Shown here one piece after another: positions 1 through 64,000 of a DNA stretch of 64,000 nt. The stretch lies in contig RPFO01000079.1 in assembly GCA_009746045.1 (NCBI GenBank), forward strand, positions 1,320,785 through 1,384,784, written 5' to 3'. Origin of the DNA: Mesostigma viride. Lineage: Eukaryota; Streptophyta; Mesostigmatophyceae; Mesostigmatales; Mesostigmataceae. The position numbers and the translations under genes are program-made. How positions within the stretch are numbered: the first letter of the stretch is position 1; the number at the start of each line of letters is the position of its first letter. The notes under the pieces are model-generated. The model made no database searches and was not told the origin of the DNA. It was given only the letters and a program-made list of their open reading frames with translations.

Positions 1-193
1 CCATCCATCCATCCATCCATCCATCCATCCATCCATCCATCCATCCATCCATCCATCCATCCATCCATCCATCCATCCATCCATCCATCCATCCATCCAT
101 CCATCCATCCATCCATCCATCCATCCATCCATCCATCCATCCATCCATCCATCCATCCATCCATCCATCCATCCATCCATCCATCCATCCATC
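1..193. repeat. (CATC)n microsatellite
   Basis: Uninterrupted tetranucleotide tract running off the left edge of the window. The same motif forms a 1.2-kb tract at 60659-61833, where it directly follows the 3' end of a LINE, so this one may also be the tail of an element lying outside the window. Reading frames through it are repeat artefacts. Confidence 0.98.
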
Positions 194-197
194 GGGG

Positions 198-243
198 TTA
201 ATGCTCCGTGACTCCCCAACGGGAGCACGAGTTTCATTAATTA
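198..243 (+). repeat. Dispersed repeat R3, copy 1
   Basis: The core GCTCCGTGACTCC, a short variable loop, then GGAGCACGAGTTT and an ATTAATT-rich end recurs at 21288-21344. The outer parts GCTCC and GGAGC are complementary, so each copy can form a small hairpin. The function is unknown. Confidence 0.6.
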
Positions 244-261
244 AGGGGACGTGACACCCCC

Positions 262-295
262 GAATTTTTTGGCGCAAAAAAATTCGCGCCGGAAC
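262..295 (+). repeat. Candidate left terminal inverted repeat of the Mutator-like element
   Basis: The sequence from GAATTTTTTGGCGC to AATTCGCGCC matches, in inverted orientation and with small gaps, the segment at 3849-3884. Each arm is also partly self-complementary (GAATTTTTT against AAAAAATTC), so orientation rests on the flanking GGCGC and GCGCC blocks. The two arms bracket the decayed transposase. I could not identify a flanking target duplication, so the exact ends are uncertain. Confidence 0.45.
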
Positions 296-452
296 CGAAG
301 CTAAAATTTCACGTTCACGGAAAAATTGTGCGAGACGAAGGTGCGATGGCGGCGGTGATTGGCGATCAGGCCCTAAAAGACGCGGCTGTTCAGGCCATTT
401 TATCAAGGAAAGTGTTAAATATGGGTATGGTACATTTGAGCTCGAACAAATC

Positions 453-3325
453 GTGTCACAGGAAAAGCTAATTACTCTCGGCTCGACCAGCAGAAATCAC
501 ACCCCTCCCCAGGCGGTCACGGACTCGAACAATAAGTTTAGAAACGCAGCGTATCGCTGGTTTGCTGCGATAGTTGGGTGGATCGAGCCAGACGGTAGTG
601 CCAAAGAGCTGCCAAAAGAAGTCTACGACATTTTTCGCGCTCAATTTCCAGATTCGGCGTATGTGGGCTTCATACCCACGTCGGACAGATAACTGGTTTT
701 TTAGTGCAATATACTTATCACAACTCCTGCAAACAGTAGAAATGGCCAGGGCAAAGAGGAATTCAAGGGCGGGCGCAGCAGAGGCGGCGGGTTGCGGAGG
801 TAGCCGCTGCGTGGCTAGGCGATGATCTTCAGGCAGCAGCAACGCCGCAACCGAGCAGGGGCAGGGGGCGCCCTCGCGGCTTGACCAAAGAGAAAGGGCC
901 AGGTCGGCGGAGCACACAGTCGAATAAAAAGAAAAGCAGGGCATCAACAAGCGTCAGCCCAGCAACACCAGCAACGGCCGATCGACCCCTGGCAGCGAGG
1001 GTGCATGGTGCGCATTCAACTCTGTCGCGAGCACTGGGCGCAAGAGGAAGGCGCACCAGAGCTCATGTATGGACCATCGCCCAAGAAGATCGACCTTCGA
1101 AGAAATCACATCAAAGTATACACCTCGCGTCAGACTGCGCCTGCCCCTACTCAGTACTAGCTCGTGGCCAGCCATTTGAGATGCCTCGTTTGCTGGTAGA
1201 TGCCCACAATTTTGAGGCCATTCTAATTGGTGCCATGGCATGCCCGTTATGCAAGATGTGCACTGTCAAGATAGGAGAACCAGAGCTGCACGCGGGGTCT
1301 GATCGTGGCATGCAGCCCATCTTCTGTGGTGCTGTGGTGCACTAATAGCAGCTGCACGGGGGTGGATGGCGGGCCATGGTGGTGTACCAATGAAGACATC
1401 CTGTCACCCAACTCTGACCTGCGGCCGGGTGTGGATCGCAACATGCTCAACAGCCTCATGTGGCAGTCGCTGGGGCCGTTGTTTGGTATCAGCCAGCCCA
1501 CGCTAATTGCGCGTCTAGTCACGCTCCTAGGGCTGAGGTGCACGACTGGGCATATCACGTGGCGCAAGGATGTCGCAGCTGCCACGTCTATTGTCACTGA
1601 TCAAGGAGCACCTGCACGATCAGCTAATGGATAACAGGGAGACGGTGCGGGCATGGGAGCAGGAGCACAAGCGCTTTGGCGTAGATGGGGAGGGGAGGCA
1701 GGGCTGCCGCCTGACGCTGGATGGGTCATCATGGTTCAACCGCGGGGGTTTTGCATCCCCCTTTGGCCAGCAGTCGGTAATTCACGATGGCACTGGGCTG
1801 TGCGTGGGGCCGGCACCATGTCTCTGGCAAGTGGTGTACATGCATAATAAGGCCTGCGAGGCGGCTAGCAAGGCAGGCAAGGAGCCCGGGCCCCGTGTGT
1901 GCTATCTCAACCACACAGGCACTCAGTAGAAGCATGGAAGGGGAGGGGGCTGTCTTCTTGCTGCGTGACCTGCATGGCATCAACGGTTGCGGGCATCAGC
2001 ACAGGGCCGAGGTGGTGCACGGGGAGGAGGGGGCAGCAGGGGAGGAGGGGGCAGCAGGGGAGCCGGAGGGGGCAGGAGGGGAGAAGGAGGTGCTGCCAAA
2101 GCTGCAATGGCGCAACGCCTGTACGCTGCTGAGGTGCATGGTTAGGGATGGTGACACCACCTGGTTTGCACGGGTCAAAGAGGACATTGAAGTTCCTCAC
2201 AGAGGCAGGCATCATCCCCGAGAAGAAGGAAGACATCAATCACTTGGGGGGGTGTTTGTACAATGCACTGACCAAGCTCAAGAAGGAGCACCTGGGCAAG
2301 CTCAGGGGGGTGCTAGATGACCCCACAGTGAACTCCATGTGAACATTCCATTTTCCTTCCGCACGTGCATCCATGCCAACGGGCACATGGGGGCAGTCCA
2401 CCTCAAGGGGGCACTAGCCAACGCACTGCTGCACTACTTTAACAAGCACGACAAGACTGCATATGTGAGCAGTGGCCTAACCGTATACGTGCGGCAAGCG
2501 GATCCAAGCCGGCAGCCGCATGTTGAGCAGCAGTGGTGTGGCTCTGTGGTGGGGGACACAACTCCCGGGTGGGGTGGGACCACGTGGCTGCCCGTCGCGG
2601 CGAGCACGCCTCAGGGTGTGACGGTGGATGCATGTGCTGGGGCTGGTCAAGGCTCAGCTGTCTGGGCCAAGTACACCACGATGGAGATTCTGGAGGCCTG
2701 CACCCACGATGCCAGCAGCAACAGGAATGAGTTCCTGCACGTACTCCCATGCAGCAGATCAGGGCTGTCCCCGGTGGGAAGGGTGGGTTTGGGGCAGGGC
2801 TGTACCCAGGTGCATGCGCGGTGGGCATACTGCACGTGCAGCACGGTGAACAGAGGTGGCTAGAGGATGCAGAGGACTGGGTGTGACAGTGACCCCCGCT
2901 GTCGAGGCGCAGCTGGGGACCATCCAGGCCAAGAGGGAGTGGCAGCAGCAGCTCAAGGGGCAGCATGACTGGAAGCGGCGCAAGATGAAAAGGAAGTTAG
3001 AGAAGAAGAAAAGGCACTGGAAGGATCGAGGGCAAGCAGACTTACTGTCCTGACCGCTGCACATACAGCAAGGGGGTGCAGTATGAGGAAGAGGGGGCAG
3101 GGGATGAGGATGGGGATGACATGGATATTGATGCTAGACTGTGCATGTTCTGCGGTGGCCCCACGCACTCAACTCACAACCCCTTCCTCATCTGTAATGG
3201 CACTGACTGTGCACAGGGGGCCCACATGCTGTGCACCGGTCTCACCCGGCCTCGAGACCGTGCCAAAGGGGGAGTGGTACTGCCAAGACTGCAAGCCTGG
3301 GGACGCCTATAGTGATGATGAATGA
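453..3325 (+). pseudogene. Decayed Mutator-like transposase with C-terminal PHD finger
   Basis: A transposase reading frame broken by many frameshifts and stops. Recognisable pieces are: 453-692; 1437-1540, which has the LFGISQPTLIARL helix-turn-helix-like stretch; 1585-1929, with LDGSSWFNRGG, a two-cysteine segment and the conserved 'GxSKSMEGEGA'-type block split by a frameshift near 1927; 2135-2190 (MVRDGDTTWF); and 2235-2340 (a 'HLGGCLYNALTKLKK' helix). The DG-W, GSS.ME and DGD blocks match the Mutator-like transposase domain as I know it, in which D and D/E residues coordinate metal. A basic helical linker (about 2930-3040) leads to a PHD finger at 3150-3310, read in two frames: CMFCGG, CNGTDC, HMLC, then WYCQDC after a one-base shift. 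The gene cannot encode an active enzyme as it stands. The family call is moderate; the PHD call is strong. Confidence 0.65.
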
Positions 3326-3365
3326 GCTTTTGGCTAGTGTCTGGCGCTACCAGGTGTCAACCTAT

Positions 3366-3835
3366 GAACGTTAATAACTGGAGCTGTGGTTGTCAGAATG
3401 ACCTCAAAATTTGGGGTTGCATGTCCCCCAACCTCTAGTATTTGAAAATATGTGGTATGACATCATTGGAAGTGTTTATGATTCGTTAATTTTTTTTTTG
3501 TGTGAAAAAAAGGACCCTTTTTGCGGGAAAATTAATAACTGGTGCATCCATGCTTATTTCTTGGTCCCAATTAGGCATACTTTCTCAAAAGTCAGGGAAC
3601 TACATGGAAATATGTGATTTGGTCCCAATATATGTTTCCCCACTGCCCTAGGGAAAATGTGACAAAAATAGCGTCTTTTTTCTATTTTTAGCGCATTACC
3701 GGTGTATACTGTGGGGGCTAGTACCCCCCCCAAGTGGCTGGAAAATTTTTTTTATCATATTTATGGTCCCCAATCATCATTGGATTTTTAGCACATGCAT
3801 AGGTATGGTTTCCAGAAAAGTGCCCTGTAGGGGTG
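3366..3835 (+). repeat. Repeat RM copy 1, 3' region of the Mutator-like element
   Basis: Non-coding stretch between the PHD finger and the right TIR. It is similar over its length to 5843-6260. Shared blocks include the start AATAACT-GAGCT, TTGTCAGAATGA, the T-rich run before GCGGGAAAA, the block AATAGCGTCTTTTT, and a G-run/C-run hairpin around TAGTACCCCC. The shared 3' region implies that 5843-6260 is the remnant of a second, related element. Confidence 0.7.
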
Positions 3836-3848
3836 TCAGGGGACTCGG

Positions 3849-3884
3849 CGCGGCGAATATTTTCCGCGCCAAAAAAATTCCGCG
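3849..3884 (-). repeat. Candidate right terminal inverted repeat of the Mutator-like element
   Basis: Inverted partner of 262-295. The complement reads GAATTTTTTTGGCGC, then TATTCGCCGCGCC. With the left arm it delimits about 3.6 kb containing the broken transposase. Confidence 0.45.
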
Positions 3885-5842
3885 GTACCCTCCGTACCGT
3901 GAAAAGTGGGTGCACGGTGCGCGCACCCCTTGCGGAAGTGGCCATGGCGACTGCTTTTAGACGAAACGTGACAAATCTGGCTCGCGGAAAGCAGAAAAAA
4001 TGCTCGATTGTTGGAGAAAATTAGTTACTGATTCTAATTTATGGCGGGATGGTTGCGATCTATAATGTCGCGGGCTTTTTTTCTTTGCCATCGGCAGGGG
4101 GGGTCCGGCCTGAATTTCTGTCGGGATGAATAAAGTATAATGGATGCCTGCCGGTGTGATTGTCGATTGTTGCCAGTTTTGATGGTCGTAAGGAAAGCTA
4201 GTTTAATGATGTTTCTAAAGCCGTAAAAATTCCCGCTGCTATCTTTACCTTTCCCGTCATTTTGCGGTAAGATAACATTACATAGGCCTGCGCGATGCGT
4301 GCCCAACCTCTCCATGAAAGGGTGGCCTTTCTTGTGCGCCTGGGCACGAATAAATGCCCGTTATGGTACGTTCTTGTATTAAACGCTAGCAATTTCCTGC
4401 TTTCTTAGCTCGTTGAGCGTAAGCTTTTTGCCTTCTTTCCGGCCAGATGCAGCCAGGAAGTTGCGGGTCCTGGCGCTGCATCGCTGGATTCCTGGGTGTC
4501 TTTTAGCAAGTTCGTCTGTGACGTGGCTGGCTTTCTGCAGCGCGTGGCCCGCAACCTGTCGGGAAGGTGTAATGCTTTTATTTCCATGCTTCTCTGAAAT
4601 TTCTTTTGCTTTATAGACAGTTGTGTTCGAGGAAATTCACGCGGTCTTCCTAAGCAGCGGCATCATTTTCCCCAGACAATGACGAGCTGGCACCTGTCTC
4701 CTATTTAGAAAGCGGCTCGTGCTTGTTATAGAAAGGAGGCAGTGTGCATTTTGCGGGACACAATGCTTTGGTGGCACATGCGTCAGGTAGGCTGTTCCAA
4801 TGGTCTCTTCACCTTTCCCACTGAGTAAATGATAGCCTTTGTCATGCTAACCAGAGCAGCTAGCCACAGGTTGGCTGGATAAAAAGTCAGCTTATTTTCT
4901 CTTTATATATAGTACTGCGTGTGTGGTCCTCCACGTGTCCGGCTTGTTGGGCATTTTGGAAGAGTGCTGTCTTTTATTATGGCTCGCAGTCACATTGGTG
5001 GGTAACCTATAACAACCTGTGTTGATTGGTGAACCAACTGGTGGTAATTCATACAAGTTTGTGTTCACCCATGCATCTTGTCTGTGTTAATTGGTGTTGG
5101 TATTTGATGAGCTGATGTGGGCTATGTGTTGATATGGTATTGTGACTCATCGAGTGGGCGGAAGTCTATCAGTGATCGGAAGTTGAGTACTTTCCTCCGA
5201 TGTGGCCGATGTGTGTGGCGCCGCGCCGGTACTTGTGCAGTTTTACTACTTGCGGTGGTATCGCTCTATTTCTAGTAGGTACTTTGTGGTGTCGCGTTGA
5301 TAGCTTCAGTTCGCGGTATGTGTGTCTTGTGGTCGAGCTGATGCGTTGCGGTGATGATCCACAAAGGCAGCCGTCATTACATTTTGGGGCGCAATCACCA
5401 TGTGAGCGCGCGCACCTACGGGCCTAAGGGCTGCGGGCTATGGATCTGAGCACAATACCCACTACCATCATCTTCGAGGATCTTCGCCAACTCCTTAAGC
5501 TTGTAATTGATGCTTATTTATTTAACAAAGAGGGTTTTTAATGTGTTGTTGGGTGGAACAACTTGGTTGTTGGCACAAAATCACACATTATTAGCCTGAG
5601 ATAGGCATAACTATTACATATGCTGCTCAGGCGTGTCGTCCTACCAGCCTTGTTGTTAAGGGTAGACTCACAAGGCTGGCTGTGCCGATGGAGGGGTGGG
5701 GCGTATGACGCTCCGGACATCCTCCTCACACTCCGTGATCAAAGTGGGCATGTTTTTGGGTGTCTAGGGTAGCAAAACAGATGTCATTTTGGCTCAGCAC
5801 TAGCTCAATTCTCTTTTAGCGTCTACCCGGCAGGTGGCATCA
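3885..5842. other. Non-coding stretch, nothing recognised
   Basis: AT-richer sequence with only short reading frames on both strands. None shows a recognisable domain, a coding-like composition over distance, or a credible splice pattern. I saw no tRNA, LTR or tandem array. It may be old transposon debris. Confidence 0.6.
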
Positions 5843-6260
5843 CAGGAAAATCAATAACTTGAGCTACGCTTGTCAGAATGAGCTCAAACTTTGGGTTTGT
5901 GTTTCCCCCCACTCAGTGGAATATAAAATGTATGGATGCAGGATGACCCAATCTGATGTGTTAATGATTTGATTTTTTTTTTTTGCTCAAAAAAGTACCC
6001 ATTTTGCGGGAAAACAAATGTGACCATTTTGGCGATGTAAATAGCCCAGCTTTTAAAAAAGTGGGGGAACTTTGCAGAAATGTATGGGCAGGTCATTTGG
6101 ATAAGTGGTTTGTCTTGGGCAAAATATCTCATAAATAGCGTCTTTTTCTATTTTTAGCTCGCCACCGGTGCGTGGTTGGGGGTAGTACCCCCAACAAGTG
6201 GTGGCATGAATGTCCAAACATCATATTTATGGTACTCAATCATCACTAGATGGTTCCCGA
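5843..6260 (+). repeat. Repeat RM copy 2
   Basis: Diverged copy of 3366-3835 in the same orientation. Here the G/C hairpin is nearly perfect (GTTGGGGGTAGTACCCCCAAC with a mismatched centre; arms at 6175-6195). No transposase remnant is visible upstream, so only the 3' part of the element survives. Confidence 0.7.
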
Positions 6261-6342
6261 GTGCATTGGAACTGATATTCATTAAAGTCAGTTTTTCAGG
6301 CTTTTGGACGTGCGAGTTCCCTTAATTAATTTACTTGCATTA

Positions 6343-6550
6343 ATTAATTAACTAATTAGGAACATAACTCCGTTGGGAGTGTATCTCGCACATATATCCC
6401 AGAGAAGGGGCATATGGCTTTTAATACATTCTAAGTTACTTCCTGCAAGGGTGCGAATGTGAGCAACCCTTAATTGCTCTAGGTGCACCAAGGGCACCTG
6501 CACCACCAGATCGAGCTATCAAGCTCAACCCAACGTTATATAAGGGGATT
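6343..6550 (+). repeat. Dispersed repeat R1, plus-orientation copy
   Basis: Shares ACATAACTCCGTTGGGAG, GGCATATGGCTTTTA, TACTTCCTGCAAG and CTCTAGGTGC blocks with 20105-20375. It is inverted relative to 19853-20085 and 21525-21814. It is followed about 100 bases later by repeat R2, the same order seen in the inverted copy near 19.4-20.1 kb. Confidence 0.75.
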
Positions 6551-6648
6551 TACTTGCATGTGTATCATAATGCTGGCCGGCGTGCACTATACATGCACTT
6601 GGCAGTTGGCACATTTAAATGGAAGTTAGACAGGGCATCCTACCGCCT

Positions 6649-6845
6649 CGTCTGCCATTACAGTAGAGGACAGCTCGGATGAGGATTACATCCCCATCTA
6701 GTGCTTATAATGGTTGGGGAATGATGCAGACGATATTTGTTTAAACTTTTGTGTAATTATTTTTTTCTAATGAGATTAGCATAGTACTCCGCGGCATGCC
6801 TTTGCGCATGACACGCAAGTACTTACTTACTACTTACTAGACAGG
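6649..6845 (+). repeat. Dispersed repeat R2 with a conserved acidic protein tail
   Basis: Near-identical inverted copy at 19400-19595. One frame reads AITVEDSSDEDYIPI followed by TAG (about 6653-6700), and this tail and stop are kept in both copies, so R2 probably includes the 3' end of a transposon gene plus its 3' flank. The rest of that gene is absent here. It ends in a run of TACT/TTAC repeats. Confidence 0.7.
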
Positions 6846-7360
6846 GCATGAAAGTTTCAGATCGCTGTATATATAAGTCTGCATGCACCTAGAGCTCCAA
6901 AGGTTAGGTATGTCAATAATTATCTGTACTCCCCATGCAGGCCGCGCGCGGCAGGGCCGCCACCCGGCCGTGGACTTTTCGTGATAGACTCGGCATGGAC
7001 ATGTGCTACACTAGACGTGACGGGCTCACAACCGGGCAGCCTCCTGGTTTGTCTGTAATATGGAGGCAGATGGTACGCAAGGATAGATGTAGTGTGTCCC
7101 GGTACGGGTACGGTGAAATACGGTACGGTCACGGGCCGGCAGTAAATACGGGAAAAATACGGGAAAGTACAAGAAAATAAGGTAAACACGGAAAATAGCC
7201 CATTTTGTATCAAGGAGACAAGCAGCATTTTGTATAGTTTTGAAGGGAATTCTGATGTCCTACATATTCGCGATACGCGAGCGGCGTTTACGAAAATGGG
7301 GTACTTTTGTACGCGCCGCGTATTTTTGCGTATTTTCTTGCGTATCACGTATTTTTGGTT
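6846..7360. other. Non-coding stretch with GGTACGG-rich patch
   Basis: No gene is recognised. 7098-7145 is dense in GGTACGG and TACGGG motifs, a composition that recurs at 49195-49315 inside the piggyBac-like element. Reading frames here have no domain similarity that I can see. Confidence 0.5.
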
Positions 7361-7470
7361 TATTATTTTGCGTATTTTTGGCATATTTTTGGCGTATTTT
7401 GGCGTATTTTTGGCGTATTTTTGGCGTATTTTTGGCGTATTTTTGGCGTATTTTTGGCGCATTTTCGGCT
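7361..7470 (+). repeat. 11-bp minisatellite, unit TTTTTGGCGTA
   Basis: About nine to ten tandem copies of GTATTTTTGGC, some shortened by one base. Because 11 is not a multiple of three, all frames stay open for a while and give apparent tyrosine/phenylalanine-rich proteins, which I regard as artefacts. Confidence 0.9.
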
Positions 7471-7728
7471 TACGAGGTGGGTTTGGGCATCATTTTACAG
7501 CCCGCGTTGCTTGCCTACATAGCCGGTCTGTATCATTGCTGCTCGTAAATAGCATCATCTGCACCCATTTGCTCATAATTGGCAGGGCATCTATCAAGAC
7601 AACAATCATGATCTATAGACTATGTATAAGCTCCTCGTAGAAGCGGTAGGAACACTCTTGCCGGGGTGAATCTACCTCAGCACGGCTTACAGTATTCAGC
7701 TTTCTAGGGATTAATTTGTGAAATTTAT

Positions 7729-7790
7729 GTGCACGTGAATGCATGTACATGTGCACATGTGTGCACATGTGTGCGCGCACATGTGTGAGA
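7729..7790. repeat. Alternating purine-pyrimidine tract
   Basis: A run of GTGCAC, ACATGTG and TGCGCGCA units. It is almost fully alternating purine-pyrimidine, so it is prone to left-handed DNA or cruciform structure. The surrounding 7471-8135 is otherwise non-coding. Confidence 0.6.
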
Positions 7791-8135
7791 CAACTATTAT
7801 GAATGAAAACTGAGAGACAACAGTGCTCTCTTATGATGTATGTGCAAAACATAAGTTAATGTTGCATATATGTAGCATGCATGCATGCACGACATTATAA
7901 TTCATCCATGGCATGTGTCGAGTCTTGTCACCTATACAATATCTGACTTTAATTAAGAAATGACTGACGTACGTGGTCCCGTATAAGGGACTCATGCATG
8001 GAGCATAAGTCTTTGGATGAAAAGACATGACATGAATGAATAAACATCATTCACAGCATGCCTAATGCATTGAACGCATGCACAACATCCTAAGAAGTCT
8101 AAATGACAGTTGCATATTGTCAACTGTTTACAATG

Positions 8136-8140
8136 ATTAT
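8136..8140 (+). other. Target-site duplication ATTAT, left
   Basis: Five bases before the G1 5' LTR, repeated directly after its 3' LTR at 17557-17561. Confidence 0.95.
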
Positions 8141-8843
8141 TGTAACAACCAAATGTTACATCCAAAGTTTTCCTACTGTTGAATCTTATTATGAGTTCTT
8201 TAGGACAATTATTTGAGAAGTTAGGAGGCTTCGACGTCTGATAGATATTGGGCCTGTTGAGATCTGTCGAATCTATTGTTCTACCCTCATTGGTCGTGGC
8301 CTGATCCACGTAGGGTACTTTGCATGGTGTTGTTTAGTCAGTCAAAGATTCTCTGCAGTACCGTTGTACCTGGTGGATTTGGTTCCAGGTCCTTGAGATT
8401 TCGTATGTGCTGGCTTTGTGTTGTGTGGAGGATTCGGAGGCTAAGATCTTATCTTGAGTGATCCTCACTTTTGATTGGTCCTTCCGGGTTAGGGTTGGAT
8501 GGATGCTGCGTGCACGATGACTTTTATCCTGTTTGGGGCGGCCGTGCATGTGTGCGTACGTGAGAGCTAAAGCTATGGTGTAATTCAAGGGTTTCCTTGT
8601 TTCATCAATCAAACAACCCTTGCCAAAAGTCAACTATAACTTCAACAGATAGTCGACTTGGATATAACTTGTCTGTTGTGTCTAACAAGGGTGGGGACTC
8701 ATTCCCTTAACTGTTGAAGATCCATCTTCATTGCTTCTCTGGACGTGAAGTTATCTGTCGCGACTCCAACCCAGGTATAAAGATCTTTTCACGCTAATGT
8801 TGATACTGAGGCTGTTGCAAACACAACATTTTTAGTCGTTACA
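8141..8843 (+). repeat. G1 5' LTR
   Basis: 703 bp with terminal TGTAAC and GTTACA. It carries a TATAAAG box at 8776-8782, so transcription of G1 probably starts close to the 3' end of this LTR. It matches 16854-17556 at all but one position, with no indels. Confidence 0.97.
8776..8782 (+). promoter_or_regulatory. TATA box in G1 LTR
   Basis: TATAAAG located about 60 bases before the LTR end. It is the only good TATA-like match in the LTR, and the position is consistent with a short R-U5. It is predicted from sequence only. Confidence 0.45.
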
Positions 8844-8857
8844 TTGGTATCGGAGGT
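8844..8857 (+). promoter_or_regulatory. G1 primer-binding site, initiator-Met tRNA type
   Basis: TTGGTATCGGAGG directly follows the LTR. It resembles the TGGTATCAGAGC site used by many plant-lineage LTR elements that prime with initiator methionine tRNA, with a couple of differences. Confidence 0.7.
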
Positions 8858-9065
8858 TTCTACCTAGGTGTTGGTTGTCTTGACAGTATTAGTTCACGAT
8901 TAACAATGGAATTCTTGCCAGACCCAGAGAGGGTACGTTATGCTGTGTATTCGGACAGTTCTTAAGAGTGTGACTCATCCTTATGTGACAGTCTTGCTCT
9001 GAGAACTGCCTTGAGCCCATAAGTCTCTAACGTTCCCCAGTCCGGCATGCGCGACCCATGGAGTG

Positions 9066-10848
9066 ATGAGTAACCCGGAGACACAACCACCGTTATCAAG
9101 TAAGAGAGTTGAAGATGCAACCACATCTTTAGCAGCTCAACGGACGACCGGTGATGAAAGGGTTTCATCATCTACTCCCAGACGTCAACTATTTGGAGAT
9201 ACCACCTTAATGTCTGCTTCCCGCAGATATTCGCTGTCGGTCGGCCCAAAGTTCTCCATCTTGCCCCTCGGTGTGCAACCAGGCGAGCCCTCCCTGCGTG
9301 GCATTGGTAGAGGTGTACCACGGTTCTCCAACGTGGGGACACGCGTTCGCCAGCACCCGAATACGGTTCGGCTATTCGTTTTGGCTACAACACGGTGCCG
9401 GGGCGAGACGGCACTCGGCTAGCGGCTGACGAGCTGACAGCGGAGAAAATTCGATTACAACATGAACGTGAGGAAGCTGCGAGAGCTAGAAGTGTGGCGG
9501 AAGCGCTGGAGAAGAGTGTGGGTAGGACTATTGCGCGTGTGCAGCAACTTGAGTCGCAAGGGCAGGCGGGCGATGGAGAGTCTGTTTTCGTGGATCAACC
9601 GTCTCCAACACTGGGTATACGAGGGTATATGCGGTTGACGCTCCTTTTGTTGATGAAGGGACAGATGCACAGGGGCATGAGCCTCCACGGCTCTCGGTGG
9701 CTGCGACATTCGGAGAATCAGAATGCACCACACGCCCCAGTGATGGAGCTCACGTCTTTGTATCCTCGTACTGTTCCTTTTCCTAAGGTGGAGTCGGTAG
9801 ACAAGCTATCGCTGACCAACCTTACCCATCGCAGCTTCGACCATTTCTCCACCAAGTTTCAGGATGTCTTCGCTATCCACTTCGCCAACTATGGGCCCAA
9901 GGCAGAGGAACGTCTCACGATGGACATCCAGAAGAGAATGGTTAGGCAGCGGATGAGCGACAGTGCCAGCGACCGTTTTGATGAGTTTTTGCGTTCTGTG
10001 GCTGGACGTGCGTGTACCGACCTCCCCTCTCTCCTATTGGGCTTTCGCCGGTTTCTGTTACCCCAGGATCAGCTTCGCATGGATCGGGACGCACTGGCTA
10101 ACTGTACGCAGGCTGGTTTGACGCTGCCACAGTTCGTGGAGCAATTCACCAACCTTAGAGCCAAGATTCCCAATGCTCTGACGCAGAGGCACTTCACAGA
10201 CTACTGCATGGCATGGCTCCACACGTGCGACTGGATGTGGACAAGCACTTCTCCCAGTTCGACTACGTGGATTGGCAATGGGACAAGGTGTTGTCTTATG
10301 TGCTTACCCTTTGTCGTGTGCCTGCTTTTTCTGTCAAGTGGGAACCTGTGGCCACGCCAGTGCCACCCATCAAGAAGTCCCTGAACCAGCTGGATGACCT
10401 CCTGGGGGAACTCAATGCATTGGATCCCACCCAGGGTAACTGTTTTATCTGCAACCAGCCAGGTCACTTTGCACGGGACTGCCCTAGACGGGACCAGTTT
10501 CCCCCTGCCACGAGAGGACCTTTTGGCGCCCTGCCATCTCCCAGGCCACCCAACCTTCCTCCTGGCGTTCCTGCTGGCGATCACCGGATACAGCCAGGGT
10601 TCCAGCCCAACTTCCAGCCCTCTGGGAGGTTCCAGTCCCGCGCTAGGCCCTTCAGCAGACAGGATAAGCGTAGGATGGTGAACGCTCTCATGCAGCTGCT
10701 GGCAGATGAGGAGGATGGGGGGACGAGGATGAGCCTCCAGCACCACCTGAGCAGCTTCCACCATCGGGCAGTGGAGCATCCCCAGACCCACCTGAGTCAA
10801 AAAACTAGTTGGGTCCCCAGGTCATCCTTCTGTCATGGCCAGGTCTGA
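9066..10848 (+). pseudogene. gag: G1 Gag, frameshifted
   Basis: Gag forms the particle and binds element RNA. The first ATG after the leader is at 9066. The frame then changes near 9400, probably again around 9600-9720, and near 10210. The central part, about 9770-10200, is a helical capsid-like domain. A CCHC zinc knuckle, CFICNQPGHFARDC, lies at 10441-10482 and is followed by a proline-rich tail. Overlap with the next frame at 10835-10848 leads into protease. The frameshifts are in coding sequence flanked by near-identical LTRs, so they are mutations carried by the mobilised copy or local sequence errors. The call rests on position and the zinc knuckle. Confidence 0.85.
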
Positions 10849-11310
10849 CCTGCCTGCTGTTGACGTTAGGCCAGTGAACACTGTGGGTGCTTCTGACCCT
10901 GCTGTCCCTGTGGGTCCTCCTGTACCAGGTCACTTACTCAAGTTTCAGGCTAGGCTCCTCAACGTGCCAGTCCCCTTGGCTCAGCCAGCTTGCTTGTTTA
11001 TGATTGATTCTGGTGCTGGCAGTAATTATATTGCTGCATCCTTGGTGCAGGAGCTGAAGTTGCCTGTGTTGGCCCACCCCACACCTGTCATGGTGCAGTA
11101 TTCTGATGGCAGGAGAAGCTGCTCACCTGGCTATGTGCAGCTCATCTTCCAAGTTTGTTCATCCCAGACTTTGGAAGTGACAGCAGATGTCATTCCCCTC
11201 ACGGCAGCGATGTGATTTTGGGGATCCCATGGTTGTCTGACACCAATCCTGCTATTTCTTGGCCTGACAGGGTGGTCCAGTTCAAGGATGGGACAGTGTG
11301 GGATGCTACC
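10835..11310 (+). pseudogene. G1 retroviral-type aspartic protease, frameshifted
   Basis: Cleaves the Gag-Pol polyprotein in related elements. The catalytic motif FMIDSGAGSNYIA is at about 10999-11037 and the second conserved block, VILGIPWL, at 11212-11235. The two blocks are in different frames, with the shift near 11200. The DSGA site is canonical, unlike the copia-like families in this window. It lies before RT, the usual place. Confidence 0.9.
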
Positions 11311-13110
11311 TGTGTGTTGCCAGGGGGGAGAAGAACAGCCACTGAGTGCTGTTCCACACAGACAGCTGTCAATGATGGCAAGGGAGGGGAAGCAGGTGCG
11401 AAAGGGGTGGATCAAGAGCCGACTTTGGAGGAGAAACGGGCTGCCCTACTGAAGCATGTGTGGTCTGCCAAGCATACTCTGTCTTATTTGGCCACCTATC
11501 CAGTGGAACACATCTTTTTCCTGCATTTGGTGCCTAATGAACCTGAGTCTGCTAGTGATCATTCTGTCAATGCTGTCAGTTCTACTGTCACCACTGAGCA
11601 ACAACAGCAGCATGATGCCTTGTTGGACAGGTATGGAGCCATCTTTGAGGACAAGATGCCCCAGTATCCTCCTGAGGGACCCATCACACATGTCATCAAG
11701 TTGGTAGAGGGTGCTCGTCCTCCTTTGTGCCTATGTACAGGATGGGCCCTGCAGAGATGGCAGAGCTGAAGACCATACTTATTGGCCTGTTGGAGGCTGG
11801 TCTGATCCTCCCAGCTAACAGTCCTTTCAGTTCTGGGTGTTTGCTTGTACCCAAGCATGATGGGGGGTGGAGGTTGTGCATTGACCTGAGGGGACTGAAC
11901 AAGGTGACTGTCAAGTCCAGGTACCCTCTGCCCAGAATTGATGAGTTGCTGGAGAGGACTGCAGGAGCTGCCTTCTTTACCAAGTTTGACCTCAGGCATG
12001 CTTTCTGGCAGATCAGGGTGGCTACTGAGGACATCCCCAAGACGGCCTTTTCTACCCCATGGGGACAGTTCCAGTGGACAGTAATGCCCATGGGTGCCTC
12101 TAACAGTCCTGCCACTATGCAGATGTTTGTCAATGCCATCTTTGGCCACCTGACTGGAAATGCCCTGCCCCAGATCTCACCTGACCTTCGCAACCCCAGG
12201 TTCAAGGACATTGCCCACTTGTGTGACACTACCAGGGTGGTCTTCAGGACTTGTGTGGTCGTCTACCTGGACGACATTCTGGTACACTCTCGTACCTTCA
12301 GGGAGCACCTGGAGAACGTGGAGGAGGTCCTTAAGGTGATCCATCAGTATCATCTGTCGGTGAAGAGGTCCAAGGTGGAGTGGGGCCAAGAGGTGAAGTT
12401 TCTGGGCTACCAGCTGAGCGCTGCAGGTATGACTCCTGAGGCCAGCAAGGTCTCTGCTGTTTTGGAGTGGCCTGTGTTGAAGTCAGCTCAGGATGTCAGA
12501 TCCTTTCTGGGCCTGGTGGGCTGGTACCGACGGTTCATTCCCTGACATGGCGGCCATCTCTGGTCCCCTGTTAGCCCTGCTCAAGAAGGATGTCCCTTTG
12601 AATGGACTGCAGCATGCCAGCAAGCTTTTGATGTGTTGAAGCAGAAGCTTACCACTGCTCCCTTGTTGGTGGGCCCCAACCCAGACTTGCCATACCAGGT
12701 CAGGTCTGACGCCTCACAGGGTGCTATTGGTGCAGTACTAATGCAAGATCATGGTAAGGGCCCTCAACCAGTGGAATACATGTCCAGGAGTATGACGTCT
12801 GCAGAACGTAACTACCCTGTTCATGAGCAAGAGCTGTTGGGATTGGTGGTGGCCTGTCACAAGTGGGAACACCTACTGAAGGGGGCCCAGTTTTCTGTGG
12901 CCAGCAGCGCCAGAGATGGGCAGGGCAACGAGTCTATTACCCTGATGACTGACCACAGGCCCTTGGTACATGTGTTGGAACAGACCCGGATGAGTAAGAG
13001 GATGGCTGGATGGATGGAGTTCCTGGGGGGGTTTGGACCTTTCTCTGTGAGGTACATTCCTGGTACGCAGAATGTGGTGCCTGACGCCCTGTCCAGGAGG
13101 AGGGATTTGA
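11311..13110 (+). pseudogene. G1 reverse transcriptase and RNase H, frameshifted
   Basis: Copies element RNA into DNA and degrades the RNA strand. The RT reads mainly at 11727-12545, with the palm motif around FDLRHAFWQIR, MPMGASNSPATMQ and the catalytic YLDDILVHS at 12259-12288. Two compensating indels near 12544 and 12598 interrupt the connection. RNase H follows, with SDASQGAIGAVLMQ (12702-12743), HEQELLGLV and TDHRPL, ending in a 'PDALSRR' motif typical of Ty3/gypsy. Catalytic residues are present, but the frame breaks prevent one continuous product. Confidence 0.93.
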
Positions 13111-15168
13111 TGGGAAGTTTTCATGAGGACTTGGACATCTGTGCTGCCCTGATTTCTGTGGTAGAGTGTGGAGCCTTGACTAGAGCTCAGGCCAACAACC
13201 AGAAGGTTTCTCAACTGTTGACACCACCTGTAGGGAATAACGGTGGTCCCGTGATGCTCATCGACCAGGGCTCTGTCCCAGAGTTGACAGGCGTCCAGGA
13301 GGGTGTCCAGTCACTGTCTGACAGTCTTAGGAGAAGTCCTGAAGGTGTGGTGCCCACTCCCACAGAGCAGCCAGGTGAGGGAGGCCCTGCTAGGCGCAGC
13401 AGAGGTAGGCCCAGGAAGTGGGTCATGGACCCTGTGTTGGTAGGCCGGTCCAAGGTGTTGGCCTCTCAGGTGATGGCAAGGTCAAAAGGGCCTATAGCTA
13501 CTACTGTCTCATCCAAGCAGTTGGTGGCTAGCCCTGGGCAGGAAGAGGAGATGCAGATGCAGCCCCTGGGACCTGACAAGGACCTGGTGTTGCCTAACCC
13601 TTTAAATATTTCCCTGCTGGACGTCATCAAGGCCTTCACCAAGACGGAGGACATGGCTACTGCAGCTATCCAGAGGGGCAACTTTGGCAATAGACCTGTA
13701 GAATACTGGGAGGGCGTTCTGTATGTTCACACTCATGATGCAGAGCACACGGTGACTAGAAAAGTGTATGTGCCTGAGATGGCCATTCCCACAGTGTTAC
13801 ATTGTTTCCATGACGATGTGACTGCGTGTCATCCTGGTTATGCTAAGCTACTGCATGAGGTGCAGCAGAGGTTTTGGTGGCCTGGCCTTTATCAGGATGT
13901 TAAGGCCTATGTGGACTCCTGTGACTCCTGCCAGAGAAATAAGGTCAGGAACCAAGCCACGCCCATTTTCCCATGGCTATGCCCATTCCCCTGCGCCCTT
14001 GGATCAGTGTGACTATGGATTTTATCTGTGGTCTTCCCATGTCAGATGGTGGCAATGACAGGATCCTTGTGGTCATGGACAGGCTGTCCAGGATGTGCCA
14101 TCTGATTCCTTGCAATACTCATCTCACCGCTGTACAGTGTGTAGATTTGTTTATGAAGGAGATCTACCGTCTGCACGGCATGCCTAGAGTGATCATCACT
14201 GATCAGGACCCCCTTTGGCTGTCAGGGTTTTGGAAGTCATTCTTTGACATCCTAGACACTAAGCTGGCATTCGGTGTGGCATACAGGTGTGCCAGTACTG
14301 GGGCGGTGGAGAGGATGAACAGAATTGTCAGGGAGTGTCAAAAGCACTATTGTACACACGACAACAAGGACTGGGACAAGAAGATACCTTTCATAGAGTT
14401 CGCAATCAACAACTCTCCTCTGGCTCCTCACCAGATGTCCCCCTTCGTGATCTGCAATGGCCAGTGTCCCTTGACACCATTCGACTTGGAACTGCCTGAC
14501 AGAGACGCTGAAGGCCCTTTCCAGCGACGTCTTGGTTCAGTCCAGCAGTTGTTGGCTTCCTTCCAGGAGGCTCACAGCATTGTGGCTACCCAGCTGTTGA
14601 GGACACAGGACAAATACCTGACTACGCCTGGCAGCAAACGGTGGCCAGTCATTCCTTTGTAGCTCCTGGGGACTTGGTGTTGCTGGAAGCCAACAGAGTG
14701 CTGCCTGAGAAGGAGCAATGCAGGAAACTGCAACCACTCTGGTTGGGTCCTTACCCAGTGTTGGCAACCTTCCACTATGGTACAGTGGTCCAGGTCCAAG
14801 TGCCTTCTCACTGGAAGCTCAGGAATAATATTTTTCACCTAGCCCAGCTGAAGCTGTACAGGCGCAACACCTTACCAGGCAGATTGTCTGCCCCTTTGCC
14901 TTATGAATTGGATTCTGAGGGGGAGAAGATCTATGAAGTGGAGCGGTTGTTGGCTCACAGGGTGAAGGGGAAAGGTCGTACCAAACAGTTGCAGTTTAAG
15001 GTACACTGGAAGGGAGAGCTAGAGGTGACTGCTACGTGGCTGTGGTTGTCTGATCTCACCAACAGTCACTCTGCTGTACTAGAGTATTGTCAGCGTCATG
15101 GTATCACCTTGCCTGAGTGGTATGTCATGGGCTCTGAGCGGTGTGCTCCCCTTCATAGCTCCCAGTGA
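13111..15168 (+). pseudogene. G1 integrase with C-terminal chromodomain, frameshifted
   Basis: Inserts element DNA. The HHCC zinc-binding domain is at 13800-13935 (HCFHDD, HPGYAKL, CDSCQ). After a frameshift near 13970 comes the catalytic core: D in TMDFICGLP (about 14012), D in ITDQDP (about 14190) and E in GAVERMNR (about 14308). A further shift near 14650 leads to an SH3-like domain and then a chromodomain-like segment at 14930-15110 (YEVERLLAHR, FKVHWKG). Chromodomains in this position guide insertion to particular chromatin in known chromoviruses. The reading frame ends at TGA 15166-15168. Confidence 0.92.
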
Positions 15169-15216
15169 GCACTGCTAACACCTCTTTTTGGTGTTTTGTG
15201 TCTGTGGTTGCCAGCC

Positions 15217-16065
15217 ATGGCCGACTCCCATCCGGAGGGGACACCCAGGCCACCTGCACGAACCCAAGAGGACGTGAGGGCTACGTATGTCTTTCAGCAC
15301 GACTACGCTGGCCCCAGAGCCCCGGGCCCTTCGATCCAGGAAGACGCTGGGTTTGTGGAAGCCCATTTTCTCAATCTGTTCCAGCGTATGGTACATGATC
15401 AGCAACGGCACGAGCAGCGTCACGGGGCCTTGATAACCAGGTTGATTAATGTGGAGGGTCTGGTTACTCAGATGGCAGAACACTTGAGGGCTGGGCACAT
15501 TCCAACTGTGGGTTCTGCTGTGCCTGCAGTTTCTGAGGCTCCAGTAGCTCAGGAGGCTATCCCCACCCCGGTGGTCTCAGTCCCCTCTCCTACGGAGGCT
15601 CCTCCACCCCCTAAGGTGGTGGTACACTTGCCCAGGTCAGCTGTTCCAACAAAACAGGTGGAGCAGTTCTTGGACCACCGTAATTGTGCTCCTGGACAGT
15701 GCGAGTGGTGTAAATCCTTGTACACAGCCATGCAGGCATTGGATCAGACAGTGGTGGAGGAGGGTGAACTAGTACCTGAGGGTATGGTAGAGTTGGCCCT
15801 TGACTGTCTGCCCCCCAGTCTCTGTGAGATTGGGTCACCTATGGTGGCTTACATTATGCACACCGTCTTTGCAGTGTACCCGTGGCCTTCGTTTGACATG
15901 AGGCCGGTGGAGGGCCAGGACTTGATGGAGGCTCTGCCCAGTGACCTGAGACTCGCCTTTGCAGGGCTCAAGCCAGTTGGATATTCCCAGACCTACACTG
16001 AGCTACTTGAGCAGGCTGTCAAGCAGGGAGAGTTTGACCTTACCCGTCGTCCAACTGCTCTGTGA
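15217..16065 (+). CDS. G1 accessory ORF3, unknown function
   Basis: A 282-residue open frame after pol, where some retroelements carry env or other extra genes. It starts at the first ATG (MADSHPEG). An N-terminal segment around residues 50-95 (HFLNLFQRMVHDQQR onward) looks helical and could be a coiled coil. A Pro/Val-rich linker follows, then a compact Cys/His motif HRNCAPGQCEWC near residues 148-160, then a helical C-terminal half. There is no signal peptide or membrane segment, so an envelope protein is unlikely. Unlike gag and pol of the same copy it has no internal frameshift. I do not recognise the family. It ends in TGATG, with the next ORF starting inside the stop. Confidence 0.7.
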   Translation: MADSHPEGTPRPPARTQEDVRATYVFQHDYAGPRAPGPSIQEDAGFVEAHFLNLFQRMVHDQQRHEQRHGALITRLINVEGLVTQMAEHLRAGHIPTVGSAVPAVSEAPVAQEAIPTPVVSVPSPTEAPPPPKVVVHLPRSAVPTKQVEQFLDHRNCAPGQCEWCKSLYTAMQALDQTVVEEGELVPEGMVELALDCLPPSLCEIGSPMVAYIMHTVFAVYPWPSFDMRPVEGQDLMEALPSDLRLAFAGLKPVGYSQTYTELLEQAVKQGEFDLTRRPTAL

Positions 16066-16451
16066 TGTCTTGTTTTCCACGCAAGGACAGCACAGTCTTT
16101 GTGGGGCTGCAGTTACCAAAGTTCCCTAACGAGCTGAGGGCCAGGCTCACACCTTTGAGGGTGCTGGTACCCATCTTGGGCGCCAGGTGGGGGCCTATCA
16201 AGGCCTTTCTACAGCTGTGGTGGGCCTATAGCAGCTGGCTATGTCGCCATAAGACTGCCAGTGGCTGGGTCTTCGATCCCCTCCGACAGGCTGTGGTCAC
16301 TCTGTCCTACCCTGCCCAGTGCAGTAGGTTTTCAGCTGAGTTGGGCAAGGCTGCTGAGACCTGCTTGGATATTCAGGTCAGCAGGAACTGGCCAGATCTG
16401 GTGTCCATGGTGGAGCATTTCCCAGTGTTTGGAACGAGGGGAAGGATATGA
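16065..16451 (+). CDS. G1 accessory ORF4, unknown function, overlaps ORF3 stop
   Basis: A 128-residue frame whose ATG overlaps the ORF3 stop (TGATG). It is tryptophan- and leucine-rich in the middle (around LQLWWAYSSWLC) and has several basic residues. It could be a separate product made by stop-restart translation, or the C-terminal part of ORF3 displaced by one frameshift; the second is at least as likely given the frameshifts in gag and pol. No family is recognised. Confidence 0.5.
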   Translation: MSCFPRKDSTVFVGLQLPKFPNELRARLTPLRVLVPILGARWGPIKAFLQLWWAYSSWLCRHKTASGWVFDPLRQAVVTLSYPAQCSRFSAELGKAAETCLDIQVSRNWPDLVSMVEHFPVFGTRGRI

Positions 16452-16841
16452 AGAAGGGGGATTGGTTCACTCTGTGAAGGGTTCCAGGATGGTTGGAGAT
16501 GGGCTGTGGAGTGAGGTGGGGATCCAGAATGGAGGCGACCAGTTCTGATGTCCAGTCCAGATTTCCAGCAACGACAGTTCTGAGTTCATGGTAGCTTTGC
16601 AGTTGTATTATCCAGGCATGGTTGCCTGTGTGTTAGTCACTTGATGACATTTCATCTGTGGGTGAATTTGTCTTATTCAGGGTTGACATGATCAGATGGT
16701 ACTGAGATAGGAGGCCCTTTGGGGATGTAAAAACCCACTTGCTTGTCCCAAGAGGTGGTGGACTTCCTGTTTAATGTTGTGTTGTTTTGTGGAGGTTGTT
16801 TTTATTCTTCTTGGCTTCTAGGAACTGGGAGTTCCTGTCTT
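16452..16841 (+). other. G1 3' untranslated region
   Basis: Non-coding sequence between ORF4 and the polypurine tract. It becomes T-rich near the end. I see nothing else in it. Confidence 0.6.
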
Positions 16842-16853
16842 GAGGGGGAGATA
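16842..16853 (+). promoter_or_regulatory. G1 polypurine tract
   Basis: GAGGGGGAGATA immediately before the 3' LTR, the usual place and composition for plus-strand priming. Confidence 0.8.
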
Positions 16854-17556
16854 TGTAACAACCAAATGTTACATCCAAAGTTTTCCTACTGTTGAATCTT
16901 ATTATGAGTTCTTTAGGACAATTATTTGAGAAGTTAGGAGGCTTCGACGTCTGATAGATATTGGGCCTGTTGAGATCTGTCGAATCTATTGTTCTACCCT
17001 CATTGGTCGTGGCCTGATCCACGTAGGGTACTTTGCATGGTGTTGTTTAGTCAGTCAAAGATTCTCTGCAGTACCGTTGTACCTGGTGGATTTGGTTCCA
17101 GGTCCTTGAGATTTCGTATGTGCTGGCTTTGTGTTGTGTGGAGGATTCGGAGGCTAAGATCTTATCTTGAGTGATCCTCACTTTTGATTGGTCCTTCCGG
17201 GTTAGGGTTGGATGGATGCTGCGTGCACGATGACTTTTATCCTGTTTGGGGCGGCCGTGCATGTGTGCGTACGTGAGAGCTAAAGCTATGGTGTAATTCA
17301 AGGGTTTCCTTGTTTCATCAATCAAACAACCCTTGCCAAAAGTCAACTATAACTTCAACAGATAGTCGACTTGGATATAACTTGTCTGTTGTGTCTAACA
17401 AGGGTGGGGACTCATTCCCTTAACTGTTGAAGATCCATCTTCATTGCTTCTCTGGACGTGAAGTTATCTGTCGCGACTCCAACCCAGGTATAAAGATCTT
17501 TTCACGCTAATGTTGATACTGAGGCAGTTGCAAACACAACATTTTTAGTCGTTACA
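16854..17556 (+). repeat. G1 3' LTR
   Basis: 703 bp, identical to 8141-8843 except A for T at 17526. Followed by the ATTAT duplication at 17557-17561. Confidence 0.97.
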
Positions 17557-17561
17557 ATTAT

Positions 17562-17830
17562 CATGATCAGTGCATCAAGGAAGCACATGCAGCAGCTGTG
17601 GCATGCCTTTGGATACGAGCCACGAGCCACGAGCGAACATGGCTGACGGCGGAGCTCAGAACTTTTGCGTCTGAGCCCCAAATGCAGTCAGATCACTTGC
17701 AACCGATGCGTCTTTTCTAGGCGCATCTGCTACTATCATCGGTCACAGCTGTAACGCAGTACTGTGACCAGCCTGCAGCTATTATACGCAATTAAGCTGA
17801 TATAATTTTCCGAAGCTGACTACGCAATAT
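17562..17830. other. Short non-coding interval
   Basis: Continues the sequence interrupted by G1 at 8135. No feature is recognised before the LINE ORF1 remnant. Confidence 0.5.
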
Positions 17831-19315
17831 ATGACGAGCAAACGCTCCTCGACGCAACGCAGCCTGGCGGCTGTGCTCGGCAATGAAAATACGTCTGCAG
17901 CTCCGGCTGCAGCTTCGCCCTCAGGTCCGGAAGGCACTGGTGGTGACACTAGTCGCGCACTGGTGGTCGTCCAGATACCTCCCGGGCTTTCCTCGCCCTC
18001 TGCATCGCCTGAACCAAAGCGCAGTCGCCCAGGCGAACCTGGCTGGTCGATCTGAGCGCGATTTTGACGTCGACAGGCTCTTTACCACCTTCGACGTCAA
18101 CAGGCCTGGCCTTTTCGACATGCCACCCATCAAGATACTGGATCTCGTGTTTTACGGGTCACACGCCTCAGTGACTGCTGGCCCTGTGCCTGTGCCGGTG
18201 TGCCAGCAACTCCATTTCAAAACCAACTTTTTCCGCAACGGAGCTGACGGCCGGTTTTCCCACCGCGCATAGATCTGACGCCCCTTCTTCGACCAACCTG
18301 GCCGGCTGGTCTCGCCCCCGCCTTCAGCTCGCAGCTCTCTTTACCATCCTGAAGCGCTCTGCCGAGGACCTCATTCTGACCCCCGCCCCCTTGTCCGCAT
18401 CCACCTTCCTCCTCCACCTCCACGACGCCATCTCACAGCACGTGACGCCCCTAGCTAGCTGCAGATGTGGCAGCTGTGGGTCGCACGCTGGCTGCTGAGC
18501 TCCCCACCATCACCCCACCGCCACCGCCACCCTCCTCGCCTCCCCCCCCCCCCTCCGCCTCCACCGACTCCATCACCACCCAGCTCCGCGACATCGACCA
18601 GCACCTTAAGGACAATGCCATCGCCATCGAGGTCCTGCAAAACACCGCACCTGGGCGGCCGGTAAGGACATTGCCGCCAAGCCCGCCCCAGCTGGCCTGC
18701 ATGGCTGGCGATGCTCCTCCCATCCCGCGACCTGGGCGGACATGCTTAAGCAGCACGTACACCACCTCCACCACCTCCGCCGTCGCAGCACAGCTCCAGC
18801 AGCAGACGCTCGACCTCCGCGAGGAGGCTGAGCTCGCCAAGCGCAGCCTCAACGTCATCGTTAAGAACTTCGACATGGAGGAAGGTGAGAATTCCGAGAA
18901 GCTTACGCGTGCGTTTGAGAGAGAAATCCTTGGTCACATGGGCCTTAGTTAGTGGTGAGATCGAGCTGGTCGCCCACCGCGTTCCCCGCGCGCGCGGGGT
19001 AAGGCAGGGGCGCCCCCGCTCCTTCTCATGCCTTTAAGAACCCGGCGGACAAGATTTCTTTTCTCAGACGCCGCAAGCGGCTCGAGAAGACTCACTTCAC
19101 CCTTGACGACGACTTGACCCTGGCGCAGCAACTGCCAACGGCGACAGGAGCTATGGCCGACCTACCTCCAGCTCCGGCAGACCAAGGCGGGGTGCCCAGC
19201 CGGTGTATTGGAAGGGGGCGGCCATCTACGTCGGCCACACTGAGCCCTGGCACGCGACCCCATCAACTGGTCACCGCGGCCCCAACGACTCCAGACGCCC
19301 CAGCTTAGGGGAATA
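17831..19315 (+). pseudogene. LINE ORF1 (L1-ORF1p-like) remnant, copy 1
   Basis: Frameshifted remains of a LINE first ORF, an RNA-binding nucleic-acid chaperone in related elements. It begins MTSKRSSTQRS and has a stop at 18053. Further pieces are at 18050-18272, at 18467-18952 (Pro-rich, then a coiled-coil-like segment and LNVIVKNFDMEEGEN, the RRM-like start), and at 18955-19310 in shifted frames, where RRRKRLEKTHFTLDDDLTL and then ELWPTYLQLRQ and VYWKGAAIYVG match the usual C-terminal domain order. Two other fragments of the same type lie at 20587-21100 (minus) and 53870-54095 (minus). No ORF2 follows. The family call rests on this shared pattern. Confidence 0.7.
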
Positions 19316-19399
19316 CATCAGTAGTAGTGTAGACTAGATAGACCGTGGCCATGTACATGTACGCCTCCTACAGGCACTATACCAGCTGATTCACGAGCA

Positions 19400-19595
19400 T
19401 TATTTAAGTAAGTAAGTAAGTAAGTACTTGCGTGTCATGCGCAAAGGCATGCCACGGAGTACTATGCTAATCTCATTAGAAAAAAATAATTACACAAAAG
19501 TTTAAACAAATATCGCCTGCATCATTCCCCAACCATTAAGCACTAGATGGGGATGTAATCCTCATCCGAGCTGTCCTCTACTGTAATGGCATCTA
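19400..19595 (-). repeat. Dispersed repeat R2, inverted copy
   Basis: Near-identical in reverse to 6649-6845, including the acidic tail ending DEDYIPI and its stop. It starts with a (TAAG)n run at 19403-19427. Confidence 0.75.
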
Positions 19596-19852
19596 CGAGC
19601 ATTATTTAGACATGTACATGTGTCAGTTGGCGATGCCTTCTTAGGATCAGGAGACGTCCGTCCTATAGTCAGCAAAAGTTGGTGCGAGATGTCCCCAGTT
19701 CGATTCCGGCCTGGATTCATTTGCAGATCGCGTTTTCCGCGGACCGGCACTGAACGCAAATGGTTTCCACCTTTGCGGCGTGCCAAATCAGAATGTACAT
19801 GTGTGCCTATGATGTGCCACACCCCAGATGATGCCTAGCTTTATTTAGTTAT
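19596..19852. other. Spacer with tRNA-like B-box
   Basis: Contains AGTTCGATTCC at 19697-19707, the RNA polymerase III B-box consensus, but no cloverleaf or clear A-box was found. It could be a SINE relic. No gene is seen. Confidence 0.35.
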
Positions 19853-20375
19853 GCTGTGCCCATGCAGAGAGCTGCTCTCTGCTGAGATGCCACGCTCTAG
19901 CTTTTGTATAGCTATGATGATCTTCCCCCCCCATGACTGGCTCCCCCTTTGCTTGGCATAGCTTGATACAGTGTAGATCATGGGGATGCAGGTGCCCTGG
20001 TGCACCTAGAGCAAGTGTCGTTTACATTCCCACCCTTGCAGGAGGTAGCTTACAATGTATTGTAGGCCACATGCCCCTTCTCTGGGCTATTAATTAATTA
20101 GTAGTTAACATAACTCCGTTGGGAGTACATGTAGCACATATCCCGGAGACTGGGGGCATATGGCTTTTACATTCTGGGCTACTTCCTGCAAGAGTGGAAT
20201 GTAAGCAACACTTGCTCTAGGTGCCTCAAGGGCACCGGCACCACCATATGCTGTCTCGGGTTCAACCCAGCTAAGGGGATCCCGGCATGGGGGAGGAAGA
20301 TCATCATGGCTATACAAGAGCTAGGGCATGGCTTCTCAACAGAGAGCGTCTCTCTGCATAGGCATAGCATGCATG
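19853..20375. repeat. Large imperfect inverted repeat (fold-back), R1 arms
   Basis: The left arm, about 19853-20085, is the reverse complement, with many mismatches, of the right arm at about 20140-20375. Paired blocks include CATGCAGAGAG with CTCTCTGCATAG, GATGATCTTCC with GGAAGATCATCATG, CTAGAGCAAGTG with CACTTGCTCTAG, and TTGCAGGA with TCCTGCAA. The centre near 20090-20135 holds TTAATTAATTAG and AACTCCGTTGGGAG. Other R1 copies lie at 6343-6550 and 21525-21814. It could be a fold-back transposon or two copies inserted head to head. Confidence 0.75.
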
Positions 20376-20586
20376 GCTAAATTCTTCTTAGTGCAACATC
20401 CATGGGAGGTCCCATTATAGGCATGGCGTGGCTAAATGTTGACTTCAGGCATCATCCATGGGGGTTATTATGGGCGGCACATGCGCGTGGGCCACATGCT
20501 AGGCTAAGCCTGACTAATCTACACTACGTACTGGTATATATTCCCTATTATGAGGTGGCAGGAGGGGCCTGGGCCATGGCTTGTTG
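20376..20586. other. Non-coding interval
   Basis: No gene or repeat is recognised apart from a GGCATGGCTAAA motif shared with the end of the preceding arm. Confidence 0.4.
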
Positions 20587-21100
20587 TCAACGTGGATGAC
20601 CGCCCCCCTCCAGTATACCGGCTTCCCCCCTGCGCTCTGCCGGAGCTGAAGGTAGGTCGGCCATAGCTCGCGTCGCCGCTGTTGCTGCATGGGCCAGGGT
20701 CAAGTCCTCGTCCAGCGTGAAGCCAGACCCCGAGAGCTTCTTGCGGCATTTAAGGAACGACAGCTTGTCCGCCATGTACTTAAAGGTGAGGAGCCGGGCC
20801 AGCCTTACCCCGCGCGCGGGGGAGGCGGACAGCCGACATCCGCGCAGCTCACCAGTGAGTTGCATGGGGGCAAGAATGTCGCGCTTAAATGCCGTGAGAA
20901 GGCCCGTCGAGGTCTCACCGACCGGCTGGTCGAAGTGCTTGACGCTGACATTGTGGCTGCGCTGGGTGACGTCGGCCTCCTCGCGAAGGTCGAGGGCTTA
21001 TTGCTTGAGCTGTGCCGCGATGGTGGAGGTGGCGGAGAATGGTGTGCTGGATCGGTTGGGGGCGGGCGCACCCGAGCAGAGTGTCGGTGTTAAAACAAAA
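20587..21100 (-). pseudogene. LINE ORF1 remnant, copy 2, inverted
   Basis: Read on the minus strand it keeps the same order as copy 1: a coiled-coil end (LDLREE-like), NVSVKHFDQPVGE, then KLSFLKCRKKLSGSG, FTLDEDLTLAHAAT, ELWPTYLQLRQ and VYWRGAVIHVDN, spread over more than one frame. It is about 1.3 kb from copy 1 and faces it across the fold-back repeat. Confidence 0.7.
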
Positions 21101-21287
21101 TTTGCCGTCCGGGAGGATGAGGCAATTGATGTCGTGGAGATGGAGGCACAGCCGGGCTATTATGTGCTACATATACTCCGAACGAAATGTTCCTTTGGCA
21201 TGAAGGAGAATGGGGGTCTCTGCCCTTTCTCCTGTTGCACATGCACACACATGGATTACACACACAGGGTTAAAAGCATGCACTTCG

Positions 21288-21344
21288 GTGCTCCGTGACT
21301 CCGGCCCCAATTAACTGGAGCACGAGTTTAATTCATTAATTCAT
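21288..21344 (+). repeat. Dispersed repeat R3, copy 2
   Basis: GTGCTCCGTGACTCC and GGAGCACGAGTTTAAT, as at 198-243, with a longer loop. The interval 21101-21287 shows nothing else recognisable. Confidence 0.6.
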
Positions 21345-21524
21345 TAACTCAGCTGTCGCTACATGTGCAAAAGCTTAAAAACTATCGTGTGTTGCTAAAA
21401 CAGGGGCATGCACATTCTGATCAGATCGGCGTCTATCCGTGATAATGTATGGAACACATATCGAGTAATAGCACCACGGCTACACTCATACTTACACCCA
21501 CCCATGGCTGACCGATCGAGTCAT

Positions 21525-21814
21525 GCTTTGCCCATGCAGGGAGTTACTCTCTGCTGAGAGGCCATGTGTACCCCAGCTATAGCCTAGCCACATACCTTCC
21601 ACCCCATATGTCATGCAGGCCTTCTAGGCCCTCTCCTCAAGCCGCCTTGTGTGCCTGTGCTTGTTTAGGAGGCATGAACCATCATGGAGGTGCAGGTGCA
21701 CCTAGTGCACCCAGAGCAGGTGATAGTTGTACATCCTACACCTGCAGGTTGTCGCCCTGATTGTATTACAAACCCATAGATGCCCCTTTCTCAGGGCTAT
21801 GTGTTACATATGCT
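21525..21814 (-). repeat. R1 copy interrupted by element A1
   Basis: Inverted relative to 20105-20375 (CATGCAGGGAG, GCAGGTGCACCTAG, ACCTGCAGG, CCCCTTTCTCAGGGC). The repeat resumes after A1 at 46051-46077 with CTCCCCACGGAG and, after the piggyBac-like element, at 49616 with TTAATTAATTAA. Both mobile elements therefore landed in one R1 copy. Confidence 0.6.
21810..21814 (+). other. Target-site duplication ATGCT, left
   Basis: Repeated at 46051-46055 after the A1 3' LTR. Confidence 0.9.
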
Positions 21815-22506
21815 AGTTAACGCCAAGCGCATTGGCGTGATCCTGATTCGGCATATCTCTGCGATTCCAGCGGCACCGGAACGAGGTCATTCCGACAAGT
21901 ATCAAGAAAGTTATGGCGTTCCGACTTCCCGGTCACGCGCGAGCGCGAGCCGGCTGTTCTTCTAAGTCGGACGTGAATATTTGCCGACGACATATGGGGT
22001 CGACAGTAATTCCTGGGCTGACAGGAATTAGGTGCTGAACCTACGACGGTATTGGATTAATACGTCGTACGCAGGAAATAGGAACCTTAACCTGTGGTCT
22101 GTTGGTACCGCAGGCTTAGTCCTGGACTTCTAGGTGCAGATGCAATAGCCACTGTGGACTGTGCTCTGTGGTCACTGTACCTGTATAGCAGACCTACTGT
22201 ATAGGAACTGGGCGCTGTACAGGTAGTGAATACTGTACCGGGGGTGTTATTACTGAGCAGGCCTCCTAGGCTGCTCAGGACTAGCAAGCACAGTGCACAA
22301 GTATATAATGAATAGGCCAGTGCCAATTGGGCATCTCTTGCGAGCCCGCCTCACGTGTGTTGCCTTGACTTGGCAAACTCGTGTACAAGCCTCAAGTGTG
22401 TGAGCGCTGTAACATTATCCAATTTTAACAAAGCTCCGTTCCAACCACATTCACACATTGCTGCATTGCAACCATATCCTATACATTGCGTTTAAAAACG
22501 TTATCT
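21815..22506 (+). repeat. A1 5' LTR
   Basis: 692 bp, starting AGTTAACGCC and ending TTATCT where the other family A copies end TTAACT. A TATA-like TATATAATG at 22302 is altered from the TATATAAA seen in the other three LTRs. The ends are not TG...CA. Confidence 0.95.
22302..22309 (+). promoter_or_regulatory. TATA-like box in A1 5' LTR
   Basis: TATATAAT here; TATATAAA at the same place in the other family A LTRs (32081, 39412, 45846). It is the likely promoter of the genomic RNA. Confidence 0.5.
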
Positions 22507-22599
22507 CAAATTACAAGCAGTCTCGACGGAACGGCCAGGAGGGTCGTTGCTGTTTGCTGCGTGCAGCGTTGACGACGCGAGAAGCTCGTCAGGTGTCGA

Positions 22600-23526
22600 A
22601 TGGTGCAGGAAGAACAACGGCAGCAGAATTTCCGGTTTCCTCGGCAGTCTGCTGGTGGTTCCATTTCGCCTGAATTGCGTCGTGTGGTTCGAGATTTATC
22701 TTTATTGCTTGCAGATCGTCCACCTGTTAATCGCAACTTTGTGCAATTCGTCGACGACCAGGTCGAGGATTGGGAGCGCATTCTGCAGCACGTCCGAACC
22801 ATCGTCATTCCGGCACACCGGAGCGTCGACGACATCGAGCAAGAGCTGCACGGTTTGGTCGGGATCCAGACTGTGATTACAGCCTTAGTTGACCGGGTGC
22901 GTGCGGAGTTGGCGGCCAGGCGAGGAGAAGCTGCGGAGCCAGCTGGTGCGGTGCGACACGAGTTCGTGCAGGCAGCAGCGGGTGCGGGTGTACAACGTAC
23001 GTTCGCAGGTGTAATCGGCGACGAGGGAGTTGCAGCGGGACCAGTTCGACGTGAGCGACGCGGGGCGGAGCGCTACAGGCGGCTGGCAGAGGTCGAGGCG
23101 ACTGCGGAAGCCATCACCGGAGGTCAGCGTGCAGCACGAGTCGGCAGGTTTCCGGAGCGAGGGAGAGTTCCTTTTCAGGAACTGCCCCAACCTCTTCGCG
23201 TTCGTGTGACGCGTTGGGAGGAGTTCGCCCCTCTGGGTTACGACAGTGACCTTGAGGTGGGAGCTGTGGGGGTCGCTGGTCTAGGCGACAAAGAGCTTGG
23301 CGACCGCGAGGTGCCAAGATACAACCCGCGGGGTGGAAACGACGGTTTGTCACCTGTCTACTACACTAACGGTGACGACGCTGTCATCGCGGGCCGACAG
23401 CGGGCCGACGACGGCGCAGCGGGTAGCAGGGTGCCAGAGCTGATCATTGTGAGCGACAGCGACAGTGACAGCGACAAGGAGAACCAGCAGGAAGCGCCCG
23501 CGGGTGACCGTGGTGGTCTTGACTGA
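22600..23526 (+). CDS. A1 ORF1, unknown protein before Gag
   Basis: A 308-residue intact frame, first ATG after the LTR. It is about 90% identical by eye to A2 ORF1 (32384-33304), with differences spread as substitutions rather than frameshifts, which suggests selection. The N-terminal half (SPELRRVVRDLSLLLADR, then VDDQVEDWERIL) is helical. The middle is Arg/Ala/Gly-rich. The end is acidic, with PELIIVSDSDSDSDKENQ: a hydrophobic core followed by Ser/Asp resembles a SUMO-interaction motif, and KEN resembles an APC/C degron. Standard Ty1/copia elements lack such an ORF. The function is unknown; a nucleoprotein or chaperone role is possible. Confidence 0.75.
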   Translation: MVQEEQRQQNFRFPRQSAGGSISPELRRVVRDLSLLLADRPPVNRNFVQFVDDQVEDWERILQHVRTIVIPAHRSVDDIEQELHGLVGIQTVITALVDRVRAELAARRGEAAEPAGAVRHEFVQAAAGAGVQRTFAGVIGDEGVAAGPVRRERRGAERYRRLAEVEATAEAITGGQRAARVGRFPERGRVPFQELPQPLRVRVTRWEEFAPLGYDSDLEVGAVGVAGLGDKELGDREVPRYNPRGGNDGLSPVYYTNGDDAVIAGRQRADDGAAGSRVPELIIVSDSDSDSDKENQQEAPAGDRGGLD

Positions 23527-23628
23527 GTGGTAACACTTGTCAATTTCCTTTCTTGTTCAGTAGCTTATATTGCTTTAATTGCTGCTTGGCCACTTGGCTG
23601 GCTGTAGCAGATCTGAACAGGGGCCATC
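23527..23628 (+). other. A1 ORF1-Gag spacer
   Basis: About 100 bp with no ATG-started frame. It is conserved in A2 (33305-33406), so Gag needs its own initiation, for example reinitiation, an internal entry site, or a spliced or subgenomic RNA. Confidence 0.5.
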
Positions 23629-23901
23629 ATGAGTGAGGGAGCTATTGACCAACGAGGGCGCGGTATCGGCTTTGAGCGGCGCGGCGCTGGGATGGATGGA
23701 CGCGATGGACGCGATGGACACGATGGACGCGGTGGAGGCCAGGCGCTGGGAGACCAGGCTGCGCTGGCAGATGATCAGAGCCAAGGATCTCAGGGCGGTC
23801 AGAACGCGCCAGCTGCAGATCAAGCAGCACCTAGGCGGCCGACCGTGGCTGAGGGGTACGCGGAGCTAAGCCAGTTTCAGTCCATCAAGGACAATTGGCA
23901 G

Positions 23902-24537
23902 CTACTAAACCCTAGGGTGACCCCGTCACACACCCTGCCGTACACCTGGCCGTACTCTACTACCGTGTGACGGATGGCAGTATCATGGGAGACTCTATCT
24001 AGGCCGCGGGTTCCTATCTACAGTGCTTGATGTGGGTCATTTGCACGCAAAGGGTTTTTTGACCCCCACCCTGTCGGATTTCGATTTATATCCTTCCCTC
24101 CCCGTTACCTATTCTTTGCTGGATACTGTTTTGGATCCCTCTTTAAACATCGACGCGGCCATCATTCCCATGATGGACGCGGTCATCGCGGTGCCTCCGA
24201 CCCAGGACGAGATGGTGGGCATGCAGGCGATGCCTCCACCCCAGGACGAGATGGTGGGCGTCGTGGGCATGCAGGGGTCGCCACCGCTCTGTTACGAGCC
24301 GGTGGGCACCGTGGCCCAGGTGGTGCCGCAGCCGGGGGGTGAGGTGACATGGGATGGGTACCAGCCGGACACCGTGTAAACGTAATATTGATTTTAATAA
24401 AAAGACTTTCCCTTCCACGTGTTCATTGTCATGCATGTTTACCCACAACAATGAGTTACCCATGACAGTTTCATGCCAGGTGGGGTTTTACGTATACTGG
24501 CCAGCAAGTAAAAAGGGGTCACCTATGGTTTAGGTAG
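23902..24537 (+). mobile_element. 636-bp TIR element inserted in A1 gag
   Basis: Absent from the same site in A2 (33682), so it is a clean insertion. Ends are CTACTAAACCCTAGGGTGAC and, inverted, CTACCTAAACCATAGGTGAC, giving about 23-bp imperfect TIRs continuing through CCCC. The dinucleotide AG is on both sides (23900-23901, 24538-24539) and once at the empty site. It carries a small ORF and an AATAAA (24396-24401). It is too short for a transposase. A 2-bp duplication with CTAC ends does not match a superfamily I can name with confidence. Confidence 0.88.
24170..24379 (+). CDS. Small ORF inside the 636-bp TIR element
   Basis: From the first in-frame ATG it encodes 69 residues; the frame is open back to about 24023. 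It contains two copies of a PPxQDEMVGMQ unit (PPTQDEMVGMQ and PPPQDEMVGV), then a Pro/Val-rich acidic end. An AATAAA follows 17 bases after the stop. An acceptor-like CTACAG at 24021-24022 could precede an exon. It may be a captured gene fragment or the 3' exon of a lost transposase. No family is recognised. Confidence 0.4.
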   Translation: MMDAVIAVPPTQDEMVGMQAMPPPQDEMVGVVGMQGSPPLCYEPVGTVAQVVPQPGGEVTWDGYQPDTV

Positions 24538-25455
24538 AGCCCCGGGACGCGGAGAGGAATGTTAGAGGACATGAACTTGTACACGGACATCTACACCGGT
24601 GACAAGCTTCGCATCCTGGCGTCTAGTGCCTACATAAGGCAGTCGGCGAGGCGGCTGTTCAAGTTCGTCCGGGAGCGACACACAGCGGGGGACACCTGGG
24701 CTGCGTTTATGACGCGACTCAGGGTGTTCCTGAGTGATAAGACTCATAAGAGGACCATAGATGGTTCTCACCTGAAGCAAGAGTACCTGGACTACAAGCC
24801 CATCAAGGGGCAGCTAGTGGTCCACGCCTTTGAAGACTTTGTCAAGCTGAGGGAGGACGCCATGGCCAAAGGGTTCTTCGTTGCAGATCGGATGGCCATG
24901 GGCGACTTTCTCAAGTCGCTGCAGCTGGATCCTGTCACGATGGACAACGTGACCATCCACATGCGCCAAGTCCATGGCTGGGCTGCGATGACAGACCAGC
25001 TGTATGAGTGTTTCAGAGGCAAGTATGTAGGTGGTAAGCGCCCACGTCAAGGGGACGAGGAGGCAGCTGAACCTGCAGTTAAGTCCATGAGGGGATCGCG
25101 CCACGGGGGCCCAGCGTCCTCGAGGGGTCCTGAGACCTCTTCTAGGGGTCGAGGAAGGTCCAGGAGGGGGCGTGGCAGAATGGCTGGACGGGGGACACCT
25201 CCGAAGTCGGGGCATCCACAGTCCCAGTTTGACTTCAAGAGGGTGGGTGGTCCTCCCAAGGCTGGGCCCAGCAGTGGGACCTCACGGGACATCAGTCAGG
25301 TGGAATGTTATTTCTGCCAAGGGAAGGGTCACTTCAGGAATGAGTGTCCCTCGTACCTGAGGCAGGAAGGTCAGAGCAAGCCAGCTCAGGGTGGCAGCAA
25401 GGAGAAGGCTGGTCCATCCCAGGATAAGGGCAAGGGCAAGGCTGCTGATCATTGA

Positions 25456-28400
25456 CTTGAGCCTGCACACATCCCTGAACCCTGGAGGGTGCCCCCAGGG
25501 GTGTGTAATGTAGCTGCTAGTGACGGCAGTGAGGGGCAGCCCCATGCTCTAGTGACAGAGCCTATTGGACACGATGGGGCAAGCTTGGTTACCACAGAGA
25601 GTATGCCAGCTGTAGCTGCAGTGGTTACTCGCCAACGTGCCCGCCATGGCGGTGCTGAGCCTGAGGTAGGACCTGGTGCTGTGGACCCAGGTGGATCTCA
25701 GAAGCATTCTGACCGTGCAGGACTGGCACAGGATGGTCAGGATGAGGATAGGGCTGGAGACAGTCTGACAGGCACGACCCTGGTGCCTCCTGTACATAAG
25801 GGATCTGTACATACCTTGAGTGCTAATAATGACAATAAAAGATTTTCTCTCTTGTATGACATTGCCTCAAGGTTGCATACCATGTTTGGCCATGCAGCTC
25901 AGTCTTTGCAAGTTGCTAGACGGCTGGGAGGAAGTGAGTTGTACTCCATCTGCCAACAGGTTGCTCAAGCTTGCAAGTGCAGGCTAGTTGCTAGAAAGCC
26001 CAAGCAGTCTCATGCCAGGTCTCCTATTTTGCAGCCAGGCCATGTGCAGGTAGATATTCAGAGAATCAGGGGTTTGAAGCTGCTGGTGGCAGTGGACAGA
26101 TATACCAAGTACAAGACCCTAGAGATCCTGCCTGACATGGAGAAGCCTACATTAATTGCTGCTCTGAAGTTGACAAGGAGCAGGTACCCTGGGTTGGAGT
26201 TGTTGCAGTGTGACATTCAGTTTGAGTGCTGTGAGAACCTGCCAGAGTTTCCAGAGTTGCTGATTACACCCAGGGAGAGCCACGGCCAGCAAGGGGTGGT
26301 GGAGAGAGCCATCCAAGAGATCAAGACTGTGCTGCTGGTGGAGAGGATTCCAAGGACGTCATCTGCCATTGTGACATCTGCATGGCTACGTTCTGTGGAG
26401 GATAGGCTGAACCTCAGGACTCCCATGTTCTTTGGTGACATTGCCATCAATCCTCTTATGCTGCACACCAGGATGCTGCCAGCTGATGCTGAGCAGGCAT
26501 GGAAGGAGAAGCTAGAGGCCAAGTTCCTCAAGCTGAGGCAGAAAGACAAGGGCTGGAGTGTCCTAGAACCTAACGTTGGACAACAGGTTGTTGTGTGGAA
26601 GGAGCCAAGCTTTCCAGGGAAACGTGGCAGCTGGCATGATGGGGTGGTGACCCGAGTAGAAGCCGCTGGCCATAAGTGCTGGGTGGCCATTGATGGCTCC
26701 CAAGCAGTGCACCGTCTGTCCTGGTCAAAGATCCGTCCCCGGGGAGGTAATCAAGGAGACCTCTTCCAGGTGCCCGTTGGTGTACAAGGCGGGGGTGACG
26801 TGGAACTTCCTGATCAGGGTGCTACAGCTGTATCGAGCCCTCAGGGTGACCCTGGCCCGGCCCCTGGGGTACCTTCACATACGGTGGTTGGGCAAGCAGG
26901 CGGACAGGCTGCACCTCCGGAACGGCCCGACACCAGGCCTAGGGGTGTGCGTCTATCAGATATTGTACAGGCTTTGCAAAGAGCCAAGAAGGAGCCTAAG
27001 GTGTCCAAGCTTGTCCAGTTGGATGAACCTGAGGTAGCTGCCATGGAGATAGATACCAATGCACAGGTTTCTGTCATGGGACCTCAGCATACAGGAGAAC
27101 TGCTGGTCGGAGAACCAAGTTGCCCCTGGGTGTCTGATTTCAGTGGTAGGACGCATCTAAGGGTGTTGGGAGAGGTTACTGCCCCTGTCATGGGTGTGGA
27201 TGTGACCTTCCTTGTCCTAGAGGACTATGATGGCCCTGTGATTTTGGGTCAGAATTTTCTGGGCAATCCTGGGATTTCTATCAGAGCTACAGCTCTGAGA
27301 AGAGATGGCTGGGGGATGATTCCCCTAGAAAATTTCAGGACAACATTTCCAGTCAGGTGCAGGGCCAAGCCGGTCAAGGGTGTAAAATGGGATGAAGGGG
27401 AGGTGCCCCCAGCAGCCAGTTTGGTGATTCCAGCTGTGTTGCACCCCAGCAGTATTGGCATAACTCACAGGAGCCTTGCTGCACACTCTCCTTTGACATA
27501 TGACCAGCTAGTCCAAGAGATGAGCTCGCCTACTTTGTTTGAGGCTTGGAAGCTCGCCTTCTCCAAGGCATTGGAGGAGTGGTTGCAGTTTGAGTGTGCT
27601 GCACCAACAGACAGACGTCCCCCAGCATCAAGGAAGCTTGCTTTGAGATTTGTGCTGAAGAGGAAGGTTGTGGATGAGGTATCAGTGCCCCATGTCAGGC
27701 CTGTCCTGAATGAGTATCACGGCACGGGGAGTCTGCCAGGAGAGGAGCTGTACACGCCAGGGATGTTACACGACACATGGAGAATTTTGCTATGTCTCTA
27801 CGTGGGGTTGCTGAACAGGGGAGCAGCTATGTCATCAGTGCTGCTGGACTTCAAGAGGGCATTTTTAAAATCTGATCCAGAAGTGGCCAGGAGGGTATGG
27901 AAGCAGGATGAGCCTTACTGTGTTGAGGTGCCTGCTATCTGGAAGCTGGAGCTGCATCAACATTTCCTGGTTATTCTGAAGGGCCTGGAAGGACTCAGGT
28001 CGAGCCCAATCATCTGGAGACTCACGCTGCAGGAAGCTCTGATCAGTGAGTGTGGCTTGAGAGTGTCTTCAGTTGATCCCTGTTTGTTGCTGGCCCAATG
28101 GGAGGGTCTGCCAGTGTATGCTAGTTTGCATGGAGATGATCTGCATTTGCTAGCCCCCACGACCTGGCTGAAGAAGTTTATTCCTGTCATCAGTGGCAAG
28201 TTTTCACTGGGCAAGGAGCTGTGGCAGGAGCCCAACAAGCCTGTAGTGTTCTGTGGAATGCAGGCTACCCTGTTCAGGAGGGATGGGGAGTGGAGTATCA
28301 GGCTTCAGGCTGGAGGAGATTATAAACAGACCATTGTGAAGGCCTTGCCAGAGAAGATCACCCAGGCTGCAGGACCTGAGTTGAGAGGCATGTGGGCCTG

Positions 28401-28875
28401 GTTTGCCAGCATCTGTGGTCCGTCTTTGATGGTCCATAGCAGAATGCCTGATGAGGTGCTTGAGGATGAGAAGCCTCGAGTCATAGCCCGATTGGTGGAG
28501 AGTACCCCTGATCTGATTTTGTCTGGGATTGACTTTGCCCAGCCTATCACCTTGGAGATCTTTGTTGACAGTTCCATGGATGCTCGCCAGGTTACCAAGG
28601 TCAGGGGGAGATCTGCTGCTCTGTTTGCTTTTTATCAGAGCAGGGCAAGTTTGTTCAGCTGGTACAGCAGACTGCAGAAGAGGGTCTGTATCAGTTCAGA
28701 TGTGGCAGAATGCAGGGCCATATGCGAGGGGATCCAGTCCAGCTTGTACATAAAGGAGTTAATGCTGGAGCTGGCTTCAGTTACCCCTTGGACCTTGCAG
28801 ATGGAGACGTTGTTGCTAACAGACAGCATGGGTATGGTCCAGTTTGTTCACAAGCAGCTGGCCAGAAGCCGGGAC
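25456..28875 (+). pseudogene. pol: A1 Pol (INT-PR-RT-RH), 5' part, split by B1
   Basis: One frame, 1140 codons, from the Gag TGA to the B1 insertion, with no frameshift. Integrase comes first: HHCC at 25875-25983 (LHTMFGH, CQQVAQACKC), D in VQVDIQR (26051), D in LQCDIQF (26213), E in GVVERAIQ (26299), then a C-terminal SH3-like part. A retropepsin-like domain follows, EIDTNAQVSVM at 27045 and VILGQNFL at 27238. RT follows with LLDFKRAFLKSD (27842) and ASLHGDDLHL (28123). RNase H starts FVDSSMD (28561), with AECRA and LTDSMG. B1 interrupts at RSRD; the last 57 codons are at 44438-44608. The domain order and HGDD are unusual for Ty1/copia. Confidence 0.92.
28871..28875 (+). other. Target-site duplication GGGAC, left
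   Basis: Repeated at 44433-44437. The intact sister A2 has a single GGGAC at the same codon position (about 38001-38005). Confidence 0.97.
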
Positions 28876-29348
28876 AGTTAGTCTCCATGCTTTGCTGTAG
28901 ACTAAGTCTCAAAGGCATTGTGAATACAACGTATGAATAAGCCTTGTAAACCCACGTTGGTATGTGAATATAAATACCACGTGGGCTATGCAGATAGGGA
29001 TGCTAGTCGAGTCGCATACGTTTCCCTAGATAGGTACTTTGGGTACTGAGGTACGTGACAGATGTCAGTACCCAGTATACGTAGTGTCCTGTCATTGGAC
29101 GGTACCAGAGTATCCTAGATAGGGACCGTACTGCAGCGTGCATTGATTTGTGATCGCACGATGCAGTGACTAGGCAGCTACCTGTCATCGTGCGGCCTCG
29201 GGCCAACGGTCTGCACCCAACGGTCACTGGCGGCGCAGCCGGTGAGAGGAACGTTGATAAAGGGTAAACCTATTTTCTAATGAACCAAGCAATTCATTGC
29301 TCACAGCTTTCAGTGTTCTCAAGCAATATATCCCACCGCAGTCTAACT
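28876..29348 (+). repeat. B1 5' LTR
   Basis: Starts AGTTAGTCTCC and ends CAGTCTAACT. A TATAAATA box lies at 28969-28976, about 93 bases in, leaving a long R-U5. It is unrelated in sequence to the family A LTRs apart from the terminal bases. Confidence 0.96.
28969..28976 (+). promoter_or_regulatory. TATA box in B1 5' LTR
   Basis: TATAAATA, kept at the same offset in the 3' LTR (44053-44060). It is the likely promoter of B1 RNA. Confidence 0.55.
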
Positions 29349-29366
29349 TGAATTTTATTTGCTACC

Positions 29367-30395
29367 ATGGCTATCACGAACAAGAATGTCGCTAAGAAGC
29401 TTACCTACAACGAGGATGATGATGGGCAGGATCGGCGGATGCCCAGAGACAACAACAAGAAGCCGGCTGGCGATGCGGCCATTTCCAAGAAAAAGAAAAA
29501 GAACAAAAAGACTCACAATGGTTGCCAGGACGAGGGGACGGCGGCTGCAAAGCCGACCGACCTACCCCCCTCCCCTGCGAGGCCGGAGGCCGAGACGGCT
29601 CCCCCCGGGGAGACCGGCTTACCCTCGACTCCGGCGGCCGCCCCAGCCGCAACCACGGCTGGCGCGGCCATGGCGGCGGAGACCTCGGTGGCAAACCCCA
29701 CTGAGGCTCCACAGTCCGGCCCCACGTTGCCATCTCTTCGGGAGCGTATGCCCCGTCAGACGGCCTCGGTGGCACCGGACGGGACGATTACCTTTCGTCC
29801 CGCCACATCAAACCTTAATGTCCCTTTCGCCCAGGGACATAACCACATTGAGCTAACGTTTGGGCGACCCTCTGCGTCCCTTCTTCGCAAGAAGAAGGAC
29901 ATGGAGAGTATTAAACTCGCACGGGTGGTGCGAAAACCTGTGGAACCCATCGCCGGACAACCAATGTCCGACGATGAGGTATCCGACACTGCCAGTCTCC
30001 CCGATGGGGAGACTGAGATCAATCTTACCCCAGCGCGGCTCCTGGCGGTCGAGCAGGCCGCGCTGGTGGCAAATGAAGAACGCCGAGCGCGGCAGCGGGA
30101 CCGAGAGGTCCGCCGAGAGGCGGCTTTTCGGCTCGCCGCTAAGCGGCAAGAATATGAAGAGGAAGCCGCCCGTCGCCTGGCTACCCACCAGGCGATGGCG
30201 GACGCGTACCGCGAGGCCACCCAGCGGTTACGTGACCTCTTAAAAAATGCTGACTATCCCATGGACTATGCGGACAGTCAAGACCTGGCCGAGCTTGCTC
30301 GGTCAGCACACTTTAAAACCATGTCCTCCATCACCCAAGCCAGGGTCACGGAGGCCATCTTGGCCTGCTATGATCATGGGAGACGCACTCCCTGA
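29367..30395 (+). CDS. B1 ORF1, coiled-coil protein before Gag
   Basis: A 342-residue intact frame starting only 18 bases after the 5' LTR, in a good context (CTACCATGG). N-terminal region: basic patch KKKKKNKK, a possible nuclear signal, then a Pro/Ala-rich stretch. The C-terminal half (about residues 215-310) is a long Arg/Glu/Ala-rich helix likely to form a coiled coil (RLLAVEQAALVANEERRARQ). No database family is recognised. Its TGA overlaps the start of Gag (ATGs at 30370 and 30376), suggesting coupled translation. It sits in the same position as family A ORF1 but has no clear sequence similarity to it. Confidence 0.75.
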   Translation: MAITNKNVAKKLTYNEDDDGQDRRMPRDNNKKPAGDAAISKKKKKNKKTHNGCQDEGTAAAKPTDLPPSPARPEAETAPPGETGLPSTPAAAPAATTAGAAMAAETSVANPTEAPQSGPTLPSLRERMPRQTASVAPDGTITFRPATSNLNVPFAQGHNHIELTFGRPSASLLRKKKDMESIKLARVVRKPVEPIAGQPMSDDEVSDTASLPDGETEINLTPARLLAVEQAALVANEERRARQRDREVRREAAFRLAAKRQEYEEEAARRLATHQAMADAYREATQRLRDLLKNADYPMDYADSQDLAELARSAHFKTMSSITQARVTEAILACYDHGRRTP

Positions 30396-31590
30396 CATAC
30401 CCGAGGATGAAGCTGCCTTTCAGGCAGCCCTCCGGGAGCATGAGGTACGCAAGGAGATGAAGCGTCTCATGCGGGAGGAGGCCAGGAGGAGAGCAGAGGC
30501 AGACACCCCTGCCCGCCCCTCCACCGATGGGGCTGGACCCAGTGGGGTTACCCGGACAACCCCGGGCTCCCCCAGGGCCACCATGACCCCCCCTCCCCCT
30601 CCCCCACCACCCCAGGTTCGCCCTGTGGGTTGGGGCCCCCTCCCAAACCAGGGGGGGTGGCCAGGACCCCAGGAGGCCCTGGGGGGAGGTGCAGAGGTGC
30701 CACAGGCACCCAACAGGCCTGCTGAAGCCCCCCCAAGGAGCGGGGATGTCCTGGAACAGCTCGCCATTCTCCAGGCCCAGCTGGCCTCGTTGCAAGATCA
30801 GCAGTTAACAGCTAACCAGCTGCAAACTGTCGAGGGCCTGCGCGCCCTGATGTCGCGGTATGAGCGGGGGACCATCAACCTGGACCCCACCCGCCTGCAA
30901 CAAGCAACCGACGGCTTCTTGAGGGCCAACCCCCCTCTCACAGGTGTGTTTAACCCTCATAAAAAGGAATCCAAAATCAATATTGCTGGCTTGCCTGAGG
31001 GTCACACTGTTGAACAAGCTAAGCAATTTGTTTTTGCTTTGGAGTATGGGATGGAAGGTCTTAACCTTAGACATCAGTTTAAGGCTCTCAGGGCCTCCTC
31101 CACATTCCATCAATCATCTCCTGCAATCAGAGCATTGATTCAAACCTATCAGGAACGTACCCTGACACCTGAAGCAGCCATTGAACAGTGGCCTACCTTT
31201 ATCACTGATCTGAAACAGCTAGTGCTTACCAATAACCACATGGAAGCAGTAGAACGTTTCAACTGCATGGCTTGCTGCATATAAGGTGAACAAGAATAAC
31301 CTCTCTGGGGATGCAAAAACATACAGGGTAATGATTGAGAAAGACCTTGAGCTTCTCAAGCTCCAACCAAGGTATCTCATCCACACCTGGCTAACAAAAG
31401 CTAATTTGCAACCTTCTGTCCTGGCTACCCTGCTTACAGGCCTCAAGTCCCTCTGGGACAACTTCAGAGCTGCCATGCTCTATATCGAGGAGGCAGTGGA
31501 CCCCCTGGGTACTGGCAACAACCAGGCCCAGGACCCCAAGGTCCAGGGTGTCCAAGGCCACAAACGCAAGGGGCAGGCCAGCCAGGGGGG
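30370..31590 (+). pseudogene. gag: B1 Gag, N-terminal part, frameshifted and cut by A2
   Basis: Starts inside the end of ORF1 (AMIMGDALPDIPE). An acidic/helical start (AFQAALREHEVRKEMKRL), a polyproline run, a coiled-coil-like segment around LEQLAILQAQLASLQDQQ, then a helical capsid-like region (NIAGLPEGHTVEQAKQFVF). A one-base shift near 31258 moves the frame, after which it runs AWLAAYKVNKNNL onward to SQGG at the GGGGG target of A2. It resumes in frame at 39627 after removal of A2 and its duplication, so A2 insertion is the second lesion. Confidence 0.85.
31586..31590 (+). other. Target-site duplication GGGGG, left
   Basis: Repeated at 39622-39626. Joining 31590 to 39627 restores the B1 gag frame, which supports the assignment despite the low complexity. 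Confidence 0.85.
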
Positions 31591-32290
31591 AGTTAACGCC
31601 AAGCGCATTGGCGTGATCCTGATTCGGCATATCTCTGCGATTCCAGCGGCACCGGAACGAGTTCATTCCGACGAGTATCAAGAAAGTTATGGCGTTCCGA
31701 CTTCCCGGTCGCGCGCGAGCGCGAGCCGGCTGTTCTTCTAAGTCGGACGTGAATATTTGCCGACGACATATGGGGTCGACAGTAATTCCTGGGCTGACAG
31801 GAATTAGGTGCTGTACCTACGACGGTATTGGATTAATACGTCGTACGCAGGAAATAGGAACCTTAACCTGTGGTCTGTTGGTACCGCAGGCTTAGTCCTG
31901 GGCTTCTAGGTGCAGATGCAATACTAGTCACTGTGGACTGTGCTCTGTGGTCACTGTGCCTGTATGGCAGACCTACTGTATAGGAGCTGGGCGCTGTACA
32001 GGTAGTGAATACTGTACCGGGGGTGTTATTACTGAGCAGGCCTCCTAGGCTGCTCAGGACTAGCAAGCACAGTGCACAAGTATATAAACAATAGGCCAGT
32101 GCCAAATGGGCATCTCTTGCGAGCCCGCCTCACGTGTTGTGCCTTGACTTGGCAAGCGCGTGTACAAGCCTCACGTGTGTGAGCGCTGTAAACATTATCC
32201 GATTTTAACAAAGCTCCGTTTCCAACCATATCACACATTGCTGCATTGCAACCATATCCTTCACATTGCAGGTGCTAAGAAAGCTTAACT
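31591..32290 (+). repeat. A2 5' LTR
   Basis: Starts AGTTAACGCC and ends AAGCTTAACT, with TATATAAACA at 32081. Confidence 0.95.
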
Positions 32291-32383
32291 CAAATTACAA
32301 CCAGTCTCAGCGGAACGGCCAGGAGGGTCGTTGCCGGTTGCGGTGTGCAGCGTTTACGACGAGAGGAGCTCGTCTGGTGGTGA

Positions 32384-33304
32384 ATGGTGCAGGAGGAACA
32401 GCGGCAGCAGGATTTCCGGTTTCGGCAGTCTGCTGGGGGTTCGATTTCTCCTGAATTACGCCGTGTCGTTCGGGATCTATCTTTATTGCTTGCAGATCGT
32501 CCGCCTGTAAATCGCAGCTTCGTGCAATTCGTCGACGACCAGGTCGAAGATTGGGAGCGAATTCTGCGACACGTACAAACCATCGTCATTCCGGAGCACC
32601 GGAGCATCGACGACCTTGAGCAGGAGCTTCACGGGTTGGTCGGCATCCAGACGGTGATTACTGCAGTAGCAGAGCGAGTGCGGACGGAGTTGGCAGCAAG
32701 GCGAGGCGAGGTTGCGGAAGCAGCTGGCGCAGGGCGACACGAGTTTGTGCCGACAGTAGCGGGCGCGGGAGTACCACGTGCTTTCGCAGGCGGCATCGGC
32801 GACGAGGGTGTTGCAGCGGGTCCAGTTAGGCGTGAACGACGCGGAGCGGAGCACTACAGGCGGCTTGCAGAGGTCGGGGCGACAGCGGAAGCCATCGCCG
32901 GAGGACAGCGCGCGACAAGAGTCGGCAGGTTTCCAGAGCGAGTAAGAGTTCCTTTTCAGGAGCTGCCCCCGCCCCTTCGCGTTCGTGTGACGCGTTGGGA
33001 GGAGTTTGCACCTCTTAGGTACGAGAGTGACCTTGAGGTAGGAGCAGGGGGTGTCGCTGGGCTAGGCGACGAGGCACTCGGCGACCACGAGGTGCCAACG
33101 TACAATCCGCGAGGTGCCAACGACGGGTTGTCACCTGTCTACTTTACCAACGGTGACGATTCAGTCATCGCGGGCCGACAGCGGGTCGACGACGGCGCAG
33201 CAGGTAGCAGGGTACCAGAGCTGATTGTGGTGAGCGACAGCGACGACGACAGCGACAAGGAGAACCAGGACGCGCCTGGGGCCAGCCGTGGTGGTCTTGC
33301 CTGA
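32384..33304 (+). CDS. A2 ORF1, unknown protein before Gag
   Basis: 306 residues, intact, collinear with A1 ORF1. Conserved parts are the N-terminal helix (SPELRRVVRDLSLLLADRP), VDDQVEDWERIL, the ERRGAEHYRRLAEV block, the LRVRVTRWEEFAPL block and the acidic end PELIVVSDSDDDSDKENQ. The end again combines a hydrophobic-then-acidic SUMO-interaction-like motif with KEN. There is no membrane segment and no zinc motif. The function is unknown. Confidence 0.75.
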   Translation: MVQEEQRQQDFRFRQSAGGSISPELRRVVRDLSLLLADRPPVNRSFVQFVDDQVEDWERILRHVQTIVIPEHRSIDDLEQELHGLVGIQTVITAVAERVRTELAARRGEVAEAAGAGRHEFVPTVAGAGVPRAFAGGIGDEGVAAGPVRRERRGAEHYRRLAEVGATAEAIAGGQRATRVGRFPERVRVPFQELPPPLRVRVTRWEEFAPLRYESDLEVGAGGVAGLGDEALGDHEVPTYNPRGANDGLSPVYFTNGDDSVIAGRQRVDDGAAGSRVPELIVVSDSDDDSDKENQDAPGASRGGLA

Positions 33305-33406
33305 GTGGTAACACTTGGCACTTTCCTTTCTTGTTCAGTAGCTTATATTGCTTTAATTGCTGCTTGGCCACTTGGCTGGCTGTAGCAGATCTGAACAGAG
33401 GCCATC

Positions 33407-34585
33407 ATGGAGGATGGAGCTATCAACCAACAAGCGGGCTTTATGGGCTTTGGACGGCGCGGCGCTGGGACGAGATGGACGCGATGGACGCGGTGGACGC
33501 GATGGACGCGGGGACGGCCAGGCGCTGGGAGACCAGGCTGAGGTGCCAGATAATCAGAGCCAAGGATCTCAGGGCGGGCAGCACGCGCCAGCCGCAGATC
33601 AAGCGGCGCCTAAGCGACCAACCGTTGCTGAGGGGTACGCGGTGCTAGGCCAGTTTCAGTCCATCAAGGACAATTGGCAGCCCCGGGATGCTGAGAGGAT
33701 GTTAGAGGACATGAACTTGTACACGGAGATATACAACGGTGACAAGCTTCGCATCCTGGCGTCTAGTGCCTACATACGGCAGTCGGCGAGGCGGCTGTTC
33801 AAGTTTGTTCGGGAGCGACACGCGGCGGGGGACACCTGGACGGCGTTTATGACGCGACTCAGGTCGTTCCTGAGTGACAAGAGGACCATAGATGGGTCCC
33901 ACCTGAAGCAAGAATACCTGGACTACAAGCCCATCAAGGGGCAACTAGTGGTCCACGCCTTTGAAGACTTCGTCAAGCTGAGGGAGGACGCCATGGCCAA
34001 GGGCTTCTTCGTCGCAGATCGGATGGCCATGGGCGACTTTCTCAAGTCGCTGCAGCTGGATCCGGTCACCATGGATAATGTGACCATCCACATGCGACAG
34101 GTCCATGGCTGGGCAGCCATGACGGATCAGTTGTATGAGTGTTTCAGCGGCAAGTACGTGGGGGTAAGCGCCCTCGTCAGAATGATGAGGAGGCCACTGA
34201 ACCCACGGTTAAGTCCATGAGGGGATCGGGCCACGGGGGCCCAGCGTCCTCGAGAGGGCCTGAGACCTCTTCAAGGGGTCGAGGAAGGTCCAGGAGGGGG
34301 CGTGACAGAAGGGCTGGACGGGGGACCCCGCCGAAGTCGGGACATCCACAGTCCCAGTTTGACTTCAAGAGGGTGGGTGGTCCTCCCAAGGCTGGGCCCA
34401 GCAGTGGGACCTCACGGGACATCAGTCAGGTGGAATGTTATTTCTGCCAGGGGAAGGGTCACTTCAGGAATGAGTGTCCCTCGTACCTGAGGCAGGAAGG
34501 TCAGAGCAAGCCAGCTCAGGGTGGCAGCAAGGACAAGGCTGGTCCATCCCAGGACAAGGGCAAGGGCAAGGCTGCTGATCATTGA
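33407..34585 (+). pseudogene. gag: A2 Gag, two compensating frameshifts
   Basis: ATG at 33407 (MEDGAINQQAGF). Compared with A1 there is one extra base near 33471 and one missing base near 34165, so the middle reads in a different frame (33474-34160, DGRDGRGGRDGRG and the capsid-like helices LYTEIYNGDKLRI, HAFEDFVKLREDAM). The end returns to the original frame with an Arg/Gly-rich region and zinc knuckle CYFCQGKGHFRNEC at 34436-34477. It ends at TGA 34583-34585. Unlike A1 it lacks the 636-bp insertion. Confidence 0.88.
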
Positions 34586-37500
34586 CTTGAGCCTGCACAC
34601 ATCCCTGAACCCTGGAGGGTGCCCCCAGGGGTGTGTAATGAAGCTGCTAGTGACAGCAGTGAGGGGCAGCCCCATGCTCTAGTGAAAGAGCCTATTGGAC
34701 ACGATGGGGCAAGCTTGGTTACCACAGAGAGTATGCCAGCTGTAGCTGCAGTGGTTACTCGCCAACGTGCCCGCCATGGCGGTGCTGAGCCTGAGGTAGG
34801 ACCTGGTGATGTGGACCCAGGTGGATCTCAGAAGCATTCTGACCGTGCAGGACTGGCACAGGATGGTCAGGATGAGGATAGGGCTGGAGACAGTCTGACA
34901 GGCACGACCCTGGTGCCTCCTGTACATAAGGGATCTGTACATACCTTGAGTGCTAATAATGACAATAAAAGGTTTTCTCTCTTGTATGACATTGCCTCAA
35001 GGTTGCATACCATGTTTGGCCATGCAGCTCAGTCTTTGCAAGTTGCTAGACGGCTGGGAGGAAGTGAGTTGTACTCCATCTGCCAACAGGTTGCTCAAGC
35101 TTGCAAGTGCAGGCTAGTTGCTAGAAAGCCCAAGCAGTCTCATGCCAGGACTCCTATTTTGCAGCCAGGCCATGTGCAGGTAGATATTCAGAGAATCAGG
35201 GGTTTGAAGCTGCTGGTGGCAGTGGACAGATATACCAAGTACAAGACCCTAGAGATCCTGCCTGACATGGAGAAGCCTACATTGATTGCTGCTCTGAAGT
35301 TGACAAGGAGCAGGTACCCTGGGTTGGAGTTGTTGCAGTGTGACATTCAGTTTGAGTGCTGTGAGAACCTGCCAGAGTTTCCAGAGTTGCTGATTACACC
35401 CAGGGAGAGCCACGGCCAGCAAGGGGTGGTGGAGAGAGCCATCCAAGAGATCAAGACTGTGCTGCTGGTGGAGAGGATTCCAAGGACGTCATCTGCCATT
35501 GTGACATCTGCATGGCTACGTTCTGTGGAGGACAGGCTGAACCTGAGGACTCCCATGTTCTTTGGTGACATTGCCATCAATCCTCTTATGCTGCATACCA
35601 GGATGCTGCCAGCTGATGCTGAGCAGGCATGGAAGGAGAAGCTAGAGGCCAAGTTCCTCAAGCTGAGGCAGAAAGACAAGGGCTGGAGTGTCCTAGAACC
35701 TAACGTTGGACAACAGGTTGTTGTGTGGAAGGAACCAAGCTTTCCAGGGAAACGTGGCAGCTGGCATGATGGGGTGGTGACCCGAGTAGAAGCCGCTGGC
35801 CATAAGTGCTGGGTGGCCATTGATGGCTCCCAAGCAGTGCACCGTCTGTCCTGGTCAAAGATCCGTCCCCGGGGAGGTAATCAAGGAGACCTCTTCCAGG
35901 TGCCCGCTGGTGTACAAGGCGGGGGTGACGTGGAGCTTCCTGATCAGGGTGCTACAGCTGTATCGAGCCCTCAGGGTGACCCTGGCCCGGCCCCTGGGGT
36001 ACCTTCACATACGGTGGTTGGGCAAGCAGGCGGACAGGCTGCACCTCCGGAACGGCCCGACACCAGGCCTAGGGGTGTGCGTCTATCAGATATTGTACAG
36101 GCTTTGCAAAGAGCCAAGAAGGAGCCTAAGGTGTCCAAGCTTGTCCAGTTGGATGAACCTGAGGTAGCTGCCATGGAGATAGATACCAATGCACAGGTTT
36201 CTGTCATGGGACCTCAGCATACAGGAGAACTGCTGGTCGGAGAACCAAGTTGCCCCTGGGTGTCTGATTTCAGTGGTAGGACGCATCTAAGGGTGTTGGG
36301 AGAGGTTACTGCCCCTGTCATGGGTGTGGATGTGACCTTCCTTGTCCTAGAGGACTATGATGGCCCTGTGATTTTGGGTCAGAATTTTCTGGGCAATCCT
36401 GGGATTTCTATCAGAGCTACAGCTCTGAGAAGAGATGGCTGGGGGATGATTCCCCTAGAAAATTTCAGGACAACATTTCCAGTCAGGTGCAGGGCCAAGC
36501 CGGTCAAGGGTGTAAAATGGGATGAAGGGGAGGTGCCCCCAGCGGCCAGTTTGGTGATTCCAGCTGTGTTGCACCCCAGCAGTATTGGCATAACTCACAG
36601 GAGCCTTGCTGCACACTCTCCTTTGACATATGACCAGCTGGTCCAAGAGATGAGCTCGCCTACTTTGTTTGAGGCTTGGAAGCTCGCCTTCTCCAAGGCA
36701 TTGGAGGAGTGGTTGCAGTTTGAGTGTGCTGCACCAACAGACAGACGTCCCCCAGCATCAAGGAAGCTTGCTTTGAGATTTGTGCTGAAGAGGAAGGTTG
36801 TGGATGAGGTATCAGTGCCCCATGTCAGGCCTGTCCTGAATGAGTATCACGGCACGGGGAGTCTGCCAGGAGAGGAGCTATACACGCCAGGGATGCTACA
36901 CGACACATGGAGAATTTTGCTATGTCTCTACGTGGGGTTGCTGAACAGGGGAGCAGCTATGTCATCAGTGCTGCTGGACTTCAAGAGGGCATTTTTAAAA
37001 TCTGATCCAGAAGTGGCCAGGAGGGTGTGGAAGCAGGATGAGCCTTACTGTGTTGAGGTGCCTGCCATCTGGAAGCTGGAGCTGCATCAACAATTCCTGG
37101 TTATTCTGAAGGGCCTGGAAGGACTCAGGTCGAGCCCAATCATCTGGAGACTCACGCTGCAGGAAGCTCTGATCAGTGAGTGTGGCTTGAGAGTGTCTTC
37201 AGTTGATCCCTGTTTGCTGCTGGCCCAATGGGAGGGTCTGCCAGTGTATGCTAGTTTGCATGGAGATGATCTGCATTTGCTAGCCCCCACGACCTGGCTG
37301 AAGAAGTTTATTCCTGTCATCAGTGGCAAGTTTTCACTGGGCAAGGAGCTGTGGCAGGAGCCCAACAAGCCTGTAGTGTTCTGTGGAATGCAGGCTACCC
37401 TGTTCAGGAGGGACGGGGAGTGGAGTATCAGGCTTCAGGCTGGAGGAGATTATAAACAGACCATTGTGAAGGCCTTGCCAGAGAAGATCACCCAGGCTGC

Positions 37501-38176
37501 AGGACCTGAGTTGAGAGGCATGTGGGCCTGGTTTGCCAGCATCTGTGGTCCGTCTTTGATGGTCCATAGCAGAATGCCTGATGAGGTGCTTGAGGATGAG
37601 AAGCCTCGAGTCATAGCCCGGTTGGTGGAGAGTACCCCTGATCTGATTTTGTCTGGGATTGACTTTGCCCAGCCTATCACCTTGGAGATCTTTGTTGACA
37701 GTTCCATGGATGCTCGCCAGGTTACCAAGGTCAGGGGGAGATCTGCTGCTCTGTTTGCTTTTTATCAGAGCAGGGCAAGTTTGTTCAGCTGGTACAGCAG
37801 ACTGCAGAAGAGGGTCTGTATCAGTTCAGATGTGGCAGAATGCAGGGCCATATGCGAGGGGATCCAGTCCAGCCTGTACATAAAGGAGTTAATGCTGGAG
37901 CTGGCTTCAGTTACCCCTTGGACCTTGCAGATGGAGACGTTGTTGCTAACAGACAGCATGGGTATGGTCCAGTTTGTTCACAAGCAGCTGGCCAGGAGCC
38001 GGGACCTGGATTATTTGTTGCTGAAGGAGTTGGCCAGTTTGGTTGACTTGAAGCATATCCCTGGCGAGGAGAACCCTGCTGATGCATTGACAAAGCTGCC
38101 ACACAAGGCCCCAGCCCAGTACAATGTACTGAGGAAGCTCATGAATGCTGACTGTCAAGTCGGTCTATCTGTCTAA
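34586..38176 (+). CDS. pol: A2 Pol polyprotein: integrase, protease-like, RT, RNase H
   Basis: 1196 sense codons open from the Gag TGA to TAA at 38174, with no upstream ATG until about residue 50, so expression probably needs readthrough of the UGA. Integrase: HHCC (LHTMFGH, CQQVAQACKC, about 35005-35113), D/D/E in VQVDIQR, LQCDIQF and GVVERAIQ. Retropepsin-like domain after integrase: EIDTNAQVSVM (about 36175) and VILGQNFL (about 36368), with N replacing the glycine of DTG. RT: LLDFKRAFLKSD (36972) and ASLHGDDLHL (37253). RNase H: FVDSSMD, AECRA, LTDSMG, and the copia-like end HIPGEENPADALTKL. Textbook Ty1/copia order is PR-INT-RT-RH with YVDD. Confidence 0.93.
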   Translation, partial: LEPAHIPEPWRVPPGVCNEAASDSSEGQPHALVKEPIGHDGASLVTTESMPAVAAVVTRQRARHGGAEPEVGPGDVDPGGSQKHSDRAGLAQDGQDEDRAGDSLTGTTLVPPVHKGSVHTLSANNDNKRFSLLYDIASRLHTMFGHAAQSLQVARRLGGSELYSICQQVAQACKCRLVARKPKQSHARTPILQPGHVQVDIQRIRGLKLLVAVDRYTKYKTLEILPDMEKPTLIAALKLTRSRYPGLELLQCDIQFECCENLPEFPELLITPRESHGQQGVVERAIQEIKTVLLVERIPRTSSAIVTSAWLRSVEDRLNLRTPMFFGDIAINPLMLHTRMLPADAEQAWKEKLEAKFLKLRQKDKGWSVLEPNVGQQVVVWKEPSFPGKRGSWHDGVVTRVEAAGHKCWVAIDGSQAVHRLSWSKIRPRGGNQGDLFQVPAGVQGGGDVELPDQGATAVSSPQGDPGPAPGVPSHTVVGQAGGQAAPPERPDTRPRGVRLSDIVQALQRAKKEPKVSKLVQLDEPEVAAMEIDTNAQVSVMGPQHTGELLVGEPSCPWVSDFSGRTHLRVLGEVTAPVMGVDVTFLVLEDYDGPVILGQNFLGNPGISIRATALRRDGWGMIPLENFRTTFPVRCRAKPVKGVKWDEGEVPPAASLVIPAVLHPSSIGITHRSLAAHSPLTYDQLVQEMSSPTLFEAWKLAFSKALEEWLQFECAAPTDRRPPASRKLALRFVLKRKVVDEVSVPHVRPVLNEYHGTGSLPGEELYTPGMLHDTWRILLCLYVGLLNRGAAMSSVLLDFKRAFLKSDPEVARRVWKQDEPYCVEVPAIWKLELHQQFLVILKGLEGLRSSPIIWRLTLQEALISECGLRVSSVDPCLLLAQWEGLPVYASLHGDDLHLLAPTTWLKKFIPVISGKFSLGKELWQEPNKPVVFCGMQATLFRRDGEWSIRLQAGGDYKQTIVKALPEKITQAAGPELRGMWAWFASICGPSLMVHSRMPDEVLEDEKPRVIARLVESTPDLILSGIDFAQPITLEIFVDSSMDARQVTKVRGRSAALFAFYQSRASLFSWYSRLQKRVCISSDVAECRAICEGIQSSLYIKELMLELASVTPWTLQMETLLLTDSMGMVQFVHKQLARSRDLDYLLLKELASLVDLKHIPGEENPADALTKLPHKAPAQYNVLRKLMNADCQVGLSV

Positions 38177-38924
38177 AAGCTGAGAGCTGGGTGCTTAAGT
38201 CTCTGGATATCAGGCTGGGAGCTTGATTGTACATAATCCTGAGCACACCTTGAGGGGTGAGACATGTCTCTGGTGTGGGAATGTCTGACATTGTCTCTGA
38301 TGGAGAGATGTCTATCTGGGGTTTTCATCTCAGTCTGAGGTTTCCCCAGATCTGTGGTTTGTGGGCGGGGTTCGATTCCCTGGTGCCGTCTTAAGGCGGA
38401 GTTTCACGGACTGGCTGACCCATCCACCATGCTGGTGAGGTGGCGACAGGTCCCCTGATTTTCCACGGTTGGAACGAGTATGGGAGCTTGTGTTTTGCAT
38501 GTGCTTCGCGTAGATGTTGTGTCTGGTTCGATAAGGGGCAGCAGACCGGCGCCGACTCCCGTCTGGGGGTCAGCAATGTTTTCTGATGAGCTGTTGTGGG
38601 TGATCTGTGGGGTTTCGCCTAAGGTCCTGAAGGTTGTACATACTTCTCAAGTTCTTAACTGAACACCTATGGGCTGCCACAGTTGGCCAACCTCTTGTAC
38701 ATGGGTAACACAACGAGCCTCCCGTGAAGGGATAGGGACTCATTGTAATTTGTTTGTGCTCCTGAGCCAGTATGGGTGCTATGTACATATAATAAGGAAT
38801 CCAAGCTGACTGTCATGCCCAGCGGGTTGTGACTTGTAGTCTGGGGAGGATATCCAGTACCCATTGTGTGTGTTTGTATGTAGACTTGTGTGAGCTGCTA
38901 CAGCTCAAGAAAAGAAAGGATTGG
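38177..38924 (+). other. A2 3' untranslated region
   Basis: About 750 bp between pol and the 3' LTR, conserved in A1 at 44609-45358. It contains GTTCGATTCC at 38370-38379 (B-box-like) and ends in the purine-rich AAGAAAAGAAAGGATTGG just before the LTR, the probable polypurine tract. No ORF is recognised. Confidence 0.7.
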
Positions 38925-39621
38925 AGTTAACGCCAAGCGCATTGGCGTGATCCTGATTCGGCATATCTCTGCGATTCCAGCGGCACCGGAACGAGTTCAT
39001 TCCGACAAGTATCAAGAAAGTTATGGCGTTCCGACTTCCCGGTCGCGCGCGAGCGCGAGCCGGCTGTTCTTCTAAGTCGGACGTGAATATTTGCCGACGA
39101 CATATGGGGTCGACAGTAATTCCTGGGCTGACAGGAATTAGGTGCTGTACCTACGACGGTATTGGATTAATACGTCGTACGCAGGAAATAGGAACCTTAA
39201 CCTGTGGTCTGTTGGTACCGCAGGCTTAGTCCTGGACTTCTAGGTGCAGATGCAATAGTCACTGTGGACTGTGCTCTGTGGTCACTGTGCCTGTATGGCA
39301 GACCTACTGTATAGGAGCTGGGCGCTGTACAGGTAGTGAATACTGTACCGGGGGTGTTATTACTGAGCAGGCCTCCTAGGCTGCTCAGGACTAGCAAGCA
39401 CAGTGCACAAGTATATAAACAATAGGCCAGTGCCAAATGGGCATCTCTTGCGAGCCCGCCTCACGTGTTGTGCCTTGACTTGGCAAGCGCGTGTACAAGC
39501 CTCACGTGTGTGAGCGCTGTAAACATTATCCGATTTTAACAAAGCTCCGTTTCCAACCATATCACACATTGCTGCATTGCAACCATATCCTTCACATTGC
39601 AGGTGCTAAGAAAGCTTAACT
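38925..39621 (+). repeat. A2 3' LTR
   Basis: 697 bp, AGTTAACGCC to AAGCTTAACT, followed by GGGGG. TATATAAAC lies at 39412. Confidence 0.95.
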
Positions 39622-39626
39622 GGGGG

Positions 39627-41337
39627 GGCACCCAAGACCCACAAGTCCTCCCACCAAGGGGGCAGTGGCTCTCAGGGGCGTGGCAACACGTGGCACCGTG
39701 TGCCCCTGCATGGCAACCCCAACAACAACAACAACAACAACAACAACAGGTCCCAGCAGGGCAACAATAACAACAGGTCCCAACAGGGCCAAAACAACAA
39801 CAACAACAGGTCCCAGCAGGGCCAGAACCGGTCCCAGCAGGGAAACAACAACAACAACAACACCAACAACAACCAGCCTGGCAACCCTGGGGGGTCCATA
39901 AGGTGCCTGAGGTGCTTCCAACGAGGGCACGCACGGCACAACTGCCCCAACAACGACTCCCTGGCCAACGGGGTGGATCTCTGCCCGGGCTGCTGGCACG
40001 CACGTCATCCCCTGGGGCCTCCAGGCAGCCGTTGCAACAGGCCTCGCTACCCAAATCAATGTGAGTTCACTCACCTTATGTACTCTGAGGATGATGATCT
40101 CATTACCATTGGGGATGGCAACCAGGGCATAATTGATTTTGAGGCAGCAACCTTACTGTCCTCCCAACACCCTGTTCTGGAACCTTACATAAAAGCACTA
40201 ACCCCTACTGTTGACAACTCCATAGATATCAAGGAGCTTGCTCATCAGCTGCACCTAGCCATGGGTCATGAAACAGTGGCTGAGGAACTGGCCAGACGGC
40301 TGGGGGGTAGTAGCATGGGAAAACAACTCAGGAATGCAGTAAAACTGGCTAGACAACACTGTCAAGAATGTCAGTTCAATAGCCCCAAACCTCAAAAATG
40401 GCATACTGCAACTCCTTCCACCAATAGGGGCATGATAGTGGGGGATGTGATGCACATCAACAAAGATGTCCAACCCTACCTGATCCTAAAAGACTCATGG
40501 TCCAGGTTCACAGTAATGGAACCCCTACCTGGCATGTCTGCAGGGCAGCTACGTGTTGCACTCATGATTGCTTTACCCAGATTCTACCCAGTTGACAGAA
40601 TTTTGCTTGATCAACAATTTTCTTGTCTGACTGACCTGGAAGGGTGTGAAGCAATAGAGATTGCTGGGCTGGAAGATCATGAGGGTCAGGGGGTCATTGA
40701 AAGAACCATCAGATCTGTCAAAACCCTACTAGCCAAAAATCCTTCCAAGGATGCTACTTCAGGGGTCTATTGTGACAGGGCACTCTGGTGTCATGAAATG
40801 TGCACAACCCTAAACATGAGACCTGTCTTGCATGCCACGTGGGGTGAAGTAATCCCAGCAGGCCTGCAGGCAGGTGTATATCCCCCAGAGGTGATAGCAC
40901 TGTACAACACTGCACGTGCACAAACCTCAGCAAAACTGGCAGAAAAAGATAAAACCCATTCCAGGCCAGTATTCCAAAAAGGTGATCAAGTTCTCTATTA
41001 CAAGGAAAACAGCTTTGGTAAGGTTGGAACTTGGCTAGGTCCAGTTACCATCCGTGGATTTACCAAAAACAGCAAGACCGTGGAGGTCAAGCACAATATC
41101 AATGGGAAGCGTCACAGGGTGAGCTGTCATAGAATTAAGAAGTATTATTCTCCCATGGCAGACGTGCCTGGGGAAGAGTCTTTAAGCATGGACTCACTAC
41201 TTCTATCTGGCAACTCCAGCATGCCCAGCAGTAGCTCTGAGCCACCAATTACTGCTGTTGACAGCACCACAGCACCCTCTGTGAACCTTCCACCCTCAGT
41301 GAAGCCAGGCCCACTTCACAACCTGGGGATTGCTTAA
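39627..41337 (+). pseudogene. B1 Gag end and integrase, resumed after A2
   Basis: Continues the Gag frame (GAPKTHKSSHQGG), then an (AAC)n-coded Asn/Gln-rich tract at 39718-39875, a zinc knuckle CLRCFQRGHARHNC at 39903-39944, and a second Cys-rich segment (CPGCWHARH, RCNRP, QCEF). Integrase follows directly with no protease between: HLAMGH and HCQEC (40252-40372), D in GDVMHIN (about 40444), D in ILLDQQF (about 40610), E in GVIERTIRS (about 40696), then an SH3-like end (GDQVLYYKEN). The frame ends at TAA 41335. PR-RT-RH continues in another frame that is open from 41262. Confidence 0.88.
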
Positions 41338-43586
41338 CCAGGCACGAGGTAGCTGGGTTGGAAGCATTAGCTCAGCCCCAAGGCACCAAATTGTCTGCCA
41401 ACCCTCCCGCTCTGAGGTCAAGATTGGCAGTCGCCTTGCAAGCATTACACAGGTCACATAAGCAACAAGCTGCTGTGGCCGCAGGGTTGGCAAAAGTCTC
41501 AGCTGTGTGCACTAGTCAGGACCCCTGGACCCTGGCAATAGACACTCAGGCACAGGTCAGTGTGATCAGTGCACAAGCCATCCCTGGTCTTGAGATTGCA
41601 CCTTCATTTTGGGCACGGGTGCAGGATTTCTCAGGCCAAAGCTCACTGGATGTAGTGGGACAAGTGATGCTCCCTATACTTGGTATTCAGACACCCTTCC
41701 AGGTGGTGGAGGGGTACTCTGGTAACACCTTGTTGGGGGAACCTTTTGTATCCTATCCTGGGGTGCTTATCTCAGCTAATGAGCTCAGTGTCACAGGGGT
41801 GGGTGCAGTTCCTCTGGACCACTTTAAAATCCCTCTCTCCAGTATTGTCCCTGGTATGGATGCTGTCATCAAGGCAGTCAACACTCAGTATGCACCAGGG
41901 GAGATCCCTGATCTGGACAAGTTAGTGCACAGCCAGTTCCTCCATCCCTCAGCCTTTGGGCTGGGTAAGTGGGACATAGCCATGCACTCACCCCACCAAA
42001 TCTCCCACGTCATACAAGAATGCAAAACACAAAAAGGGTTTACCAAGTGGCTGATGGCCATTGTCCACCAAGCCAGGCAGGAATGGGTCCTGCCCAACCC
42101 CAAAAACCCTCAATACAAACCGCCTGTCACCCCTTCATGGGACGTGCCAGAGGGAGCCAAAAAGCTCAGATTAAAATTTGTTCTCAAACAAAAACCACAA
42201 AAAGTGGGCTCCCCAATCTTCCATGCCAGACCATGTGTCACAGAATTAAAGGGGACCTCCACACTGCCAAAAGGGGAAACATACACACCTGGGCTGCAAC
42301 AAACCTCACTCAGGATCATGCTCTCCCTCTTCCTCCACAACCTCAATGCAGGCCAAGACTATGTCTGCAAAGCCACTGATATTAAAAGGGCCTTCCTCAG
42401 GGGGGACCCAGAAAAGGCTGAATCTGTGTGGAAAGGGAAGGTGTACGTGGTAGACACCCCAGCTGTGTGGAAACCTTATATTGATGAGCCCCACCTTATC
42501 ATCAACATTGGGGTGGAAGGGCTTGTCAGTGCCCCAAAAATTTTCAGAGACTCAGCAGAGGAAGTATTCAAAAAGCTCAAGGCCACGTATGATGACCTGG
42601 ACCCATGCTTTTTTGTTGTACCCACCCCCTCTGGACTGCTGTTCTTTGTGTGGCATGGAGATGACCAACTCATTTGTGGGCCTAGAGCTGAGGTGGAAAC
42701 CTTTATTCAGCAGGTCCAGGAATCATATGAGATTGGCAAACAGGTGGAATTGAGCACAACCCCCATCCAGTTCTGTGGCATCATGTTGCAGCTGCATAGG
42801 CAGCCAGATCAGTGGGTCTGCTCTCTCTCCCCTCCTGCAGAATATATCCAAGATTGTCTAGATCTGCTGCAGGACAACTACCTCCCCTTACATATGTGTG
42901 CCACTGTTCAGGGCAAACTGGGGTGGTGGTCAGCCATCTGTGGGGCTCCCTTAGCTGTCATCAGCAGGGTCACCCATGATGTTCTAGTCAAGATCAAATG
43001 CAGTCACATCAGGAAGTTGGTCAATGACTGTCCCCCCCTCATCCTCCATGGCCTGAATCTGATGGAAGACATCCACATCCAATGTGTCATGGACAGCTCC
43101 ATGGAGAGCAGAACAATCAATCAGATGGGGGCACGGGAATCAGGGCTGTTTTTTCTCACCAACAGGTCAGATTACATGTCCCTCACTTCCTGGTACAGCA
43201 GGCTACACCGCAGAAAACCTGGCAGCAGCAACTCAGCTGAATGTCGTGCTGTGGTGTCTGCTGCATTGCATGCTCGTTCCCTGCAGCACATGCTCACCTG
43301 GCTACAAACCCAGGCAGGCAGCACATGCAATGTCATCTCACATCTCTACACTGACAGCTTTTCTGTGATCAGTTTTCTAACCAAGAAATCTGTTTCTGCT
43401 GCTGTCCACACTGACCTGGATTGGGTGATCCTCAAACAGGAGGCAACCTACTTTTCCAGCTGGACTCATGTGGATGATGAGGACAACCCAGCAGACGCTC
43501 TAACGAAGCTGCGGGATGCTGCTGGCCAACAGTACCAGCTCCTCTTTCAGAACATGAACCCCTATGATATCAGAGTCAGTGTTTGA
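41262..43586 (+). CDS. B1 protease-like, RT and RNase H
   Basis: Open frame with no ATG near its start, overlapping the integrase frame over 41262-41337. It needs a -1 (or +2) shift, whether programmed or by mutation. Retropepsin-like: AIDTQAQVSVIS at about 41537 and NTLLGEPFV at about 41726. RT: ATDIKRAFLRGD (42373) and FVWHGDDQLI (42648). RNase H: VMDSSME (43087), SAECRAV (43234), YTDSFSV (43347), and DNPADALTKL (43483). Same domain order and HGDD as family A although the sequences are far apart, so the plan is a lineage trait. Ends at TGA 43584. Confidence 0.9.
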   Translation, partial: QHHSTLCEPSTLSEARPTSQPGDCLTRHEVAGLEALAQPQGTKLSANPPALRSRLAVALQALHRSHKQQAAVAAGLAKVSAVCTSQDPWTLAIDTQAQVSVISAQAIPGLEIAPSFWARVQDFSGQSSLDVVGQVMLPILGIQTPFQVVEGYSGNTLLGEPFVSYPGVLISANELSVTGVGAVPLDHFKIPLSSIVPGMDAVIKAVNTQYAPGEIPDLDKLVHSQFLHPSAFGLGKWDIAMHSPHQISHVIQECKTQKGFTKWLMAIVHQARQEWVLPNPKNPQYKPPVTPSWDVPEGAKKLRLKFVLKQKPQKVGSPIFHARPCVTELKGTSTLPKGETYTPGLQQTSLRIMLSLFLHNLNAGQDYVCKATDIKRAFLRGDPEKAESVWKGKVYVVDTPAVWKPYIDEPHLIINIGVEGLVSAPKIFRDSAEEVFKKLKATYDDLDPCFFVVPTPSGLLFFVWHGDDQLICGPRAEVETFIQQVQESYEIGKQVELSTTPIQFCGIMLQLHRQPDQWVCSLSPPAEYIQDCLDLLQDNYLPLHMCATVQGKLGWWSAICGAPLAVISRVTHDVLVKIKCSHIRKLVNDCPPLILHGLNLMEDIHIQCVMDSSMESRTINQMGARESGLFFLTNRSDYMSLTSWYSRLHRRKPGSSNSAECRAVVSAALHARSLQHMLTWLQTQAGSTCNVISHLYTDSFSVISFLTKKSVSAAVHTDLDWVILKQEATYFSSWTHVDDEDNPADALTKLRDAAGQQYQLLFQNMNPYDIRVSV

Positions 43587-43959
43587 ATAAATGACTGGCC
43601 ATAGCACAGTACACAACCACCACACCCCTTACCACAGCGATAGCTGCTGGGCGCCATAAAATTCAACACATTCGTTGTGGGGTGTGAGTGCTGGCTAGGT
43701 CAGATTTGTATCCATTTGCAGCTTGAGGACACAAGCTTTGTATCCATTTACTTAATGTGTGCTTCAGTACCTGGCCAAACCAGCCAGCTGTGTACACCTT
43801 ATTTAATGTGCAATATAACACCTGGCCAGAACAGCCAGCTGTAACCAACCTGGCTCAACCAGCCATGTCTCTTTTGTACCCCTAATCAACTTAAAAACAA
43901 TAACAATAATGTTGGGGGTGCAGACCTGCATTAAGAAATAAATAATAAAACAATACTGG
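43587..43959 (+). other. B1 3' untranslated region
   Basis: A/C-rich non-coding region with short internal repeats (CCTGGCCA, ACCAGCCAGCTGT). The segment before the LTR, AAGAAATAAATAATAAAA, is A-rich rather than a classical polypurine tract. Confidence 0.6.
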
Positions 43960-44432
43960 AGTTAGTCTCCATGCTTTGCTGTAGACTAAGTCTCAAAGGC
44001 ATTGTGAATACAACGTATGAATAAGCCTTGTAAACCCACGTTGGTATGTGAATATAAATACCACGTGGGCTATGCAGATAGGGATGCTAGTCGAGTCGCA
44101 TACGTTTCCCTAGATAGGTACTTTGGGTACTGAGGTACGTGACAGATGTCAGTACCCAGTATACGTAGTGTCCTGTCATTGGACGGTACTAGAGTATCCT
44201 AGATAGGGACCGTACTGCAGCGTGCATTGATTTGTGATCGCACGATGCAGTGACTAGGCAGCTACCTGTCATCGTGCGGCCTCGGGCCAACGGTCTGCAC
44301 CCAACGGTCACTGGCGGCGCAGCCGGTGAGAGGAACGTTGATAAAGGGTAAACCTATTTTCTAATGAACCAAGCAATTCATTGCTCACAGCTTTCAGTGT
44401 TCTCAAGCAATATATCCCACCGCAGTCTAACT
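43960..44432 (+). repeat. B1 3' LTR
   Basis: 473 bp, AGTTAGTCTCC to CAGTCTAACT, followed by GGGAC. Confidence 0.96.
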
Positions 44433-44437
44433 GGGAC

Positions 44438-44608
44438 CTGGATTATTTGTTGCTGAAGGAGTTGGCCAGTTTGGTTGACTTGAAGCATATCCCTGGCGAG
44501 GAGAACCCTGCTGATGCATTGACCAAGCTGCCACACAAGGCCCCAGCCCAGTACAATGTACTGAGGAAGCTCATGAATGCTGACTGTCAAGTCGGTCTAT
44601 CTGTCTAA
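44438..44608 (+). pseudogene. A1 Pol, C-terminal end after B1
   Basis: Last 56 codons of A1 RNase H, in frame with 28875: LDYLLLKELASLVDLK, HIPGEENPADALTKL, ending CQVGLSV before TAA. It matches A2 38006-38176, which proves that B1 split an intact gene. Confidence 0.95.
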
Positions 44609-45358
44609 AAGCTGAGAGCTGGGTGCTTAAGTCTCTGGTTATCAGGCTGGGAGCTTGATTGTACATAATCCTGAGCACACCTTGAGGGGTGAGACATGTC
44701 TCTGGTGTGGGAATGTCTGACATTGTCTCTAATGGAGAGATGTCTATCTGGGGTTTTCATCTCAGTCTGAGGTTTCCCCAGATCTGTGGTTTGTGGGCGG
44801 GGTTCGATTCCCTGGTGCCGTCTTAAGGCGGAGTTTCACGGACTGGCTGACCCATCCACCATGCTGGTGAGGTGGCGACAGGTCCCCTGATTTTCCACGG
44901 TTGGAATGAGTATAGGAGCTTGTGTTTTGCATGTGCTTCGCGTAGATGTTGTGTCTGGTTCGATAAGGGGCAGCAGACCGGCGCCGACTCCCGTCTGGGG
45001 GTCAGCAATGTTTTCTGATGAGCTGTTGTGGGTGATCTGTGGGGTTTCGCCTAAGGTCCTGCTGAAGGTTGTACATACTTCTCAAGTTCTTCACTGAACA
45101 CCTATGGGCTGCCACAGTTGGCCAACCTCTTGTACATGGGTAACACAACGAGCCTCCCGGGAAGGGATAGGGACTCATTGTAATTTGTTTGTGCTCCTGA
45201 ACCAGTATGGGTGCTATGTACATATAATAAGGAATCCAAGCTGACTGTCATGCCCAGTGGGTTGTGACTTGTAGTCGGGGAGGATGTCCAGTACCCATTG
45301 TGTGTGTTTGTATGTAGACTTGTGTGAGCTGCTACAGCTCAAGAAAAGAAAGGATTGG
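44609..45358 (+). other. A1 3' untranslated region
   Basis: Collinear with A2 38177-38924, including the B-box-like GTTCGATTC (about 44802) and the purine-rich end AAGAAAAGAAAGGATTGG. No gene is seen. Confidence 0.7.
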
Positions 45359-46050
45359 GGTTAACGCCAAGCGCATTGGCGTGATCCTGATTCGGCATAT
45401 CTCTGCGATTCCAGCGGCACCGGAACGAGGTCATTCCGACAAGTATCAAGAAAGTTATGGCGTTCCGACTTCCCGGTCGCGCGCGAGCGCGAGCCGGCTG
45501 TTCTTCTAAGTCGGACGTGAATATTTGCCGACGACATATGGGGTCGACAGTAATTCCTGGGCTGACAGGAATTAGGTGCTGAACCTACGACGGTATTGGA
45601 TTAATACGTCGTACGCAGGAAATAGGAACCTTAACCTGTGGTCTGTTGGTACCGCAGGCTTAGTCCTGGACTTCTAGGTGCAGATGCAATAGTCACTGTG
45701 GACTGTGCTCTGTGGTCACTGTACCTGTATAGCAGACCTACTGTATAGGAACTGGGCGCTGTACAGGTAGTGAATACTGTACCGGGGGTGTTATTACTGA
45801 GCAGGCCTCCTAGGCTGCTCAGGACTAGCAAGCACAGTGCACAAGTATATAAAGAATAGGCCAGTGCCAATTGGGCATCTCTTGCGAGCCCGCCTCACGT
45901 GTGTTGCCTTGACTTGGCAAACTCGTGTACAAGCCTCAAGTGTGTGAGCGCTGTAACATTATCCAATTTTAACAAAGCTCCGTTCCAACCACATTCACAC
46001 ATTGCTGCATTGCAACCATATCCTATACATTGCGTTTAAAAACGTTAACT
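45359..46050 (+). repeat. A1 3' LTR
   Basis: 692 bp, first base G rather than A, ending ACGTTAACT. TATATAAAG lies at 45846. Followed by ATGCT at 46051-46055. Confidence 0.95.
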
Positions 46051-46077
46051 ATGCTCCCCACGGAGCTATGATTTTAA

Positions 46078-46140
46078 CCCGTGTTTTTTTACAACGCGAT
46101 ACATCGCGTTGTAGGGTTAGAACGCGATGTATCGCGTTGT
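46078..46140 (+). repeat. Left TIR of the TTAA element with doubled palindrome
   Basis: CCCGTG plus a T run, then two near-copies of a palindrome (AACGCGAT, two bases, ATCGCGTT) separated by GTAGGGTTAG. The right TIR has one copy. These could be transposase-binding sites. Confidence 0.7.
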
Positions 46141-47630
46141 AATCTGACACGTGGCAAACCTATTAAACATGCGATTCTTGGTCTGAAACTTTCGACATAG
46201 GTCAGAAACATCTCATAGTAGAATTCAAGAAAAAACCCTGGTATTTTTGGTATTTTTTTTGTGACAGCTGCAAACAAATATGTACCACTGAAATCAGGCA
46301 TTTTCGCGGGACGAAGGTGAAGACGACGGCCATGACGACAGGTAGATCTCGCCAGTTTTCGTGCGAATTTCAGTGGCTGTTGGGTGGCACGACCATGATG
46401 ATGCGTTCAAAGGTTGATAATTAGGTTTCTACGAGTTTGTTGAGGTACTGGGGCAAAGGAAACGTAGTTTGTTCCAGTTTCTCACCCAACTTTCATGCGG
46501 AAACCCTGGAAACCGGCATACATATTATCACATCAAGACTCGGGTCTGCTGCGGCACCATGCTTGGTATTTCCATGGTGTTTCGACTTCTTAACACATGT
46601 TTATTCATTCCGAACGCCCGGACTCTCGACTAAACCGAGATTTGTGCAGACTTTTATTGGGTAGCTCCGGGCATGATGGTGCCTGCAAATAGCGTAAGGC
46701 GTGACCGTGGCTATTGCTACGGTATGCTGTATTTTCCTGGAAATTGCCTCTGCCACCGGCTCAATAGTAGTGCTTGCAGGCGTAAGTATATCGTGTTTCT
46801 ACCTAGTTTCTGCCAGTTTTCCACTTATTTCTACCGACCTCTGCCCAGCCTCTCTAAGACCGCCATCCTACTCGACGTTGCTTGCATGTCAGCCATAGCA
46901 GGTTGCAGTTGTGCAGTATTTAGGTGCTGTATACGTCGTCAAGCCGTGCATATATCGTGAGGATTGGATGTTGATGGTTTATACTGCGTTGATTGTGCAA
47001 GAAGATCAGCTAGGTGCATGCCCATAATCATGGTGTATAATCATGTGTTGTTAGCATCTTGCCACCATTTGCTAGCATGCATTCCAGCGTCATCTTTGCC
47101 TGCATGTAAGCTCATGGATCACTCAACCTATCCAAGCCTTGCATTACACGTGCCTCTTTCTTTCAGTATTGCACGCGTTATGGAATGAAAACCCGGCACC
47201 TTCGTTCCCACGAGGCATGTGCTCAACACGTTGTGAGAGTGGATGATGCTTTGGCTATGGCTGCCTGATTCAGTCATATTAGGTCATCCAGCCAGTCATG
47301 ATGTTTGATGCATGTTTGATGCTGTATAACTTATACAACACCTTAGTATTTTCAACGTTTTGACCCTCCAAGCTCACTATGGCCCCGTTTATGGGGCTCG
47401 TGTCGTTGCGTCATGTTGTGAAGGGCTCTCATTTTTCCCACTGCGAACTTGTACTGCGTTGTAATTGTGATGCTAATGAAAAATAGCTCCAGTGGCCCAA
47501 TGGGCCTGAGTTTTGTTTCACAGAGCCTGCATATGTTGCCCATAGCTCGTGCAAGAAGCCAGATTTTTTTCATGAACCATTTGTGAATAAGCACATGACT
47601 TGTGACCTAGTGTCCATCTTCCCAGTAAAA

Positions 47631-47646
47631 GTCCTAAATTTAGGAC
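47631..47646. repeat. 16-bp perfect palindrome, copy 1
   Basis: GTCCTAAATTTAGGAC, repeated exactly at 49355-49370. Both lie inside the TTAA element. Confidence 0.85.
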
Positions 47647-49194
47647 CAAGTGGAATTAAAAAATATATATGCAAACATTAAAATTTGACCCTGGCATTCG
47701 TGCCCATGACAGATAACACACTTTTTTAGTTTCTATCAAAAACCTGGCCGGGGTCAAATAATTACATTTAGTGCATGAATGGGCCCTGCCACCTGCCAGA
47801 CCTCAAAGCGCGAATTTGGCCAAAATGTGGGTTTTAGGACCATTAGGACCAATTATTGTCAACGCATGACCATGCTATCCACACGGTCCCTTGAGCATCT
47901 TACAAGCGCTAGGGGACCCTACGAGGCCTTGGGATGGCGGGGCAGAGTATAACAAGGCCATACCCTGCTGTGGCTGCCTCTATATATACGCGTGATTAAC
48001 GGTGTCACAGATGGTGCAGGTAATGCAATATAGGGTTGCATGGTTGCTGAGGTTGCCCGGCTTGAACATGGCCCACCCCTTGCGGTAAACTTTCTCTAAG
48101 CACATGCCAAACCTTCTTTGACATCACGGACATGCTGGCCACCACCCAGCGATGAAAAAACATTGCATTTGCTTTGCAACTAACACATGAATGCAGCCAA
48201 ATCAAGTTACAAAACAACGTTGTGCTAACATGCAACGCTTTGTGAGCGAATTCAGGGTGCATGTAACACGTAAACCATACTGTATATACTGTCTGAGAAC
48301 ACCCTGAACGACTGCAGGCCATAGGACCATGGTTTATAACATACACATGAGTAAAACTGCTCTTACGCATGTGTGTTTTAGCTGCAGCGGACGACGAAGA
48401 TAGAGACGTAAAAAATTGTATGACGTAAACCAACTATGTGTGACAGTTATGTGCACAGAGAGCGTCCCCTCTTTTTAGGCATAGCTGGCTGACTCAAAAC
48501 ACCACGACAGCGTTGCCAGTTACACTCATGATCTAGGACAACCCGGCACTTACCTGCTACTTACGTCGCCTCATTCCAGATGGTTGCAAAAAAGTCGCTG
48601 AAATCCGCAGCGAGGTCAGCTTTCCGAGAGCTGAGCGCACCAAAGCTGGCCAACCGGTTCGAAAATGATATAAACCACGCTTGTGCTGCGTTCTAGGTCC
48701 AAGAAATACCGAAAGTGAAGACCTATAAGGTGCGCTCGCTGCCCAGCCTGAACGTCCCTAAAACATGGTCGACAATGGAAATCGGGCAAGAATATCACGG
48801 CCCAGGCGCTCCCATGTCAAATACTCCGTTTCTAAACTCCAGACTATAATAAAAATCGTCCACAAAAATTTCCTGGCTTGATTCGCACCACCATTGCTAA
48901 TACACTAACATGTTTGTGCCAAAATCGACCCTCCGCGAGCAGGCGATCTGCGACCCATTTGTGTTGTGCCGCTGTGATACAGCGCTACACATAAAAACTT
49001 GCGCAGAAAATATTCACAGCCTTTAAGCATAACTAACAACCTTTCGTTTTTGCTACTGGGCGCCCGAAATGATAAACGCACGTGAAAACGCCGGCCACGA
49101 TTGTCAGGTCGCCATATCCACCTCACTTCATTCCCGCACCCACTTTTTCGCTCCAAAATCGGTTATATTTTTGGTCGAGGTACCTACTTTCCCG

Positions 49195-49315
49195 CCATTA
49201 TACCCGGTACCCGGGTACGGAATCCGGGTACCATGTGCCGGTACCACGGGTCGGGTACATCATGCCGGGTACGGTCCACATGGGGTACGGTCCATATAGT
49301 GACCCCCCCCCCGGT
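49195..49315 (+). repeat. GGTACC/GGGTACGG-rich cluster
   Basis: Irregular tandem GGTACC, GGGTACGG and CCGGGTA motifs ending in a C run. It is compositionally like 7098-7145. Confidence 0.55.
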
Positions 49316-49354
49316 ACCTCGGTTATAGTGACCACTAGGACGATTTAGGACAAA

Positions 49355-49370
49355 GTCCTAAATTTAGGAC
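49355..49370. repeat. 16-bp perfect palindrome, copy 2
   Basis: GTCCTAAATTTAGGAC, as at 47631-47646. Confidence 0.85.
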
Positions 49371-49575
49371 CGTGGGATGATTAACAGTAGGGTCAAGAAA
49401 TCGCGGTCATGGTAAGACCCCCCTGTATTCAAACCAGTGTATCTCTCTAATGAATTAGCATTTTGTAGGTCTGAGTAGCTCAAAAAATCCTTTGATTTAT
49501 GGGCTTTCAGGAAAGTATACACATGACCATGAAAAAAAAATTTCCTTAGGTGCTATACGCGTTCTAAAAAGAGCT

Positions 49576-49615
49576 TACAACGCGATATATCGCGTTCTAA
49601 TTAAAAAAACACGGG
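49576..49615 (-). repeat. Right TIR of the TTAA element
   Basis: Reads inward as CCCGTGTTTTTTTA, then ATTAG and a single AACGCGATATATCGCGTT palindrome. Confidence 0.75.
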
Positions 49616-49619
49616 TTAA

Positions 49620-50007
49620 TTAATTAATGGCTGACCATGACTATCATTTGGCTGGGATTTGTAAGCTATCCTACCTCTCCTAGACGAAACATCCGATACT
49701 GGGTCAGGATACATGCACAGTCAGCAAAAAGATATCCACATGTGGTGAGATGTGCGATTGCTGGCTACACCTTGGCGGCATCTTGGCATGGAGGGCCAAA
49801 TACAACAACCCTGTGGGCCATGGCAGACTCAATTGGCTGGCATAGGGGCATCAAGGGCCACCTAAAACAATCACACAGGCCAGCAGCCATGGCAGATTTA
49901 TGTCGACATCTTGGGACTATGGGCCAATTTAAACTGTTGCAGAAACCACTACATGGAGTACGTGGGAAAAAGCTTTCTAGCCTTGCTTATACGCCTCCTC
50001 CCCCCTG
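49620..50007. other. Interval between TTAA element and (TCC)n
   Basis: A plus-strand frame from 49637 reads unrecognised sequence (MTIIWLGFVSYPTSPRR) before entering the repeat. I see no domain, and no evidence that it is expressed. Confidence 0.4.
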
Positions 50008-51108
50008 CCCTCCTCCTCCTCCTCCTCCTCCTCCTCCTCCTCCTCCTCCTCCTCCTCCTCCTCCTCCTCCTCTCCTCCTCCTCCTCCTCCTCCTCCTCCT
50101 CCTCCTCCTCCTCCTCCTCCTCCTCTCCTCCTCCTCCTCCTCCTCCTCCTCCTCCTCCTCCTCCTCCTCCTCCTCCTCCTCCTCCTCCTCCTCCTCCTCC
50201 TCCTCCTCCTCCTCCTCCTCCTCCTCCTCCTCCTCCTCCTCCTCCTCCTCCTCCTCCTCCTCCTCCTCCTCCTCCTCCTCCTCCTCCTCCTCCTCCTCCT
50301 CCTCCTCCTCCTCCTCCTCCTCCTCCTCCTCCTCCTCCTCCTCCTCCTCCTCCTCCTCCTCCTCCTCCTCCTCCTCCTCCTCCTCCTCCTCCTCCTCCTC
50401 CTCCTCCTCCTCCTCCTCCTCCTCCTCCTCCTCCTCCTCCTCCTCCTCCTCCTCCTCCTCCTCCTCCTCCTCCTCCTCCTCCTCCTCCTCCTCCTCCTCC
50501 TCCTCCTCCTCCTCCTCCTCCTCCTCCTCCTCCTCCTCCTCCTCCTCCTCCTCCTCCTCCTCCTCCTCTCTCCTCCTCCTCCTCCTCCTCCTCCTCCTCC
50601 TCCTCCTCCTCCTCCTCCTCCTCCTCCTCCTCCTCCTCCTCCTCCTCCTCCTCCTCCTCCTCCTCCTCCTCCTCCTCCTCCTCCTCCTCCTCCTCCTCCT
50701 CCTCCTCCTCCTCCTCCTCCTCCTCCTCCTCCTCCTCCTCCTCCTCCTCCTCCTCCTCCTCCTCCTCCTCCTCCTCCTCCTCCTCCTCCTCCTCCTCCTC
50801 CTCCTCCTCCTCCTCCTCCTCCTCCTCCTCCTCCTCCTCCTCCTCCTCCTCCTCCTCCTCCTCCTCCTCCTCCTCCTCCTCCTCCTCCTCCTCCTCCTCC
50901 TCCTCCTCCTCCTCCTCCTCCTCCTCCTCCTCCTCCTCCTCCTCCTCCTCCTCCTCCTCCTCCTCCTCCTCCTCCTCCTCCTCCTCCTCCTCCTCCTCCT
51001 CCTCCTCCTCCTCCTCCTCCTCCTCCTCCTCCTCCTCCTCCTCCTCCTCCTCCTCCTCCTCCTCCTCCTCCTCCTCCTCCTCCTCCTCCTCCTCCTCCCC
51101 CTCCTCCT
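50008..51108. repeat. 1.1-kb (TCC)n / (GGA)n microsatellite
   Basis: Nearly perfect triplet tract. A missing base near 50072 and 50126 and a CTCTC near 50569 change its phase. On the minus strand it follows the acidic end of the hAT transposase (DDDEEEEGEEEE at about 51080-51121), so it may be an expansion of that Glu-coding tail. Long Pro, Ser, Leu, Glu, Gly or Arg frames here are artefacts. The homopurine/homopyrimidine strand can form triplex DNA. Confidence 0.97.
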
Positions 51109-51109
51109 C

Positions 51110-52640
51110 CTCGTCATCATCCAGCCCCAAGTCTGGGGGAGGCAAGCGGCGTGTGGCAGGGAAGATGGGCTCGTCCTCACCCGGCCTTTGCCACCTCCTC
51201 CAGCTCCGCCGCCGCCACCTTCTCTAGGTCCTTCCTCCTCTTCTCCTCCTCCTCCTCCTCCTCTGACAGCAAGGGCGTTGGTGACGACATCATCGTCCCC
51301 CTCCTCCCACTGTGGCACGGGTTCCTTGTAGTCGTACTGCTTGATCTTGTCGATCACGTGGAGGTTGTTCAAAGTAGATGTAGACGTAGCGCTCCAGGGT
51401 GGATGGCAGCATCCGGTTCCGGCGCTTTGTATGGAAGAAGCCGGCGGCCGAGTTGACGCGCTCGACGCCAATGGCGCCAGCGCCTTGCCCAGTCGTGGGC
51501 ATGGCCACCCACCTCAGCTGGGGAGGAAGGCGCCGTAGCGGAACCAAGTGACTTCCATGCTGGCATGGTGCGGCTGTGAGCCTGGACCGCCGGATCGGCC
51601 AGCACGCCGTCCTTCATGCGGAAGCTGATATACTGCTCGTTAGCCAGCGCCACGAGCTCGGGATCCACCAGGATCTTGCGCATCATGATCTCCATCCCCT
51701 CCATAACCTCAGGGTTGCTTTCTTGGTCGTGGGCAGGATCGTTGTACACACTCCGGGTCCAGCGCGTATCCGGCGGCGTGGATCGGGCTTTGGACATAGT
51801 TCCTTGTCTCCTTGATAGTTCCAGCTAGCGGTAGGACCCCAGATCAAACAGCTTCCTGCACTCCGCGGGGCGCAGCCCTGGCACCTCCCGGAGCTTCTCA
51901 CACATCATGAACAGGCGGTGGTAGACCTTGCTGCTGGTTGCCATGCAGGTCCGAGGAAAAGAGACAAGCTCCTTGTTGATCACTTTGTGCACGTGCACGA
52001 CAGGGCCCAGCTTCATCCAGAACTGCTTGTCGCTGACGACATCCGTCAGCCGCTCAAACTCAGCAGCCCACGGCTGCGTTGCTGCGTACTCAGCGACTTC
52101 CCCGTCAAGAAAGGTCAGCTTGATGATGCGCATTGCCGCCATGACGGACTTGGTTGTGAGGTAGCGGCCGGGTCCCAAATTGCGATGGTCGCCATACTTC
52201 TTAAGTTCCGCGCCCCCGTGCGACCGGAAACAGTGCAGCAGCTTGTCGTGGTCCCGCACAAACATGGCCACCTCCATGGCGTCATCCATGGGCTTGGAGA
52301 TGAAAGGGCACTTCTTGTATATGTCCTCGAACAGCAGGTCGAGCCCGTGGAGCACGCAGCTTGCCATGGCAATGCTGGGAAACTCCTTCTCCAGCAATGT
52401 CCTGGCATCCCTCATCACAGTGGGGTTGTCCGTCACGACCTGGGTGACGTTCTTGACCCCCACCTTCCGGATCTGCCGTGCGATGGTCTTGAACATGAAC
52501 TCACTGGACTTGACCTTCCCGGAGACGACGTCCCTTGCCAAGAAAATGCTCTGGCCATTCAGCGTAAGGTGCACAAACGTCTTTCAAATGAGGTGGGACC
52601 AAACCCCCAAGAGCACGTGTAGGCTTTGCACGGGTTGCCT
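51110..52640 (-). pseudogene. hAT-family transposase, 5'-truncated and frameshifted
   Basis: Minus-strand frame 52574-51825 contains the hAT catalytic-core pattern: VTQVVTDNPTVMRDA, LEKEFPSIAMASCVLHGLDLLFEDI, then helices (FVRDHDKLLHCFRSHGG, TTKSVMAAMRIIK). It continues in a second frame at 51797-51550 (NPEVMEGMEIMMRKILVDPELV, then TWFRYGAF). A third frame at 51545-51380 gives the C-terminal dimerisation region (PQLRWVAMPTTG, GVERVNSAAGFFHTKRRNRM). An acidic tail follows (PQWEEGDDDVV, later GLDDDEEEE). The N-terminal BED-type zinc finger and first catalytic part are missing. It is inactive as shown. No TIRs were identified. Confidence 0.8.
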
Positions 52641-53869
52641 GAGACATGGCCAGCATGGCAGGAACTGCCATGCATCTTATGGAAAGCAAACAGGTCTACA
52701 CGGCGGTGGCCAGCCGCAGAGCACTGCACGAAGTAATATAGCCTGCCTTACGTCACATCGGCACTAGGCGCCGATACGCAGCTAAAAACTGGCGATATCA
52801 CAAGCAAATCGATGTCATTCCCTTTCTACCACCAGGACGCACTTACCTTTCACACCCCTCACACCCGGGATCACTAATCACGCATATGCGTTGGCGCTGA
52901 ACGGGGCTGCATCAGAAAAGCTGTTAAAGCTCGGCGTTTTCAAGTTGTCCGGAAGCAATGCAGCCCGCTAGTCTGGCCGGACAGACGCTCCATGCGTCAT
53001 CCATTGACGTATGAAAGTGGCTGCAGCGGCCTCACCAGCGCTGTTCGCATAATAGCGCTCCAATAGCTGGGGGCGCGCGCGCGTTTATTGTCCGCAACCC
53101 AGTTTTTCCTTCCAAAAAACACCCCTTCCTCTACCTACGGATCCACGACAAAAGGCTCGAAAATAGCCAGTGCCCCTTTAGTCACGGCTGCCCCGACATC
53201 CCCCCCCACCGTTCCGCTAGTCTCCTTCCCATCATATGGAAGGGTCGTCCAGCTGGCAGGCGCACTATCCACGCCATCTATGCCCCATCAATCTGATTAT
53301 CACTAACCTGGCATCAAGCACACAAATGCCGACCCCACGAATTAAAAAATCCACTTTTCACACAATTACCGGTCGGGATAGCTGCACGGATAATTTATCT
53401 ACCCAACGCGCTCCTTACTGGTCGAAATGATGCACGAACGTGGACATAAGGTCTATTTTACTCGACGCCGCCATGGTCGTGCATTCGTGAAAATTCTTCG
53501 TCCTGTCCTGGTCCTGTTGCCCGAAAGACGTGGCCAAAATAGGTACGTTCTGCCGTCGACCCCTGTCGACCCCAATGGGGCAGGACGCTCAGCACATATA
53601 CCAGATTCGCGCCACTGGGGCCGGACGACCCATAGGACCGGTCCTTCCCGCCAAAATAACCGTCCCCAGGTGACCTTGGTGAAAAAGGCCTCAATATTGA
53701 GCCAAAAGGCCTCAAATGAGGCCTCTTGACATTGGGACAGCCATGAATGGCATCACATGACATCTGATTGACATCATGATATACATGTGTGCCAAATGTT
53801 CACGTCACGTATGCCAAATGTTCCAATTGCCCATGTCTCACTTAATGCAAACAACTACCTGCCTCTATT
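52641..53869. other. Non-coding interval with small palindromes
   Basis: No gene is recognised. At 53686-53727 two hairpin-forming units lie side by side (GGCCTCAATATTGAGCC and GGCCTCAAATGAGGCC). At 53490-53660 short GGTCCTG and GTCGACCCC motifs repeat. Confidence 0.5.
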
Positions 53870-54095
53870 CCATGAGGGCCGAGCTTCCACGGTTCGTGAG
53901 ACAGTTGTTGACATAACATAAACCGTTAGGTCCCCGCGCCCCGCTAGTAGACCTTGGGCTTCTCGGGGCAGGGCGTGCTATGGATGTAGTCAGGCCACAG
54001 GTCGCCTGCCGCTGAGCAGGCGTAAGCGCATCGTCAAGCAACCAAGGGGAGTTCCCCAGCTTCTTGCGGCGAGAGACCTGTGTAAGTTTACACGC
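53870..54095 (-). pseudogene. LINE ORF1 C-terminal remnant, copy 3
   Basis: Minus strand: RRKKLGNSPWLLDDALTPAQ, then in a shifted frame DLWPDYIHSTPCPEKPKVY and RGA. This is the same order as copies 1 and 2 (RRRK.L, LDDxLTxAQ, LWPxY, RGA/KGA). Only the C-terminal domain remains. Confidence 0.55.
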
Positions 54096-55436
54096 CGGCC
54101 GGGAATCATGCATGAATCAGGCATGAATGCATCTTTTCGAAGTTAACGGCTCTTCCCTTGCATGAGTTCAGAAGCGCACGGCTCGCCAACATGAGGCAAC
54201 CTCTCGGGTATATAGCGTTCGCATTGCTGAATCTCATTTACGAGGAAAAAGACGTCGATCCTACATTTTCACAGAGCGCAGCGAGGAAGAGCGCCTCTTA
54301 TTTTCGTCATCTTTCCACGTTTATAAATGGGTTTACTTTTTTCCCGTTAGTTCCTATTTTGGTCGTCATCCCAACATGACGGTGCAATATGAGTCCGCTG
54401 CCCTGTGAGAATTCGGAAAGCGATAGTTAAAGAATTTGAAAGCGATAATTTAAGAACTTGATGGGATACCCTACCAAGCTAGATTCTGGAGCTTAGTCTG
54501 CATACCTCGAGGTTTGTGCGCAAGGCTGCCCGCCTCATTCTAAAAGAGGCGTCGGTTCCATGGCATGCATAGCCTTGAACACTACCTCAATTTTGCATCG
54601 CTGCAGGCTTCAATGACTGACCGAAATGCTTGATAGTATGATGCACGAAGGCGGGTTACTCCGAGGCTTGGTATAGCAGTGAACTTCGGAACTTTTCCTG
54701 CCTGGCTGCGACTCCCGCTTGGTGAGTTCTTGTCCGCATATTTCGATTTATTACGACTATCAGTGCGAATGTCATTAGTATCTTCATTACCACTGTCACA
54801 AATGATTAATTGTGCATATGCTTTCGTTTTGGATCCATGGAACACCGAGCTTGTAACCCTTGTGCAGGGTGATGGTATTGTGGTGGGCCGAAACAACCCT
54901 CCCTCACAGCTAACTGTAGGGACCTGTTTTAAACTCAATCCACCTTCTACGAAAGGGTAAGCGAGGGCGTGCCATTGGACACAGAGCAATATTTGTAGTT
55001 GTCACTGCGCCCAGAAGCCCAGGCAATATGCTTCTCCTCTGCCTCTCTGTTATTTAGCCTTGTTTTCATTCATGCTGCTCCTTGCTGCCTGGGTCTCGCT
55101 ATTGGAGACAGTCTGGCTGCTTGTCAGGGTGTCCATTCGTGCGCCACCTCTGACCTTGCTTATGCCATCGCCTCTCACAGCGTGCCACCCTGGGGATGCC
55201 ACCGCGCCAGGCACCATCGTACCCCATCACATGTCTCATTCCATATCATGTCACACATCAGTATCCCACCCTTATTGCTGTTTCTTGGTGGCACTCAGCC
55301 ACCTGGTGTGTGTGTGACCGGCACACATTGCCACAAGGCACGGCCACAAAGATGTGAGCCTCCTCTTGCAGACACGCCTGCCCGGGGAAACATGCGTCAG
55401 GCAAACGTACTGAACAAATTATCGCAGACGAAAAGC
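54096..55436. other. Non-coding or unrecognised interval
   Basis: Overlapping frames of 93 residues (54679-54960, plus) and 135 residues (54582-54989, minus) show no domain. No repeat is recognised. The right end could contain upstream or promoter sequence of the phosphatase gene. Confidence 0.4.
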
Positions 55437-55618
55437 TTTTCCCCTTCCTCTCCCCTTCCTCTCCCCTTTCCCTCCCCTTCCTCTCCCCTTGCTCTCCCCT
55501 TCCCCTCCGCATCCTCTCCCCTTTCCCTCCACTTCATCTCCCCTTTCCCTCCGCTTCCTATCCCTGTCCTCTCCCCTCCCCCCCCCTTCCTCTCCCTGTG
55601 CTCTCCCTCTCCCCAGCC
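55437..55618 (+). repeat. Polypyrimidine (CCTTCCTCTCC-like) tract
   Basis: About 180 bp almost purely C and T on the plus strand, built from irregular CCCCTTCCTCT units. It lies roughly 400-550 bp before the phosphatase start, so it could be a promoter or 5' UTR element, or a simple repeat. Confidence 0.8.
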
Positions 55619-55996
55619 CGCATCCCCCGCGTCCTCGCTCACCCCACTCTGACACGCTTTCTGCTTTCCCCTCGCAACTGACGCAGCATCCCCAAGACGA
55701 GTTGTGCATCCACATGCGGCACGAGACCTGTCCACATGTGGCCCCACATCCGAACCTCCACAACAAGTAACAAGTTGCCTCCGTTCCTGTGGGCCCCTTG
55801 CACCCCCGCCCCCATTGTCTTATTGGGCCCACCGCCCACCACGGTGGCTCCTCGTCTACTTGCCGCTTTGACGGTAGCTGGTGGCAGCGATTGCACGGAC
55901 CCGAAACGCAGCATATCCCTGCTCTCCTCCCGCGGTTCCTGAACGCACTATGTCCCCCCTCCCCTCCCCTCCCCGTTAGCCCTCGGGGATGGCCCC

Positions 55997-56588
55997 ATGG
56001 GCCCTTCACCCCGCCGGCCGGTAGCCACACACCCAGTCCTGCGGTGCCCTGCGCCAGCATCATCCACTGGCGATCCGCCCCACTCCCGCATGCCCATGGC
56101 GACCCGCATCATGCCAACGGACACCGTGGTGGCCAACACCAACGTGGCCAAGCCAGAGAGTGCCGAGGGCAACATCCCCCGGCTGGTCGGGGTAGTGGCG
56201 TCATGTAGCAGCAACTCGCTACCCATCCCATTGCCCAAGCTTGAGGAGGCATCCTCCACCAAGGGGGCAGCCTCCAGCACGGCGAGCACGGGGAATGCCA
56301 GGGGCCCCACCGGGGTCCCTGCGGTGGCGTCCTCCATCGAAGAGGCAGAGGCGTCCTCTCGCGCGGCCCCCCCCTCCCTCGTGTTTGAGCGCTTGCTCGT
56401 GGGCTCCTACAACAACGCGCGCGCGGCGACCCACCTGAGGCAGCTGGGCGTGGACGCGGTGCTGTGCTGCGCGGTGGAGCTGCCCAGGGAGGCATGTGGA
56501 GGCGTGCGGCAGTACCTACACATTCCGCTGCATGACTCCCCATTTGCGGACGCGCGCGCCGAGTTTCCCAACGCCATCCAGTTCCTGG
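55997..56588 (+). CDS. Dual-specificity phosphatase, exon 1
   Basis: Host gene. The frame is open from ATG 55997; later in-frame ATGs at 56090 and 56096 (CCCATGGCG, a good context) could be the real start. The N-terminal 130 or so residues are Ser/Ala/Pro-rich and probably disordered. The phosphatase domain begins with FERLLVGSYNNARAATHL, then LGVDAVLCCAVEL, YLHIPLHDSPFAD (general-acid Asp in HDS) and FPNAIQFL. The exon ends CTGG with donor GTGCGC at 56589. Joining to 57583 gives QFLDECQRQHRTVLVHC, exactly as expected in this family. Without splicing it would read on to a stop at 56627. The domain dephosphorylates Ser/Thr and Tyr residues; the substrate is unknown. Confidence 0.85.
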
Positions 56589-57582
56589 GTGCGCATGCTG
56601 CCGATGGCACATTCTCTATCACACAATGACTAGCAATTGGTAGCAATGTCTGTGAATGAGTAGGCTACCATCTGTAAAGAATTCCTATCACTAAAACAGG
56701 ACTTACATTGGGGCATATGGTATAAGCACGCATCTGAATTGTGCGTTCCTTATCATCCCTATCTGGACCTTTATGTGTGGAATGGTGGCAGGTCTAGGTT
56801 GGGACACCCGCTGCTGCGTCCTACGTGGTAGCAACCCATCGCATGTGCCAGTATCGTGCCGTCTATTGTGTATGGCGTGCTATGCATATAGTGACCTGGG
56901 GCATGCTATGCATATAATGACCGGTGGCATGTGCCAGTACCATCCATGCGGCGGGCCCCTGTGCTAGCACTTTTGGGAGCACGACAGACTAGGCTAGGGG
57001 CTGGGCCCCTCAGGGTAGGCAGCCTTTCCCCTGGGCTCTATGTACGTGCTTGCGCTCGTTGCGGGTGCAGGCAGGCATGGGCTGCTGCCGGCACCCGCCC
57101 ATCGCACCTGTTCAGTCGCGCGTGGCTATCTACCTTTGTCTGGCATACACAGCATCTGGGGTCTGTCCGCTGTCGCTAGCTGGCCCCCACTGTGTTCTAA
57201 TGCTGTCCCCCCTCCCATGCCCTCTTCCGTCCCATGTGCCATGTCTGTTGCCACGCTCAATAGCTGGGAAGAATGGGTGACCGATGACCCCCCGCGCGGG
57301 CTGGAAACAGGGCCCAGGGATGCTGGCTGCTTTTAATTCTTTGCCTCCTTTCTTTCCTTTGCGCCCTTTGCGTCCTTTGTTCATCCCCCGCCACCCGCCT
57401 AGGGCATCCAAACCGCGACCCGGTACCAGCCACACCCAAAGTTCCTGCATGGTTGCCCCCATCCGTGCTGCTGCTGCTGCCTTGTCACCTCCCTCCCTTG
57501 CTCTTGCTTGCCTCCCTCCATCCCTTCCTCCCCCTCTCCTGCCCTCCCCTCTTTCCTCTTGCCCCATGCTCACCATGCGCAG

Positions 57583-57664
57583 ACGAATGCCAGCGGCAAC
57601 ACCGGACAGTGCTCGTCCACTGTGTGCACGGGCTGTCGCGCTCGCCCACCCTCGTGTGCGCATG
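57583..57664 (+). CDS. Dual-specificity phosphatase, exon 2 with catalytic site
   Basis: Preceded by acceptor CGCAG and followed by donor GTGAGG. It encodes DECQRQHRTVLVHCVHGLSR and SPTLVCAW. The signature loop is HCVHGLSRS, that is CX5R with catalytic Cys and Arg present; H replaces the common A in HCxAG. Intron 1 is 994 bp and intron 2 is 770 bp. Phases match on both sides. Confidence 0.93.
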
Positions 57665-57911
57665 GTGAGGCATTCGTGCCATGATGCATGTGGGCGTGTC
57701 CATGGTGAGGGATGCTGCCATGGGTGGGCGCGCGGGGTGGTGATGTGGGTACGGCGCGGTGGGCACTGATGGGCAGACGTGCTGCTGCTTGCGGAGACCG
57801 GCCTGGGATTGTCTTCGAACGTTGTTACGCGGTCCGTTTGCGCGCTGTGTAACTTTTGTGGGTGTGGTGGGCATGAGATGGCTACCCATGCAAGCTGCCT
57901 CTTTGAATCTA

Positions 57912-58016
57912 GGGCATGCACGTTGGGCACACACATAGTGCACGCACATAGGGCACGCACATAGGGCACGCACATAGGGCACGCAAATAGGACACGCACG
58001 TAGGGCACGCACATAC
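57912..58016 (+). repeat. 13-bp minisatellite in phosphatase intron 2
   Basis: About eight imperfect copies of GGGCACGCACATA. A long minus-strand frame across it is a repeat artefact. Confidence 0.8.
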
Positions 58017-58434
58017 TGTGGCTTGTGTTATCGTACTGCTGCACGTCAGCGTGTATGCTCCATCGCCCCCCTCCCTTGCATGACTTCCACCGGCGAGCTG
58101 GTGTCGAGCCGCTGTTGGTTTCCACACATTGCACATGCTGGTCGCCTACCACTCGTTTGTGCTCGTGGGTACTGTCACGTCACAGACATGCCATGTAACA
58201 AGTGTTTTGTCACAAAGTGACGGATGGCAGCACAAGCCGTGTAGATGATGCATACCCACGTCCACTTCCACAATTAGCTTGTGAACCTGGCACAGCCCTG
58301 TGTCGTGGTCTTTAGTGATACGTTCGCCTGAGCCTCAGCCCTACTAATTTCTTTTCCTTGTCGCGAGTGCCGTCAATGACAGCAACGCACGGATGATGAC
58401 GTGCGCACGGGTGGTGTTCCTCCTGCCCCTGCAG

Positions 58435-58564
58435 GCTCATGCGCTCCCAGGGCTGGACGCTGCAGCAGGCCATCCACCGACTGTGGTCGGTCAGGGAGCG
58501 CGTGCGGCCAAACCACGGCTTCCAGCGACAGCTCATGGCCTTCGACCGCGAGCTGTATGGGCAG
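58435..58564 (+). CDS. Dual-specificity phosphatase, exon 3
   Basis: Acceptor CTGCAG, donor GTATAT. It encodes LMRSQGWTLQQAIHRLW and SVRERVRPNHGFQRQLMAF, then DRELYGQ: the usual C-terminal helices of the domain, including the conserved PNxGFxxQL motif. Splicing to exon 2 gives VCAWLMRS across the joint. The exon ends in phase 0. Confidence 0.92.
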
Positions 58565-59235
58565 GTATATTGCATGCCAGACCTTTTCTGTATGCCTGCT
58601 ATAGTGTACGCGGGGTACGCGGGATGCCAGATGAGTTATGAGCCATGCTTTCTGACAGGCAGATGTGCCAGGTAGCTGAGCCTGGTACCAGACTGTGCCC
58701 GGTGTCCCAGTCCAAGGGCTTGCTTGTGCGTGTTCTTTTGCCCAGGGGGCCAATGCCATCAATTGGTTTCTTGTCATGTGTCCTCATGAACTGTCGGTGT
58801 GCATGCATAAGTGTCTTATCTACGGCGCATGCCCGTGAAGCATTCGGTCTGCAGGTGCTTCTTGCCAAACCAGATGCCAGGGAGTTGAGATGCTAGGGTA
58901 CTGCCAGTTATGTGCACGAGCATGTTCACTGCCTTTGCAAGTACTCGCGTCACACGTGGAATGACAGTACGTCCATTGTTAATGTGCCAGCAGTGTGAGT
59001 GTCATCCTAAAGTTCTACTTTTTCTTTGGAAATAGTCTTCAGGCGTGACTTTTATTCGCAAATAATCAAAATCCCGCTCATACAGAGTTCCATGCTTCCG
59101 AACAAAGGTTGCTGACAGCAAGGTTGAAGACGTGCAACACTCTTCGAGGATCGTCAGAACAGCAATAACCTTCCTAATATTATGTGCGACTCCTGCTCGT
59201 GGCAAATAATCATGGTTTGTTTCTTCTTGCTTGCA

Positions 59236-59359
59236 GAACTCCTTCAACTTTGATGCGTCGCAAGCACCTGGCGTGAAGACATGCGAGGTTTGCAACAAGC
59301 AGTTCCTACCGCGTGGCTTCCCCATTCACCAACGCAGTTGTCAAGCCAAAAGGCCATAG
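59236..59359 (+). CDS. Probable phosphatase exon 4 with CCHC-type zinc finger
   Basis: Acceptor TTGCAG, phase 0, TAG at 59357. It encodes NSFNFDASQAPGVKTCEVC, then NKQFLPRGFPIHQRSCQAKRP. C-x2-C-x12-H-x4-C is a single zinc finger. Linking it directly to exon 3 across 671 bp keeps the frame. An alternative last exon at 58857-58896 (VLLAKPDARELRC and stop) is also in phase. Which is used, or whether the zinc finger belongs to another gene, needs transcript data. Confidence 0.5.
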
Positions 59360-59560
59360 TGATCCACGACCCTGTGCAGGACTTTTCAATTACCGCCGGT
59401 TTGGTTCCAGGGCCAAGCAAATAGGCCCTGCCAGGGTTAGGCGCCGCGGTGGCCAACATTGGAATACCGCGACATGATTTTAGCTGACACGCAGAGCAAA
59501 GACGCTGTTGGCGTCATCCGCTCAACCTCTCTTACTCAGATATGGTCGGATATTACATTT

Positions 59561-59635
59561 TTAAAAATGAGCAGCGTTGGGCGGACCTTGTCAAAGACTA
59601 CGACCCCCCAACTGTGGGTCCTAGGAAATATAAAT
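59561..59635 (+). pseudogene. LINE C-terminal tail, fragment 1
   Basis: FKNEQRWADLVKDYDPPTVG, then PRKYK and TAG. This matches in pattern the tail of the next LINE fragment ([18 protein letters not shown], about 60490-60540), so it is the end of a separate copy lying just before it. Confidence 0.5.
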
Positions 59636-59769
59636 AGCAATAGTATATATGCCTTCGCGTCTTTCCTCTCAGACAACTACCCTAGTCCTTCCACGGCGTT
59701 GGATCGCCATGCGTCCAGGCATAGTTATCTCACTTCATATATAAAATCTCCGGTCGCCACATCCTCAGG

Positions 59770-60571
59770 GCGGCTGTGGATGCCGGCGCTGCAGCCGCTG
59801 TGGCTGAGCGCGACAAGTTTGCCTCCTACGGCAATGTGGGGCCCCACTGGGTCATCCCCTTTGTCCTTGAGGAGTTCGGGGCCATGGGCCCCAAGACGGC
59901 GGAGTTTTGCCACGAGTGCTGCCATCGCCGTGAAGACCGCCTCGACCTCGAGGGTCAGACCGCCCCGTGGTCTGCCCGCACGTGGTCCTCCTATTGGCGG
60001 CAGCCTGTCACTCGCCCTCACTCGCACCGTGGCTGATGTGTTTTTCCGCCGCACCTGGGCCGACTTTGTCGCGACCCATGCGGTCCTGGTCCTCCCTGTT
60101 CTTATGTACGGGGCCGAGACGCGGACCCTCACAGCTGACCTTGCCAGAAAGCTGGACGGCGCGGTCACCAACATGCTGCGATCGGTTTTTCGTGTAGGAT
60201 ACGCTGCTCATGTTCGCAATGAGGACCTGTCCCTCGGCATGCCATATATCTGCACAAGCACCTGCAGCTAGTAGGGTACTTAGCTCGAGCACCAACCAGG
60301 TAGATACATCACGTTAGCCCCCCCGCGGGACTGCGCCCAGCTCAGCCTGGTCGGCACCTCCTTACGTGGGCCGGGTCCCGCGACTGCTAGACGCCGCAAG
60401 GCCCGCGTGCACCTTCAAAGAACAGCTAGCAGAGGACATGGGGGGCCTAGGCCTCTCCGTGATTTGGAGCAAGATGATGCGACAAGGGCAAGTGGGCCCA
60501 AGTCATAGAGGACAACGACCCCCCTCCCGTGGGGAAGCGCCCGCGTCTGCAAACACGCGGGAAGCACGCTA
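59770..60571 (+). pseudogene. LINE reverse-transcriptase C-terminal fragment, 5'-truncated
   Basis: Three frames give the usual region after the RT palm. AERDKFASYGN and IPFVLEEFGAMGPKTAEFCHE (59790-59935). ADFVATHAVLVLPVLMYGAE and TRTLTADLARKLDGAVTNML (60055-60180), the 'LYGxExWxLT...LDGxxTxMLR' block of many non-LTR elements. Then LQLVGYLARAPTR (60265-60300) and the end [11 protein letters not shown] before the stop near 60571. 5' truncation is typical of LINE insertion by target-primed reverse transcription. A short 3' UTR follows and runs into (CATC)n. Confidence 0.75.
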
Positions 60572-60658
60572 GATAGGACCCCTAGGCCGGTAGAGAGCTT
60601 CGAACAATAGAGTTGGCGTGATGTTGTAGATAGATAAGACCGGTAGGATTGTGTGTCC

Positions 60659-61833
60659 CCATCCATCCATCCATCCATCCATCCATCCATCCATCCATCC
60701 ATCCATCCATCCATCCATCCATCCATCCATCCATCCATCCATCCATCCATCCATCCATCCATCCATCCATCCATCCATCCATCCATCCATCCATCCATCC
60801 ATCCATCCATCCATCCATCCATCCATCCATCCATCGGCCATCCATCCATCCATCCATCCATCCATCCATCCATCCATCCATCCATCCATCCATCCATCCA
60901 TCCATCCATCCATCCATCCATCCATCCATCCATCCATCCATCCATCCATCCATCCATCCATCCATCCATCCATCCATCCATCCATCCATCCATCCATCCA
61001 TCCATCCATCCATCCATCCATCCATCCATCCATCCATCCATCCATCCATCCATCCATCCATCCATCCATCCATCCATACATCCATCCATCCATCCATCCA
61101 TCCATCCATCCATCCATCCATCCATCCATCCATCCATCCATCCATCCATCCATCCATCCATCCATCCATCCATCCATCCATCCATCCATCCATCCATCCA
61201 TCCATCCATCCATCCATCCATCCATCCATCCATCCATCCATCCATCCATCCATCCATCCATCCATCCATCCATCCATCCATCCATCCATCCATCCATCCA
61301 TCCATCCATCCATCCATCCATCCATCCATCCATCCATCCATCCATCCATCCATCCATCCATCCATCCATCCATCCATCCATCCATCCATCCATCCATCCA
61401 TCCATCCATCCATCCATCCATCCATCCATCCATCCATCCATCCATCCATCCATCCATCCATCCATCCATCCATCCATCCATCCATCCATCCATCCATCCA
61501 TCCATCCATCCATCCATCCATCCATCCATCCATCCATCCATCCATCCATCCATCCATCCAGACATCCATCCAGACATCCATCCATCCATCCATCCATCCA
61601 TCCATCCATCCATCCATCCATCCATCCATCCATCCATCCATCCATCCATCCATCCATCCATCCATCCATCCATCCATCCATCCATCCATCCATCCATCCA
61701 TCCATCCATCCATCCATCCATCCATCCATCCATCCATCCATCCATCCATCCATCCATCCATCCATCCATCCATCCATCCATCCATCCATCCATCCATCCA
61801 TCCATCCATCCATCCATCCATCCATCCATCCAT
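60659..61833. repeat. 1.2-kb (CATC)n microsatellite
   Basis: Almost perfect tract with rare interruptions (CGGC near 60836, CATACATC near 61077, two CAGACATC near 61560-61575). It starts 87 bases after the LINE stop and is ended by the LTR at 61834. The apparent His-Pro-Ser-Ile or Met-Asp-Gly-Trp proteins are artefacts. Confidence 0.98.
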
Positions 61834-62500
61834 TGTTACGGCCCAGACCTTTGTATGGGCGTAACAATGCCTTCAATAAATAAGTCGAAAGTCATTTGTT
61901 ATTCGTTTGGGACTTTCGATAGCTCGCTTTCATAGTCCGCCGGACTATAGGACTCAATTCGGGACTTATCTGGGAATTTGTCCTAAGTTCGGGACTTTGT
62001 GTGTTTATTTGGTACTTTGTGTGTTCCGGACCAGTTATTTTAGGCCTAGCCAGAAGTAGGGGATCTTCTAGGGGCCGGACCGGCCCTAGACGTCATACAG
62101 AACCTATTGGGGCTTGACGGCAGTATCTGGAAGATCGGCGCGCATGTCGGCGCGCCTGCACACCAACTTGCCAGCTTGGTAGCGCAGCTAGGTGAAATTG
62201 GTCTGTGGACGATGGACTCTCTCTCTTTGGTTTGATGATTAATGAAACGAGTGTTGACGACTCTCTCAGACCAGGGGGCACTAATCCGGATGTCATTTGC
62301 CTCATGACATGCCGTGTTATATAGCTAGATTAATTAATCAGGCTATAAGGCCTAGCTGAGGATAAACCGCTGCTCAGTTAGTCAATTTACTGCGATCTTT
62401 GCTTGCTATCGCGGTACGCGGATGCGCGGCTATGCTGGCTTATTAAACTGCACCTTATACTAGATTAGATCTTTCGCACCATCCGGCTCGGGATGTAACA
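61834..62500 (+). repeat. H1 5' LTR
   Basis: 667 bp, TGTTACGGCCC to GGGATGTAACA, with perfect 6-bp inverted ends. An early AATAAATAAG (about 61873) and a TTATATAG at about 62312 could be the poly(A) and TATA signals. The boundary is set by the end of the microsatellite and by the primer-binding site. Confidence 0.8.
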
Positions 62501-62515
62501 CTGGATCGGAGGTAG
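62501..62515 (+). promoter_or_regulatory. H1 primer-binding site
   Basis: CTGGATCGGAGGTAG directly after GTAACA. Compare TTGGTATCGGAGG at the same place in G1. Probably initiator-Met tRNA, with a 2-base difference. Confidence 0.55.
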
Positions 62516-63209
62516 TTCTAGAGGTTTTCCACAGGTGCTCGCGAAGAGCCCTCGTGTTTAAGCCGCAAGGTGCATTCTTAATAGCGCAGGGCCTGCGCAG
62601 GACCGGCCCAATATTTAGTGAGATAGAAAGCCGAGTTCGACCCGCCGGCCTGGGAAGCTGGCTGTGGTGAACGACGGCATCGTCTAGCTGAAAGGGCGGT
62701 CATAGGTAGGGCTTAGAAGCATCACCTGTCGACTGGGCACCGACGGGGAGCTCGGCTCTGCACCACACAAGGAATCGGCGCCACAAGCTAGGGAGGAAAG
62801 TCGGCTGCGCAACGCCAAGGTACGTTTTGTCATGCAGTATGTGGTAGTAGCTTGCAGCCAACCGCCTTGCTCCGTCTCTCTTACCTGCACGCGTAGGATG
62901 TGCGCCCATCCTTGTTGTTTTGTTTGTGAATTTGTCGTTTCTGTGACGTATTGTGACTAGCGTCCTGGCTGCGAAAGCTGTGGGCGCTGGTAGGGTGGTT
63001 TCCGTGGCTTCGTCCTTGCGAAAAGGCGGGCAGTTATCACGGAGGCTACCCTCTTGTATGGAATTAGGGGCGCGAAGCTCCTGATTTCTGTGATAGTGAT
63101 TAGATTAGAGCCAGTTGGCATCCCCCCCCTGTGACAGGTCACACACTAGAGGTAAAAAGGTTCCTTTCTCTTTTCTATCTCTGTCTGCTGGCAATAGACA
63201 ACGTGTGTG
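62516..63209 (+). other. H1 leader
   Basis: About 700 bp of untranslated leader without a recognised ORF. Such leaders often hold packaging signals, but none can be read directly here. Confidence 0.5.
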
Positions 63210-63635
63210 ATGGCTAATAGTAATAATAGAAATAATATTAGATATAATAATGGAGCACTTGGGGGTTGGGATAGTGATGTATCTAGGCAACTTTACTATG
63301 CTGTGGCACATGATGGAGGCACAGGGAAAGTAGGTATTTTCTATAGCTGGGTAGACTGCAAGAACTATATAGTGGATAGGCATAGGGCTATCTTTAAGGG
63401 ATTCAAGACAGCATGGGAAGCAGATAGGTTTATCCAGGAATACATGACACGTCCAGTAGGCTTGCACGTAGAGGCACCACCTCAGGAGATTAGGACTCGC
63501 CCAATGCCTAGGGGCCGTAGCTGTGCACCCAATAGTGCAACAGTAGAGAGCAGGACGGGGGACACACAGGCTGTCACAGTCACGTTCAGCCAACTCACTG
63601 TCAGCACCCCACCTAGGCAGCCACCTAGTTTCTAG
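63210..63635 (+). CDS. H1 protein with RNase H1-type hybrid-binding domain
   Basis: 141 residues, ATG at 63210, TAG at 63633. Residues 25-80 read LYYAVAHDGGTGKVGIFYSW, then VDCKNYIVDRHRAIFKGFKT and AWEADRFIQEY: the YYAV, GIxxxWxxC, FKGFxTxxEA pattern of the N-terminal domain of RNase H1, also found in the caulimovirus transactivator/viroplasmin family. That domain binds RNA/DNA hybrids. The remaining tail is Pro/Ser/Thr/Arg-rich, and there is no RNase H catalytic domain in this ORF. Its place between the leader and Gag suggests a regulatory or nucleoprotein role in the element. The domain call is firm; the role is inference. Confidence 0.85.
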   Translation: MANSNNRNNIRYNNGALGGWDSDVSRQLYYAVAHDGGTGKVGIFYSWVDCKNYIVDRHRAIFKGFKTAWEADRFIQEYMTRPVGLHVEAPPQEIRTRPMPRGRSCAPNSATVESRTGDTQAVTVTFSQLTVSTPPRQPPSF

Positions 63636-63794
63636 AGGAGTAGAGTACTAATTATAGCTTACTATATAATAGCTACATTAGCAGAATAACGTAGGGCAGT
63701 CGCTTGGTTGATTGCTTGTGGGCATGTGCATGGCATTTTCCTCCTTCTTCCTCTCTCCTTCCTTCCTTCTCTTGTGGATGTGGTACTGGTAAAC
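63636..63794 (+). other. H1 ORF-Gag spacer
   Basis: About 160 bp, T/C-rich before the Gag ATG. No feature is recognised. Confidence 0.4.
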
Positions 63795-64000
63795 ATGCCG
63801 CGGGGTAAAAAGAAGGTACGCGGCACGACTAGGAGTCATTCCGAGGAGGGAGGTGCAGACTTGGATAGGCAGGGCAGCCCAGAGTACCAAGTACAGGAGG
63901 TATCACAACAGGGCTCGTCCTACCAGCAAGGCAGTCCTGTAGGTCACCCAGGTGAGCTGGCTAGTACCTCCCGTGAGCCGCGAAGGCCACGAGGAGCGGA
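63795..64000 (+). CDS. H1 Gag-like frame, N-terminal part only
   Basis: ATG at 63795 (MPRGKKKVRGTTRSHSEEGG), open to the window edge (68 codons). Basic start, then a Ser/Gln/Gly-rich region. Called Gag from position only. Confidence 0.5.
   Translation, partial: MPRGKKKVRGTTRSHSEEGGADLDRQGSPEYQVQEVSQQGSSYQQGSPVGHPGELASTSREPRRPRGA

Follow-up and report, generated by a model that had tools for sequence, protein, structure and literature searches.

Copia-related retrotransposons of Mesostigma viride with a retropepsin-like domain between integrase and reverse transcriptase

Nesting and boundaries of the elements

The window, by which we mean the entire 64-kb stretch of DNA that was analyzed, holds a triple nest of LTR retrotransposons, A1[B[A2]]. 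Its boundaries are as follows:

21810-21814 and 46051-46055: A1 target duplication, ATGCT
21815..22506, + strand: A1 5' LTR, start AGTTAACG, inner end in this copy CGTTATCT
28871-28875 and 44433-44437: B target duplication, GGGAC
28876..29348, + strand: B 5' LTR, AGTTAG...CTAACT
31591..32290, + strand: A2 5' LTR, AGTTAACG...CTTAACT
38925..39621, + strand: A2 3' LTR; the A2 target duplication, GGGGG, lies within a G run
43960..44432, + strand: B 3' LTR
45359..46050, + strand: A1 3' LTR, start in this copy GGTTAACG, end CGTTAACT

The LTRs of both families end alike (AGTTA…TAACT), that is, in AG...CT rather than in the TG...CA that is usual, but not universal, in Ty1/copia. Target duplications of A and B measure 5 bp. 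The first bases of the internal region showed no self-priming match of nine or more bases to the LTR.

Order of the pol domains

The coding features within these elements are the following:

24538..25455, + strand: A1 Gag part, including a CCHC zinc knuckle, up to the in-frame TGA 25453-25455 that precedes pol
25456..28875, + strand: A1 pol (integrase, retropepsin-like domain, reverse transcriptase, part of RNase H), interrupted by the B insertion
27034..27351, + strand: A1 retropepsin-like domain (EIDTNAQ 27046, ILGQNFL 27241)
34976..35905, + strand: A2 integrase (HHCC 35006 and 35102; D, D, E motifs 35177-35443)
36164..36481, + strand: A2 retropepsin-like domain (EIDTNAQ 36176, Asp codon 36182, ILGQNFL 36371)
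36656..37465, + strand: A2 reverse transcriptase (DFKRAFL 36977, HGDD 37259)
37676..38173, + strand: A2 RNase H (VDSSMD 37694, NPADALTK 38072-38095)
39904..39945, + strand: B CCHC zinc knuckle
40252..41154, + strand: B integrase (HLAMGH 40252, CQEC 40360; D, D, E motifs through the C-terminal end)
41496..41828, + strand: B retropepsin-like domain (IDTQAQVSV, DTQA 41538; LLGEPFV 41730)
42378..43583, + strand: B reverse transcriptase and RNase H (DIKRAFL; WHGDD, HGDD 42651; MDSSME; NPADALTK)
44438..44608, + strand: A1 pol, final RNase H part past the B insertion

As far as the B insertion, A1 carries the A2 series of integrase (INT), protease-like (PR), and reverse transcriptase (RT) motifs, at 25876-28875. 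The order Gag–INT–[retropepsin-like]–RT–RNase H (RH) in A and B is confirmed. The first-pass annotation had placed a retropepsin-like domain between INT and RT; we found it there in A1, A2, and B, and also in an outside homologue, P0001, which has the same Gag-INT-PR-RT-RH order. Textbook Ty1/copia elements read PR-INT-RT-RH and Ty3/gypsy elements PR-RT-RH-INT. With INT first, A and B fit neither, as had been claimed.

Since the three elements sit inside one another, and the B copy of the window carries a frameshift that splits INT and PR-RT-RH over two overlapping frames, one might suspect that the unusual order is an artefact of nesting or of a single damaged copy. We regard this as next to impossible: intact copies scattered over many contigs have the identical order, as does an ENA contig of other origin, upholding the earlier proposal that it is a trait of the lineage and not of one rearranged copy. 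Intact A and B copies rule out a nesting artefact. One B locus (L009) encodes the whole of Gag–INT–PR–RT–RH in a single frame of 1767 aa, and another (L012) encodes CCHC-INT-PR-RT-RH in 1380 aa; because both keep the order in one frame, it does not arise from a frameshift. At least 77 A loci (39 and 38 in two listings without overlap) have an open pol of 1196 aa, and the context of the TGA is the same in all 30 A loci compared. The 58 scored B loci are approximately 100% identical and lack inner stops. A and B are high-copy families that amplified recently with intact pol.

The two families had been described as unrelated, a description that does not survive comparison. They are homologous along pol (29.7% identity over 1145 aa) and have the unusual LTR ends in common; they therefore constitute one lineage, not independent cases. 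Beyond P0001, profile searches of the protein collection yielded no relative among the candidates scored (the best 7984 and 7986 by word sharing). None of the pattern matches in IMG/VR (96) or in GTDB contigs (53) was confirmed as a relative, and a PHROGs search gave no match. The RT-RH tree, built without Ty1, Osser, GalEa, and CoDi references and with canonical rows that all come from the kin of a single Mesostigma copia, gives the lineage a stem of 6.56 changes per column; a program warning marks the positions of the long rows (family B and the gypsy outgroup) as unsure.

Copia affinity and the domain behind integrase

Profile comparisons argue strongly that the RT and RH of A and B are of the copia type. 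The hhalign probabilities of A2 RT and RH against their copia counterparts were 99.0 and 98.5, respectively, and hmmsearch with copia profiles returned iE values of 4.4e-9 to 1.6e-13 for RT and 1.7e-6 to 3.4e-15 for RH. RVT_2 matched B at 4.8e-5, under the Pfam cut-off. RVT_1 had no Pfam match in A or B at E up to 10, unlike the RT of the window's chromovirus, which matches it at 5.8e-35. For INT, the case for a copia type is moderate: a single hhalign comparison of A2 with copia INT gave a probability of 82.7 (E 9.5e-6), hmmsearch detected copia INT in B only (iE 0.019), and rve matched the A INT at 0.057. The copia-like INT-RT-RH assigned in the first pass is supported, for INT moderately.

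Likewise, the early statement that no protease motif lies between the zinc knuckle and INT was borne out by Pfam, hhalign, and motif scanning. Pol_BBD (PF22936) had no Pfam match in A or B at E up to 10; copia protease reached hhalign probabilities of only 0.2-0.6 against every part before RT (N-terminal part, INT, linker); and D[ST][GANQ] is missing from residues 1-145 of A pol and from residues 1-539 and 539-660 of B. In the A Gag, examined by Pfam only, the zinc knuckle was the sole match over the cut-off. Canonical copias in the same genome serve as internal controls: all three families are in the textbook PR-INT-RT-RH order and match Pol_BBD.

What, then, is the domain behind INT? No other domain is as well conserved between A and B (37.7% in 106 columns); between A and P0001 its identity (62.3%) is less than that of RT (76.3%) or RH (74.1%). 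Asp, Thr, Ala, and an ILG-type motif are invariant at equal spacing across A, B, and P0001, a spacing that we take to be retropepsin-like by comparison with retroviral enzymes. Each of the three has a single instance of the spaced motif D[ST]x[AS]...LGxx, always 70 residues long. An expression written post hoc from A and B, it was absent from all 106 canonical copia pols and occurred in 5 of 6000 shuffles.

A retropepsin fold is probable on these grounds. That the domain is instead some other small beta-rich domain bearing a chance DT.A...LG pattern strikes us as quite improbable. Such a reading draws on the family matches, all of them sub-threshold, and on the models, which are of low confidence. 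The P0001 domain matched PF13975 (gag-asp_protease) at E 0.0021, its score of 19.0 bits falling under the curated cut-off of 28.2 bits; the A domain matched a Pfam protease at 0.19 over a short part only, below the cut-off, and the B domain had no Pfam protease match. Two AlphaFold models had pLDDT values of 36.8 and 43.0. Among the best 50 of 136 Foldseek matches of the second, none was under E 0.001 (best E 1.1), and protease chains of HIV-1 and XMRV, few in number and at E 3.8-4.5, were taken as noise. Sequence searches of the PDB gave no match to a protease. Against a non-retropepsin, P0001 spans 78 of the 92 positions of PF13975 (profile positions 14-91), and the spacing is identical in three divergent sequences and rare or absent in the shuffles and canonical copias, with the post hoc origin of the expression applying here too.

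The catalytic triad departs from expectation. Clan AA has a DTG/ILG template (PMC2642776), and the consensus of the retropepsin active site is given as D-S/T-G-A (PMC6952103). The triad reads DTN in A and P0001 and DTQ in B, with D[ST]G in none, so activity of the domain is not to be assumed. It may be a pseudo-protease that kept the fold, lost cleavage when Asn or Gln replaced Gly, and persists as a dimerization or RT-holding module, the polyprotein being processed by host proteases or by none. The deviation from the consensus (PMC6952103) would suit this proposal, as would the failure of Pfam and hhalign to find another protease in A or B. We nonetheless judge it rather unlikely, given that Asp, Thr, and Ala are invariant and that both families amplified recently with pol intact. 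Moreover, two of the three canonical copia families of the genome carry DSA where DSG is expected; a triad without Gly is therefore not peculiar to A and B in this genome.

Proposed reading and known systems

We favor, with a probability of roughly 0.65, the reading that places A, B, and P0001 in a deeply divergent, Copia-related lineage with a Gag-INT-PR-RT-RH polyprotein and a working clan AA retropepsin. Gag-Pol is a single frame in the B locus L009; in A, the in-frame UGA closing Gag would probably be bypassed through read-through. Dimerization of Gag-Pol would pair two post-INT domains, and the resulting retropepsin, its triad notwithstanding, would cut the polyprotein so as to free INT upstream and RT-RH downstream. 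INT would then insert the cDNA, with 5-bp target duplications as the outcome.

The origin of the order is a separate matter. The domain had been called retropepsin-like in the first-pass annotation; the likeness and the position behind INT stand, but the Gly of the triad is replaced, and the domain cannot be recognized as a copia protease in a new position (hhalign probability 0.3). Hence, "same protease, new place" is one of two readings. A copia protease might have moved from before to after INT and diverged past recognition, without any capture, a history that can be reconciled with the favored reading. The long RT-RH stem speaks for it, since in so divergent a lineage a domain of small size could drift until no similarity is detectable. 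We hold relocation to be unlikely: alignment to copia still succeeds for INT, RT, and RH but fails for the domain, which has an ILG motif with PF13975 and PF13650 as its sole Pfam leads, as opposed to Pol_BBD in the canonical copias. The window's chromovirus protease matches both PF13650 and PF13975; the domain's own profile matched neither that protease nor any canonical copia protease. Somewhat less doubtful, and still tentative, is that the lineage lost its copia protease, captured another clan AA retropepsin, fixed DTN/DTQ along with AG...CT ends, and is still amplifying to dozens of near-identical copies. The captured enzyme would have come from a gypsy- or host-like branch and, placed between INT and RT, would have created a further stable pol order.

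No description of an INT-PR-RT order in a copia-like element was found among the highest-ranked titles and abstract openings (up to 20 per search) in the open-access PMC literature. LTR retrotransposon superfamilies are sorted by pol domain order, and unusual orders tend to be discarded; one large plant survey filtered them out as likely mispredictions. That intact, high-copy elements have INT ahead of a protease-like domain indicates that filtering of this kind can conceal genuine elements. With a protease downstream of INT and adjoining RT, the timing of INT release would change, and the DTN/DTQ triad would probe how much change the active site of a retropepsin tolerates.

The lineage resembles Ty1/copia in the type of its RT and RH, in having INT ahead of RT-RH, and in its 5-bp target duplications. 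It differs in its AG...CT ends and in lacking a copia-type protease before INT, the retropepsin-like domain lying between INT and RT. With Ty3/gypsy it shares a protease-like domain right before RT, the ILG-type motif, and, below the cut-off, the Pfam leads of the chromovirus protease, whereas INT opens its pol instead of closing it, and both RT and RH are of the copia type. Gmr1, a gypsy lineage, places INT as copia elements do and combines a gypsy RT with PR-INT-RT-RH; A and B differ in that their RT is copia-type and their INT precedes the protease-like domain. Gmr1-type Ty3/gypsy elements do provide a precedent for a lineage-wide shift in the position of INT within pol (PMC2774666). Finally, Troyka is an LTR lineage that stands out for atypical LTR ends and target duplications and has a gypsy/BEL domain order (PMC12440569); A and B likewise depart from the usual LTR ends but have another domain order.

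Organization of the nested elements

Self-comparison and boundary inspection delimited three nested LTR retrotransposons: two copies of family A (A1 and A2) and one of family B.

Features of the window
21815-46050: A1 element, interrupted by B; LTRs 21815-22506 and 45359-46050, AG...CT ends
28876-44432: B element, gag region interrupted by A2; LTRs 28876-29348 and 43960-44432, AG...CT ends
31591-39621: A2 element, inside the B gag region; LTRs 31591-32290 and 38925-39621, AG...CT ends
35006-35443: motifs of the A2 integrase (INT), HHCC plus D, D, E, first in order
36176-36391: motifs of the A2 post-integrase domain, EIDTNAQVSVM (36176) to VILGQNFL (ending 36391), between INT and RT
37259: A2 RT (HGDD), after the post-integrase domain
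38072: A2 RNase H (NPADALTK), after RT
39904: B CCHC
40252-41154: B INT
41538, 41730: B post-integrase domain, IDTQAQVSV and LLGEPFV
42651: B RT (WHGDD), then RNase H
22573-23526 (A1), 32384-33304 (A2): family A extra ORF, 306-317 aa, between 5' LTR and gag
23903-24537: A1-specific insertion, 635 bp, absent from A2, inverted-repeat-like ends CTAAACC...GGTTTAG
8141-17556: Ty3/gypsy chromovirus, TG...CA ends, protease-RT-RNase H-integrase-chromodomain
49990-51110: CCT-type microsatellite, about 1.1 kb

Every nested element carries a 5-bp target duplication: ATGCT (A1), GGGAC (B) and GGGGG (A2), the last falling within a G run. The LTRs of A1, the outermost element, are the most diverged pair (5 of 691 compared sites); those of B differ at 1 of 473 compared sites, and those of A2 at 2 of 697, with 3 additional gap columns. 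The termini are not TG...CA in either family. Family A LTRs run AGTTAAC...GTTAACT or CTTAACT, with a single altered base at each of the two inner ends in A1, and family B LTRs run AGTTAG...CTAACT; AGTTA...TAACT is thus common to both. A TGG start was absent just inside the 5' LTR (32291 in A, 29349 in B), and neither family had a 9-base complement in the LTR to the sequence inside the 5' LTR. The extra ORF of A1 had no match in Pfam, and the 635-bp insertion is perhaps a small DNA transposon. The chromovirus is young (1 of 703 LTR sites differs); its frames are broken and its domains stand in the canonical gypsy order.

The order in A1 is that of A2 as far as the B insertion, and A1 pol picks up again at 44438. 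In the window's B copy the frame changes between INT and the protease-like domain; the INT and PR-RT-RH frames overlap at 41262-41337. Two other B loci are intact: L009 encodes Gag through RNase H in a single 1767-aa frame, and L012 is unbroken across the INT/protease-like junction (1380 aa). The order reported in the first-pass annotation, INT before a protease-like domain and then RT, was seen in A1, A2 and B by motifs and in these intact loci.

Genomic copies, relatives and proposed expression

The genome (439,911,974 bases, 2243 contigs) was searched with B PR-RT-RH, yielding 58 scored loci among 8417 candidates, the window itself included. All were near 100% identical, with no inner stops. 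The open frame exceeded the window's 774 aa in 40 of the 58. In the other 18 it was exactly 774 aa, which indicates that the frame-shifted version has also been amplified, either with help in trans or through ribosomal frameshifting. The family A pol search gave 39 scored loci among 10,179 candidates. A search with P0001, a homologue from outside the genome (1214 aa, encoded on an ENA contig of 6.2 kb; 62% identity, 98% coverage), gave 38 among 10,018, with no overlap between the two lists. There are thus at least 77 family A loci, all 77 with an open 1196-aa pol; both lists hold the best-scoring copies and are hence selected for intactness, and the window's A2 is not among them. P0001 has the same domain order and the DTNA...ILG motifs; it was the sole relative found outside the genome, and a profile search added none. 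The recurrence of the order in many intact loci and in P0001 upholds the view that it is a lineage trait and not one rearranged copy.

Family A Gag closes at an in-frame TGA (25453-25455, CAT TGA CTT GAG), and pol continues in the same frame. Because this context is identical in 30 of 30 family A loci examined, possible stop-codon read-through is suggested. We infer the following enzymology. At B locus L009 Gag-Pol is a single frame, and A would bypass its Gag stop by read-through to yield Gag-Pol; Gag-Pol dimerisation would pair two protease-like domains, which would cut free the INT and RT-RH parts that flank them; INT would then integrate the cDNA, leaving 5-bp duplications. Of this scheme, the domain order, its conservation and the signatures of insertion are directly observed.

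The post-integrase domain

Between A and B this domain is the best conserved part (37.7% over 106 columns, vs. 32.4% for RT, 34.3% for RNase H, 24.7-30.0% for INT and 12.7% for the stretch before INT); B lacks two residues immediately before the Asp. In the comparison of A with P0001 its identity is 62.3%, below RT (76.3%) and RNase H (74.1%) and above INT (51.5-58.7%). The active-site Asp, Thr and Ala are invariant across A, B and P0001, and the stretch from the Asp through the end of the ILG motif is 70 residues long in all three. A spaced-motif regular expression, written post hoc, matched none of 106 canonical copias and 5 of 6000 shuffled sequences.

The retropepsin-like assignment stands on motifs, spacing and a P0001 match to PF13975 (gag-asp_proteas; positions 14-91 of 92, E 0.0021); against it, that match is under the cut-off (19.0 bits vs. 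28.2) and the triad Gly is replaced, by Asn in A and P0001 and by Gln in B. The A domain matched PF13975 at 0.19 in its C-terminal part only, and B not at all. Since the canonical copias match PF22936 and the window's chromovirus protease matches PF13650 (3e-6) and PF13975 (2.5e-4), the evidence, so far as it goes, points to an ILG-type rather than a copia-type protease. The DTG/ILG template is common to clan AA (PMC2642776), and Ty1 and retroviral proteases share the consensus D-S/T-G-A (PMC6952103). Two canonical copias of this genome (L043 and L044) have DSA, not DSG, and a third has DTG; the triad Gly is thus not sacrosanct here. L043 and P0002, a EukProt gene model labelled jgi Mesvir1, have the same sequence over 1179 aa. 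With that code taken to mean Mesostigma viride, the genome probably belongs to M. viride or to something very close to it.

Further results speak against the assignment. Sequence searches of the PDB linked the domain to no protease. Structure prediction, run twice with AlphaFold on three-row alignments, gave low pLDDT (36.8 and 43.0), and Foldseek with the domain model returned no significant match. The domain's own profile found no other protease in a 987-sequence set, the chromovirus protease included. We put the probability of a retropepsin fold at roughly 85%; that the domain is a working protease seems a reasonable, less secure, expectation.

Affinity and comparison with known systems

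Against an HMM built from 106 canonical copia pols, RT matched in A, B and P0001 (iE 4.4e-9, 1.6e-13 and 8e-13), as did RNase H (3.4e-15, 1.7e-6 and 5.4e-14). INT matched in B only (0.019), with no match in A or P0001, and no protease match was found in any of the three. Profile-profile comparison with copia followed the diagonal (INT 82.7, RT 99.0, RH 98.5), with all off-diagonal pairings at or below 1.1 and the protease-like domain scoring 0.3 against the copia protease. In Pfam-A, B matched RVT_2 at 4.8e-5, under its cut-off, and A gave nothing clear. Three control copias of the same genome, chosen from 150 scored RVT_2 matches among 1981 candidates, showed Pol_BBD, rve, SH3_retrovirus and RVT_2 over cut-off in the textbook order.

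Families A and B had been described as unrelated; at 29.7% identity over 1145 aa they are instead branches of a single lineage. An RT-RH tree with 36 rows unites A, B and P0001 in a clade with 100/100 support and a very long stem (6.56 changes per column). The clade has no fixed place among canonical copias, and a caution about long branches came with the tree program's output. Because it departs from Ty1/copia in domain order and protease, we describe the lineage as Copia-related without assigning it to that superfamily.

Among the best-ranked open-access PMC papers we found none that describes INT ahead of PR in a copia-like element. Such elements could have been missed, since a large plant survey removed elements of unexpected order in every case (PMC6317226). 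Gmr1 is a gypsy lineage with a copia-like INT order (PMC2774666). The order is PR-INT-RT-RH in Ty1/copia and PR-RT-RH-INT in Ty3/gypsy (PMC6317226); in contrast to both, families A and B place INT ahead of the protease-like domain, followed by RT-RH.
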